From: Eretmocerus hayati
Taxonomy: Eukaryota > Arthropoda > Insecta > Hymenoptera > Aphelinidae
Reading direction: 5' to 3'
Assembly (NCBI GenBank): GCA_029851415.1
Contig: CM056742.1
Coordinates: 59,422,454 to 59,486,453 of the forward strand
DNA: 64,000 nucleotides
The number at the start of each line of letters is the position of its first letter. Positions within the stretch are counted from its first letter, which is position 1. The position numbers were made by a program, and so were the translations under genes. A model generated the notes under the pieces. The model saw nothing but the letters and a program-made list of their open reading frames with translations, searched no databases and was not told the origin of the DNA. Positions 1 through 64,000 of the stretch are shown piece after piece.

Positions 1-59
1 TCTATTACTCGTTGGATCATTACGTCTCTGAACTTCGGAGAGTACATATCTAAAGAAGA

Positions 60-1414
60 ATGGAGATAAGTTCTCAGAATCCCACCATCTCTGAGAAGGA
101 TGGATCCACAAGACTATCATCGTCTACTTCACATCTATCTGGAATTTAAAATCATCAGAATAAGAATCTGTTCCTTGATTTGGGAACAAAGTTTGGAGGA
201 GGAGGGTCATCTACATCGCAGAGCAGTGCCCGAGAAAAGCGTGAAAACGTGCTCGATGCAGTAGGTGGTACGTATGTTATAGCTCATTGATATGCGCAAC
301 TCGACTGACTCATTGATCATGCACAGGGAATGCTCATATTTTCGCCAGAGCAAAAGATGTGATTCGCGCTTACGACGAGCAGCTGGAAAATGAGGGTCCG
401 AATGAAGACAAGACCATTCTCACGCTCGATGGCATTACGTCTGAATTTATAGAAAATTTGGATGAAAATGAGACAAAACTGATGGGAAAAATAAGAAAAA
501 CGATTGCTCTATAATTCCATGCTATGGACGCTAACATGGATCATGTGAAGAACGAAGTGGTTCGAAGCACACGGAAAATGATTGATAATTTTGATACCAT
601 GAAATCAGAAATCAGAGATTTTACTGCAAATGTTAATCAAAGAATTCAAACTCTCGAACAGCGTGAGCGCTTGCCATGCAGAGCATGGAAGATTTTCCGC
701 TCAAATTTAGAGAAAATGAGATGGCATTTACTGATGCCAAGAAAAGCTCAGTTCAGAGTCAAGGAGGAAACGTTTCATCCAAAGGTCACGTAAGTGCTTT
801 GACTAAAGTGTTCATGGATCATTCAGCTATTTCCGAAGGGAAATTTGATAAGATTGATGAATCTATTCTCGATATGACGGATAGCATCAAAAATAAAAAA
901 AAAAGTATCACAAATTCAAAAGGACGTATATTTGAGTGTTAAAGATAATCTTGTGAATTTGAAAGATTTCTTGCATAAAGAGATAAACGATGTGCATTCA
1001 GTTGTAGCTTGTCATTTGACTTCTGAATTGATTGGCTTGAAAAATCTGCACGAAAAATTATCTGAACGTTTTGAGAAAAATTGTCAACATTATGATTTGA
1101 AAGTTATGAAAAGTAGTTCTTTGGCAGATACCTTGCTCGATCGTCAAGGTGAGACGAATAATGAAATCGTTCAATTGCAGCAAGAATTGGTGATCAGTTA
1201 CGAGGAGATGAAAAGCGTAGTTGAAGGTTTTCGTGAAAAGTAGGAGCACTATAGACAAATGCTTGATTACCTCAAACAAAAACAAGAGAGGGACGGAGCT
1301 GTAAAAGAGCCACTGGAACGTAAAATTCAGCAAAATAATGTTGCCATCGAAAATGTGAGGTCAGGAATCTTTCACTTGAACCAAAACATCCGCACTCGCG
1401 TAAGAATGAAATGA
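60..1414 (+). pseudogene. Broken spliced gene for an unidentified coiled-coil protein
   Basis: From an ATG at 60 a frame runs through Ser/Thr-rich sequence, crosses a canonical GT-AG intron (268-326) with matching phase, and continues into a Glu/Lys/Asn-rich, helix-prone stretch that reads as a coiled coil. In-frame TAA codons occur at 147-149 and 512-514. The frame shifts near 670 and again near 925, a TAG lies at 1241-1243, and the last frame closes with TGA at 1412-1414. The similar composition across the shifted frames suggests one ancestral protein of roughly 430 residues. I do not recognise the family; a long-stalk cytoskeletal or kinesin-tail type protein is one possibility but no diagnostic motif is visible. 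The retained intron argues against a processed pseudogene. The foldback element starts only 46 bases downstream. Confidence 0.5.
268..326 (+). other. Short spliceosomal intron
   Basis: A 59-base intron, GTACGT at the donor and ATGCACAG at the acceptor. Joining the flanks keeps the reading frame (a Gly codon spans the junction). Length and borders suit a small animal intron. Confidence 0.6.
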
Positions 1415-1460
1415 ATTAAGATTGTAGCCTTGGCCATGGCGTTTTTTGTCATCATATATA

Positions 1461-3951
1461 TGGGTCATTCTGGACCGAGGAAAATTCTGAAGAACATTTT
1501 GAAAATCGACGAAATTTAAGAATACCTCCAACATTTTTTCCCGTCAGTACTACTATAATAAGGTTGGGAAAAATTTTTTTTAGATTTTTTTGGGACCCTT
1601 AGCGGGCCCTAGGAATTTTCAAAGTCCCATTTTTGAGCAGTTTTTCGCCTATTTTTCGCTATCTTGGAAAATTCATATCTCGGACCCAAATGCATCTTTT
1701 CCATCCTACCTGGGCGCATTTTTTTCGTTATGACGTACACTTTCAAGAAAAAAATTGACCGGTCCAAAAAATTGATATGTGGTAGGTCCCACGGTTGGAT
1801 CATGAAAGTCCCAAAAATACGACTCTGCACCACCTTTGGAGGCGTATAGGTCAAAATGGAAGCGTCGTCACGAAATTTTGCAGGAGGAAAAACTTGAAGG
1901 TCTTCAAAAAACCTTCGATATCCCTGTTTGAACGTGTCATTATCTCATTTTACGTACGATCTACAGCCGATTTGACTCGGTCATTTCTGTAAAAACGTGA
2001 AACGTCAAGGCCAATTAAAAAAACTTGTTTTTTTATCGACCCCAAACCTATGAGAAAATGTTCTTTCAGGTGTCTATTTGAAGGCCCAACAATAATCTGG
2101 TTGTTCCTTCTAAATCTCGATCTTATACGACCTGTTGAAAACAGTCGGAAATACCGAAAATCGTGTCGAATTCGGGCCTTATCATGACGCTTTGTGGATT
2201 CGGTCTTCCCTTGCTTTCGATTCGTGGACTCTAATTATTCAGCATTTGGCATAAAATATTGTGAAAGATGACACTCAGAGCTGAAAAATGGCGTCTCGTG
2301 CGATCTTTTACGATGGAACAGTCCAAAACTAGAGTAAATTGAGTGAATACAAGATAAATCGAGAAAATCGATTGTGACGCATCTCAAACTTAACGAGCCC
2401 GCGCTCACTAGCCCAAGCGGCCGCTTTGGCACTCCGCGTATGCTCCGCACCGCATGCCATCCTCCGTTTATGCGGAAGTGATGAACAGCGAATGCAGTAT
2501 TGTCAGGTAATATCCAGTATAGACAGAGATAAGGAGGTTCTCTAATTTTCGTTATAGTCTGTAGACTGTACGGGGTTTTGGTTGTTAGTGACCACCACGG
2601 AAAAATTGTATGTGTCAGTCAGCGTCTCGATCAAAAATTTTGGTACACTCGAGAACAAGGTGAACCATGGCGTGAAAATAACTTTCGTTATCTTTACGCC
2701 ATGAAGTGAACTGCAATGGGGTGATGATCAGTGACCCATTTGAGATCTGTCGTCTTCCTCGCACTCATGGGATAACTTATTAGGTGCGAGTGAGATGGGA
2801 GATCTCGAGTGGCCGCTGACCGTCATCCCCCATCGCACTTACCTTGTTCCCGAGTGTACCTTCCCCGTCGGGTTTGCCCCGAACATAGCGGGGGCCTCGT
2901 ATCAGGGCAAACGTATTGTGAAGCATATGAAGTGTAACGCCTTCCCCGCAGGACCCCCGCGAAGTATCTGATCACTTTCATAACCTCCGTAGCGTCTCAG
3001 AGTTAACCTCACTTCTGTGGTTATATGATGGAAATTCCGACAAAGGCATTGAACGTGAACATACTGTATTTTAACATCATTGATCAGCACCACTCACTTT
3101 TCACACAAATCTCAGTCCAGCAAAATTATTTTCTCCATCACACGCTTCAAAGTCAAGTGACTATTTCCCCTCAGTAGAAGTCAACACAGCCTGGATATTA
3201 GTAGCTCTTATGAGGCTTTCCCTGGCCTCCAATGAATTTCCAATGATGAGGCCCGAATTCGACACGATTTTCGGTATTTTCGACTGTTTTCAACAGCTCG
3301 TATAAAATCGGGATTTGAAAGAAACAACCGAATTATTGTTGGGCCTCCGAATAAACGCCTGGAAGAACATTTTCTCATAGGTTTGGGGTCGATAAAAGGA
3401 AAGATTTTTTTTAAATTGGAAACTTCACGCTTCTACAAAAATGACCAACTCAAATCGACTGCAGATCGTACGTAGAATAAGATAATGACAAGTTCAAACA
3501 GGGAAATCGAAAGCTTCTCAAGACCTTCAAGTTTTTTCTCCTGCAAAATTTCGTCACGAGGCTTCCATTTCGACCTATACGCCTCCAAAGGTGGTGCAAA
3601 GTCTTAATTTTGGGCCTTTTTTCATGCAACCGTGGGACCTAACAGATATCAATTTTTTGAACCAATCAATTTTTTTCAAAAGTGTACGTCATAACGAGAA
3701 AAAAGCGCCCAAGTAGGATGAAAAAGATGCGTGTGGGTCCGAGATATGAATTTTCCAAGATAGCGAAAAATAGGCGAAAAACTGCTCAAAAATGGGACTT
3801 TGAAAATCCGTAGAGCCCGCCAAGGGTCCCAAAAAATTCTAATAAAAATTTTTTTCAAATCTATTCCAGTAGTACTAACGGGAAAAAATGTTTGGGGCAT
3901 TTTTAAATTTCGTCGATTTTCAAAATGTTCATCTTGGTCCAGAATGCCCCA
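1461..3951. mobile_element. Long-inverted-repeat (foldback) DNA transposon, copy 1
   Basis: The left end starts TGGGTCATTCTGGACC and the right end is its imperfect reverse complement, GGTCCAGAATGCCCCA. Both are flanked by TA, which fits a TA target duplication. The left arm (about 1461-2195) is the reverse complement of the right arm (about 3247-3951) over some 700 bases. No transposase domain is visible in the loop, so the copy appears non-autonomous. A second copy begins at 61192 and shares the arms and much of the loop, including the 2880-3240 stretch. Relative to copy 2, the right arm here lacks the inner part matching 2195-2640. TA flanks resemble Tc1/mariner insertion, but the superfamily is not established. 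Confidence 0.8.
2666..2702. repeat. Conserved hairpin in the foldback element loop
   Basis: A roughly 16-base stem (CATGGCGTGAAAATAAC pairing with GTTATCTTTACGCCATG) closes a TTTC loop. The same hairpin is in copy 2 at about 62348-62384, where one mismatch is replaced by a pair. Confidence 0.6.
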
Positions 3952-4476
3952 TATCTACAATGTGACCACGATATTTCTGGCAAATAGATACGGCAATTCT
4001 GGGTGTGATTGAAAAAATTCGGAAAATACGTTTCCCGGCTCAAAATTGGATGCTCTTTCGATTGGTCTTTGCAAAATTTCGAAATTCTTTGAGAATTGAT
4101 TTTTTTCAAAAGAAAAATGGCGAAATACATCGCGGACTCACGTATTGACGTTTGCACGAGATCGCCCGTGTTTTTCCACATCAGAATAACATCTTTCCGT
4201 TTCAAGTAGCGTTCGCCAATCGGCCAACGCTACTCGAAACGAAGAGATTGAAAACTGGAGATTTGGATGAATTTTGGATTTTTGGTCGGGTAATGTGACG
4301 GTCAAAACGGCGATTCGAGGTTACGATTTTTGTTGATGAACCGGCTCATCTTCATGATTGAAGCAAGCTTGATGATCGCAGCAAATATGGATTTGAAGAG
4401 AATTTTATTTGCTGTACTCTAACAAGTATTCAGAATATTTGTACTCAGCATCTAAATGGGTCGATGAGATCATAAT
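3952..4476. other. Unassigned DNA between foldback element and gypsy element
   Basis: No convincing gene. It contains a 16-bp-stem hairpin at 4198-4239. The missing 5' end of the downstream retroelement (5' LTR, primer-binding site, gag start) should lie here but is not recognisable. Confidence 0.4.
4198..4239. repeat. Imperfect palindrome with 16-bp stem
   Basis: CGTTTCAAGTAGCGTT pairs with AACGCTACTCGAAACG (one mismatch) around a 10-base centre. Role unknown. Confidence 0.6.
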
Positions 4477-5349
4477 TTGAGGCCGCGTCTCTCGACTTCT
4501 GTAGTGCCGCCAGCAGCATTGTTTCGCGGATTACGATGGGAAATACGAGCAAGAGTCGGGACGCCTAGTAACTTCAAGGACGCACAAGAACTTGCTTTTG
4601 AAATTGAGAGAGAATTTGCATGTAGCGAACCTGATGAAATACAGAAGAAAGACGAAATCAAAACCAGAAATCTGAGGGAAACTAGGAAGATTCACCTAGT
4701 TGAAAATACCAACAATCCACCCGCAATCGTCTGTCAATTTTGTAACAAACCAGGCCACTTTTTGATGAATTGTTTTTCCCTCTTCATGAAGACAAATCCT
4801 AGTTTCGGTGAGAGAAATGGTTTAGACCGCAACGCATCCAGACCCGATTATGCAGACTATAGATCGAGACCACCCAACTCAAATTTCATACCCTCGAGAC
4901 AACCAACGGAATATGGGAGAAACAATACCTACCCACCGCGTACAGATCAGAATACCAACAATTACAACAATAATTCTAACAATAGAATACAGAATGATTA
5001 CGGGAATTACAGGAATTCCAATCCTACATTCGGGCAGTCAAATCAAAAGTATACATGACCTCGAAATTTCAACCCAAATCATTCTCGTCCCACAGAAAAC
5101 ACCGGTGCAATTCCTCGAAATAGCTCTCAGACTAATAACCTAGCTAGAAATACAGATACTCGAATAGAATGTTACTACTGCAAGAAAATCGGGCACTACA
5201 AACGAGACTGTTATAAATTTCAAAATGATGTACGCAACGGTAGAGTGAATCCGGGAAACGCTACTGGTCTCCCTCAAACGGGCGTGAGCCGGGAGACTCA
5301 GCCGAATTCTCGCCCGAGCACTTCGATTGGCCGAGAAACCACCGCATAA
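4477..5349 (+). pseudogene. gag: Gag C-terminal part with two zinc knuckles (Ty3/gypsy)
   Basis: The nucleocapsid end of a retrotransposon Gag, which packages element RNA. Two CX2CX4HX4C knuckles are visible, at about 4732-4773 (starting CQFCNKPGH) and 5170-5211 (starting CYYCKKIGH), separated by an Asn/Arg/Pro-rich linker. A TGA at 5056-5058 interrupts the frame between them; the same frame continues cleanly to TAA at 5347-5349, so this is one nonsense mutation (CGA to TGA fits the Arg-rich context). Matrix and most of the capsid region are missing, so the 5' part is lost. Pol follows in the -1 frame, the usual gag-pol arrangement. Confidence 0.75.
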
Positions 5350-5366
5350 TAACTAGAACGATACAT

Positions 5367-8300
5367 TTGAATCAGATAAACGGTGCCCCTACAATCAACT
5401 TGGACATGTTTGAATTCGATGGTCCATTAAAATTCATGTTAGATACGGGTGCCGGACCAAATCTGATTAAGATCAACTGTCTTCCTCAAGAGATGAGGGT
5501 AAATGACAAGAAAGTTATAAATTTGAAGGGAATTACTCCCGAATATATTAGGACGTTAGGGACAATCGAAATGAAGCTCGGCGATCATGTCATCGAATTT
5601 TGTGTAGTGAGCGAAAATTTCCCCATAAAAGAATCGGGAATTTTGGGTAGCGACTTTTTCAGAAAAACCAACGCGAAAATAAATTATCCGGAAAACCATA
5701 TTGAGATTGATGACCAAATCTTTTTCTTCGAGCCTGATTCACGCACGCGGGTGAATCCACCTTCAAACGAAACCACTGAGATCATGACATTTGACAAAGA
5801 GAGTATTGATACATGTCTCAGAACCAATTTAGAAGATATAAGGAATAATATTGAACAAGAAACATTCAATGTTCACCATCATGTCCAGGGACTAGAAATC
5901 GAGTACGGTAACGAAAATCAATCGAGAAATCCTAATCACGAAGATAACGAGATTGAAGAAGAATCATTTACTGAAAATACCGACACTAGTGAGAGCAACG
6001 ACGAAATTTTGATAGAAGCAAAACAAAGGGTGCGTTCAGAACAAGATAAGACAAATGTTATTAGAGGAGAAGAGATACGTGAATCAACGAAAGAATATTC
6101 AGAAATTTTTCCAGAGGAGTCAACGAGTAAAAATGATTTGAAGGATGAAATAGATGACATACGAGAAAATTCATCTATGAAAAACCAAAATTTGATATCC
6201 AGGGAAATCATTAATGAAGAGTTAGAATTCAACAATTTTTCAAGCACTTGCGACCGCTGTTATAGTATATTCGAAGTGAGGAATAATGCGGATTTAATTC
6301 TGTTCGACAGCCTATGCGGTAATTGTGAAAATAATATTTGCGAAGAGTTATACGAAAGGGTTCAACATGAGGCAGTTTTAGGTAATACTGAAGCCGATCT
6401 CGAAGAAAATGAGGGTCTAACCACAAGAGGAATTTTAAATTTCCACGAAGAGAATTCCCCCGAAACATCTATGGAGTATAATAGTGAAATAGATACCCCT
6501 CATATGCAGTCCTCAGAAGAAGAGTGTGCGGAATCGACTGCTGTTGGCCAGTCAATACAAGGAAATCCTTGGGATCTCAATTGTGGTTATGAAAAATGTA
6601 ACGGCCATGAATTAGGCATTCGGAGGAACTTATTACAACAGAACACGACTTCTATCACCAATACGGATGGGATGTCTAGAGCTGAAAGAGTTATTGCCCT
6701 AATCAGGCTAGATCACCTCAACGCAGAAGGAAAACAAATAGCAATCAAATGGGTTTCTCGCTACGCAGACGTTTTCCACTTACCAGGTGAAAAACTTACC
6801 TCCACGAACGTTATTAAACACAGAATCCCCACTACCGATGACATACCTGTACATGCTCGACAGTATAGGCTACCACCTGTATTCAGGGAAGAAATAAATA
6901 GACAAGTGAAAGAACTCCTAGAGAATGATATTATCGTTCCATCTGAATCAAACTACAGTAATCCAGTGTGGGTTGTACCGAAAAAGGAAGACAGTAAAGG
7001 CAACAAACGATATAGGATCAGGCGCAAAATACTTCTCTGTATTCGATTTAGCTTCAGGATTCCATCAAATAGAAGTAGACGAAGCGAATCAAGCAAAAAC
7101 AGCTTTCGCAATTCCAGGGGGAAAATCCGCCTTTAAGAAAATGCCTTTTGGCTTGATCTCAGCGCCCTCTACGTTCCAGAAAGCTGTAGATACGATCCTA
7201 ATTGGCCTACAATCAAACGTACTGATGGCCTACATCGACGACGTCATCTTATTTTCAAAAACTTTGGAGGAGCACGAAGAAAAATATTTTTTGTTCATGG
7301 AAAGGTGTCGAAAATATAATTTAAAACTACAAGCAGACAAGGTGGAGCTTCTGAAACGTAAAGTGACGTATTTGGGACATTTAATCAGCGAAGAAGGTAT
7401 CAGACCAGATCCGAAAAAGGTCGAAGCAGTAAAAAAATTTCCGGTTCCGCGAAACGTGAAAAATATCCGTCAATTCTTAGGTCTCGCAGGTTATTATCGA
7501 CGATTCATTGAAGGATTCTCTAAAATAGCTAGACCCTTGAGTTACCTCTTGAAAAAAGACATTTCATTCATATGGGGTGAAGAAGAACAGAATGCTTTCG
7601 AAACCTTGAGAGATAAACTCTGCGAAGAACCGGTGTTAGCTTATGCTGATTTTTCTAAACATTTTTGGGTCACGGTCGATGCCTGTCGAATTTCGATTGG
7701 AGGTATATTATCACAAGGCGAATTTGGGAAAGATCGACCGATTGCATACACTTCTCGGGTTCTAAATGACGCAGAAAGACGCTATTCTACTTATGAACAA
7801 GAAGGTTTAGCTATGGTATACGCAGTGAGACAATTCCGACATTATCTGATCGGCAGGAAGTTCACCATTGTAACAGATCACAAGCCCCTCGTGTGGTTTT
7901 TGAATTCTAAGGACCCTAACTCCAGAATAACGCGTTGGAGAATAAAGATGAGCGAGTTCCAGTACAAAATTCTTTATAAAAAGGGAGCAACAAATACCAA
8001 CGCAGATGCCCTCTCTCGCAACCCTGTTGATTGTACGGAAAATTCTATTTTTCCCATCGAGACGAGAACTCGAACCGATGCTCTCAACCGTCCGAATTAC
8101 AACGAAGAACGAGTGAAGAAGACTCAAACGAATAAGGAAAGGCCTCACGAACAACAGACAGTCAACGAAGACCCTCCGGAAAATGAGTTACCAACAAATG
8201 ACACCATACCGGACTCAGAATCAACTACGCCAAACAATGAGATACCCCCGGATACGGAAGCCATTGGAATTGAAAACCTTGAGGGAGATGTAGGCCAGCC

Positions 8301-9867
8301 GAGTGCGACAACTGAACAAGGAAACCCCATGACTGAAATGCAAACGAGACACTCCCGGATCATAGGGAAAATTTTTGTAGAATGCAGAGAAAAATTGTTC
8401 ATGAGAAAGGACAATTACTTATATTTTGTAAACACCTCAGGAGAACCATGCGATACAGGAGCCAGGGAGTTACAAGAGCGAAACGAACTACCAAGGTTAT
8501 TAGACCTTAGTATTGGAGAGATAAAAACCGTCCGTCACAACAATAAGTTACACTTGGTTCTACCAATCAGAGGAGAAGAAAGACAGAGTATGAAAATTAT
8601 AGACGACAATCTCACAATGGGATTTAGAGATCTTAAGAGACTCGTCGGACAAGAACAATTAAAAACGATCAGCGTAGCGAAATCAAACTTTATAGAAAAT
8701 ATACCTTGGACAGAAGTCATGATCAAGCTCCGAAATTTACTACGCGGTTTAAAAATTAAAATAATCATTTGTGTGGGCCTAGTAAAATACTCAAAAATTG
8801 AAGAGCGACATGAAATAATTGAAGCGGCCCATTCATCCGCGAATGGAGGGCATAAGGGAGTTAACAAAACGTACAAACGATTGAGACATAATTATAATTG
8901 GGAAAATATGAAGATCGACGTCCAACAATTTATTCAACGTTGTTTGTCCTGCCAATTAAAAAAATTGGTTAGAGTAAAAACAAAAAATCCTATGGTTATA
9001 ACCGATACTCCTACTGTTGCTTTCCAAAAAATAGCAATGGACATTGTTGGTCCTTTCCCGCGGACTAAAAATGGCCACGATAATATCCTAACCATACAAT
9101 GTTTATAAACAAAATACTGCCTAGCTATAGCACTCCCAGACGCTACAGCTAAATCAGTAGCAGATGCCTTAATAAAAAGATTCATCTGTACTTTCGGAGC
9201 TCCAGTAGCTATACTTACCGATCAAGGAACAAATTTCCTCAGCAACCTGATGAAAAGAGTTGCAAAAAAATTCAAAATTCAGCAGTACCGTACCTCGAGT
9301 TATCACCCCCAGTCGAACGGATCACTCGAGCGATCGCATCACGTGCTCGGTGAATACCTGAAAGCATTTATCAGCAAAGAAGAAGAGTGGGACAGTTGGT
9401 TGGATTTAGCAACTTGGAGCTATAATATTTCGTGGCACGAAGGGACAAAGTTCACACCTTTCGAACTCGTGTTCGGACGATCACCCAGAGTTCCATCTAA
9501 TGAGCCTTTAGAACCGGAAGATGAACTTCCGACTTATGAAAATTATCTCATCGACTTGAATACCAAAATCCATGAAATACAAGGTCTTGCTAGAGACCGA
9601 TTAATTGAATCAAAGCTTCGTACCAAGTTTTATTTTGATAAAAAAATCTTTCCAAGGGTATTCAAAATAGGCGACTACGTTTGGTTATTAAGGGGAGGTA
9701 AAATACACAAATTTGCCGACCAATACGAAGGAACTTACTTGATCATTAGTATGCTTGAAAAGGATAATGCAAAAATCCAACTCGTTAGAGATAGGAACAA
9801 AACTAAAGTAGTACACGTGAATAGACTTAGAATATCTTACATTGCAGAACCTACCGATTGCAATTAA
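5367..9867 (+). pseudogene. pol: Ty3/gypsy Pol: protease, reverse transcriptase, RNase H, integrase
   Basis: Polyprotein for proviral DNA synthesis and integration. The aspartic protease carries DTGAG about 28 residues in. A roughly 300-residue acidic linker follows, containing a CX2CX18CX2C cluster from about 6249. Reverse transcriptase starts near 6690 and has YIDD at 7231-7242. RNase H (VDACR, TDHKP, NADALSR) ends near 8025. Integrase has an HHCC zinc region near 8840-8955 and core residues in MDIVGPF, TDQGTNF and SLERSHH. At about 7016-7022 some 30 residues around the first RT motif are deleted, and the frame shifts with the loss. TAA at 9106-9108 interrupts integrase; the same frame then continues to 9867. 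Clearly non-functional as it stands. Confidence 0.9.
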
Positions 9868-10224
9868 TATCATCGCATTGTATTACAGGTCAAGGAAAAC
9901 AGAAAAAGAAAAGGGGAAATACAAGGGATTCTCAATTGGAGAATCTAACATACACCAACGGAACTACAAAGGGCGAATATACTTTTGGATACAACCTCTA
10001 TCTCAATTTAGAATCTCAAATCAATTCACCTTGACATATAACTGACGAGACTTCACCCACATAAAACACAATGCTCATACCTCCGAATAATATTCGAATA
10101 AGGCGTTAAGGGAAAGGGGAAGAACTTAGAAACCCACGCGCAATCAATCGAACATAGGAACAAGTTTAGAGAAAAATCTTCGTTTTACAGGTAGAAAAGG
10201 AGAGAACCAAATAAATTCGCAAAG
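9868..10224 (+). other. Pol to accessory-gene spacer with possible splice acceptor
   Basis: No gene. CTTCGTTTTACAG ending at about 10191 resembles a splice acceptor, 34 bases before the ankyrin ATG. A spliced subgenomic RNA, as used for env in retroviruses and errantiviruses, would fit, but this is inference. Confidence 0.35.
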
Positions 10225-11073
10225 ATGGACATCCAGAGCGTTTTAAATCGACTCAACAACGATGCGATAAACAGCTATAATATATTTCACCAGAATTTGT
10301 CAAACGGAGTAGACGACCCTAGCCAGCTATATTCTATATTATTATTAGAACCTTATATGAGAGTAGCATTAATGGTTCTATGCGTACGTAACGGTACTAC
10401 GAATTCATTGCGTTTCATTTTAGAACATTCAACCGACATAGGAATAGATAGAGTTAGAGAAATCATTAGAGAATGCATCACCCACTTGAGATTGGATTAT
10501 TTGCGCATGGTGATGAACCTTATTGATTGGAGGCGAACCTATGCATGGGATGATATAGAATTAGAATTTTGTTGTCAATCACGCGCAATTCCCGAACTTA
10601 CACAATATCTAATGGACCCGATTACGCGCAATATGTTCAAATCTAGTATAGATAGAGACCATATTATGATATTTACACTACTACTTTTAAAAGGAGCCGA
10701 CGTGAACTAAGATTTCGGAAGCGGTCTTACACCTCTGCGTTAATCCATATGCCGGGGACGCCTGGAAATGGCGCAACTCCTACTCAAAAACGGGGCTCAC
10801 GCCAATGAAAATTCCGAACGCGATCCACTCGTACATGAAGCACTCAAACTTTCAAACCCAAGGATGGTAGATCTCCTTATCGAATTCGGTAGTGATGCTA
10901 CTTTGATGGATACAGAAGATAGGAACGTATTCCACCGCCTCGCTGAAATGTCTAATATAGGGGATGTCACTAGAACCGCCCTGTTCAAAGCATTACTGAA
11001 AGGCAAACCCGACCTCAATAAACGCAACAGCAAAGGGATAGCTCCCCTAATCCATGCGATAGAATGCGAGTGA
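10225..11073 (+). pseudogene. Ankyrin-repeat protein, interrupted by two stop codons
   Basis: From ATG 10225 one frame gives 282 codons ending with TGA at 11071-11073, interrupted by TAA at 10708-10710 and 10741-10743. Across the stops the ankyrin consensus is plain: GADVN, GLTPL, then EMAQLLLKNGA and MVDLLIEFGSDA in successive repeats from about 10680 to 11000. The first 150 residues are more divergent and may hold degenerate repeats. Ankyrin proteins are protein-binding scaffolds; several insect-virus versions (vankyrins) act as I-kappa-B mimics, but nothing here proves that role. It lies directly after pol and abuts the envelope fragment, overlapping it by a few bases in another frame. Both TAA codons could come from single substitutions. 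Confidence 0.7.
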
Positions 11074-11866
11074 ATACCTCCTGCTCAAACCAATTGATGA
11101 AATAGATTATCGACGCTGTAATATCCAAATAGACTCAAACACAAACCCATACTTCAAGCGAATAGGACCAAACTCGAATTGGATATATTCCTTGTTCTCC
11201 GCAGACAACTTCATTATAAAATGCAAGGATACCCCAGCCCCACAGATCGTAACACTCAGTGGAACGGGAATATTGAATTTGAAACAAAATTGTTATGCTG
11301 AATCGAGAGGATATGTACTATCAAAGGGTCCCACGTTACCAACAGACCGACTCGACATCCTAATACCAGAAATTAACTTAAACATCGAAAACTTGATCTC
11401 AACAAATACACAAAATCTGTTGAGAGAGAATTTTGAACACGAACAAAACCCATCATTGATTTCACATTCACTATGGGATTTAGAAAATCAAGTAAAAAGG
11501 AATTCAAAATATCCTCTAAACAACCAATTAATCCAGAGTATAATTACGACGATTCACATAATTGTCACAACAATCGTATTCCTGATCCTCTGTGGAATAA
11601 TTGTGATTCTTCGCACGACACATGCGAAAAGAAAAAACGATAGTCAACATAAGCCAGAAAAATTACCATGCCAATCTGTAACTCTTTCACCTCAAAATAT
11701 ACTTTCCAACAAGGTACAATGCGAAAACAAGGAAGGTTTCATTTACGCCTCATCAAATGGTCACTGTAAATGTTCGATCAAAAGTGACAGTTCGAGTAAA
11801 ATTGAAAATAGAATGACAGAAAGCGCTCTAAACCCAATCAAGGGATTCATTGAAACTGAAATATGA
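11063..11866 (+). pseudogene. env: Envelope glycoprotein C-terminal fragment with transmembrane segment
   Basis: An open frame from 11063 (after a TAG at 11060-11062) without an obvious ATG, ending at 11866. The ectodomain part has several Cys and the stretch LSGTGILNL, which recalls the region before the anchor in envelope proteins of errantivirus/BEL-type elements. A hydrophobic span at about 11542-11610 is followed by basic residues, a typical stop-transfer anchor, then a roughly 80-residue cytoplasmic tail. Surface subunit, furin site and fusion peptide are not visible upstream; the ankyrin gene occupies that place. Either the envelope is truncated or it was rearranged by the ankyrin acquisition. 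Family-level identity is inferred. Confidence 0.5.
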
Positions 11867-11950
11867 AATATTACCATCACTTTATCCAAAAGAAAGAAGA
11901 ACAGAATACCCATGCTACATATGAATTTACAGAAGAAACGAGCAGATAAA

Positions 11951-12277
11951 ATGGAGATTAGCAAAACAGTATTCATCTTAGTCCTATTCGGCCGATGGAA
12001 ACCATCAGAAGCGCATCTAGTTGGGTACGATTGCGGCGAGGAATTAACAAACCTAACAACAATATCCTTAGTCAGAGTTGACGATTGCGACATCAAACCA
12101 CCTGAACTGAATATCTCATCTGTCCATGTCAATGTACTGCAACTAAACGAATTCGGATCAACTATAACAGATACTGACTCCCAGGACACCATACCCGAAT
12201 CACCTCCTGCGATTTCAGCGCCAGAATACGAGGAATTAGCACAATTCTACATAGAGGAGTTTGACTTATCGAACTAA
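11951..12277 (+). CDS. Short secreted protein resembling the N-terminus of a viral-type glycoprotein
   Basis: I chose the ATG at 11951 because it opens directly on a hydrophobic signal peptide (residues about 4-20, KTVFILVLF core); an in-frame ATG at 11912 would add basic residues. After the signal come GYDC, an N-linked site (NLTT), VDDCDI and an LQLNE segment, a pattern reminiscent of N-terminal ectodomains of chuvirus-like or gypsy-type glycoproteins. The frame ends in a Pro/Glu/Asp-rich tail with no membrane anchor. It lies 84 bases after the anchor-bearing envelope fragment, so the two pieces are in reverse order for one envelope. It may be a rearranged fragment or an independent small secreted protein. 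Confidence 0.4.
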   Translation: MEISKTVFILVLFGRWKPSEAHLVGYDCGEELTNLTTISLVRVDDCDIKPPELNISSVHVNVLQLNEFGSTITDTDSQDTIPESPPAISAPEYEELAQFYIEEFDLSN

Positions 12278-12312
12278 CCATTACTCAACCGGAATGTCGT
12301 CTTATTATAGAA

Positions 12313-12933
12313 ATGGATCAATCCAGCTCAACCATGAACTGCCGGAACTTGTCAGACGCAATCAACAGAATTACCGCCGATACTGCAGGCAAAGGGATGT
12401 CTACTTACGAAAATAGATTACGGACGTACAAGAATTGGCCACGGAGCATGCACCAATCAAAGGAAGATCTGGCTGCGGCGGGTTTCTTCTATACAAATCG
12501 AGGAGACATCGTGTCATGTTTCCATTGCGGCGTTACTCTAAAGAAATGGGAATCTACTGATAACGCATGGATCGAACATATCCGTTGGTTCCCCAACTGC
12601 AACTTCGTAATCACAACAAAGGGAGAGACATTCGTCAAGGCCACCATGGAAAGATTGGAATCGTCGAACACCTCAGAGAGAGAGGTAATCACAAAACCCC
12701 TTCCGCCCGAACCGACCACAGCGAACACTCCGAACTCCTTAACGTGTAAAATCTGTTTCGACGATAAAATAGGAATAGCGTTATTACCATGTCGTCATTG
12801 CGTCGCGTGCAGCAGATGTTCTATACAATTGAAAAATTGTAGCATATGCCGAAGTAAAATCACCCATTATTTAAGAATTTCAATTCCAATCGAGCTGAGC
12901 TCCAACGCGATGTCTGAGCCAATAGAGGAGTGA
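12313..12933 (+). CDS. Inhibitor of apoptosis protein (one BIR, C-terminal RING)
   Basis: Intact 206-residue frame. A BIR domain spans about residues 28-97, with CFHC, WESTDNAW, EH and FPNC giving the CX2C...H...C zinc ligands. A RING finger spans about residues 143-182 (CKIC, LPCRHCVAC, CSICR), normally an E3 ubiquitin-ligase module. BIR-RING proteins bind caspases or IAP antagonists and promote their ubiquitylation, blocking cell death in the cytosol. One-BIR IAPs of this size occur in insect large DNA viruses and as host genes. The usual GH of the RING is RH here. It is the only complete recognisable gene in the element, downstream of the envelope pieces and upstream of the polypurine tract. 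TCTTATTATAG just before the ATG is a possible splice acceptor. Confidence 0.85.
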   Translation: MDQSSSTMNCRNLSDAINRITADTAGKGMSTYENRLRTYKNWPRSMHQSKEDLAAAGFFYTNRGDIVSCFHCGVTLKKWESTDNAWIEHIRWFPNCNFVITTKGETFVKATMERLESSNTSEREVITKPLPPEPTTANTPNSLTCKICFDDKIGIALLPCRHCVACSRCSIQLKNCSICRSKITHYLRISIPIELSSNAMSEPIEE

Positions 12934-13009
12934 TCCCCTCCGTTCATTCCAACGTTTGCTAGTATAATATCATACCCCAATATTGCATCCTATTACAATA
13001 AGTTTATTT

Positions 13010-13600
13010 AGTTATTCCAAAATTTTAGAAACGTCCTTCGACAACAAAAATAATGAGTAATTCAATATTTATCATTATGCAATTGGAATTTAGGCCAACA
13101 TCATTATTGATAAGACTGTTAGTTTATTACAAAGATCTCGAGAATGTCTATTGACAACAAAATAATGAGTAATTCAATATTTATCATTATGCAATCGAAA
13201 TTTAGCCCAATATCATCATTGATAAGACTGTTAGTTTATTACAGAGATCTCGAAAATGTCTATTGACAACAAAAATAATAAGTAATTCAATATTTATCAT
13301 TATGCAATCGAAATTTAGGCAAATATCATCATTGATAAGACTGTTAGTTTATTACAAAGATCTCGAAAATGTCTATTGACAACAAGAAATGAATGAGGAA
13401 ACTCAATATTTATTAATACGTAATCAAAATTTAGCTCATTTATTAGCTCAATTATATTCTACCTCAATATCATCATCAATAAGACTGTTTAGTTTACAAG
13501 AATATCAAATCTACAAGAGTTGTTGACATTCTACCTCAATAGCATCGTTGATAAGACTGCTATTTTATTACAAAATGAAGAATTTCAATGTTAACCGAAT
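13010..13600 (+). repeat. AT-rich tandem repeats of about 112 bp
   Basis: TAAGACTGTTAGTTTATTAC recurs at 13111, 13223 and 13336 (periods 112 and 113), with degenerate copies near 13480 and 13552. Each unit also carries AATGTCTATTGACAACAA and ATTATGCAAT. The array lies between the IAP stop and the polypurine tract, so it would form a 3' untranslated region. Confidence 0.8.
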
Positions 13601-13722
13601 ATTTACCTTCATATTATGATCTACCTCTATTTATCACCATTGATGAAACCATCTAATTATTGAGGAAGAAATAAGAATAACTTTTTTTAAACCTATTCAC
13701 ATTAATTAATAAGGAAACAATA

Positions 13723-13941
13723 ATGCGAAAGAAAGAATTTCACTCAAATTACAACACATTCAAATATGTACTTTTGAATTTTACCATATGTAACCATGGA
13801 ATTTTGTTATCTCGGCGATATGTGAATATTCGTAAAAGCATTCAAAAGGATAGAGTATTTCGAAAACTATATCTGATCACTGACGCTAGAAGGAATAAGA
13901 ATTCATCGATCTTGAATCATACAGTCTGGAACTTTGCGTAA
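13723..13941 (+). CDS. Small basic open frame, doubtful
   Basis: A 72-residue ATG frame rich in Lys, Arg and Asn, just before the hairpin and polypurine tract. No recognisable domain, signal peptide or membrane segment. In AT-rich sequence a frame of this length can occur by chance; it is listed only because of its position inside the element. Confidence 0.15.
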   Translation: MRKKEFHSNYNTFKYVLLNFTICNHGILLSRRYVNIRKSIQKDRVFRKLYLITDARRNKNSSILNHTVWNFA

Positions 13942-13950
13942 CATTGTAAC

Positions 13951-13983
13951 GGACATTCGGGGCTATTGTAACCCCTAATGTCC
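13951..13983 (+). repeat. Hairpin directly upstream of the polypurine tract
   Basis: GGACATT-C-GGGG pairs with CCCC-T-AATGTCC around a 9-base loop (11 pairs, one mismatch). It ends five bases before the polypurine tract. Confidence 0.6.
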
Positions 13984-13988
13984 GGACT

Positions 13989-14000
13989 TAAGGGGGGAGG
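13989..14000 (+). promoter_or_regulatory. Polypurine tract (plus-strand primer site)
   Basis: TTAAGGGGGGAGG immediately precedes TGTAACGG. This is the standard arrangement of a polypurine tract against a 3' LTR and fixes the LTR start at 14001. Confidence 0.75.
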
Positions 14001-14018
14001 TGTAACGGCTGCGCCTTG

Positions 14019-14410
14019 TGTAATGTGTGGGATGGATGGATGTATGAATGTTATGCTTGTTTTGAATGTTTTATGTGTACGATGTGTGAATGTACTTGTG
14101 TAATGTGTGGAACGAATGGATGTATGAATGTGATGCTTGTTTTGAATGTTTGATGTGTATGATGTGTGAATGTGATCATGTAGTGTGCGTATATTAAATA
14201 GAGTATGCGTGTTGAATGAATGTAATAATTGAATGCTAATATTGTAGCATGTGTATTGAATGTATGCGTGTTGAATAAATGTAATGTTTGAATGTTAATA
14301 TTGTAGTGTGTGTATTGAATGTATGTTAGTGCATGCGTGTTGAATAAATGTAATGTTGAATGTTAATATTGTAGTGTGTGTATTGAATATATACTAATAC
14401 ATACTAATAA
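14019..14410 (+). repeat. TGAATGT-rich tandem repeats in U3
   Basis: An approximately 80-bp unit (TGTGTAATGTGTGG...TGAATGTACTTG) occurs twice at 14019-14180. Three shorter units built on GTATTGAATGTATGCGTGTTG follow to about 14410. Position suggests U3 enhancer-type repeats. Confidence 0.6.
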
Positions 14411-14920
14411 TCGTAGTGTGTACTGAATGAATGTTATCATGTAGCGTATGTAACGAGTGAATGTACTGTATGAATGTACCATATTTTTACACCAATATTG
14501 TGTATGTTTCGAGTTGAGATGGGAATGCGGAGATGAATGTAATGCATAGTTTGAACGGTCGAAGCAAAACAAAAGTGAGAGCGAGTAGAGGAAAAACACA
14601 ACAGAAGGACGAGGGACCGAAGAGTAATAAAAGAATAGTAACGGACTAGGCAAGGGACGGAGAAAACATCGCGGGTACGCGGTCAAGATGAACCGCGCTG
14701 AGCCCAAATTCTTCGCAATGAGGTGTTACTTGCCAAGCATCTAGACAGTTATGTCAGTCTTGGCTCGGCCTATGTCTAGTATACGCACCTGCTGCGGATC
14801 GACTTTTTGACCCCCCGGAGTCTAAGTTATTGATTTTTCTCTACAGAAAAACATCTTAAATTCTTCAAATCGTCGAATAGAAACCCTTCCACTACCGAAT
14901 TCCGAACATTCCCAAATTCG

Positions 14921-14930
14921 GTATAAAAGG
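14921..14930 (+). promoter_or_regulatory. TATA box of the LTR promoter
   Basis: GTATAAAAGG, with the initiator-like CTCAGTTTT about 28 bases downstream. This is a strong core-promoter match. Confidence 0.7.
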
Positions 14931-15720
14931 GGACTGCAGAAGGGCCCATCAACTCAGTTTTTCTCCAGTTTTCCTCCGTGTCGGTCCTCTCGGCAGATAA
15001 CTCTTCGGTCTAAAGTCAACTTCTCGCTGACCTTACGATCAAGTGTTGTACGTGTGTGTTATTGTGACAAGTTGATCGTGTGAAAATTGAACGTTGTGTT
15101 AAGTAAATATCAAGACCAAGATCTCGATCAAGAAACAAGACCAATATTTGTGGTTACGTGTGATCGTGTGATTTGAACGTTGTGTGAAGCAAATATCAAA
15201 ACCAATATCTCGATCAAGGATCAAGATCGATACTGAATTTAAGTGATTTTGAATCAATATCTATATTATTCCGAATCCGGAACTAAGTGTTCAGTGAACA
15301 ACCACTAAGAATATCGAGACCGATATCTCGGTCAGGAATCCAAAAGCGTCATTCAGTGATCAGAACTTTGAAAGTAGCAGAGATCAATTGATCGAGACAT
15401 CGCCGAGAAATATTCAACCTACCGATATTGTCAGCATCAAAGTATAGAGTTGGGATAAATCAGATCAGGAATAATTGAAGCAGTTTCTTCACTTCGTATT
15501 CATTATCATCATCTACAAAACCGAACGAGGTGAGTAATCAACGTTTGAATAATTTTTAGGATATATCCAACTCAGAGAAGATACTCATTACTATACCGAC
15601 TTGGAGGAAGATAGAATATCATACACGAAACCATTCAACTCATTAACAACGTTCAGACCGGGCTTGCAACTCACCGACAAGAATCATATGCTCGTTGTAC
15701 CAATATTCCCGTCTCATCGC

Positions 15721-15781
15721 CCATAACTCATAACCCATAACCCGTAACCCATAACCCATAACCCGTAACCCATAACCCATG
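15721..15781 (+). repeat. 8-bp minisatellite (CATAACCC / CGTAACCC)
   Basis: About seven units of YRTAACCC in a row. It resembles telomeric CCCTAA only superficially. Confidence 0.75.
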
Positions 15782-16029
15782 TGGATCCGAAAATCGCCAA
15801 ATTTGTGATTTAATAAGAATTCGTTCAGGGACTCGTTTCGATAACTTTCAATTGATTAATTAATCGCAACTCGTGTGATACATTCTAACCTTCGTGAACA
15901 AACCGATCTCTCCACTCCCTTACTCCCGGATGATATCAGCTCCGCTATTGCTTCAAAAACTAGGGAATATTAGGAAATAAGTTATGGAATCGTTGTGTAT
16001 TTTTGAATGAAAGAGTTTGATTGTTGATT

Positions 16030-16530
16030 TAGTATTATTATCAAGGGAACGCTACTATATACCGTAATTCGGTTGAACAGATAGCCCTTGTTAACTATTA
16101 ATTATTCATTATTTAGTATTATTATCAAGGGAACGCTACTATATACCGTCATTCGGTTGAACAGATAGCCCTTGTTAACTATTAATTATTCATTATTTAG
16201 TATTATTATCAAGGGAACGCTACTATATACCGTCATTCGGTTGAACAGATAGCCCTTGTTAACTATTAATTATTCATTATTTAGTAATATTATCAAGGGA
16301 ACGCTACTATATACCGTAATTCGGTTGAACAGATAGCCCTTGTTAACTATTAATTATTCATTAATTAGTATTATTATCAGGGGAACGCTACTATATACCG
16401 TAATTCGGTTGAACAGATAGCCCTTGTTAACTATTAACTATTCATTAATTATAGTATTTATTAACTAGTTATATTACCAAGGGAATGCTACTATATACCG
16501 GAATCCGGTTGAACAGATAGCCTTTGTTAA
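16030..16530 (+). repeat. Six tandem 84-bp repeats, each able to fold into a hairpin
   Basis: TCAAGGGAACGCTACTATA begins at 16041, 16125, 16209, 16293 and 16377 (exact 84-base period), with a sixth divergent copy near 16476. Within each unit CAAGG pairs with CCTTG, GCTA with TAGC and ACCG with CGGT. In the last copy the inner stem gains a pair (ACCGG/CCGGT). It lies between the LTR region and a LINE fragment. Confidence 0.85.
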
Positions 16531-16574
16531 TCATAAGGGATATGAGTGAGTGAGTGTTTGTGAAAGAATAATCA

Positions 16575-16980
16575 ACGATTCTGTAACACATCCTCGAAAG
16601 ATGATGTTTTAGAAACTCGTAAAATCGAGTCCAAGAATAGCAAAAATGTTGCCCTCAAAAAACGTTCCGGTGATCCTCATAGAGATACATTTTCTTCTGT
16701 AATCAATGTCAAATTAAAGTGTGTACGTGACCATGTACTCATCTTAAAACGTAGTTTTGGCAAATTAACAGTTGATCATGTGGTACCAGGTATGAAATTG
16801 GAGACTAGAATAGGAATTTACGAAATGTTACCTCAATTGATCAATGAATTGCGATTGAAAGCAAAAGAACGTGGTTATGATCATGTATGGATTCGTAATA
16901 GTACCTCATTTGTGAGAAAGAAAGGTGGATCTATTGAAATTCCTATTTTAACAGATTCGGATATTGAGAAAATATCGTGA
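16575..16980 (+). pseudogene. LINE ORF1 protein, C-terminal part
   Basis: An open frame without a convincing start reads to TGA at 16978-16980. Residues in the last 90 positions (RIGIYEMLPQLINELRLKAKERG, given here only as landmarks RIGIYEMLP and RLKAKERG, then DIEKIS at the end) match the ORF1 at 27552-28298, which ends DITKIS. ORF1 proteins of CR1/L2-like LINEs bind element RNA. The N-terminal half is missing. Confidence 0.55.
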
Positions 16981-17227
16981 TTTCCTCAAGTAAGTGCGTG
17001 TTCCTGATTGCAATAGTTACACATAAGAATTCCAAATAGCTCCTTTGCATCTGCCTGTCTATGAATTTGGATGGAATTATCTTGTTTTTGCCTCTTGACT
17101 TGCTTAATATCGAACGTACCGTTCGTTCACTCTAATTCGCTCTAAGTTTGTGTCTTGAAGACTGAATCATTCATTGTGCCCTATAATTACAATATTCTCT
17201 ATCCATATATTTCTAATATTCCTACTA

Positions 17228-17740
17228 CCGTATTTATCCGATGATAAGCCGCACCCGCATATAAGCCGCACAATATTTTCAACATAGGTAGTCAAAGAAT
17301 TCTAAATAGGATTAAGAAAATCAGTGCACATATATAGCCAAATGAATTTCAAACAGAGTTAAGAAAATCAGACTTTACGCTGAAAACTAAATAAATACTG
17401 GGTTCGACTGATTGCCATTGCGCACGTTTGCTGTGAACAAGGGCCTACGGCTGCCAAGCGAGAACTGATACCAGAACATATTATATAGTATATACATATA
17501 TATATATATAATATGTTATTATATGGTCTCCAAGAACCGACTCAAATTCGCCTTGGGCGCAGGTAATTAAAATTTCATAAATAGACACGTGCAGAAGAGT
17601 TTAGCGCATTTCAGTGTTTACGTTGATAAAGAATGGTCAACGGCCCCAAGTATAAGCCGCACCCGCGTATAAGCCGCACCCCATTTTCCGGAAGGCTAAA
17701 ATAGGAACAAGAAGTGCGGCTTATCATCGGATAAATACGG
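17228..17740. mobile_element. MITE with ATAAGCCGCAC subterminal repeats
   Basis: Both ends read CCGTATTTATCCGATGATAA in inverted orientation and both are flanked by TA (17226-17227 and 17741-17742). ATAAGCCGCAC occurs twice near the left end and again near the right end. It has no coding capacity and an AT-rich centre. The 513-base length and TA duplication fit a Tc1/mariner- or pogo-type non-autonomous element. It inserted into the LINE 3' region. Confidence 0.85.
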
Positions 17741-18212
17741 TATTCATATTATGTATTTGACTATAGATATGCTCGTTGCCATACCGTCCGCTGTGACCAC
17801 GGCATAATAAATTCATTGATCAATCAATCAATCTCTCTCTCTGTTACCTTGAAAATGTCCTTTCCTTCGCTCGGCTCTCGCTGGAACAATAACTGTATGA
17901 TTAGACTATGAACTTTATTACTTGGACCAGGAGAGAGGCAAGACGGATATGAATTGCTTATCCATCACAGTTCCTCGAATCATATATTGCACAGCTAAGC
18001 AGAGTCATTTTTCGAGGAATTTTCAGCTGCAGGATCTAAACTATCTGATAATCCAGATGAGTCGGATTAATTTTCATCCAAAATGCGACGCATTAGTGGA
18101 GGAAATCATTTTATGGGATAACTCGGAATTCCTCCATTCAATCACTGACATCCATCACCCTCGGCTAAAGCAAGAGTCTCAATCAATCCTCAGTCATGGA
18201 TTTTCTTTTCAG

Positions 18213-18613
18213 GCAAACTCTTCCACATCGACTTTGGGTATATTTTAGGTCGGGATCCAAAACCCCTCCCTCCACCGATGAAATTGAGTCGAGAAATGGT
18301 CGAAGCTATGGGTGGCGTTGGATCTGAGCATTATCATGAATTCAAGAAGCAATGTTATACAGCCTTCCTTCATCTCCGACGTCACGGGAACTTGATCTTG
18401 AATCTGTTCTCATTGATGGTGGATGCTACTATTCCTGATATAGCGTTAGAGCCTGATAAAGCTGTAAAGAAGATCCAGGACAAACTATGCTTCAACATGA
18501 GTGATGAAGAGGCCGTTCACTATGTCCAAAACCTTTTGGATCTTTCCGTGACAGCGGTGATGGCAGCACTAGTCGAGCAGTTCCATAAGTTTGCTCAGTA
18601 CTGGCGAAAGTAG
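18213..18613 (+). CDS. PIK3C3: Last exon of phosphatidylinositol 3-kinase catalytic subunit type 3 (Vps34)
   Basis: Vps34 makes PI3P on endosomes and autophagosomes in complexes with Vps15 and Beclin 1. A polypyrimidine tract and AG (TTTTCTTTTCAG, ending 18212) precede an open frame of 132 residues plus a split Gly codon. The residues are those of the kinase activation loop ([18 protein letters not shown]), the conserved FLHLRR and LFSLMVDA blocks, and the C-terminal helix ending exactly HKFAQYWRK. No internal stop or frameshift is present, so it looks functional. The preceding catalytic-loop exon (expected residues around GDRHLDN) is not visible in the 17.8-18.2 kb interval, so the upstream intron is long and probably full of the elements to the left. 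Confidence 0.93.
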
Positions 18614-18688
18614 AAATTCACCGATCTAGGAGTATCGTGATCCATTTTATTTAGCGGGCAGAGTTCTTCTTTGTTCCTTGAAGTATGA
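18614..18688 (+). other. PIK3C3: Start of PIK3C3 3' untranslated region
   Basis: Sequence after the stop. The first clear AATAAA is near 20032, so either the 3' end is long or it uses a variant signal; not resolved. Confidence 0.3.
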
Positions 18689-20012
18689 CTACGTGTTAGG
18701 GTAGGACGAAAAATGCGAACTTCCGAGAATTGTTACGCCGGGTGTCACAGTTTCTGCCATTTTGAATGTAGAAGAGATGGAATTTTTTCTAGAATTCCTA
18801 AAATGAGATATCAGATTCCGGCAAGAGCCCTGGAGTTTCCCAGAGAATAGAGTCGTGGTATGGTGTAATTCGTACGTCATCTGTGAGAGCGAGGTCACAG
18901 CGTGCAGAACGCATCCGGTGGCGCCGAATACTGGCCATTTAATGTTCATCTCCCACAACATTGACTGCAATAACCGAGCACTAGATCTGCTCAAACCCCG
19001 AAGGCTGTAGTTTTCGTGCATTGCAAGATCATACTCACTAGAGCAGAAAAGCAGCAATCATTCGGAGAATTTCGAATTCCTGTGACGTTGACATCATCTC
19101 ATGAAACCTGTTCAAATTGACCGAACATTATTTCACACTATGTTTTTTCATCGACCTGCTCAATACGATGTCGGTGGTATGAGCGAGCCAGGATCCGTGA
19201 AACGTTAGCTCTGAGCAGATGATTTTAGATGTCTGAAAATCCGTGCGCAGCGGTGAGCAGCTCCATACATAGGGTAGGACAAAAATCCCCGTCATCATCC
19301 GCTCATCCCTCATTTTTTACGAACCCCAGCTTTCCATAACCCCCAGGGTTGTCATCAACAGGTCACAATATACGTTTGCGAACATAGTATGTGATTATGT
19401 TTGGTCAATTGGAACTCACTCTATGGGATGTTTTCCATTTCAGAAGAATTTCGTGTTTTTCAGAAAATTGTCACTTTTTCACTCTGATCCGTATCTCGCA
19501 ATTCACAAAAACCTTCCGCATTCAAGGTCTAATCCAATCTGGTTTCCGGATTACACTTTTCGAACTCGACCCATCCTCTCATGTTTTAAATTATATCATA
19601 TTCGATAACCGGCAACAGAAGACTAACCGTATTGCTTCATCAATCTCAAATTTGATAGTGATGAAGAAATCGAAATACTCCTCCAATGCTGATTTACGAA
19701 TATGATATAATTTTAGCCTGGTTATCAGTTCCAGCGATCAAAAATACGTGGAGAAAATATTGGTTCATGAATATTTGGCGTCACCGAGTAGGTTCTGGAT
19801 GCTGGGATTTCGCTTTCAAGAATGACGTAAAAATGACATCACCACACCCCTCCCTGGATGATTCTAGGCCCCTTGCCGGGACCTCAGACCTCTTTCTCAG
19901 ACTGAAGGAAGAGGAAAAAAATGCATCTACGTCTGAAACGGTAAAAAGTGTGATCCCAGGCGTAGCGAATTTTGGAGAATGGCATCATTCCGCTCATTCT
20001 ACTACCTAATGC
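18689..20012. repeat. Inverted duplicate pair, possibly paralogous terminal exons
   Basis: The minus-strand stretch 18875-18689 and the plus-strand stretch 19824-20012 align: both start ATGACGTA, share TCTAGGSCCTTGCCGG-like and GTGA-CCC-GGCGTA blocks, and the two frames end with similar residues (TPGVTILG and IPGVANFG) followed by a stop. A second minus-strand stretch near 19270-19300 repeats GTCCTACCCTA. No known domain. Confidence 0.5.
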
Positions 20013-20458
20013 TGATCTCATAACCGTGGGAACAATAAAGAGCTGTGAGTGAAGAACTTCTGATTGTATGATTCCTCCATCTCCATATAGTCACTCATGC
20101 CTCATGCATCACTTAGAATTGGGAAGATATAGAGGTGAAAGCCCCTTTAGCAAGGGGAGAAGAGTTCGAGGAGGAAATAACCGAAGTAATTGAAGAAATA
20201 ATCCATTTAGTCCTTCAAGAACTGAGATTGTCTCGCACTTTGAAAGCGATGCGGTCACCGCGCACGCCAAGAATTAGTCATTTCTTTGACCGATATCCTC
20301 ACTGTTTCGGCCGAGCAACTAGAAGACGAATACTTACCATCACCTAACTGTAATCGTCTTCTTATTGTCTAGCCACAATCGCGAGAAAATTGGACGAGAG
20401 TGCGGATTATAATGAGCTCAATAACAATGGAATCCATCGGATGTGTCCTCAGTTCTCA

Positions 20459-21720
20459 AATGTTGAAAATGCTGTAGTTTGATCGACGAGGAATAGGATG
20501 AGTGAGGATGAATCACTCGTTGCAAAATATAACGGAGTTCATTTTTGCGACGTTTCGTCGACTAGTACGTCGACGTCAGGCCTGGTCGACGTCATCAGAC
20601 TTTGGGATCTTCCTTAGAATCGTGACGTCGGATATTGAATCCGATGAGCGACTGTTTTTGAGCCTCGCGTTCCCGCGAAAAGCTCGGGACCAGTCTTAAG
20701 AAAAGGTGAGTTAAGATTCTGAAACTCTTGACAATGATGGCGCGTTTCTTGGGGCCACTCTTGATATAGAAATTCTAGAGATCCATACCTCACACAGGAC
20801 TTCCCACGACCCTTGGTTGTGGGTAGTTGTATGATTTGAACGTAAAATTGGAAGATGATCTGGTAATTCATAAAGTAGAGAACTTCGTAGTTGAGGTAGT
20901 TTATTAATGTGACTTGAAATATTTATACAGATATAGAAATTCGAAATTTTCAAGTTGAGTCTGAATTTGGAATATGAGGAAATGAGAACTCGCCACTGAA
21001 GGCGAGCACACCTGAACGGCTCGATGCCGTCAAGAAGACCGTCTGCCTGGAAAGACGTACAGTATTTTCATAGGTTGAGTGATTTCGAAATAATGGAGGG
21101 GAACTATGATACTTGGTTATGCTTCCCGCTTCACGCTTAAGGTTATGCACTTCCCCGGGGTTAGATATATAAATCTTATATACTAAACACGCTCGGGCAC
21201 GTTTACATTCGTCTATTATGCGGCACGCATCTCTTTATCTCTAAAGTTATTCTTGTCGCCATCAAAGCTATTCATAGGCGTACAGGTGTTGGGAAAAGAT
21301 TCCACAAGCGAGCGTACCTTGATCCTGAGTCGTGGATGGATAAACTTGAGAATTCAGGAGATTGAGCGAGTGATTAGGAAATATGAATATATGTAGTGAG
21401 AGAGAAAAATTTGAAATACAAGGGATGGCTCTGATATCACATAAGTGGGAAATCACATGTTGTTATTGGAGACGGACGGGATTGTCCGTTCTTTGTCACA
21501 GCTGACCATAAGCAAGAATATCATGGACGGAAAATTTCGCCCGTCTCCGAAACCAACATGTAATTTTCTACTTCCAAGAAAGATCCCGAAACCTGATGAG
21601 GTCTGCGTACTACTCGACGTAACGTCGCAGAAATGGACTACATCATATTTTGCAACGAATAATCCATTCTCACTCACCCTAGTCTTCGTCAATAGATTGC
21701 AGCATTTTCAACGTACACTC
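20459..21720. repeat. Second inverted duplicate pair, possibly paralogous exons
   Basis: Plus 20459-20640 and minus 21720-21560 share GTTGAAAATGCTG, CGTTGCAAAATAT and TGCGACGTTWCGTCGA. The frames read LVAKYNGVHFCDVSS and LFVAKYDVVHFCDVTS. Minus-strand frames near 20810 and 21320 also resemble each other weakly. A GTGAGT donor-like site follows at about 20706. No recognisable family. Confidence 0.5.
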
Positions 21721-22108
21721 GACGGACATTGTATCTGCCCAAATCTGAAAAAGCTTTCTTGTCCCTGCGCTGCTGTGTCAATCCAAATCAGACCGTTTGC
21801 GGTGTTCTGATGATCGTGACTGTATACTTAACCCATCAGAATTGAAAGCCGATCTTGAAATTCCAAATAGCAGCTCAGGGGTAAGAAAGCTTTTCCAGAT
21901 TTGGGCAGGTATAATGTCCGCCGAGTGTACAATGAGCATATATTATTCGTTAAGAGGTACCGGCACTTACTTGACATGTAACTTTACAATACCGTGCAAA
22001 AATTCGTGAGTGATGATATGAAATCATATTTTTCTCCTAACGTCGATTGTTGGGGCCCAGATCAATGGGAAGGACTCGTGTAAAAAGCAATTCAGAGATT
22101 AGGAAGAA

Positions 22109-23000
22109 TCATAGATTCCCATGGTCCTGGAATTTTCCTCTCAGTCCTCCTAAGTGGTTTGAAAACTGATGTGATTTGAAGAATTTGAAAAAAACGTTTT
22201 TGCAACCTTGTGCTCGAAGTTGTTGATAAATGGAACTTCTCTTCATCATTGTCAGTACGTAAAGTAATGCGGAAATGTTTTCTCGCACAGATCTACTCTG
22301 ACGCACTGGTGGAGAATGCGTGCAATTATCCTCTCGCTCTGATGAGTTTCCATTCATGCTCAGTTCCAAAATCTGTCACATCATTTCTTCGAAACTGGTC
22401 TCCCTCCGAAACTTCGTCTTCGAAATAATGGACATTTGTGCATTCATTTACAATTTCGCGCACAGTTGCGGAAAATAGTATACGAAACACGTGCGAGAAG
22501 TTTCCGTACACGTTGCCAACTGGCGTGGAAATTGCCCTTCTCGCACTTGTTGCGTAGTATACTATTTCACTCTATCACCTGTTGTTTGAACGCGGGTGAA
22601 GATATAGCAATTCCATGAGAAGCATCTCAAAGAGCTGGGAAAATTCTATTTGATCATTTTCCGCGTCGTGCGAGCAAGAAAACGGGAGTTTTTCAAGTAG
22701 CCAGGTTCTAGGATCCTCGATGGAAAAGAAGGTAAACTGCAAAAATCTACAGTTTCGGCTACCTCGAGAGTTCTCTTAATCGCAAGACGTAAAGAGTGAT
22801 TGAATTTTCATGACAGATGGGATTTTCCCCGCTTTTCCAGGTGTTTTTTTGTGAAATTGCTTCATCTTTATCCTTGTTGAAAGTGCATGTAATGGAATGA
22901 GAACTTTTCCCCTCTCCGAATTCTTGAAATTACTCCAATTATTCAAGCAACTAAGGAGGTTTGGAGGAAAAATCCAGGATCACAGAATGTCAGCATTTTC
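22109..23000. repeat. Head-to-head inverted duplication centred near 22524
   Basis: Arms 22472-22520 and 22527-22575 match in inverted orientation (AAATAGTATAC and GTGCGAGAAG blocks). Further out, minus 22200-22120 and plus 22905-22990 read similar peptides (GGLRGKFQDH and RRFGGKIQDH). Divergent paralogous exons or a decayed foldback element are both possible. Confidence 0.55.
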
Positions 23001-23214
23001 TTTATCTTTGTAATGCTCTTCACAGAATTCTCCTGCGTTAATGTGGTCCCGAACAATCGACGCCAGGGATGTGAGAGAATTCCATTTCAACATCCACGAA
23101 TCTTTGCACGGGCTGTATTCCCACTTTCATTCAATGTCCTTGTAATTTGGGCTTATCGACCGGAAGACGAATTCAATTCAGATGATGATGAAAACTCGTC
23201 TTCTCGTCCTTGAG

Positions 23215-23562
23215 CCTTGGGCCCCCCCATTGCCTCACATCCTCTTCTAGGTCGTGGAGCTCGTTTCTAAATTCGTGCGTCTTGAGCGACGGCGAATAGT
23301 AGCAGCTGTATACAGCTGTGCCCCCTATGGTCTTTCGAGTATAACCGCGGCCACTAACAGCTGGTCCAGTCTCGCGGATCGCGGGATTCTTGATCTGAAT
23401 TACAGCGGTCCCCCAGTGATCGAATGTGGATCGGGAAAGTTCGCGCTTCCGAGGCGGTTCGGAGATGATCAGAACATCGATACCCCCTTCTTTGGCGGCA
23501 GTGTGTAGGAGGTCACAAGCGTCCCCGCTTCTCCTGAGGTTGGCTTGGATGAAGTTACCCAT
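23215..23562 (-). pseudogene. R1-like LINE ORF2, endonuclease N-terminus only
   Basis: The start MGNFIQANLRRS, followed by LLHTAAKEGGIDVLIISEP, matches the opening of R1-clade endonucleases (conserved Asn, then Glu in the SEP motif). About 115 residues can be followed, to EDVRQWGGP; the catalytic Asp/His motifs and all of reverse transcriptase are absent. ATG at 23562 overlaps ORF1 in another frame, as in R1 elements. Confidence 0.75.
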
Positions 23563-25436
23563 TTCCTCCCCCTGCGTCTATATGTCGCCCTCGCGTTTTG
23601 GTAGGCTGTGCAGTTGCTGGAGCCCGACCTGTGGTCAGATCTGGTTCCGATAGCCACGCAGCTGAGGCATTTTTGTTTCTCTTTACAGGTAGCGGCGAGG
23701 TGTCCTGGTTCACCGCACTGGAAGCAGAGTTTCGGTTGACGTTCCTCTGCCTTCTCTTTTTTGCAGCCCGAGGCCTTGTGGCCATATTCTAGGCAGTTAT
23801 AGCAGCGTGGGATGCCACCCTTCTCGCGGATTCTCACGCTGCTCCATCCGACCTTCGGTTCTTTCCAGTCCAGGAGGCGGTGAGCGAGCCTCGCTGGGAT
23901 GGACACAACCGCTGTTTGGGTGCCCCGGGAACCGCTTCGCAGGCTCTTGACTATTACGGCTCCATCCTCGTTTTCTGGTAGGGCCTTCGCGAGGTCCTAC
24001 TGCACTTTAGTTTTGTCGCCATCGTAGTCGACTCCGAGAACCTCGAGGGTCATGCTATTTGCGAGGCAGTGAACAGCCCCTTCTTGCCCGACAACTGGTG
24101 TCAGAGCCGCTTTGATGGCTGCGGCGTCGGCGCCCTTCCTCAGTTCAATGAGGATTTGTCCTTCCTGTGTCTTGCGGATGCCCGTGACTTTAGAGCCCAC
24201 TTCTTCATTAAGGTCATCCGTCTTTATCTTGCGCAGCATATCTGCGTAGCTTAACCCACCTTGGTTTGCCGTGACGAGAACGGCGTCGGGTTTCGCTCTT
24301 CTTGGCTTCATTTTTGCCTTCTTCCCAGCGGTGTCACTTGATCGACCGCTCTTCTTTGCCCTCTTCGTATTCCTCTTAGAGACCACTTCCTGCCAAGGCC
24401 CGTCCTGCTTGGGCCTATTAGGAGTCGATGTCGAGCGTGGTGTTTCAAGGGCTCCCGATGGATGTTCGCGTCGCGTCCTTTTCGTATCGTGCTGTTTCCC
24501 TTGTCGCGATTCCGGTTTATTCGCCCCCCTTCCCTGTGTGCCGCTTCCCGACGCGGCTGGCCCAGAGGTCTGCGCACTCCTCTTCATTCTTACGGTCTTC
24601 TCCGCTTCGAGAAGTGTGGTCTCGAAAGCCGCTCTCTTCCCTTTGTCTGCCGCAAGTAGGCCTACAAGAGCGTGGCCAATCTCCTTGAGCTCTTCCATGT
24701 CGCCCTGAGTTCCTTCTGGGATGTTGGAGGCAGACTCGGCTATCCCTATGACCAAGTTTGGGGGGTCGAGGAGAAAATGAGTCTTCTCCTCCATCTGTTC
24801 TCGGCACATTCTCAAGTCCCTCCATCCTTCCATTAGATCGGGGGCCTTGTCTCCACTCCTTTGTTGACTGGCCTCCTCAGGTGTGGGGAACCGATCGATG
24901 TCCATATCCTCCGGTGTTTTTTGCCCTCTTTCGAGTCCGCGGTCACAGTCCTTGGATGTCAGGGTGTCTTCTGACTTCTGGGACTCCGTGGTGGTGTTAG
25001 AGTCCCCTGAATCCGAAGTGGAATCGGCGGTATCGTCTTCCTTGTTCTTGTCTTGCGTAAGCTGGATCTTGATCGCGGGGTTGACCTTCATCAGCTTGTC
25101 TGTCGCCGCTTGCGCTTCTGCAGCAACCTTCGCGTTCTTCTCTTTTTGGCTTGAGAATGTGAGCTTCGATTGCTTCAGCGTTCGCTTCTCTACTTCCTCA
25201 ATCAGACCCTTTCTCTTCCTGCTGTTCGGGGTGAGGTCTACTCCTCTCTCGTGTTGGTCCTTTTCTCCAACTATCTTCGCCTGAGGCGTATTTCCATCGC
25301 TCGTAGCTTTACGCGTAACTCCACCAGCCAAGTGTGCCACTGGTAGCGCGCTTTGCATCGTTGGGCCCCCGCCCCCCAAGATCCGAATGGGGCCCCGCTT
25401 TACTTGGGGAATTCTTGCCGTCAGTGCTGGACATCA
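23469..25436 (-). pseudogene. R1-like LINE ORF1 (Gag-like, CCHC zinc fingers)
   Basis: RNA-binding ORF1 product. ATG codons at about 25436 (MMSSTDGK) open a frame that shifts near 25340-25380. The main frame then runs from 25379 to a TAG at 23997-23999 and continues in the same frame to 23469, so the TAG is a single nonsense codon. The N-terminal two-thirds are Lys/Glu/Ser/Thr-rich and probably disordered; a folded segment follows. The C-terminus has CX2CX4HX4C fingers (CYNCLEYGHKASGC, CFQCGEPGHLAATC) and a third partial CX2C. This arrangement is typical of R1/TRAS-type ORF1. ORF2 starts overlapping its end. Confidence 0.8.
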
Positions 25437-25732
25437 TCTTCTTTTTTCTTTTTTCCAGGGCCTGGAATCGCATGCTGGCCGACCCCGGACCAGACCAGCA
25501 CGGGTGTGGTGTTTGTGTGATGCGTGTTCTGTATAATGTTGGTATGTTTGTGTAATGCTTGAGCAAGCGTAAGTATGGTGCATGTAGGGTGTGGTGTGTG
25601 TAAGTATTAGTGTAGGACTCGGGTCCGGAGGGGCGTCGCTCCCTCAAGCTCCAAGTGCAGCCCAAAGGTCACACTCAAAGCCCCCTACGGGTTCTCTCCC
25701 TCTCTCTCTTTTTTTTTTTTTTTTTTTTTTTT

Positions 25733-25999
25733 AAGGTGGTAAGAGGGCAAAATCTGCCTCAGGATCCTTCGGATCCGTCCCCAGACACCGGACTGGTTAA
25801 GCTTACGCGGACTACGCATAGCCCACGCAGGCCATACCAGGCGGGACACGGGTTTGGGTGGGGCCCACCGAGAGGTGGGCCCGGCCGTGTAATATCCCTC
25901 AACCCTCGATGTCCGATACCTAGGGCATCGGGCAATCAAGAATGAGATCCACCTGCATCTACCATCTCATCCCGGAACCGCGTGAGCATTACTTCAGGA
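25733..25999 (-). mobile_element. A-tailed 267-bp short retroelement, copy 1
   Basis: On the minus strand the unit ends ACCACCTT followed by about 24 A (25709-25732) and then GA repeats, the look of a SINE tail. It contains three self-complementary blocks: GGGCCCACC-GAGA-GGTGGGCCC, GGATCC-TTC-GGATCC, and CCGATACCTAGGGCATCGG. A second copy of equal length lies at 26249-26515 and a partial third at 42075-42262. I do not recognise a tRNA, 5S or 7SL head. Confidence 0.65.
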
Positions 26000-26196
26000 T
26001 GAGCGGCATGTCTCGCGCTCGATTGCGAGCGTTCCTCTTCTCCATCTTCTCTCTTCGGCCACTTGTCGGCATCTTCTATCTTCATTCTTCATTGTTCCCT
26101 CTCTTCCTCCTTTCTTCTTTCTTCCCTCTTCAGTGTATCAGATTCCTCCTGGGATCATTTGGGCCTCTTCTGTTTTCATTTGGGCCTCTTCTGTTT

Positions 26197-26204
<8 letters not shown>
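26000..26204. other. Spacer between the two short elements
   Basis: Pyrimidine-rich on the plus strand with an imperfect TTGGGCCTCTTCTG direct repeat (about 26159-26195). No gene seen. Confidence 0.4.
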
Positions 26205-26237
<33 letters not shown>

Positions 26238-26248
26238 TTTTTTTTTTT

Positions 26249-26513
26249 AAGGTGGTTAGAGGGCAAAATCTGCCTCAGGATCCCTCGGATCCGTCCCCAG
26301 ACACCGGACTGGTTCAGCTTACGCGGACTACGCATAGCCCACGCAGGCCATACCAGGCGGGACACGGGTTTGGGTGGGGCCCACCGAGAGGTGGGCCCGG
26401 CCGTGTAATATCCCTCTCCCCTCGATGTCCGATACCTAGGGCATCGGGCAATCAAGAAGGAGATCCACCTGCATCTACCATCTCATCCCGGAACCGCGTG
26501 AGCATTACTTCAG

Positions 26514-26515
<2 letters not shown>
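26249..26515 (-). mobile_element. A-tailed 267-bp short retroelement, copy 2
   Basis: Nearly identical to copy 1 (CTCGGATCC in place of TTCGGATCC, and a few other changes). Its A-tail (26230-26248) is followed on the minus strand by (GA)n, and its other end abuts the (CT)n at 26516. Confidence 0.65.

Positions 26516-26557
<42 letters not shown>
26516..26557. repeat. (CT)n tract between short element and LINE
   Basis: 21 CT units. The left border is the end of the short element, the right border the 5'-truncated end of a LINE. Confidence 0.95.
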
Positions 26558-26563
<6 letters not shown>

Positions 26564-27092
26564 TCAATATGAGACTTGATTACGGAAGAAGATCATTCCG
26601 GGTCCAATGTGCTCATCTGTGGAACTTTCTCCCTCTTGGCTTTTGGCAGCTGGGGAAAATATCAGTGTTCAAAGAGACCTTGAAAGATTTCCTTCTGACC
26701 CAGTCTTTCCAGAGGATTGATGTGGAGAGGAGGCATTATTTTAATCTTTAAACTGTGATAGTTTTGGGCTCTTTTCAATCAGCGTTCCCTATTTTAAAAG
26801 AGTCATACATGGCTACTTCATCACTAAATTGTAATTTCTGTGATATTTCTGCTGGCCCAGGCCTTTTATATGCCTTCCTACATGAAAATGTTTTCTCCTC
26901 CTCGATTGTTCTTGTAAAGACTGACATTTGTATATGAAAATGTATCTAATCATTCTCTTACTTGACTCTTATGCATCCTTCGATGTCTTAAAATGACTAG
27001 TCACTTTATGTGATAATTCTAATATTCCTTGACCAAAAAGACAATTAATTTTGCCCTCGGGCGAATAAAGGTTATCAATCAATCAATTCCTC
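26558..27092 (+). mobile_element. Short 5'-truncated LINE (family B) with ATCA tail
   Basis: It begins inside the extreme C-terminus of ORF2: 26569-26751 encodes FRVQCAHLWNFLP and LTQSFQRIDVE, closely matching 41600-41756 of the long copy (FQVQCAHSWNFLS, LTQSPQKIDVE). A 3' region follows and ends GAATAAAGGTT plus ATCA repeats. The same tail type and protein end place both in one CR1/L2-like family. Confidence 0.75.
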
Positions 27093-28655
27093 TCTGCGGC
27101 GGTAAGTGTCATTCCTCGTCTTCTCTGAACTCTCTCTGTTGTCGACACTTTTCGCTGCCTAAAATTGCCTACGGGCGTCTTTTTCACAGTTGCTTGCACG
27201 CTACATTCTGCAAGGTTTCACCTGATCCATAGATGTTTGTGGGCCCGTGCATCTTGCAAAAACTCTACCAGTTTTTCTACGTTGTATTGGATTTGAGGTT
27301 AGGCAACCTCGTGCTTGTTCAAGCTAGTTATTGAAGTTCTACTGGAATCAACTAGATGGCAGCTCTTTGACCTGTCACCTGCAATATTGGCATTGAAGCC
27401 TAGTTCACACTCGTCACCTCTACGTGTCTACATTCATAGAAACAGAAAACGCATGATCGTCGAAACCCACGTGCTGAGATCTGTGTATAGTTCCGTGTCT
27501 GTGATTCTGACAGTGTTGTGTCTTATACTATTCGGCTCACGAAAATTCACCATGCTTGTTTTACCGAAAGGATGGGAAACTTTCAATTCTTCCGAACAAT
27601 TTGGAGTGATGTTTAAGGCGATCCAGTCGCAGTCTACCGATTTTACTGAACATTTTAGTGCTTTCCATAAAAAGTTCGACACACTAACATCTTTGTTCGA
27701 AAAACAGTCTGAAAGACTAAGTGTCTTGAAGAATGAAAATCAATCACCCCGCGAAAAGGTTGAACAGCTTAAAAATTTTCATGCAAATGATCATTCAACT
27801 TCCGAACTGAAAATTACTGAGATCCCTCGTGATTGTGATATTTCATTGGAAAATATTCCAGGAAAAATCCTCGAAAGTCTACACGCACAATCTTTGACCG
27901 ATGATATTCTTCAAATCCGTGAATTCAAGCCAAAAATCATAAATTCTACTGCCTCTAATCCAAATTCATCCATAGATGGGTCTCATTCTGAAACTCGCTC
28001 TTTAGTAATCAAATTCAAATTCAAAGGCATTTGTAACCATGTACTCAAAATGAATCGAGACTTCGGTGAATTGAGAATTTGTGACGTGATTCCGAATAGT
28101 ACGAATCGATCAAGAGTCGGTATGTATGAGATGTTACCATCAATTACTCACAAGATACGACTCAAAGCACGAAAGCACGCAAATGAGTGTGAAGTTAAGT
28201 ATTTCTGAACCCGAGAGGGCAAAATTTATGCGCAAAAAGACGATGTTTCGCAACGCATATGTACTGTAACAGAGTCAGATATCACCAAGATATCATAGTT
28301 TCGAAACAGATCCTAACTTGATCCAATATTCGCAAATATTTGCATTCATTCTTGTTCTACTCTTGAGTTTTTGTACTGCAAGTTTACATATGCATCTCAT
28401 TTATACATGTGTGAAATTTCTCAACTTGATGCATTACTTCTCTGCTTTTCAATTATGATTATAAATGAGAAAACATTTTTGTTCGTCCAAATTCTTTCAT
28501 ATGTAACAATGACTCATCACTGTTCATCTTTGTAGTATCAAACTAGTTACTCGATATATTCACATTGATCTTTTTCATTTTGTATTTTCACTATGTATGC
28601 TTTTCGCCTTACGGACTAACAAGACCTAGGCGTAATAAACGTTGTATCAATCAAT

Positions 28656-28658
<3 letters not shown>
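27093..28658 (+). mobile_element. ORF1-only LINE copy with 5' region and ATCA tail
   Basis: It starts right after the previous LINE tail, holds about 450 bases of 5' region, ORF1 (27552-28298), about 330 bases of 3' region, and ends CGTAATAAACG plus ATCA repeats at 28658. There is no space for ORF2, so this is an ORF1-only derivative comparable in principle to mammalian HAL1. Confidence 0.6.
27552..28298 (+). pseudogene. LINE ORF1 protein with one nonsense codon
   Basis: The ATG at 27552 (context CACCATG) starts a 248-codon frame ending TAG at 28296-28298, interrupted by TGA at 28206-28208. Residues about 20-80 are a heptad-like coiled coil (SERLSVLKNENQ), followed by a folded RNA-binding part (ELKITEIPRDCD, then VIKFKF) and a C-terminal basic domain (YEMLP, IRLKARKH, final DITKIS). 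This order, coiled coil then RRM-like then C-terminal domain, is usual for LINE ORF1 proteins that trimerise and bind RNA. The frame continues in all three codons directly before 27552, but the Kozak-like ATG is preferred. Confidence 0.65.

Positions 28659-28708
<50 letters not shown>
28659..28708. repeat. (TC)n tract between two LINEs
   Basis: 25 TC units, joining the ATCA tail of one LINE to the truncated start of the next. Confidence 0.95.
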
Positions 28709-28710
<2 letters not shown>

Positions 28711-29271
28711 ATCCACCGGAGTTGCTATCGTTATGAACTAACTGAAGCTCTTGAACTTTTTGAGAGAGATGCGATCGCAATCCACACTTGGGCGTCGACT
28801 AACGGCCTCAGTTTGAACTTGAAGAAGACTAAAGTCATGATACTAGCTAGCAATGAGAACCTTCGCTTACTAGATATGCAGTCCCTACGTCCCATAATTA
28901 ATCGATGGCTTTCCTGTAAAATTTGTATCTGGCTTTCTTGCTAGCACTTCATTCAAAATTTTAAAAACCCATAAGCCCCACTACTTAGCGCGGAACATAG
29001 TGAAAGTTTGCAATACTATTCTCCATAGATCTGCCCGACTCATGACTGGTGATCTAATAATTCCGAAATATAAAACTACTACTCTCGAAAGGTCATTCCA
29101 TGTGTCAGCCTCTTGCCTTTGGAACATCTTGCCGCATGAAATTTCCGTGCTTCCCAGGGCTTCCACTACCTTGGGTCCTTTCAAAGCCCATTTATTGCGT
29201 CATCTTTTCAACCTAGAAACGCAACAAAGTAGCTAATACTCTATGCTAAGGCATAGTCTTTTTCTCTCTAT
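28709..29271 (+). mobile_element. LINE family C, left part (split by the BEL element)
   Basis: 5'-truncated within reverse transcriptase: 28720-28900 encodes a segment with AIHTWASTNGLSLNLKKTK, the region after the catalytic YADD in CR1/L2-like RTs. 28990-29236 encodes the C-terminal SARLMTGD and SFHVSASCLWNILP region. Between them there are frameshifts and a deletion. The 3' end continues at 36018-36254 on the other side of the BEL insertion. Confidence 0.75.
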
Positions 29272-29276
29272 ACTCA
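29272..29276. other. Target-site duplication ACTCA (left)
   Basis: ACTCA before the LTR and again at 36018-36022 directly after the other LTR. Five bases is the usual size for BEL/Pao. Confidence 0.85.
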
Positions 29277-29617
29277 TGTAAGTGGTGGAAGGCATGTGAA
29301 AAAACAACACATGCGTGTCAATTCAAACTAGGCACTTTTAATGGTATTTTTGTAAATGATGAATGGGTCACATTGCTACTTGTGAGCACGGCCACGGTCG
29401 ACGGGCAAGAGAGCGAGAGAGGCAACGACGGCAGAATCTTGACGCGATGATGCGATAGAGGGGGTCACGTGCCATATACAGGGCCGTACCAACTAAAATT
29501 TAATGATTTTCAACAATAATAAGAAATTGAGTTGGAAGGCCGTACTCACAATAAAAAATATAAGTTAGATGTATAACATAGAAATATTTTCATTCTTATG
29601 AACTATGAATTCGAACA
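29277..29617 (-). repeat. 3' LTR of the BEL/Pao element
   Basis: On the minus strand it starts TGTTCGAATTC and ends CCACTTACA (TG...CA). 341 bases, aligned end to end with 35677-36017. Confidence 0.9.
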
Positions 29618-29638
29618 TTCCGCCCACTTTTTTTTCTG
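29618..29638 (-). promoter_or_regulatory. Polypurine tract of the BEL/Pao element
   Basis: Minus strand AGAAAAAAAAGTGGGCGGAA directly before the LTR start TGTT. Confidence 0.7.
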
Positions 29639-29838
29639 CGAAGACAAAAAATGAATAAAAAGAGAATTCAGAGTTAACTCTTGATTTGAGCTGAACTTGG
29701 CACTGGATTCAAATACTAAATCAATAAATAGAACTTTGAAATTCATTGGAACTGAAAATCTAGAATTTGAAACTTAATGAAGATCAAAACCAAAAAATCA
29801 AATAATGAGTACTAGAGTCTGTTTGGTATCACTGCACA

Positions 29839-32800
29839 TCACTGATTTTCTCCTTTAGGAGCATATAGTCTGATGAGTTTGTGAACAGGACGTTGTAGTT
29901 CAGTGGTGGAGGTACGCAGAGTGGCGACTCTGGTGCGTTTGTCCCGCCCTGGGTGTACTTTTATCACACGAGCCAAGGGCCAACGAGCAGCTGGAGTTCG
30001 CTCGTCCTTGATGAAGACTAGGTCGCCCACTTTGAGGTTCGATGAAGGCAACGCCCACTTCTGGCGTTTCTGCAGATTTTGGAGTTATTCAGTAGACCAG
30101 CGTTTCCAGAAGTTTTGTTGGAGCTGCTGGACTGATAGCCAACGTTCAAGTGGTGGTATGCGCTTGCTTGTGAGATCTGATTCTGGAACAATGTATGAAT
30201 CCAATTGGATCAGAAAGTGCGCAGGTGTAAGGGGCCTGGCATCCAAAGGTTCGTCGGTCAGAGGAGTGATGGGACGAGAATTTAGGATGGCTTCTATTTG
30301 GCATAGAAGTGTTGATAATTCTTCGTATGTGAGCTCGTTTTCGCCCACAACTCGGTTGAGATGGTGTTTGACTGACTTCACTGCAGCTTCCCAAATACCT
30401 CCGAAGTGAGGTGAAGCCGGGGGGATGAAATGCCAGTTAGTCGAGAGTTCAGCCAGGGACGAGACTATCTCATTGAGTGTCTGGGAGGACTCGGAGAAAA
30501 GCTCTCTCAGCTCACGAGCAGCACCATGGAAATTCAAGGCTTGATCCGAGTAGACATCTGAGCAATGACCCCTACGTGAAGTCATTCTGATGAAGGCAGC
30601 TCTGAAACCGGAGGACGTGTAGTCCGAGACGGCTTCAAGGTGCATGGCACGTGTACATAGACAGACAAAGACGGCGATATAGCCTTTGTAAGATTTGTGA
30701 CCTCGTCCAGGAGCCGTGCGGAGCAACAACGGGCCCGCGTAATCGACTCCAACTTTGGAGCATGGTCGTGAAACCTGAACACGACAAGGTGGCAGCTGGC
30801 CCATAAGTTGGTAGGCAGGTGACGCTTGGTACTTAATGCAGACTTTGCATTGATGAATAGATCGTTTGACGGCTTGACGACCTTTGATGATCCAAAACTC
30901 TTGTCGAAGTGTGGCAAGAGTTACTTGGGTGCCACCGTGCAATGTTATGGCATGGAACCGCCTGACTACCGTTTCGGTAGAGGGATGATCGAATGGAAGT
31001 ATTATTGAATGTTTCTGACTTGTAGAGAGAGCTGAATTCTCCAATCTCCCGCCCACTCGCAGGATTCCATGGACAACGATTGGCGAGAGTTTAAGCAACT
31101 CATGGCCTTTTGGTAGGAACGAACCAGCTGAGATGAGGTTCATTCCTCTTGTATAGACAGAACGTTGGATGAAAGGGACCCATGCGAACTTTGCACGCTC
31201 TTTCTCTTCATAAGTGAGGAAGTTAGTACCACAGTTTGATACTAGAGCCCAAGGCTGATTTTGTATCAAAATAGGCTGCTCATCAGGAACAAATAGGTCG
31301 GGATTGATTTTTGCCAAGTAGCGAAAAATATAGGCAGTGACGTTGATCAGTCTTAAGTAAGACGAAACGTCACTGAGCAAGTGGTTGAACGGGGTCAAAA
31401 TACCGCCAGATACAGGAGGGCTATTTACAATATTTACAGAGGGCACAAAATTGAGCAAAGGCTGCGAATCTTTTGGTTTCTTGGCGAGTGGTTCTGGATG
31501 GGGCCATTCAGAGACAGGCAAGCTTAACCAATCTGGCCCATTCCACCATAGAGATAGGTTAACTAGTTCATCAGGAAAACAACCACGGCTGCCTAAGTCA
31601 GCAGGGTTCTGCTTCGACTCTACATATTTCCACTTTACATCAGTGAGAAGGGTCATAATTTTGGCACAACGGTTTGCAACGAATGCCGGCCATCGAGATG
31701 GGTGATCATCCAACCAGTACAGCACATTCATATTGTCTGACCAAACATGGTAACTGACATTTGGTATTAACAAGGAGGATTTAACTTTGTTCATGAGCTC
31801 AGCGAACAAAAACGCAGCGCAGAGCTCCCATCTAGCATTTTTAGGCTTATCGAGCGGAGCAACTTGAGTTTTAGCCTGGAGAAGTGTGACTTGATTTTCG
31901 TCACGATAGCTAATTTTCAGGTACACAACAGCACAAATTGCCAGGTTGGAAGCATCGGCGAAGCCAAGTAGCTCACAAGAACATGATCCACTCACGAATC
32001 CAGTCCATCTAGGGATTTCCAGTTTGGATATTTCAGGTAGACTGCTATACCATCGAGACCATCGGTTAGAGTCTTGATCAGAAAGTTCTTGATCCCATCC
32101 ATACTTTTCTCGCCAGAGATCCTGCATGATCAATTTAGAGGTTATGATAATAGGGGCAAGCCATCCTAGAGGGTCGAAAACACTAGCTATTCGGGACAAG
32201 ACGGACCTTTTCGTCCAAGAAATCGGGTTATCTACATCAATCGGTTTGAACTTGAACACATCTTCACTGGGTAGCAATGAAGACCGAGGATTGAGAACAC
32301 AGAATCATTTTCAGGATTCAGAAGACTGGGACAATCAGATGAGGGAGTTTTGGCTAACATATCTGCGGGCAAATGAGCGAGTAATCGAGAATCGTTCGAT
32401 ATCCATTTTCGCAAGTTAAATGTACCCGAATTGCAGACATCAATCAATTGCTGCTGCTTAACTTTCGCAGCTTCGATGGTATGATCTCCTGAAACCACAT
32501 CATCCATGTAGGTTTCATCCTTGAGGGCAAGCGAACCTATTGGAAAAGAGTCATGTTCATCTTCAGCAAGCTGTACTCTGACACGGTTCGCTTGAAAGGG
32601 ACTTGGACTAAGACCATAGGTAATGGTATTCAATAGAACGATCGAAACTGGTTTGGAAGGGTCTTTACGCCATAAGATCGATTGTAGTTTACGATCATCT
32701 TCGTGAATCCAGCCTTGTCGGAACATTTTCTCAATATCAGCTGTAAAAGCAAACTTATGACAGCGCCTATTCAAAAGTAAGGTAGGCAAATCAGGCAGAA

Positions 32801-34697
32801 GATTTGGTCCAACTAAAAGCAGATCGTTCACTGAAATACCCGATTTTGTTTTGAACGATCCGTTGAATACGGTTCTCAATCTGGTGGTGGAGCTACTCTC
32901 TTTGAGGACTCCGTGATGGGGTAAAAAGAAATGGTGCGATAAATCAATGGGATCAGTAATATCCGCGTAATGTGACATATGATCAAGATTCTCATATTCA
33001 TCAAGAAACAAATGATGAGCTTGAGATAACTCACGATCATGGGATAACCTCTTTTCTAGTTTGAAGAGAAGCATTTTGGCAGGGACCATAGATTCTCCAA
33101 GATTCAGGGTTTGATTGTCATAGCGTAAAGGTAACCTTACAGTATACCGGCCATCTGGAGCTCTCGAGTACGTGGCCTTGAAGTGGTCCTCGCAGCGCTG
33201 TTCATCAAGAGTGAGTGGCGAACAGGGGCCCATACCCTCTTCTTGACGCCAGAACCGCTGTAACAGGTCACTGATCCCTACATTTTGAGCACAATGAAGT
33301 ACGGTAGGTTGCATGAGAAGATGCTCGGTGGTATCGGTGGATCCAGAGAGAATCCAGCCAAGCTTGGTTTGAGTTGCGACAGGTTGATCAGGAGAGCCTT
33401 TGATGGGCTCATCCTCGACGATCAAGGCATGTACTGCTGCTCCTAGCAACAATTCTATTGGACTAGAGCTCGAAAAATTGGGATCGGCAAGCGGCAATCC
33501 AGCGATGTGATTCCAAGAGTCAACTCGTCCACCAATTCGAGGTTGATAGCTGGTCACCTGTTTGATGACGAGAGCTTGGAGTCGAGTCACGAACGGTGAA
33601 TCGAAGGTTGGTTTGATGGTAAACACCGCCATCCCCTTTGCGTATGACTGCTTACCACCCACAGCCTGCACAGGTACAGAAACACGTTTTTTAAATAGTT
33701 TCATTCGTTGGCATAATGACTCAGATATGAAAGAGCTCTGAGCACACTGGTCGATGAGTGCACGGGCCAACATAACCTCTCCGGCAGGATTTACTACGCG
33801 CACCCAAGCAGTAGCCAGCAATACTGTATTGGGCTTACATGGTTGTGCGTTGAGAGCGACCACGTGACTGTGGGATTCAGGGTTGGGCTGGAACGGTTTC
33901 GAACTCGGAGAAAGCTGAGAGTTAATAGGTGGAGAGTTTGCTTGTTTTGCTTGCTCTGGTTTGTCAATGTGGAGCAAGGAGTGATGCTTACCATTGCAAG
34001 TGCGGCATGTGTAAACAGATTTACAAGATATGATCATATGAGGACCTAGGCAGTTGAAGCACAATTTTTTGGAACGAGCATACTCTCTTCTCGCATCAAC
34101 ATTCATAGATTTGAAAGAGCTGCAATATTGCATGACATGGTCTTGGTTGCACAATGAGCATTTATTGACTTTTGAAGTACCATCAGCTTGAGCAGTATGA
34201 TGGACTCTGGCTCCAGAGGTTTGGCTCGAGAAGGAATTATTCTTCTGAGATTTTTGAGGAGGTTTATTCGATTTCGATTCAGAAGTAGAAGGGATAGTCA
34301 AGTCTTTGCTACTTTCAATAGATTCTAAGGTACCCAGTCTAGTTTTGAGAAAGGTTTTCATCTGAGCAAGTGTGGGAGGGTCTGTGTTCCCTGCCGTAAT
34401 TGTTTTGACAGAAAGTTGATTGGCATTGCGAATGTACTCATTGAACTCGCCCATTATTTCAAGGTAGGCATCTTCTGCCTCGTCTAGGTAATTTTCAGTG
34501 AAATAGGCGTGTTGAACATCTATTTCCTCGAGATCCATAATTTTATCATTGATCTCTTGAATGGTTGCCCAAAACTCATCAACTTTACTCGCTCGAGTTT
34601 GAGCATTGCCGATAGTTTGCTTCTTCTTTTTGAAATTAGCAAACCCATTTTTGATTTTAGTGAGGGGAAGTTGGTGCTTTTTCACAAGATCATCCAT
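29839..34697 (-). pseudogene. BEL/Pao Gag-Pol polyprotein with one frameshift and one stop
   Basis: ATG at 34697 starts a Gag with the Pao-type N-terminal helical domain and zinc knuckles (CSLCNQDH, CFNCLGPH, CRTCNGKH). A retropepsin follows with active-site DQCAQ, as in Pao proteases, which often depart from DTGA. The reverse transcriptase carries YMDDVVSG. Near 32276 one base is missing and the frame shifts. Downstream come the Pao RNase H region (SVFDPLGWLAP), integrase zinc (HGGTQ...CKVCIKY) and core (VDYAGP, SDQALNF, GIWEAAVK), and a C-terminal domain (KVGDLVFIKDE). TAA at 30085-30087 interrupts the last part; the same frame continues to 29839. About 1,620 codons in all. Two lesions only, so close to intact. 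Confidence 0.92.
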
Positions 34698-35676
34698 GAT
34701 CAGAGTGAGGTTAGGAATTAGGTACGAATTGACTCAAAAGAATTATGAAGTCAACCTTAACAGTACAATGAGGTACATGAACTGATCAGTCACAAGAAAA
34801 AGTGACGAGAACAGCGTCAAAACTAGGTACAGGGATTGCTATATATGCACATTGGAACAGCCAAGCGTAACCGCACATGAGCACTTTCTATATCTGAAAA
34901 GGTACGTTTCTATGGTACATGCGCAATGTGCGATGTATAAGGGCGCTGGCATTGGCATGTGTAAGATGAAAAAAAGAACGATCTTACTGGTTTGATGACT
35001 GCGCGATGCATACGGTCGGCGACGATGCGCTTGAAAGCTTGCGCACACTTGTAGGCGGACGCCACACACTGTTGCAAATGTCAGCTGGTCGTACCGATGC
35101 ATCAACTAGGCACCTCAGCGCCAGGACCCACTTACGGCAGCTGCGAGGACTACTGACGGCTTGGCGATGATCGGTCGGTAAGGTAGACTGCGACTATCCA
35201 GCGCGCTCACTGTTCTTGGAGATGACCTCCAGGTATGCCCACGTTGAGTGCCGGACTGATGACATCAGCTGGGGTACCCGTAGCCGTTCGTTGACGATGG
35301 TTGAAGAAGAAGCGCACTCGCGCTTGCCTCGTGCCAATATACTGGCTCAGAGTGATTAATTTCACAGAGCACGTGCACTGGTACGATAGCCGGTCGATGC
35401 AAATTTTTAGCTCACCCGCTAAGATGCAGGATCGCAGCGGGACACGCGTGCATCGCCGGTTTTGCTACACTTCACTTAGTGAACACAGTTCTAGTGCACT
35501 CGCGTATATTCGAGTGCGAAACACCTCGAGTTTAGCTCGACCGCATGCATAACTAGACGATGCTGTAGCGGGGCTAAAATGGCGGCGTGACCGAAACTTC
35601 GGAGCACGCACGCTTCACACGCGATCACTGCACTTTCCAGTTTTCCACTGCACTGATGCGGCTCGAGGGACCAAAA
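34698..35676 (-). other. 5' leader of the BEL/Pao element
   Basis: About 980 bases between 5' LTR and Gag ATG. On the minus strand the sequence after the LTR is TTTTGGTCCCTCGAGCC; TGG at the start fits a tRNA primer-binding site, tRNA not identified. GC-richer than its surroundings. Confidence 0.55.
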
Positions 35677-36017
35677 TCTTAGTGGCGGAAGGCATGTGAA
35701 AAAACAACACATGCGTGTCAATTCAAACTAGGCACTTTTAATGGTAGTTTTGTAAATGATGAATGGGTCACATTGCTACTTGTGAGCACGGCCACGGTCG
35801 ACGGGCAAGAGAGCGAGAAAGGCAACGACGGCAGAATCTTGACGCGATGATGCTATAGAGGGGGTCACGTGCCATATACAGGGCCGTACCTACTAAAATT
35901 AAATGATTCTCAACAATAATAAGAAATTGAGTTTGAAGGCCGTACTCACAATAAAAAATATAAGTTAGATGTATAACATACAAATATTTTCAGTCTTATG
36001 AACTATGAATTCAAACA
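35677..36017 (-). repeat. 5' LTR of the BEL/Pao element
   Basis: 341 bases matching 29277-29617 with about 13 differences. The right end is AACA on the plus strand (TGTT on minus), followed by ACTCA. Confidence 0.9.
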
Positions 36018-36249
36018 ACTCATGAACTCATGTTGTGACCCATAGCCCATGTGATTTACCTTGTTAATTTACTCTCTAGTTGATGCTTACTATTTCATTT
36101 ATTGTTATATTATTATGTAGTATCAATCATTTTCATTTATGGTTCACCCTAGGTTATAAGCACTTGGTTTTATACAATAATATGTACATTCTTCTATGCC
36201 CAATGAGACCCATCGTCCCCGAGGAAATGAACACAATCAATCAATCAAT

Positions 36250-36254
<5 letters not shown>
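36018..36254 (+). mobile_element. LINE family C, right part with ATCA tail
   Basis: Begins with the second ACTCA duplication and holds the 3' untranslated region, ending ACACAATCAATCAATCAATC before (TC)n. It completes the LINE at 28709-29271. Confidence 0.7.

Positions 36255-36285
<31 letters not shown>
36255..36285. repeat. (TC)n tract between two LINEs
   Basis: About 15 TC units between the ATCA tail and the next LINE. Confidence 0.95.
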
Positions 36286-36288
<3 letters not shown>

Positions 36289-37640
36289 TCCCAGCCTGAC
36301 ATCTGTCCTTGCGGACAGATGTCAGGCTGTGATTAATGGGGGTGGAACTGTCTTAGATTGGCTTAAAATAACAGCAGGAGTGCCGCAAGGTTCCGATTTT
36401 TAGGACCCCTTCTTTTTTCTATTTTCATCAACGATCTTCCCAAGGTACTCAATTTTGGTCGGTTCATGAATTATGCTGATGACACGCAGATTTGGAGAAG
36501 CTGTGAGCACCATGAGATCACTGATGCCCAGAAAAAAGTCGAGGCAGATACCAACGCTATCTGTCAATGGGCCTTACAGAATGGCCTTAGTCTTAATCTC
36601 AAGGTGATTATCAAAGAGAATCTTCGCCACCTCGACACTGGCAATCTCCCCAAATTGGTCATAAACTGCATGCCTCTAGATTACGTATCACAGGTGAAAA
36701 CCTGGGCGTTTGGATATCTAATGACCTCAACTGGAAGGAGCCAGTCTCTCATATTTGTCAGCAGGTGTTTGGTAGTCTACGACAACTTTGCGCTCACCAT
36801 CATGCACTCTCATTCTCTATCAGGAAACAGCTTGTTCAATCACTCATCATGCCATCCTTTGACTATGCTTGTCTAGTATACCATGGTCCTACCAAAAAGC
36901 TCGCCCTCAAGCTGCAGAGAGCACAAAATGCATGTACTCGCTCTGTCTTTGGCAATATACCTTGGCGCGATCATGTTACACCGTATTGTAGGCAACTAGA
37001 CTGGCTCACTGTGAAATCTCGTAGGGAGTATTTCTTAGCGGGTAAATTTTCCAGACCTTGAAGAACGGTATCCATCTTATCTAGCTTGCAATTGTACCAA
37101 GATATGCAACACCTTTCTGCATAGATCCGAGCGCTTACAAAGTGGGGGTCTCCTGATGAGAAATGCGAGGACGGATGCATTCAATAACTCATTCCAGCTC
37201 TTGGGTGCCGAGTACTGGGATGAGCTGCCGAAAAGCCTGACATCGCTTCCTCGAGACACAACGAACATGAAAACATTCGAGATTCACCATTTAGCGTATC
37301 TGCGTGATTGTGATCGAGATGCTTCTGAAAAGCTTACCCAGCTGATGATTGCGCTCCTGAGCTTCCTCTCGAGAGTACATCCTCCCCTATCGTACAATTG
37401 TCACCGAATTTCCAATCATCTTCACCAAACAGTACCAAAGTCATATATTAAGTCCTTTGAAACGACTTATTCTTATTTGTATCTTTAGTTTTATTTTATT
37501 TGTAGCTCACCAGCAGTGTTATATATGCATATTTTATTTTTATCTACAAATGTTATTAGATCTGTACATTTCAAATTGCCCTATGGGACCCATTGTCCCT
37601 GGGCAATAAACCTGAACCAATCAATCAGTCAATCAATCAA
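36286..37640 (+). mobile_element. 5'-truncated LINE with reverse transcriptase fragments and ATCA tail
   Basis: It begins with a perfect 16-bp hairpin, then codes RT: LKITAGVPQGS, a frameshift, then MNYADDTQIW (catalytic YADD) at about 36466-36495 and a thumb region (ALQNGLSLNL). After further frameshifts come RRAQNACTRSVFG-like and C-terminal segments to about 37300. The 3' end is GGCAATAAACC plus five ATCA-type units. CR1/L2-like; related to but not identical with the split copy to its left. Confidence 0.8.
36293..36328. repeat. Perfect 16-bp hairpin at the LINE 5' end
   Basis: AGCCTGACATCTGTCC, loop TTGC, then GGACAGATGTCAGGCT. The right half is in the coding orientation of RT (encoding DRCQA); the left half is an inverted copy, a snap-back signature. 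Confidence 0.9.
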
Positions 37641-37681
37641 TCTCCCTCTCTCTCTCTTTCTCTCCCTCTCTCTGTCTCTTA
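37641..37681. repeat. Imperfect (TC)n tract between two LINEs
   Basis: CTCCCTCTCTCTC, interrupted by TT, CCC and GT, between tail and next LINE. Confidence 0.85.
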
Positions 37682-38816
37682 TAGCGCACACTACTCTCGA
37701 TCTCTTTATCGAACAATATGCCATTCTCCAGAATGAGCTCGACGAAATAAAACCTCTCGAGAGGCGACAAAACGTTGCCGTTCCCTTTCCACCTCTCACG
37801 CCAGCAGTGATCGAGGTGATTGATCGTCTGTTAGCACGTGTATTCTCTCTCGAGAGACTCATAGAGAAGCGAAGCTCCCAGCTGGAGGAGCTCCGCTTGG
37901 ATCGCCAGCTCCTTCTGGAGCAGAATTTCCCCATGGAAAGCCAGTACCCCACTATGACTGAGCTATCAACAGGTTTCCAGAGTAGTCTGCGAGATAGCGC
38001 ATGTAGAGGAAATGAGAACAGTAATGTCGAATCGACACATCAATCTTCAATCCCTGCTATTCCACCTAGGATGGACAAGTTCCCCCATTCACACGCTGGG
38101 AAGCAAAGTCAGGGACACGGCAGTGACGGTCTTGAGCGCTGTAAATTGATCATTAATGGTGTTTCAAGAGGAAATTCGAAGGCCTCGCCGGTACAGTTAT
38201 CTGATATTCCTTACGCGGTGCTCAAGTCCATCCTTCCCCCACTGGAGAGAGCAGAAATTGCTGATGTCCATGTCTCGCAACCTCGGCGTGCGTCTAGGGA
38301 GAGGCCTCCAACAGGTACTTGCGACTCGGTTCCATATTCCCGAGCCCCAGCTGCTATGTCGCGCTCTCTACCATCATGCGTGGTTAACTCGCTAGTATTC
38401 GACTAGTCAGGCAAGTGATTCGGGCTAAACGTTCAATCGCCAATAATTATTTCACGGCTAATAATATCATGCCTGGCTTACTCATCCCAGATACGAAAGC
38501 TCATGTGGCAGACCGTAAAATCTTTATGAAGGAGATGCTCCCCCGTGAGAAATACAAAGAATATATACGACTGAGGTCGATTGCACGCGGTTTGGGTCTA
38601 AGATACGTCTGGCACAGTGGCGAACGTTCCTGGGTTAGACGGAAAAATGGTGAGCGAGCGCATACGTTCGAATCTATCGCTGATCTGCAGGTTTTTCAAA
38701 TGGCCAGTCGAAGTGCTCCAGAACGTGCGTGTGCGTCCTCTAATAACATCCAGACCTGCACTACCGTTCCGGAGCAAAGTAGAGTTTCGACAGCAGAATC
38801 AGCGAGGACTCCTTGA
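37682..38816 (+). pseudogene. LINE ORF1 (family B)
   Basis: The first part (to about 38290) has a Leu/Glu/Arg-rich coiled coil (LERLIEKRSSQLEEL) and an RNA-binding core (CKLIINGVSR, PYAVLKSI). A frameshift near 38300 moves the frame to a short frame, and another near 38400 to the final frame. The end has the C-terminal basic domain: KAHVADRKIFMKEML, IRLRSIARGLG and WVRRKNGE, the same architecture as the ORF1-only copies though diverged. Product would bind LINE RNA. The start is unclear because the frame is open through the 5' (TC)n tract. Confidence 0.6.
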
Positions 38817-38939
38817 CTAGATACGGTTGCTGAAGAGCGACGAGGGATGGGCAGTTCCTTGGAAGTGGGGTTTATCAACCTCATGACGATCCCTCCTATC
38901 ATCTATTCGGGATGGCTCAGTCGAAGCTAGATGAGTTTA

Positions 38940-39640
38940 TATATGACATTCTCGTTCAGATTCCAGGTTTTTCATTGTTGTGATAGGATCGCAACAGAGA
39001 GGGTGGTGAGTTTGCCTTATACGAGCGCAATGACTTCAAAGTTGAAAAGTTGATTCTATTAAATACTCTTGGGCCAGGGAGATCCGGCGTGCCTGAATTC
39101 CTCTTCTGTAGCGTACAGCAAGGTAACTCCTGGCCAATATCAATCGTAGTAATCTACAGACACCCAAAAATCGCCATGCAGGAGGATGATAGGCTGTTCG
39201 GCTCGTTACGCCGGCTGTGTTACCGGGGTTGAGCTGAAAGGCAGGGACCCGGTATATAAAAGACAATATTCCTTGTTACGCCGGCTGTGTGGAGATTACA
39301 GTCATAAAATTATGATGGGAGATCTGAACGCGGATTTGTTAGACACTGCTCATCCTGACATTAAGATACTGACTTCACTGACAGGAGATCTTGCCTTGCA
39401 GATAGTGCAGCATGGCCCGACTCGCCAACACACTTCCCAATACATCTCATACATGGATTGATTACATTCATGTAGATGACAATGACATCATTACTGACTT
39501 TCAAAACAGACTCCTGCCCAGTTTCGGCACTCGGTCATTGACGTCACGATCAACGTCTTTACTGAATCTCTGCCAAAAAATTCCTTCACCTATAGGGATT
39601 TTTGTCACATCACTCCGGAGATATTGAATAACCGATTGCT
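38940..39640 (+). pseudogene. LINE ORF2 endonuclease part
   Basis: Apurinic-type endonuclease that nicks target DNA. Recognisable pieces: DRNREGGEFALYERND, VVIYRHPK, MMGDLNADLLD (catalytic Asp-Leu-Asn) and HTWIDYIHVD (His/Asp motif), spread over several frames. A 16-base direct repeat (GTTACGCCGGCTGTGT at 39205-39220 and 39275-39290) brackets 54 extra bases, either an insertion footprint or local duplication. The N-terminal catalytic motif is poorly preserved. Confidence 0.7.
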
Positions 39641-39964
39641 TCGCTGTGACTGAGCAGCTCTTGAAAATGCCGAAACCAGTTTGGAAGATGCAAATCATTG
39701 CTCGAATGGAAATTTACAGGCTGTTACAGATGAATAAGCACCTGAAAAAGCCATTATTCCGCGTGAAAACGGCGCTCCTTGGATTGGTCCTGAGCTGAGG
39801 GTACTCATAAATGAACGAAAGGCGACGCGCAGGCGCTGTGAACGGACTCAACGTAACAAGCGCGAGTGTCTTGAGCTCCAAAATGAATACTTTCGGCTCA
39901 ACAGAGAGGTCGACTTGGGCATAGAACAAGAGAATAACTCCTCCATTTGAATGGAGTCTGCAAT

Positions 39965-40012
39965 CAAGAGCATCTGACAAATGGGTTCGAACCCATTTGT
40001 CAGATGCTCTTG
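39965..40012. repeat. Perfect 48-bp palindrome inside the LINE
   Basis: Begins CAAGAGCATCTGACAAATGG and is an exact reverse complement of itself, centred on TTCGAA with no spacer. The right half is the coding orientation (encoding THLSDALVQ); the left half is an inverted duplicate. Confidence 0.95.
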
Positions 40013-41756
40013 TTCAGAAGAAGAACATTTGGAAGCAGATGCGCAATCTCGGCCTCTCGCCTAAGAGCAAAGAGGAGGAACTGCATGGCTCCACACCGAA
40101 TGAGTTGAACGCATACTTTGCGACAGTTTCCGTTTCGCCCCACGAAAATATTAATGAAGCAATGGACGGTATTCCCTTGGCACCGGAGGAGGGGATCAAA
40201 TCTAAGTCCACAAATTTCAGTGAGGTAGTCCTTACTATCAAACATTTCTCCTCACAGGCCCGTAGAGCGGATGATATACCCCGAAACGGGATCACAAAAG
40301 CTCTACCGGCTATTGGTGATCTCATTATACATATTTTCAACTCCTCTTTCTCTCATGGCATTTTTCCTGAGGCTTGGAAGCAAGCGCAGCTGATCGTATT
40401 GTAGAAGACTGCCGCTCTATCAACGGTCTCGGACTTCCGTCCTATAGCGCTGCTGTGCTTCCTCTCCAAGGTTCTGGGGAAAATCGCACATGACCAAATC
40501 ACGGAGTATTTGATAACCGAGAAGATACTTGATCGCTTCGATACTGGTTTCAGAGATCACCATAGCACAGACTGCTTTATTTTATCTGACCGGTGATATC
40601 AGAGTAGGTATTGACAGGAAGAAGATCACTCTGCTCCTACTATTCGATTTTAGTGAAGCTTCTGACACAATTTCACCATCCAAGCGCTTGAAGAAGCTAC
40701 GACATTTTGGCTTCTCAAGATCGGCACTCCTGTGGATAAATTTATATTTACAGGCTCGCACCCAACGAATCACTTCTAAAGTAGGCAAATCTGATTGGCT
40801 CGAAACCAATCTGGGTGTTCCACAGGGGTGCGTCATTGGGCCTCTCCTCTTCGGCTTGTATGTGAATGACCTGGCTGGTATGCTAGACGGAAAGTCGATA
40901 CATCATCTATTTGATGCGGATGACCTCCAAATTCATCTCTAAATTGAGAAAGATAAGATCAAAGAAGGCATCGCTCGGCTCGGAGAAATAGGATGACTGG
41001 TTGCTGAATGGGCCAGAAGTTCCGGCCTGTATCTCAACGCTGGGGAGACCAAGGCAATCTACCTCAGCTCGGAGAGGAATATCAAAGATCTGAAGAGAAT
41101 GGACTTGCCAGGGGTTGAGATATAGGACGTGAAGTTCATCCCATTCGGTGATACGGTTGTGAGTCTTGATATTTAACTTGACAGTAAATTGACGTGGAAA
41201 CCGCACATTGACCAAGTAACTGAGAAAGTCAACAGAGCCCTATATGGTCTGCATTTTCAGGGCATGTATCACTAGACCTCTCCGAATTCGCCTGGTCGAG
41301 TCATTGGTTCAATCACACCTAAATTATTGCACGGTCGTGTACCTCGATGCCACGGACGAACAGCGGCAATGGATACAAAGACTAAGCAATACATGTGTGA
41401 GATATATTTTTGATCTTAGGAGAGACGAGCATATCACCCCGTTTAGGGAGCGTCCGGGTTGTCTCCGTATTGATTCGCGGAGAATGTACTCCGGATCTCT
41501 CTTGATGCACAAGATCATGCATTTAGGTGAGCATGGCTACCTAGCTGTGATGTTTACCAGGTACCAATCCGAACGCCCCGCACGAGGTGAAAGGGGATCT
41601 TTCCAGGTTCAATGCGCTCATTCGTGGAACTTCCTCTCTCCGGGTTTTCGGCAGCTGGGGGAAATATCAATTTCCAAAGAGGCCTCAGAAGATTCCCCGT
41701 TGACACAGTCTCCCCAGAAGATTGATGTGGAGAAGAAGGATCATTTTGATCCGTGA
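39989..41756 (+). pseudogene. LINE ORF2 reverse transcriptase part
   Basis: Makes cDNA at the nicked target. From 39997 a frame gives SDALVQKKNIWKQMR and the fingers region (KHFSSQARRADDIPRNGI). TAG near 40402 and frameshifts interrupt. The palm follows: LLLLFDFSEASDTIS (first catalytic Asp), GVPQGCVIGPLLF, and LFDADDLQI where DADD replaces the usual YADD. The thumb and C-terminal part (41244-41756) end QKIDVEKKDHFDP before TGA. The Tyr to Asp change and several stops make it inactive. Confidence 0.8.
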
Positions 41757-42074
41757 TGGGTTGGGCTCTACTTCGAATTAAGAATTTTTATATGTGACCT
41801 TTCGTCACCTGGCTGATGAAGCATAAGTAGGATATGACCGTGAGCCCTTGCCCCTTTAGCAGTTCGCCCTTCAGAATCATGAGTATCTTGAGTGTTTTGC
41901 CCTGACTAGTCACAAATTGTGATACATAGTGTCCTTGACCAAATTAGTGACTATATGTACAGATATCCTCTATTCACGCGTGTATTCCAATTCTAAAGAA
42001 CATGTGAAAGTATGGAATTAGAACTTCTGTCTTCGGACGAATAAAGGACATTAATCAATCAATCTCTTTCTTTC

Positions 42075-42262
42075 AAGGTGGTTAGGCGGCGGAATCTGTC
42101 TCAAGGTCTTTTGGATCCGTCGTTAGACACCGGACTGGTTCAGCTCACGCGGACTACGTATAGTCTACGCAGGCCATACCAGGCGTGACACGGGTTTGGG
42201 TGGGGCCCAAAAAGTGGGCCGAGCCGTGTGAAATCCCTCTCCCCTTGATGTTCGATACCTAG
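42075..42262 (-). mobile_element. Short A-tailed element, diverged third copy
   Basis: Matches 26249-26437 with many changes. The central stem is kept although its loop differs (GGCCCA-AAAAG-TGGGCC). It lies directly after the LINE tail and a TCTTTCTTTC stretch; no A-tail remains. Similarity stops at GATACCTAG. Confidence 0.6.
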
Positions 42263-43440
42263 TAGGCTAGCGAGAAGTGGCCAAAAAGTCGCTCCGTTAA
42301 CGGAATAGCGACCACGGACGACCTACTCGCTAGGAAAGGTCGTACTTTCTGTTTTCGAGGGTGCTGAATACGAATATGAACTTCGTTTTTCTTTAAAATG
42401 GGAGGAACCATGTCGCAATTAATATTTTGAGTGAAAATGAACAATTGGAGATTCTCAAAATTTTCGTGTTGACCTCGCTTGATGTTCGAGGTGGATGACT
42501 ATATCTCTCTGGAATTCTGGAAGTTCCATTTTGAACGCATTCGGAAGGCATCAAAACTAGTTTGGAGTCTGCGAAGCATTTCCCGCCTCCTTGAGAAATT
42601 TTTGAAAAATTTTTCTCTGGAATCGTCATATTCATCTTCAGGAGCAAAAGTTGAGTGAGAAAATTCGCAGAATCGCATCCTCTCCTATACGATTTCAAAG
42701 TTGATGACCTCAAGAATTCATTCGCATAGTTCTCAGATCGGGATATTCAACAAGGGAAAACTGTCACGACTTTTGATACGAAGGCTCCGCCGAACGATAC
42801 TAGCGTAGGCCTAGTGTAATGACTTTTGAGCGTGTTACTCGTACTTTTAAGACATGTCTTGATAATAAGTGAGGTTTTCTCATCCGCTGAATCGATCCCG
42901 CTGGGTATTCTACTGGGAAACCGTAGCGTTTGATTGTTGATAACAATTTTTATTGCAGAATTACAATTCTTGGCAATTATTGCGAAAAATACTCACTTTT
43001 GCGGGGAAACACAGGAGATCAAAGTTATAGATCTTGAAATTTCCTACAGATTGAGTCTTCACAACTTTCCCGGGAAAGAAGTCCGAGCCGAGAAAAGCGT
43101 GGAAACGCTTATGCTCGTACATGATATGGGCTGGTACGGGTCGAGTAATACAGCGCTATGGGATTCGGAAGCGCCGTAACGAATCTCAACTATGGCCAAA
43201 TAATCAAAATCATTCTCATGAGACACAAAAACACTTGAAATGCTTGTTGCTATACGCTACGCTATATAAGGACATTGCTACGGTTAGTTCATGGAGATCA
43301 AAAATCAGATATCCTAGTATCACGGTATGCGAAAGCGATCACCTTGTGAGGAGGTAAATCGACACACGCGCTGAAATTGTTTGATGAGATATGAGCAGCT
43401 GAAGAAGTGGAAAGAGCGCGAAGAAAGAGAGAGAGAGGGA
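42263..43440. other. Unassigned DNA
   Basis: No convincing gene or known repeat seen. Scattered short frames only. Confidence 0.4.
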
Positions 43441-43803
43441 AAGATCAGCTGTCATCACCGGTGCCGTCGTCGTCGTCGTCGTTGATGGTCTGCTTGTCAC
43501 GAGCTGTCGAGAGGAATAGCCTTAATTCGACGGGCGATGTAGATATCCGCGCGTGAGAATGTGTGTGCATGTGAGTGTATAGCACGACCGGCCCCGGTCG
43601 TCGGCCACGTGCGAGAAGTGGAGAGTGTGCTCCAGGTGTGCAGCGTAGCCGAGGAGCCGATCCAACCAAGCCCTGGTCGGTGAGATATGTGGCGCAGCGT
43701 ATATGGGGATATGTCGGTTAGGATGCGAGGCTCCGGTCCGGGTTGCGATGTGGTGAGTCTCTCTCTCCCCCCCCCCCTAGAGCATTCTCTCTCTCTCTCT
43801 CTC
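43441..43803. other. GC-rich, CpG-containing stretch with donor-like site
   Basis: Contains (GTC)n near 43465, CpG-rich sequence to about 43740, GATGTG/GTGAGT (donor-like, about 43754) and then C-run and (TC)n. It could be a promoter or first exon of a host gene on the plus strand, but no protein evidence supports this. Confidence 0.2.
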
Positions 43804-45358
43804 GTGCGTTGAATAGGATCATAATTAATGCGTAATGAACGCGTGATATTCGTATGTCTTCTGTATGAATCAAATCAACTTTTGTTCAGGATCAATAAAG
43901 TGTTCGAAGGTTACGGAGGAGTAACCCACAGTCAATCTAGAATATCGTGTTCGAGTTCAAGTCATTATTAGTTATATATGGGCGTTTCTCTGGAACTTTT
44001 ACACCGGCTGGAACACAGCTATGGATGATGATATAAGAGAACAATCAAATCTATCAGCCCCAATCGAAATGGAAATATCATCATTCGAGTCTCAATATGA
44101 GATATGTTGGGCCTCTGTATGATCAGAAAAAGTTGATTCGTTCTAGCTGACTCAAAGAGAGAAAATGTGGGAAAAATCCTGTGGAAATACTTGGTACTAT
44201 CGTGCAGTCTTACGGATATTCTGGTGATGCCGCGCTGTTTTTCGGGTTGATTCAAGCTGCATTTGGTGGAGGATATATTGAAGAAAAATGGCCCCAAAAC
44301 GCGATGGTGTGCTACCAATTCAGCCAAAACTGTATGACTTCGAAAGTTGGGGATAAAAAATCAATCATGTCTCGTTCAATTCAAAGATGATTACGCCAAG
44401 CTCCTGCCGTGACTCTGAATGCAGTTTTTGGAATGCGTATCTAAAATAGATGCAATTGCGAATATTTTGCGACGAGTCTCATGTTGGTGCGATATTTCTG
44501 TCTAGAATACGACCGTTCTGGAGTGAAATAGAAAAAACGTGACTCACGAAAAAAATTCAGTTTTTCTCATCCCACATTGGCAGTTCGAGCTCCATGTTGA
44601 TAAAACCAATTGTGATCGGATACCCTGACCTTACGAAGCTGCAAAAAGCCCAAGGCATTCGTTGAAATTGTCAATTTTACCCAATAATTGCTTAGAAAAT
44701 TCTGGAAAATCGGCGGTTTGTTAAATATTGTGCTTCGAAATTCTGTGTCACGCGTTTCACGCGTAAGTTTCGGAGCGAAGAAGCTCGTTAGCCTTCGTAA
44801 AAACGTTGCGTAAAATGAAAAAGAGCACAGTAATTAAAATCCACCCCAAAAATTGAGCCTAAAGTTTTGAAATATATCACACTGTGAATTTTCGATTGGA
44901 ATTCTTTCTAAAATCTTTGAATAAAAGTCAAATGTTGAGCGATATAAAATGTGCAGAAAGCGCGCCAAGGCCAAATTAGCCAGCGAGAGTTAGACTCAAG
45001 TACCTCACGCGTTAACATAAGATCGCGTGATGTGGATATATAGCAAGCTCCGTAAGCGTCAACACGATTCGACGGCAGGTTTTTTTTCTATCGGAGAAGA
45101 ATGACAATTTTTTGAATTCCCAACAGTCAAATAGAGACATCATGAAATTTAACAGACGAATATGGTTAATGCAAATATAGATATAGTATTTCAAGTTTTG
45201 CCTCGACCAGTTTTGACGCTCACGTCTGACCAATTTTTTTATGATATGAGAATATTTTTTACGATAGAATAATGGATATTTGCAGCGTGATTTTTACACT
45301 TGTATGATGTTAAGAATATATTTCGAATAGAAACTTCTGAATTCTGGCCCGTCTGAAT
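43804..45358. other. Unassigned DNA
   Basis: No gene recognised. Short frames show no domain. AT-rich, with a CACGCGTTTCACGCGT near-repeat at about 44750. Confidence 0.4.
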
Positions 45359-46596
45359 AAAGGACCCCGCCATAAATGATAGGATTTTGGCTTTCAGCGA
45401 ATTTGACTGAATCGGCGATCAATCGATAGAGCTCGAAGAGCAGAACAAAAGTCTCTATTACCGTTAAGTCCGAAAAATTCTTGTTCTCGAGTGATTTGAA
45501 CGCAAAGTCGCCGATTTTACCGAGATAAAATAGGGTTATAGCACCTTTCGAACAATAACATACGTTCCAATCCGCTTGGCTTTTTTGGCATTTTACGGCT
45601 GAGTAAGACAGCAGTCCAAGAATCTTTGCATTGCACGCAAGTCAATAATTCTCTCAAGAGAATAACAGAACACCGGACTCCTCAAAAGATATTAATAGAA
45701 GTAAGAAGAATAGCACAACCCTACGTCAAAATGTAACTTGACTTCTGAAAACGATTTCGAGAGTTTTTGAGACATTTATTCTTTGAGGAAAAAGAATTTG
45801 ATGCTTTGCGAGTTTCAACCAGAATGATCTTTAAACCCGAAAAGAATCAAAGAGATTCTCGTGATCTTGGCCGACATAAAGTTGGGCCTCATTCGATCTT
45901 CTCATGCTCGAGGAGCCGGGTGCAATATGGTGTGAAATCCAATCGCCATCCAAAAATCGAAACAAAAATCTCTGAGGATCCATAGGGAATTTTCCTCGAT
46001 GTTCTGTGGGAGCCCCTCCCCCCCCCCCCTCCACCTTCTTGCAAACTAAAAAAGTATGAATCTCGTGACTTTCAACGATATACAGTGCAGAGAAAAACGC
46101 ATCCTCATGTAGAGACGTGAACTCTGAATATTGGATGTATCTCGCTAATGTGAAACACATCATATGCATTTGCCTTGATGATCTACTACATCCCGATTCC
46201 CACTGTCCGCATTTGAATTATCGAGATCTTCCTAAGCGTTTCAATTTTGTAGGTATTGAAATATCCCGCGAGAGTGACAGCAGTGCAAGATTTTTTTGAA
46301 AGGATTATTGAATCGCATGTAATGCAAAGATCCTTAAATGCATCAGTTTTACCCAGCCGTAAAATACTGAGCAAGCCAAGCGGATTGGAACGTATGTTAT
46401 TGTTCGAAAGGTGCCATAACCCTATTTTATCTCGGTAAAATCGCCAACTTTGCGACCAAATCACTCGAGAACAAGAATTTTTCGGGCTCAACGGTGATAG
46501 AGACTTTTGCTCAGCTCTTCGAGTTCTATCGATTGATTGACGATTCAGTCAAATCCGCTGAAAGCCAAAATCCTATCATTTATGGCGGGGTCCTTT
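45359..46596. mobile_element. Second foldback element (about 290-bp inverted arms)
   Basis: AAAGGACCCCGCCATAAATG opens the left end and its exact reverse complement closes the right end. Arms 45359-45655 and 46300-46596 pair over about 290 bases with indels. No transposase frame is in the loop, which contains a 10-base C run near 46018. No clear target duplication. The gag remnant begins 33 bases downstream. Confidence 0.75.
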
Positions 46597-46628
46597 CTTT
46601 TGAGTGACATTTTAGCTAAATTCGGAAA

Positions 46629-49110
46629 ATGGCTGGTCTCATTCAGATAGCCACGTCTTGGACGATTTTATTAATAATATTGATGAAGAAACGTTAGATG
46701 AGGCATTGGGTGAACTCTTGCTCTCTCGCGAGGGAACATTTAGAGCTCGAATAGAACGGTTGCGTAGACGCGTTTGCGGTGGATATAACGAGATAGATTT
46801 TGATCAATATTTATTGATGGATCTGGCTGAATTAGAAGTCGCGCGAATGTAGGCGTTGCCGAGATTTCTACGCAAGACCACACAGACAGCCCAGGAAAGG
46901 CGTTCAACTCTCAATAGATATGAGGAGGACGACATTTTTGCGAACAATATAAACGATGAAAATGTGACTAGGCGCAATCATCGAGTGCAAAGAAGCTCAT
47001 TACGCGATGAATTAGCGAATGTGCAAGCGGATGCACAACGGCGATCGGCGTTAACCCAAAATGAGGCGCATCCAGAAATAAAAAAATCTAGCGAACCACC
47101 AACAAAATTCATCACATTGCGAGATAAGAACGGCAGATTATATGAGATCCCAATACAAATCGCGGATGATTGGAAAAATTCGTCAGACCGCGAAAGTGCT
47201 GAAAATCAAATCATACACGAGAATATTCTGGATCAGACGGTGCGTTCTCAGCGAGAGCGAGCGCGCCGTTACAAACAAATACCCAACGGCAAGCAAAAGA
47301 GCCAAGCGCCGAGCCACACAACAACACGCACACAGCTACAGATTCAAACAGATCCAAACGGCGTAGTCAAATTTTACGCGAGCAATTACAGCAAGCATTA
47401 TGAGAGGAAGAATATGAATCGTGCGGCGTTAGAAATAAATCGTATAAAGGTCATGAAATGGGGCAAATTGAGGATGATGAGTGAATCTTTTCTAGCAATA
47501 GTGAGAATGAAATTTCTCAGAATCAAGGGGAGAATCCGAGGCCCTCTTCGCCAAGACTCAGCGGCCATTCGCGTGTGAGTTGGGCAGCGGATGTTAATCA
47601 GGCAACGCAGGCAAATAATACACAATCAACACACACAGCACGTTCAGATTTTCACACGCATACACAGAGTAGAAACGATAAGAATACAGCTGAGACGAGA
47701 TATTTCACGCGGATAGTGAAATCGTGGAACCTTAGATTCTCAGGCTTAGCAAATCAGAGTTTGGAAGAATTTTTGATCAAAGTCGATGAACACAAAATGG
47801 TGGCTGGCATATCCGAGCATGATATTTTGCGCGGAGTAGCAGTGTTGTTGAGCGGCCCAGCGTTGAATTCGTATCGATTACGCGGTAGTAGCTGGCAATC
47901 TTGGAAAGATGCGGTTACTTGTTTTTGCGCGCATTACTAGGACGAAAAATATTCAGAACGGTTGGCAGACGAAGCACGCGCGCCATTACAAAAAGACGAC
48001 GAGCCAGTTCATGTATACATCACAGCAATGAGTCTGATTTTCAACAAGATGCCAGAACCTCCACCAGAGTCAAAACAGGTGGAACCAATTTATTATAATA
48101 TGAGAAAAGATTTTTACCCTTTGATGCGTCGATATTCGCACGCGGGTATTGAGAAATTTTCCAGACAAGCTACCAAGCTTGGGATAGCTTTTGATGCTGG
48201 CGAAAATCAAGCACTCATTCAGGGTAATGAGAAAGATGATGAAAAGTCAAGTTCGCAAAAGCCTGAGAATTCGGATCAAAATTCAAAAGAGAGTCAAAAA
48301 TTCAAGTCAAGATAAGGAGAAAAAATCTGAATCCGAAAAAGAGACGATAGATTCAGCAACTGTCGAAGTAACAACTATGGCAGACGTTGCAAAGATGATG
48401 AATATTCAAATTCAGAAATGACGAGCAGAACTCTTATCTTACCGAAGCCGAACGGTCAGAACGCGAACCAGAGTAATGACGCGCAAAATCCAAATCAAAA
48501 TAACGTGCAAGGTCGAAACAGAAGTTGACGTAGAGACCGAGACGATCGGGGAGGCAATAACAACAACAACGGTAACGGTGGTGACGGCCAGCAACAGAGT
48601 GCTCAAGCGGAGCCACCACCTCAAAATTTCCAAAATAATTATGCTCAGCCAAATTTCCAGACGCGCGGATTTTGCGCGAATAATGGTCAGAATCAAGGTC
48701 AAAATAATCAGTATCAAAATCAAAATAGAGGTTACAATGGCAATTACAATGGTAATTACCAGAATAATTATCAAAGAGGAGGTTATGGGGGGAATCGAGG
48801 AGGTGGTTATCGCGGAAGTTACCGTGGTAGAGGTTCTGGTGGATATTATAATAATGGGTATCATAATCATCACCAGAATCAGAGTCAACCATCACAAATA
48901 CAACAAAATGCTCCAATAAATTCGGTGAATTTGCAAGAAAACGCGCCCGCGGTGACCATCAGTCGATGCGGGAAACGCGAAACCAGCGGCGTAAATGAGA
49001 CCAGTGCGTTAGGTACGTCCAAACAGGTTTCAAAGTTTGCGAAGCCAGTAAGTCACAATCTCAAGAAAATGCGAATACTTTTCAAGTTGACGTGACTAAG
49101 ATTTTTAGAG
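46629..49110 (+). pseudogene. gag: Decayed Ty3/gypsy-type Gag with RGG/Asn-rich tail
   Basis: Capsid-type sequence in several frames. The N-terminal frame (to 47395) has TAG at 46850-46852. From about 47400 the matching sequence is in another frame, with TGA near 47487. The capsid core at 47700-48110 reads LRFSGLANQSLEEFLIKV, GVAVLLSGPALNSYR and YITAMSLIFNKMP, typical of gypsy Gag, with TAG at 47938-47940. From about 48450 a Gln/Asn/Gly/Tyr/Arg-rich stretch (RGGYGGNRGGG) follows with no zinc knuckle seen. Protease and pol are missing. No LTR found. At least four lesions. Confidence 0.6.
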
Positions 49111-51469
49111 TTCCTGATACGACAAAACTGACAGATTCTAATAGGCCAAAGGCCAAAATGTGTCATTCTTGCTGTCGTGCAGTGTCAAGAATTGGTCTTC
49201 AAAAATATCTGGAGAATTTAGAATTTGATCCTGAAGAAGAATGAGTGCCAGTATCAATCTACATTTCAGCAGTGTATTGACTTTCAGTTTCCTCAATACT
49301 TCAGACAGCAGACTCAACACTGAAGCTATAAATTGTACGTCTCAAAGAAAAGTTCATCATAAACCACTCTAGTTGAAAAAGAGTGAGTCCAACAAAATAT
49401 CCTCCGTGTTGCTTTTCGTGTCTCAATTAAAACCTGTTAATGTTCAATACATCAGAAGAGATAGTCTCTCACATTTAGATGTTGTGAGACAGGTCAGTCC
49501 AATCGACGACTGGCCAAGAACAGTTGTGATAAATAAGTACTGATTGCTGGTGCTGCTCTGGTTACTTTTGAATAACATCCCTTTACTGCGTAATACTTTC
49601 ATCTAAAAGTCTCAGCTAGACTCTAACTCATATGGTACACGGATTCTTTTTTCTAGGCGTGTGCCACTCACACTCTTGCCATATTCTTTGAGAGCATGGT
49701 AGCATAGGTTGATTTCTGATTAGAATTAGAAAAATGTACAGGGTTCATCTGTTCTATCGAGAGTATTATATGGAGGAAGGAAAGCACATTTACGCTCTTG
49801 GTGGAAATTCGTGAGTTCAAATTGAAAGATTAGTGGTTAAGAAGTCAATCACTAAACAAACTGGATCCATACAACTATCAGGATGTACTTTGAGGATCAT
49901 TTTATCACAGATCTGAACAGACATCACATAATGTTATTGAACCATCATTCCCGTCAGAATGAGTTAGCACGGATTGCTCCAACTTCTTGATGTAGTACGA
50001 ATTACCAATGCCCTAGATGGGATGTGTTTTAGTTTTTGGTTCTTGAAAAATATTGGGCAACAGATGCAGTGTCATAATTCTTTGTTTCATTCATCAATTA
50101 ATTATCAATTATTCATTCTGACACTTAGCATCCTTTCTTGCTGAAGAGTGGACGAACCAACTCATGTGTGGAATTTCCCCAATCTAGGAGTTCCCCATGA
50201 TCCAAAGATGTTCTCTTGTAAGCACCATCACAAGTGAGTTAGGAGTCTTCGCATCAACTCAAGTCAATTTCATGAACTAATTCCAAGTCTTGCTATGGAA
50301 AATACAAAGTTGTACTTCTCCAGATTTTTCTTCACTCGTGATCAAAAAATATTCATATTGGAATTAAGCACACTAGTGTTGATTAGAAGGATGATTTTTA
50401 TGGATGAAATACATAGAATTTTTTTCTGTTTTTCCACGTGCTACTATTTACAGCATATTCTTCAAACTGAGAATATTTAGTCATTACCTTAGCCAAGTGT
50501 TGAGATCTCCCCCCCCCCCCCCCCCACTCCTCTCTTCCCAAAAGTCTAACTTGGAGAGTATGGCCATCCTTTCCCTCTGAAATAATTTTATCTGGGATCA
50601 AAATATGAATTTCAATTCTTGAGAGTCATGAGATCAGGGGGAACATGTCGAGTAACTATTTGGCCGAAACTAAACTTGGAATGAATGAAAAGAGAATGGA
50701 AAATACTAATTTCAACTTTTAAGGCGAGGCCGTAGTCTGCGGCCATTTTGAAAAAGCTAGGGGAGATTGACCGAATCCGTTCTGTGAATATCTCGAGTTT
50801 TACTTGACCAAATCCCTTCATATTTTGTATGCATCAACAAAATGCATGTGAGGATTGCGCTATGGAACGAAATCCCACAAAAGTAGAAAAAGAAACTTCC
50901 ATGATAAGCGCTGGACAGATGTCGTCTGCTCCTGTGATAAAGCATGCTGTTATACTTCATTCTATAATTTTGTGATCAGCTCGTTTATTCTCACTTTCAC
51001 TCCATAGCGCATTTCTCTCAAGTTCGTAGATGACACTGAGACCCTTATTTGTTGATAATTCTCTATAAAACTTGAGATAAATCCAGAACGGCGATGAGTT
51101 ATACACGATGACAGCCATAATTTTACGTTTCTTCAAAGTGGTCAGACTGATCAGCGATTCAGCGGGCGCGAGGCGGGACATCAGCAAAACCGTCTGCTTC
51201 GATCATGCACGTATTCCCGTGTGTTGTCATCGCAGATGAGATATGTTGTGAGACTTGTAAGCCGCGACTTCCCGGTGGAAAGCGACGGCCCAGGTGATGA
51301 CATTATATGTCATCATCGACCGGACCCGGGTCCTTTGTCGCGCGAGGTTTCTGCGATCAGGCATGGTGGTGAATCTGATAGCCGTCCGCTGCGACATGCA
51401 TCTTTTTGCATCTATTGGCAGAGAGCTCAGTGCAACATCGACTTTGCAAATTCACGTGCAACAGCCCTT
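49111..51469. other. Unassigned DNA with a poly-C run
   Basis: No gene recognised. A 16-base C run lies at about 50511-50526. Short frames have no domains. Confidence 0.4.
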
Positions 51470-52660
51470 GAACAAATACAGAATGTAACTGTTCTGTTTG
51501 GGCCTCTAAACCAGTTCTAGTTATTCTAATGACTCTACTCAATGTTCCAGTTCCAATACCCCAGAATACTTGGTGAAAATAACGTATCCGGGTCACTCTG
51601 AGACATGAAGTCAGTCTTGGAATATTGAATTGAAATTCAAATCAGGTCTGCTAAGATCCCTGCATTTCAGAGGGATAATTTCATGTTCACTTATCTGAAT
51701 CCGTTGGAAATTACTTGAGTTCTAAAGGTTCCGTGAACAAAACTTAGAAAGTTAGTTTATGAATTTTGTTGTCCTCAAGATGTATTGAACAAATGCAGAA
51801 TGTAATTGTTCTGTTTGGGCCTCTAAACCAGTTCTGGTTATTCTCATGGTTCTGATCAAGGTTCCAGTTTCAATATCCTAGAATAGTTGGTAAAAATAAC
51901 GTATCCGGGTCACTTTGAGAGACAAAGTTAGTCTTGGAATATTGAATTGGAGTTCAAATCATGTCTGCTAAGATCCCTGTTGTCCAAAGGGATGATTTCG
52001 TGTTTAGTTATCTGAATCCGTTGGGAATTACTTGAGTTCTAAAGGTTTCGTGAAAAAAAGTTAGAGAGTTAGTATATGAATTTCATTGTACTCAAGATGA
52101 ACTGAACAAATACAGACAGTGAGTGTTTTGTTTGGGCCTCTAAACCAGTTCTGATCATTGTAATGATTCTAATCACGGATCCAGTTTCAATATCCTAGAA
52201 TACTTGGTGAAAATGGCGCATACAGGTCATTTTGAGAGACAAAGTCAGTTTCGGAATATTGGATTGGAGTTCATATCATGTCTGCTAAGATCCCTGTATT
52301 TCAGAGGGATGATTCCATATTCAGTTATTTGAATCTGTTGAAATTTGGTTGAGTTCTAAAGGTTTTGTGACCAAAAGTTAGAGAGTTAGTCTGTGAATTT
52401 CATTCTACTCAAGATGAATTGAACAAATACAGGATGTAAGTGTTTTGTTTGGGCCTCTAAACCAGTTCTGATAATTCTGATAGTTCGAATCAAGGTTTCA
52501 GTTTCAATATCTTAGAATACTTGGTTAAAATGACGCATACGGGTCATTTCCAGAGATAAAGTCAGTCTTGGAATATTGAATTGGAGTCCAAATCATATCT
52601 GCAAAGATCCCTGTATTCCAGAGGGATGATTCCATATCCAAACTTTGGGATCAGTTGAGT
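51470..52660. repeat. 317-bp satellite, nearly four copies
   Basis: GTTTGGGCCTCTAAACCAGT starts at 51496, 51813, 52130 and 52447, an exact 317-base spacing. Units share TTGGAATATTG, TCTGCTAAGATCCCTG and GAGTTCTAAAGG blocks with moderate divergence. The last unit breaks down after about 52630. Confidence 0.92.
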
Positions 52661-53500
52661 TTTGATAAATTTATATCTTCTGAAGTACTCCTAAAATTGA
52701 AAATTGGGGTCTCTGATAATACTTATATTTCAAAAGTTCATGATCAGTGGCTTTTTGTCCATTCAAATTTAATCATCAAGTGATATGAATTGCATCTGAT
52801 TGCATCTGTGGTTTCCACTATAGGTACACATTATTTCCAAAGCCCCTAATTTATGTGAGAGGGCACAATGTCAAGACCTCTGATATTAGTGTGCGAGAGG
52901 GATACAATATATACATTAGGGTGACACTTATTTTCCGACCCCCCCCCCGGGATCCCTCGCGCTCGTGCGGATATTTCAATTTCAAGATAAAACTAGATCG
53001 ATGAAATTTTTTTCAGATTTTTAGAGGTAGCCTATATAGTGCCCATTTTGACATACATTTTCGATTTTTTTGCAGTTTTGAGACGTTTTTCGACTCGTCA
53101 GTTTTACTTGGCAAGCACTTGCAATACAAGAAGAATGAAGCGAACCGAGCTGAATAACATTGATTGGGATGGTCTTAGGAAACTCTTAACGACGGTTAGT
53201 TTTAGTTTGATTCAAGGGTCAGAACGGCAGAAATACAGTCCTAAAATCACTTTTCATCGCAGTTTTCGAGTTCTCCTGCGCATGCGTGATTTTCTACGGT
53301 TTTGATAACTTTTTTAATCGATAGCCCGTGCGATTTCCTTTGGAATGACCACTGCCAAAAGTCAATTCGATGCTATGGGACCGGAGTAGTAAATCATTTT
53401 GGATGAGGTGAAGTCCAAGATCGAAATCAGTGCAAATTGGTTGAGATCGCTTGCGATGCTTTTCATTTTGTCCAGCGTGTTTCTCGGGTTTCCCTGCGTC
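52661..53500. other. Unassigned DNA
   Basis: No gene recognised. Contains a C run at about 52940. A frame at 53039-53305 has no domain. Confidence 0.35.
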
Positions 53501-53502
53501 GA

Positions 53503-53585
53503 ATATATATATATTATATATTCATACAGAATATATATATATTATATATTATTATATGGTCGAATATATATATATATTATATATT
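53503..53585. repeat. AT microsatellite with TATATTCG units
   Basis: Three palindromic ATATATATATTATATATTC-like blocks directly left of the TTACGTAA array. Confidence 0.85.
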
Positions 53586-53586
53586 C

Positions 53587-53666
53587 GTTACGTAACTAAA
53601 ATTGGCGTTACGTAATTGGGATTGAAGTTACGTAACGTATGGGAAAGTTACGTAACCTAGTGCAGC
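53587..53666. promoter_or_regulatory. Four TTACGTAA palindromes at exact 20-bp spacing
   Basis: GTTACGTAA starts at 53587, 53607, 53627 and 53647. The 11 bases between sites differ from unit to unit, so the palindrome and its spacing are kept better than the rest. TTACGTAA is a consensus for PAR-type/E4BP4-like bZIP dimers. Whether this is a control array or a decayed 20-bp minisatellite cannot be told. Confidence 0.6.
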
Positions 53667-55506
53667 GTTATTGGAAAAGTCGTTGTTATAAAAATATATC
53701 GAATATTTCAAGTTTGATTTTTTCTAAACAGAAAAAGTATTTCAAAATTCATCAAAAAAGATATATTCGTATTTCAATATATCCATCAAATATCAGATAC
53801 TTTTTATAGATTCCGAATATTGATCGCGAGTGAACATTTGTTCAGAATAAAAACGAGATATGATTGTATCGAGGAAATGTTTGTTATAAACCACCATCTA
53901 TTCGATAGATTATCCAAAAACCAATAGATTATTTATTCTACGGAATTTTTTGATTCATCCGCTAAACATGTTCGATCATTTTTATGACACACTTCATGAA
54001 AGTGATCAATTCTTCACTTGATACGATGGAATATGCTATTGATAATATCAAAAAACGGTATGAAGTTGATTAAATATTTGATCGATCAAATCGGCAAAAA
54101 GTAAAATGAAATTTTTCTGCTTATTAGGAAAGTAACTTGATTATTCATCTTCATGTTAGTGTGGGTACTTGAAAGTTAGTCGAATTACATGTGGGTAATT
54201 ATTCTAGTCACACACGCGGGTTTAACTCATTTCTCTCACGCTTAGAACTTATTATTTACTATCGCACTTAGCCAGGTATATCATTCACAATTCGCTCTAT
54301 CATACACATACTGTCATTTACTTAACGCTTTACTTACATCAGAATATATACATAATCAAGTCAGATTTTGTGATCCTTATATACTAATCGTGGTCGTGCG
54401 CCGTCACTTGCGAGAGAGTTGATGAATCAAGGAGCCACCTACCGGACGGGTTATGAAACTCTCTGTTTTCGAGTCACGAAATTTGAACGAGCGTAGTTCA
54501 ATTACGACTGTGTATCAGTGATACGGCGTTTAACTGAGAAATCGATCAAACGATGTCACTAGTCTCTGTTAAATCTTGACGACCTGAGTTACATAATACC
54601 AATTGAGGGATAAAATCGGTGGATTGAAATTCAATTGTCTTGAACGAAACAAGACGATATAGTTCCGATGCAACTGCTGAAATGATGAGTTGTTTCGATC
54701 GAGTCTTCTCTCAGAGCGATTCAGGCTTGATAGATCACAAATAAGCAATTACTGAGTCTGATGAAACATTTGATACAGGTTGCCTGAACATTTGGTATGA
54801 TCGATGAAACTGTTGTCGATTCCAATAACAGCTCATCAAAACTGATTGACTGATTTAATCAGCCTAAGAACGCCGAAAATCATCTTGATAACACGGGTAA
54901 TTGTTTCTAGCAAGTCGTGATCCATTTGATACAATATTTGATCAATAATTGAGCAATCTGTCAAAGTGAATATATATTCTATTAGTTGGACTGAATACAA
55001 GCATACATTCGATCTTACGGTCTAATGGATATATATCGGTCAAATAGATTCATGAAAATGATTGACCCGGCCTTTATCATCATAATCCCGTCATGAACCT
55101 CATCAAATATTTATTCATATTGGATCAAACCGAAATGTCTTATCGTATCGAATGAATTGTTCAATCTGATTCAACTATATTATGATCAAAAACGGACCCC
55201 ATAGGTCCAAGGCAATCTTAATTGATGTCCGATAAAATCCATTTAATGGAAAAACTGATTAGATATTTGATCAGTTTGAATAATTATTAAACGGAGGTGA
55301 TTATATTCTTATCAGATTGATTGCAGAAATTTTCTATTGAATGGTGTGATAGAAACAATCAACTTTTTTTCTAGTGCATGGGAGTTGCAGTCGTTAGAAA
55401 TGGAGCAGTTTCGTGGAAATGACAAACTTCAAGCTTAGTTGACAGGAATCGGTTATATTCTCCGACCCCGAACCTGTGCGAATACACCATTCAGTATCAA
55501 TGCTAT
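53667..55506. other. Unassigned AT-rich DNA
   Basis: No gene recognised. Rich in TGATCA/GATCAAT words from about 54780 to 55330, which may be remnants of an old satellite. Confidence 0.35.
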
Positions 55507-55839
55507 TGTGACGGGGTGAGTCTCGGGCCCTCCGCCCGCGCCTCATCCCGTCCCATGACGGTTCACCGGCGACGGCTCCGCGAGCCACGCAACGCCCGTG
55601 CGCCGCTCGCTGTCCGTCGCAGGTGCACCGTCAGCGGTTCTGACGGCGCTCCGCGCCTTCCCCCAGGTACTACTTCGCGGTGCGACCCATCGTCGCGGAC
55701 GACGGGCCGCACAGCGGGCAGACCGCTCCGACCAACCTTTCAGTCCACACACTCTCTCTCGAGTCTCTTGTTTTACATTAAAGTCACTCTAAAACTATCC
55801 TCGCTCGTGTTCTTTCCGGAATCTCCTGCCCACGCAACA
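55507..55839 (+). repeat. 5' LTR of the second Ty3/gypsy element
   Basis: Starts TGTGACGGGGTGAG and ends CACGCAACA (TG...CA, 333 bases). GC-rich U3-like part; ATTAAA near 55779 may be the polyadenylation signal. The partner LTR is not in the window, so borders rest on the TG/CA ends and on the sequence after it. Confidence 0.65.
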
Positions 55840-56331
55840 GCTTTTTGGTGCTAGGTGGGGTGGATTCCCGCGAGCAACCTCTTTCATTTTTAGAGAAAAA
55901 AAAGAGGATTTCTTTTTCCTCTCAGCTCACCACAAAAAAAAAATTTTTTTCCCGCTTTGGGAAATTGTCGAGAGTGTTGCGAGAGAAAAAAAAAAGTGAC
56001 AAGTTAATACAAGAGCTCGAGCCAAGCGGAAGAAACATCAGCCAGCGCCGACCAAAACTGAAGCGGACTTCATACCCAGCCCACCCGCCCGCCAGCAACT
56101 CATCAGGGTCACCGAGTGCTGTTTATCATCGACATATCCAGGTTCCGGTAATCCAGCCAGCCGGTCACTGCACGGAGCCTCATGCTGCTCATCGCAACTA
56201 CATTCATCCTGGCCTGCTGTAGCTGCAAATCAGCGTAAATACAAAGACTCTATTACGATCTCTCTCTCTGCTATATAACAAAGTTATAGTCGTGTTCAGT
56301 CTCAAAGCTTCAATCCCATTTCGTTTCTAAA
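55840..56331 (+). other. Leader with probable primer-binding site
   Basis: GCTTTTTGGTGCTAGGTGGG follows the LTR directly; the TGGTGC start is usual for insect gypsy-type primer-binding sites. About 490 bases precede the Gag ATG. Confidence 0.6.
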
Positions 56332-58680
56332 ATGGCCCGCATGCTCAATCTTTTTGGAAAATCCAAGAGTAAGGAGTCCCTATCTCAAACGGGAACTCGA
56401 CCAAAAGACACTCATTTCAATCCTCAAATTTTCGACGAGCATGGCCAACAGTTTGAATTCGAAACATCTAGTAAAGCAAACTTTTATACTGGTATGCCGG
56501 ATACTTTGAACAAACAGAACGAACAGGAGGGAGCTTGGGGACTTGACGCGAGTGTGATGAATGGCCAAGATGAAATTTGTGAACGATTGAATTTGAGCCG
56601 GTCGAATACGCCCCAAAATAATGGTCAGTTCACTGGTCCGAACTACCAGCAATGGCGAGCGACTCAGCCAATTCTAGAGGAATCCCCGATAAAAGTGAAC
56701 CCGTTTCGGCCACCCACACAAAACCCGACCCCAAATGCAATGTACCCGGAAACATTCTTAGTTAGAGGGCCTGATGGCAGAACGTTTTTCTGCAGGCGAC
56801 AGTTTCCTTATGAGCAGGACATTCAAATTCAGAGCTCGTTCTCACTACAAGCAAATGAGATGAATGAATCAAATATGCAAATTCCTAGAAACATACCTAC
56901 TCCACAAAATTTTGTAAACGAAATCCATGATGGGAGAAGTCAAACAAATTCACCAATTCTAATAGTGCCAAGTACTTCTCAAAACATCCCTAGAACACCA
57001 TGGGACCCCCCTCAAACAGAAGGAATCCCACAAAATTCACAACAAACTCCAATCCCAAGGTCCGGTCAACCGACCAACCAACAAAATTTCGATATTCTTA
57101 CCAATGAGAGAGTTATTCATGCTCATAAGACAACTGTACCTGTAGCAAGCACAACTCCGAAAACTGCAGAATCGTATGTGGAAAATTTCTTCCGCGGAAA
57201 AAGTTTCCAAAAGATTGCCGAAATGTGGAGGAAACTGAACGCACGCGAGCCGTCAAACATAGAAACTAGCCAAGCTCACCAGCAAATTCCACGGTGTAAC
57301 ACACCGCGGAATATAACTTCCAATCACGTGAATCAAATGTATTCGCGACCACAGAATGTGACTTCGAATAATGGAATTCAGACCCAAACGCTACCAAGAG
57401 TTTTCATACATCAAAGGGGGTCAAATAATCAGCCACAATCCCATCAAGTAGACTCACAGGGCTCAGACGAAGAGTGTCAGTTTCCTCAGCAAATCGGAAA
57501 TCAAGCGATTCGAACAATCACAAAACAAGGGGCGGATCCGAATTTCCGCGAAGTCCTCAAAAATATTGGGGAATTCAACGGAGATTCGGATATTTAGGAC
57601 AATTTTTGCTCTGCCGCAAGGTATGCAGCAAGTGTGGGGGGTCCGGAGTTCGAACGCCTGATTTTGATGACTATCTCTAATAAATTACGAGGTACGGCAA
57701 AACCATTATTTGGACCATTGGTAATGAAATTTGATTCTGTAGAAGGCTTTCTCAAAGAGTTAGAAGAGCAGTTCACAGTAGTAGATTCGTTAGAGGACAT
57801 TATGTCCGAATTGAAAACTTGCACCAAAAAAAGAGATGAGTCATTGGAAGCTTACGGCGTACGGATCCAGGGAATTTTATCGCGTTTTAAATACATCGCA
57901 GCCTCGAAATCACACTACACGGTAGCAGAGATACAATCACGTAATAGGGATGCTGACGAAGCGGCGATGACACGGTTTATAATAGGCATCGGTCATGAAC
58001 TCGAGAGTGTTGTGCGGAGTAGCCGACCAAGCAATATACGCGAGGCGATTAGACTCGCTCAGCAAGCGGCGCTGCAACGAAAAAACTACCCGAATACTGA
58101 TGATATACGGAACGCGCAAACCAATTCAACCGTCACGAGGCATGCTAACGCACGCGTCCTGGAGTCAAAAATAGTATGCAGATATTGCTCATTACCTGAT
58201 CATGTTGAAGATCAATGTTTCAAAAAGAAAAATGACAATAAAGTCTGCCAATACTGTGAAAAACCGGGACACGATGCCAAGGTCTGTTGGAAGCTAGAGT
58301 CCGACTTTGAAAAACGCGAGATATACATTCATCGCCCGAGCACTCGCCGAGGACGAGGAGATTTCCGTGGCAGGGGAAGAGGTGGCGGAAATAGAGGAAA
58401 TTACAGGGGTCGGAGACAAGGGAATTTTTCAGCGCAAGGGAATGATTATCACCCTAACCAAAACGCGCCAAACAATGTGTACGACGCGAGTGGCACGGGC
58501 CAATATGGTTATGCGAACGCCGCTCAGAATTTTCACACGTCGCCAGCAACATTTCCCTTTGGTTTCCCGAATCTGCAAGCCGCGCAGCCACCGACACCTT
58601 CAGCGCAAATGAATGTACCCAACAACCCACAACCCCAGGTACAAGCTAGCCAAGCTCAAACTCCGCCCTCTCAACCTTAA
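56332..58680 (+). pseudogene. gag: Gag of the second Ty3/gypsy element, one nonsense codon
   Basis: ATG 56332 (AAAATGGCC) opens a 782-codon frame ending TAA 58678-58680, broken only by TAG at 57595-57597. The first 400 residues are Gln/Asn/Pro/Thr-rich and probably disordered. The capsid region starts at FNGDSDI around the TAG and runs through FERLILMTISNKLRG, KTCTKKRDESLEAYG and SSRPSNIREAI. Two CCHC knuckles (CRYCSLPDHVEDQC, CQYCEKPGHDAKVC) lie at about 58176-58290. An RGG-rich stretch (RGRGRGGGNRGN) and a Gln/Pro tail follow. Pol is in the -1 frame and open across the gag stop. Confidence 0.85.
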
Positions 58681-58778
58681 AACCAACAGGCCCAAAACCA
58701 GCATTTAAACTAATATCTCGTCCGTCGCAGACCCCGTGCGCCGGGCGCATCGATGTCGCAATAAAGAATGCGCCACTG

Positions 58779-61191
58779 ATGAGCAAGAGCGGTGATGACC
58801 AAGCGTCGCTGCCCGATTCACCACTCAATGAAAAATCATCATCTGAGGATGAATCGAGGCAAGATACGAGTGAAAACGATAACGATGAAGACTTTTCATC
58901 ACCATCATCCCAAGTAAAAATCCGCAGAACAGACATCAAATTTTTGAAAACTGGAATAATGCCACCAGTAGTAGATTTCCTTTGCCAAGAAGCTGTAGAT
59001 AGAAAAGCCAGATTGTACATTGATTCTGGAGCCGACGTGTGCATAATCAAATCTAGTAAAGTTGAGAATCTTGAGAATATAGATAAATCTGAAATTTTAC
59101 TAATTAATGGCGTAGCAAAAGGTGAATTCAAGTCTATGGGAGTGATTCTAATGAATGTCAATGGTATGCGATGGCAATTTCACGTAATCCCCGATGCAAT
59201 ATTATTAGATTGTGATGGATTGATCGGGTGGGACTTTTTAACGGAATTTGCAGGGAAATTGAACCCTAAAGCCCGCTGCCTTGAATTTGAAGATTTCTCA
59301 ATTCCCATGGTCTATAAAGAGAAAATTAAATTGCCGCCAGGTGTAAGAAGAATTATAAAATTCAAGGTTCTGAATGATCTTAAAGAGGGCTGGATCCCTC
59401 GCACGCACTTGGCTAAGGGAGTACTTTTTGGCAATTTTATTGCAAAGAATCATGATGGCTATGGAATAGCTGGAGTTTTTAACACTTCAAATAAAACGAT
59501 TTACATTGATACACCTGCGGTCAAACTCAAAGAATGTGAGAGAATTATACCTTGGGATGAAGGGGAAGAAGAAAGCGTCAAAGGGGATAACGCAATTCAT
59601 TACATACGAAAATTGTATTCTAAATCTACCGCACCGTGCGAGCAGCCTTCCGAGAATAGCGAGCGCGATAAGAGCGAGCGAGACAAGGCAGTGGCCGCGC
59701 GCGTTGAAACGCTGATGAAACTTGTCGATGTCGAGGGTTGTAATGAGGAAGAGATCGAACACGTCCGAAAATTACTCAGTATTGACCCATGGCGATTTGG
59801 GCTAGACGGAGAGCCCTTACCAGCAGCAAAAGTAAATGTTCATAAAATTGTACTGAGATCCGGGAAACCGTTCAAAGCAAAAAGATACCGGTTACCCCAA
59901 GCCCTACGAGGCCCTATGGTAGAAGAAGTCAAAAAATTACGCCATTTAGGCGTACTTCGGCCCTCCCGGTCACCGTGGTGTTCGAATTGTTTTCTCATAC
60001 CCAAATCCCCAGACAAAGATGGAACAAAGCGATATCGGTTTGTTAGCGATTTTCGCCAACTCAATGAAGACACGGTCGGCACGTGTCAGCCTTTATCTTA
60101 CACGACTGACATCATCGATCAACTATCTTCCGCGCGGTATGTTACAGTAGTAGATTTACTCGATGGATTTTTTCAAATAAAAATGTCTGAAGAATCAGCA
60201 AAATACAGTGCAATAAGCACTCCACTAGGACAAATGGAATATGCTCGGTTAGCTCAAGGGATGGCGGGTAGTCCAGACACGTTCAATGAAGCCATCTTTC
60301 TTGCGTTTGCCGGATTAACGCCGGAAGAAATAGCCTGGTACTGTAACGATATTTATATTTGGGCCCAAACACTTCAGGAACATGAAGAAAAATTTCGGAA
60401 ATTCATGGCCTGTGTCATCGAGGCGAACTTCACAATATCACCGAAGAAATGCCAATTTCTGAAACGCGAGGCCAAAGTTTTGGGCCATATTGTAGGAAAC
60501 GGGATTATCAAACCCGACCCGAAAAAAGTAGAAGCAGTAAGTCAATATCCGCGTCCCACCAACGTGTGAAAAGTTCGACAATTTCTCGGGCTCACGAATT
60601 ATTACAGACGGTTTATAAAAAATTACGTGAAAATCGCGAAACCCTTGACCGAGCTGTTGGAGAAAGACCAGCGTTTTAAGTGGGGCCCAGAAGAACAGAA
60701 CGCGTTTGAAAACCTACGAGACTCATTGTGTAGTGAGAATGTACTTTTGACCCCAGAATTAAATGGGAATGACCAGTATATTGTATTCGCGGATGCGTCC
60801 GACTATTCAGTGGGATCAGTTCTCGCCATTGGCAATGTCAATAAGAATCGACCGGTTGCATATGCATCAAAAGTTCTAAAAGGGGCTCAGCTGGCTTGGT
60901 CAACTTATGATAAAGAAATGGAAGCGATAGTTCACGCGTGCCAATCATACCGCCCGTATCTCTACGGTCGTAAGTTTACGGTGGTAACCGACCACGAACC
61001 GCTGCGCCATTTCCACAAGTCTCAAAAAGTAGACCTGAGATTTAATCGGCAGAAAGCTCAGTTACGTGGTTACAATTTTGATTTGATTTATAGAGAAGGG
61101 AGACTAAACGATGCAGCGGACGCATTATCTCGGAGTCCGATTATCAGAGAAGGCGAAATGAATCCCGAGCTCCCACGTAATGAGCTGTATA
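58779..61191 (+). pseudogene. pol: Pol of the second Ty3/gypsy element (protease, RT, RNase H), truncated
   Basis: An acidic Ser/Glu-rich N-terminus precedes the protease (LYIDSGADV, about residues 80-90). RT begins near residue 350 (KAKRYRLPQ, RYRFVSDFRQLN). The first catalytic Asp is kept (VVDLLDGF), but the second motif reads YCND at 60339-60350, so the usual YxDD has Asp to Asn, which should kill catalysis. TGA at 60567-60569 replaces an Arg codon before KVRQFLGL. RNase H continues in the same frame with FADASDYS, EMEAIVHA, TDHEPL and NDAADALSR. After about 30 more residues the foldback element interrupts at 61192. Integrase is not in the window. Confidence 0.88.
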
Positions 61192-64000
61192 TGGGTCATT
61201 CTGGACCGAGATGAACATTCTGAAAATCGACGAAATTTAAAAATGCCCCAAAAATTTTTTTTCCGTTAGTACTACTAGAATATAGTTGAAAAAAATTTTT
61301 TTCAGATTTTTTTGGGACCCATGGCGGGCCCTACGAATTTTCCAAGTCCCATTTTTGAGCAGTTTTTCCCCTATTTTTCGCTATCTTGGAAAATTCGTAG
61401 CTCGGACCCAAATGCATCTTTTTCATCCTAGCTGGGCGCATTTTTTTCGGTATGATGTACACTTTCAAGAAAAAAATTGCCCGGTTCAAAAAATTGATAT
61501 CTGGTAGGTCCCACGGTTGCATCAAAAAAGGCCCAAAAATACGACTTTGCACCACCTTTGGAGGCGTATAGGTCAAAATGGAAGCCTCGTAGCAAAATTT
61601 TGCAGGAGAAGAAACTTGTAGGCCTTGAAAGAACCTTCAATTTCCTTTTTGGAACGTGTCATTATCTTATCTCACGTACGATCTACAGCCGATTCAAGTT
61701 GGGCATTTTTGTAAAAACGTGAAACTTCAAGGCCAATTTAAAAAAATCGTTTATTTTTTATCGACCCCAAACCTACGAGAAAATGTTCTTTCAGGTGTCT
61801 ATTTGAAGGTCCAACAATAATTTGGTTGTTCCTTTCAAATCCCGATTTTGTACGAGCTGTTAAAAACAGTCGAAAATACCGGAAATCGTGTCGAATTCGG
61901 GCCTTATCATGAAGCTTCGTGGACTGGGTCTTCCCTTGGTCTCGATTCGTGGACTCTAATTATACAGCACTCGGCATAGAATATTGTGGAAGATGAGACC
62001 TAGAGCTGAAGAATGGCCTCTCGTCCGATGTTTTACGATGGAACCGTCCAAAACTAGAGTAAATTGAGTAAATACAAGATAAATCGAGAACCGGCCGCTT
62101 TGGCACTCCGCGTATGCTCCGCACTGCATGCCATCCTCTGTTAATGCGGGAGTGATAAGTGATATTAACATTTGATGCAGTATTGTCAGGTATTATCCAG
62201 TATAGACAGAGATAAGAAGGTTCTCTAATCTCCGTCATAGACTGTAGACTGTACGAGGTTTTGGTTGTTAGTGACCACCACGAAAAAATTGTATGTGTCA
62301 GTCAGCGTCTCGATCAGAAATTTTGGTACACTCGAGGACAAGGTGAACCATGGCGTGAAGATAACTTTTGTTATCTTTACGCCATGAGGTGAACTGCAAT
62401 GGGATGACGGTCAGTGACCGTTCGAGATCTGTCGTCTCCCTCGCACTCATGGCATGACCTATTAGGTGCGAGTGAGATAGGAGATCTCGAATGGCCGCTG
62501 ACCGCCATTACCTTCCCCGCGGGGCTTGCCCCGAACCATGGCGGAATGATAACAAGGTGTGTGACACCGGAGCCTCAAAACTCGTCTACTCTCGCGCAGA
62601 CATGGCCCTGTCTCCACTAGAGACCCTCCACTCAGGGTCTCTAATCTCTGAGTGGAGATTCTCTAAGTCTCCAGTTGTCTCCACTCGCCTTTCTTACGTA
62701 TTTCAGTTCGAGCCGCGTGCAAGTGTTGGTGACCGACAAGCGTGTATTGCTTGGCTTACCAACAATTGTTGTCCCACTATCCAGATCATTCTGTCGAAGT
62801 GCAAAAAAGGCACAGGATCAGTTGTCGATGTTAAGAATGTGCAGTTTCACCGATTCCCTCAAAATGTTAGTCTCGTGGACAGTTAAATTGAAAATAAATA
62901 CCCATTTTGATTGAAATGGATTCATGATTTTATTCTTCATTCCAACTGCAATATCATTGCGGCATCGTTCTAGATTTACGTATTTGCCTATAATTACGCT
63001 GAAACTTGCTTTTTCACGCTAGGACTTCTTACCTTCCTCAAAATAAGACCTACTTGCAACTCGTTTGTACAGTACTATACAGGGAGCAAGATTTGGAAGT
63101 TCGCGGTCAAGAATATCAAAATGGCGTCGAGTGGAGACACATCGAAAACGTGCGTGGTCACACACCTTGTATTTTTACGCCATGCCCCGAACATCGCGGG
63201 TATTAGGGCAAATGTATTGTGAAGCATATGAAGTGTAACGCCTTCCCCGCAGGGCCCCCGCAAAGTATCTGATCACTTTCACAACATTCCTGCATAGTGT
63301 CTCAGAGTTAACCTCACTTCTGTGGGAGTATGATGGAAATTTTAACAGAGGCATTGAACGTGAACATACTGTATTTCAATATCATTGATGAGCACCACTC
63401 ACTTTTCACACAAATCTCAGTCCAGCAAAATTAATTTCTTCGTCACACGCTGCAAAGTCAAGTGACTATTTGCCCTCAGTAGAAGTAAACACAGGCTGGA
63501 TATGAGAAGCTCTTATGAGGCTTTCCCAGGTCTTCAATGAATTTTCAACTTTACTTGAACATACTTTACTTAAACTGTCACATAATAGTGATAACATTAC
63601 AAACATATCCGAAATTATTTTAAAGGTCTCAACAGAAACTGCACTAATTTTGCGCAAATATTGCCCCGATGATACCTCGCGGGTGCCCCGCGGGGAAGAC
63701 GTTACACTTCATATGCTTGACAATACATTTGGCACATCTTCGGGGCAAACCCCGCGGGGAAGGTACCAAAATTTCTGATCGGGACGCTGACTGACACATA
63801 CAATTTTTCCGTGATGGTCACTAACAACCGGAACCTCGTACAGTCTACAGTCTATAACGGAGATTAAAGAACCTTCTCATCTCTGCCTATACTGGATAAT
63901 ACTTGACAATACTGCATAAGCTGTTAATATCACTTATCACTTCCGCATAAACGGAGGATGGCATGCAGTGCAAAGCATACGCGGAGTGCCAAAGCGGCCG
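61192..64000. mobile_element. Foldback DNA transposon, copy 2 (runs off the window)
   Basis: Same left end as copy 1 (TGGGTCATTCTGGACC after TA). The left arm runs from 61192 to about 62330. The right arm starts at about 63775 and is its reverse complement up to the window end (for example CATAAACGGAGGATGGCATGC against 62100-62160). The loop contains a 360-base stretch shared with 2880-3240 of copy 1 and extra sequence at 63540-63770 that copy 1 lacks. A 131-codon frame at 62491-62886 ends with FHRFPQN, which faintly recalls a THAP-type zinc finger but lacks its ligand spacing. Inserted in gypsy pol. Confidence 0.8.
62348..62384. repeat. Conserved hairpin in foldback copy 2
   Basis: CATGGCGTGAAGATAAC, loop TTTT, GTTATCTTTACGCCATG. 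Counterpart of 2666-2702, with one mismatch fewer. Confidence 0.6.

What the first reader, a model, noticed from the sequence alone, without database searches (positions are those of the whole stretch)
10183..12933. Ankyrin, envelope and IAP genes carried between pol and the 3' LTR of a gypsy-type element
Seen: after integrase (ends 9867) come an ankyrin-repeat frame, an anchor-bearing envelope fragment, a signal-peptide fragment and a BIR-RING gene, all on the pol strand, then a polypurine tract and LTR start at 14001. Known: ankyrin (I-kappa-B-like) and IAP genes are typical host-control genes of insect large DNA viruses, while Ty3/gypsy elements normally carry at most env here. Inference: an errantivirus-like element acquired immune and cell-death modulators, an arrangement I do not know as described. 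It is the best candidate in the window for a new system.
Basis: partly seen in the sequence, partly recalled or inferred. Interest (0 to 1): 0.88.

Follow-up and report, generated by a model that had tools for sequence, protein, structure and literature searches.

The report
Giant two-envelope gypsy retrovirus with accessory genes
The ankyrin, envelope and cell-death-blocking gene pieces are the damaged remains of a very large retrovirus-like element; better-kept copies in the same genome carry two different envelope genes, three ankyrin genes, two small cysteine-rich genes and an inhibitor-of-apoptosis gene between the polymerase gene and the terminal repeat.

Summary
The genes are real and belong to the element. 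The window copy is a 5'-truncated, internally deleted member of a Ty3/gypsy family in a 692-Mb animal genome. Other copies, read piecewise, show gag - pol - ANK1 - ANK2 - ANK3 - Baculo_F envelope - Monjiviricetes (chuvirus-type) glycoprotein - Cys-rich ORFx - ORFz - BIR/RING IAP - polypurine tract - LTR. Two copies with both LTR ends intact span 23.2 and 25.1 kb and have perfect 4-bp target-site duplications. Two diverged families in the same genome keep this order (ORFz not found in one). Median dN/dS within family A is 0.23-0.37 for most accessory genes, though some rest on very few pairs. Splice-acceptor-like sites precede accessory starts more than chance by my own score. Most likely the genes are expressed by splicing from one LTR donor and serve entry and control of host cell death and signalling; none of that is shown. 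Planarian Burro elements already combine ankyrin, BIR and env motifs in gypsy elements. New variant of a known kind.

The parts
4477..5058 (+). gag 3' part with zinc-knuckle-like motif; the element is truncated 5' of here
   Evidence: weak, below Pfam cut-off; 72% and 48% identical to gag of families B and C
5367..7136 (+). protease to start of RT (frame broken against the next)
   Evidence: RVP E 1.6e-4
6925..9108 (+). RT, RNase H, integrase zinc-binding part
9250..9867 (+). integrase C-terminal part
10190..10191 (+). splice-acceptor-like site 5' of ANK1
   Evidence: conserved in L011 and L012; top 3% of background
10225..11067 (+). ANK1 5' part, stops at 10708 and 10741; rest deleted
11070..11866 (+). 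last 264 codons of the Baculo_F-type envelope, with membrane anchor
   Evidence: 97% identical to L009 2905-3696, whose whole frame matches PF12259 at E 3.6e-28
11951..12166 (+). start (signal peptide and N-terminus) of the Monjiviricetes-type fusion glycoprotein
   Evidence: PF24664 E 2.8e-10, positions 5-69; junction
12166..12277 (+). tail of ORFz, joined to the glycoprotein start by deletion
12313..12933 (+). IAP gene: one BIR and one RING, 206 aa, open
13029..13385 (+). tandem repeats of about 112 nt between IAP and the polypurine tract
13989..14000 (+). polypurine tract
14001..16588 (+). 3' LTR, TGTAACGG..CTGTAACA, with TATA box at 14922 and donor-like site 15529/15530

Best explanation
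The block is the accessory region of a giant, errantivirus-like Ty3/gypsy endogenous retrovirus. Across better-kept copies the order is LTR - gag - pol - ANK1 - ANK2 - ANK3 - F-type envelope - class III-type glycoprotein - ORFx - ORFz - IAP - LTR. The window holds a dead copy, 5'-truncated and with two internal deletions. Shown by sequence: gene content and order (put together from stretches of different copies), LTR ends with target-site duplications, three families sharing the layout, purifying selection on the genes with enough pairs. Inferred: (1) the LTR promoter gives a genomic RNA; (2) a donor in the LTR is joined to an acceptor just 5' of each accessory start, so that each gene has its own mRNA; (3) the two glycoproteins serve entry, perhaps into different cells; (4) the BIR-RING protein acts as a ubiquitin ligase that blocks caspase-driven death of the infected cell; (5) the ankyrin proteins and ORFx act on host signalling or protein turnover.
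For: IAP search of the genome: 96 matches, 18 of the first 23 rows without a stop. Accessory genes in the same order in families A, B and C. Pfam: Ank_2 2.9e-26, 3.9e-51, 1.6e-31 for ANK1-3; Baculo_F 3.6e-28; Monjiviricetes_fusion 1.3e-174. LTR pair 98.2% identical over 2091 nt in one copy. Target-site duplications GTGA and TTAC in the 2 copies read with both LTR ends intact, spans 25,139 and 23,249 bp; IAP and glycoprotein places lie inside both spans. dN/dS medians within A: IAP 0.26 (105 pairs), ORFx 0.26 (54), ORFz 0.32 (85), glycoprotein middle 0.31 (15) and end 0.37 (38), envelope 0.23 (3). Acceptor-like sites before 8 accessory starts, p 2.3e-5 against 815 other ATGs.
Against: No RNA, protein or functional data. 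The acceptor score is home-made; the ANK2 site is ordinary by it, and those of ORFx and IAP are weak. dN/dS of the glycoprotein start is 0.73 (2 pairs), and the ANK and envelope values rest on 2-4 pairs, some of them cross-matches between ANK paralogues. Three family A copies (L013, L014, L015) have lost a BIR zinc ligand. Of 55 IAP places, 20 have no glycoprotein start paired with them. One copy has a cut 3' LTR and no duplication; for another the 5' end was missed. All three families lie in one genome. No primer-binding site was identified.
Confidence: 0.87

Rival explanations
1. The accessory genes are element genes, but are not expressed by one splice acceptor each: they are read from few polycistronic or internally initiated RNAs, and the acceptor-like sites are partly chance.
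For: ANK2, ORFx and IAP sites are weak by my score; no RNA was examined.
Against: Pyrimidine tract plus YAG just 5' of ANK2, ANK3, EnvF, GP, ORFx and ORFz in both A and B; p 2.3e-5 for the 8 A starts.
Confidence: 0.25
2. Only one of the two envelopes works in entry; the other is a relic or has another task.
For: Families with the glycoprotein but no F-type envelope found beside it exist (L041); the envelope is far less conserved between families (53% and 28%) than the glycoprotein.
Against: Full-length or near full-length Baculo_F frames in families A and B, and long ones in C; A-A dN/dS 0.23, though on 3 pairs only.
Confidence: 0.25
3. The block is unrelated host DNA, a nested insertion, or part of an integrated DNA virus lying beside a gypsy element.
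For: Ankyrin and IAP genes are typical of large DNA viruses of insects (recalled).
Against: Same order in many dispersed copies and three families; LTR ends with duplications enclose it.
Confidence: 0.03

Closest known systems
Burro (GYPSM1) giant gypsy elements of planarians (Jurka 2007, Grohme 2018, as reported in PMC6431247; passages seen)
   Same: Giant gypsy element with ankyrin repeats, a BIR motif and gypsy-Env homology, plus other apoptosis and ubiquitin motifs.
   Different: In Burro the motifs lie in one ORF1 polyprotein of nearly 5000 aa with env between gag and pol; here they are separate ORFs 3' of pol, with a BIR-RING IAP and two envelope genes.
Errantiviruses: insect gypsy elements with a baculovirus F-type envelope
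   Same: gag-pol-F-type envelope, TG..CA LTRs, 4-bp duplication; by recall also a spliced env mRNA.
   Different: Three ankyrin genes, a second envelope of another class, ORFx, ORFz and IAP; 23-25 kb instead of about 7-8 kb (recalled).
Anakin elements and mosquito BEL/Pao and gypsy elements with chuvirus or type III glycoproteins (passages of PMC12440569, and PMC13172572)
   Same: LTR elements with a class III fusion glycoprotein of chuvirus type.
   Different: The passages seen mention no F-type envelope beside it and no ankyrin or IAP genes.
Bdelloid rotifer LTR elements with captured ORF3 (PMC5408684, passages seen)
   Same: Extra genes gained 3' of pol.
   Different: The ORF3 types in the passages are env, GDSL, DEDDy, coiled-coil or transmembrane; no IAP or ankyrin is named there.
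Baculovirus IAP and polydnavirus ankyrin (vankyrin) genes; recalled only
   Same: BIR-RING IAP; ankyrin proteins thought to act on NF-kB signalling.
   Different: Here they travel in a retroelement; the element BIRs group on the side of the BIR2 domains of probable host IAP genes.

Membership tests
Ty3/gypsy LTR retroelement | protease-RT-RNase H-integrase order in pol | tested here: met
Ty3/gypsy LTR retroelement | paired LTRs TG..CA and polypurine tract | tested here: met
   (other copies; the window has only the 3' LTR)
Ty3/gypsy LTR retroelement | short target-site duplication | tested here: met
   GTGA and TTAC in the 2 copies with both LTR ends intact and read
Ty3/gypsy LTR retroelement | primer-binding site after the 5' LTR | not tested
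   sequence after one 5' LTR read, no tRNA match sought
Errantivirus | baculovirus F-type envelope 3' of pol | tested here: met
   PF12259 E 3.6e-28 (L009), 3.8e-29 (L036), 7.2e-23 (L035)
Errantivirus | pol groups with errantiviruses in a tree | not tested
   no named reference pol sequences were fetched
Errantivirus | infectious particles | not testable with these tools
   none
Burro | BIR and ankyrin in a giant gypsy element | tested here: met
Burro | one giant ORF1 polyprotein, env between gag and pol | tested here: not met
   separate frames 3' of pol
IAP family | BIR CCHC and RING C3HC4 ligands | tested here: met
   window and 5 family B/C proteins, 6 of 6; L013, L014, L015 each lost one BIR ligand
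Monjiviricetes/chuvirus fusion glycoprotein | match to PF24664 over nearly the whole profile | tested here: met
   3-71 and 66-571 of 653 (L009), 572-638 (L008)
Integrated large DNA virus | unit not bounded by LTRs | tested here: not met
   block lies within LTR ends with duplications; virus core genes were not sought

The most novel reading that the evidence does not exclude
A complex retrovirus lineage of 23-25 kb that carries two whole fusion glycoproteins of different structural classes in tandem, together with a DNA-virus-like set of host-control genes (three ankyrins, a BIR-RING IAP, two cysteine-rich regulators), each expressed by its own splice acceptor from a shared LTR leader: a retrovirus that has converged on the gene kit of large DNA viruses.
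Probability: 0.58. Interest if true: 0.87.

Novelty: new variant of a known kind. Interest (0 to 1): 0.79.

Why it matters
It would show that gypsy-type retroviruses can grow to 23-25 kb by stacking entry and host-control genes as separate, selected ORFs. Two envelopes of different fusion classes in one element let one ask whether each serves a different cell type. An anti-death gene in a germline-transmitted element makes testable whether endogenous retroviruses counter the death of cells in which they move. Families in the same genome with integrase-glycoprotein or integrase-envelope-glycoprotein offer possible intermediates of the build-up.

Tried and rejected
Tried without result. Viral contigs: IAP, ANK1 piece, envelope piece, glycoprotein start, pol piece and a four-row glycoprotein alignment gave no confirmed relative in 6 of 6 scans. 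Protein database: 3 distant IAPs; none for the envelope and glycoprotein pieces. PDB: BIR relatives for the IAP; none for the envelope piece, two insignificant hits for the glycoprotein start (E 0.45 and 0.96), none for the glycoprotein profile. AlphaFold of the envelope piece (pLDDT 53) and of ORFx (pLDDT 43) is too poor to use; Foldseek of the former gave no match at E <= 0.001. ORFz: I called it FLYWCH-like in my notes; Pfam shows no FLYWCH match at E <= 1, so I drop that name. ORFx: no Pfam match above cut-off; its acidic D-I-E-[IV] stretch looks like a SUMO-binding motif, from recall only. IAP tree: the element BIRs are not one clade in the tree (2 changes); one origin is neither shown nor ruled out. 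Host species not identified.

Rejected: adjacent host DNA or separate insertion; a single short secreted gene at 11912-12277 (it is a deletion fusion).

Papers: 10 of 10 searches used. I noticed no gypsy element with two envelopes plus ankyrin and IAP ORFs in the listings; the library is partial. I saw passages only of PMC12440569, PMC6431247, PMC5408684 and PMC13172572; for PMC12992720 a term search without hits; other papers only in listings. Chary and Hayashi 2025 (eLife) is not held and may describe related elements.
Full report
Setting. The window is G000:C2:59422454-59486453 of a 692,130,109-bp genome in 17 contigs, four of them between 122 and 205 Mb. It looks like an animal, probably insect, genome (inference); the species was not identified.

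What is in the window. Pol-strand frames: gag 3' part (4477-5058), protease (from 5367), RT-RNase H-integrase (6925-9108 and 9250-9867), an ankyrin frame (10225-11067, stops at 10708 and 10741), an anchor-bearing frame (11070-11866), a signal-peptide frame (11912-12277) and a BIR-RING gene (12313-12933). A polypurine tract and TGTAACGG follow at 14001. AT skew is 0.16-0.22 in gag and pol, 0.23 in the envelope piece, 0.20 in the glycoprotein piece and 0.18 in IAP, against a mean of 0.00 (sd 0.14) in 463 windows of 600 nt elsewhere; the first ankyrin piece is lower (0.07). No 5' LTR was found: similarity to other copies starts near 4.5 kb, 3' of a foldback element at 1455-3957.

Other copies. 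The IAP protein has 96 matches in the genome; of the first 23 rows (nearly whole, 75% identity or more) 18 have no stop. I grouped 55 of the 96 rows by identity: A (70% or more) 28, B (61%) 5, C (42-52%) 22; I dropped 41 rows (second pieces of split copies, short fragments, weak hits, probable host genes). Against 42 of the 150 rows of the glycoprotein-start search (itself a lower bound), 35 of 55 IAP places have a glycoprotein start within 6 kb 5' on the same strand (A 21 of 28, B 4 of 5, C 10 of 22). In 14 of the 21 A places the spacing is 3245-3301 nt; in the window it is 401. For the other 20 IAP places the start is lost or was not among the rows that I used.

Full gene order, read piece by piece. 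5' of IAP in L002-L008 (7 of 7, some frames broken) lie the end of the glycoprotein, ORFx (186 aa) and ORFz (145 aa). 5' of that, in L009 and L010, lie ANK3, the F-type envelope (634 aa in L009) and the glycoprotein, the latter frame-broken in both. 5' of that, in L011 and L012, lie integrase, ANK1 and ANK2. Pfam: ANK1 Ank_2 2.9e-26, ANK2 3.9e-51, ANK3 1.6e-31; envelope Baculo_F 3.6e-28 over 9-594 of 609; glycoprotein Monjiviricetes_fusion 1.3e-174 over 66-571 of 653, with its end at 572-638 in L008. The window is colinear with L011/L012 to 11067, with L009/L010 over 11070-12166 and with L008/L005 from 12166. So it lost about 4.9 kb (rest of ANK1, ANK2, ANK3, envelope start; added up from L012 and L009) and about 2.9 kb (most of the glycoprotein, ORFx, most of ORFz; from L009 and L008).

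Boundaries. The LTR is TGTAACGG...CTGTAACA; the window 3' LTR is 14001-16588. A copy at C1:118 Mb has an LTR pair 98.2% identical over 2091 nt, but its 3' LTR is cut short, so no duplication can be read. I then read only the ends of three more copies. Two gave both LTR ends with perfect 4-bp duplications: GTGA (C4:32035788-32060926, 25,139 bp) and TTAC (C1:135118289-135141537, 23,249 bp); for the third, the stretch taken for the 5' end held no LTR. The IAP and glycoprotein places lie inside both spans.

Depth. Family B (L020-L022, L036, L038) has, against A, ANK1 88% (last part only), ANK2 76%, ANK3 63%, envelope 53%, glycoprotein 68-97% by part, ORFx 70%, ORFz 27-35%, IAP 61%, and an open PR-RT-integrase frame of 1588 codons. 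Family C (L023-L029, L035, L037, L039, L040) has three ankyrin genes (L039), the F-type envelope (28%), the glycoprotein middle (61-76%), ORFx (33-49%) and IAP (46-51% over long matches); ORFz was not found at E <= 1e-3 in L023-L029. ANK2 and ANK3 are 34-39% identical, probably a tandem duplication. Of five stretches around more distant glycoproteins, L041 shows integrase-glycoprotein and L043 and L044 integrase-Baculo_F envelope-glycoprotein, without ANK, ORFx, ORFz or IAP matches in the stretches; L042 and L045 did not show what precedes the glycoprotein clearly. This suggests a stepwise build-up (inference).

Selection. NG86 dN/dS medians within A (pairs with dS over 0.03 and 40 or more codons; pairs are not independent): IAP 0.26 (105 pairs, range 0.07-0.71), ORFx 0.26 (54), ORFz 0.32 (85), glycoprotein middle 0.31 (15) and end 0.37 (38), envelope 0.23 (3), ANK1 0.26 (4), ANK2 0.29 (2), RT-integrase 0.17 (1). 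Against: glycoprotein start 0.73 (2 pairs); ANK3 0.38 (4 pairs) mixes ANK2 and ANK3 cross-matches, and ANK1 and ANK2 may hold such pairs too. Silent sites between families are near saturation. All 4 BIR and 8 RING ligands are invariant in the 6 IAPs aligned (window, 2 B, 3 C), but three further A copies (L013, L014, L015) have each lost a BIR ligand.

Expression. 5' of accessory starts lies a pyrimidine tract with YAG, seen in both A and B for ANK2, ANK3, EnvF, GP, ORFx and ORFz. By a score of my own the 8 family A starts exceed 815 other ATGs (Mann-Whitney p 2.3e-5): ANK3, EnvF, ORFz and ANK1 are in the top 3%, GP 6%, IAP 10%, ORFx 11%, ANK2 34%. The only match to my donor pattern between the start of one 5' LTR and gag is AACGAG|GTGAGT in the LTR (L034 reverse strand 3945); in the window's LTR it lies at 15529/15530, about 0.6 kb 3' of the TATA box at 14922. 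Splicing of each gene from this leader is the likely mechanism; it is not shown.

Function (inference). IAP: one BIR and one RING; the BIR falls on the side of BIR2 domains of probable host IAP genes; likely a caspase-blocking ubiquitin ligase. Ankyrin proteins: host signalling or turnover. The two glycoproteins: entry. The glycoprotein middle is the most conserved accessory part between A and B (dN/dS 0.02).

Known precedents. Planarian Burro elements combine ankyrin, BIR and env motifs in gypsy elements (PMC6431247, passages). Type III glycoproteins are reported in mosquito gypsy and BEL elements (PMC13172572, passages). New here, as far as ten paper searches of a partial library show: two envelope genes of different classes in tandem, separate ORFs with an IAP, three ankyrins, and the layout kept across families. 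One key paper was not held.

Verdict.

Noticed in passing
window 1455-3957 and 61188-64000: Foldback-type element with long inverted ends (733-nt alignment, 86%); a related copy lies at the window end.
   Followed up: partly
window 56290-61211: A second, diverged gypsy element (RT 41% identical to the first) that ends where the foldback-like copy begins.
   Followed up: partly
window 30088-34733 (minus strand): Two long overlapping frames (739 and 833 codons) that look like a retroelement polyprotein; from looking, not tested.
   Followed up: no
window 18149-18610: Frame that looks like the C-terminus of a class III PI3-kinase (Vps34); recalled, not tested.
   Followed up: no
window 15936-16530: 84-nt tandem repeats inside the LTR; their number seems to differ between copies and between the two LTRs of one copy.
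   Followed up: partly
L041, L043, L044: Other gypsy families carry integrase-glycoprotein or integrase-envelope-glycoprotein, so double envelopes are wider than the IAP-bearing families.
   Followed up: partly
L008, L020, L021, L024-L026, L028 (ORFx): ORFx keeps a D-I-E-[IV] acidic stretch and many cysteines in all 8 aligned rows of three families; might bind SUMO (recalled motif).
   Followed up: partly
L020-L022 against family A: The glycoprotein middle is 96-97% identical in protein between A and B although dS is near saturation (dN/dS about 0.02), unlike its end (68%).
   Followed up: no
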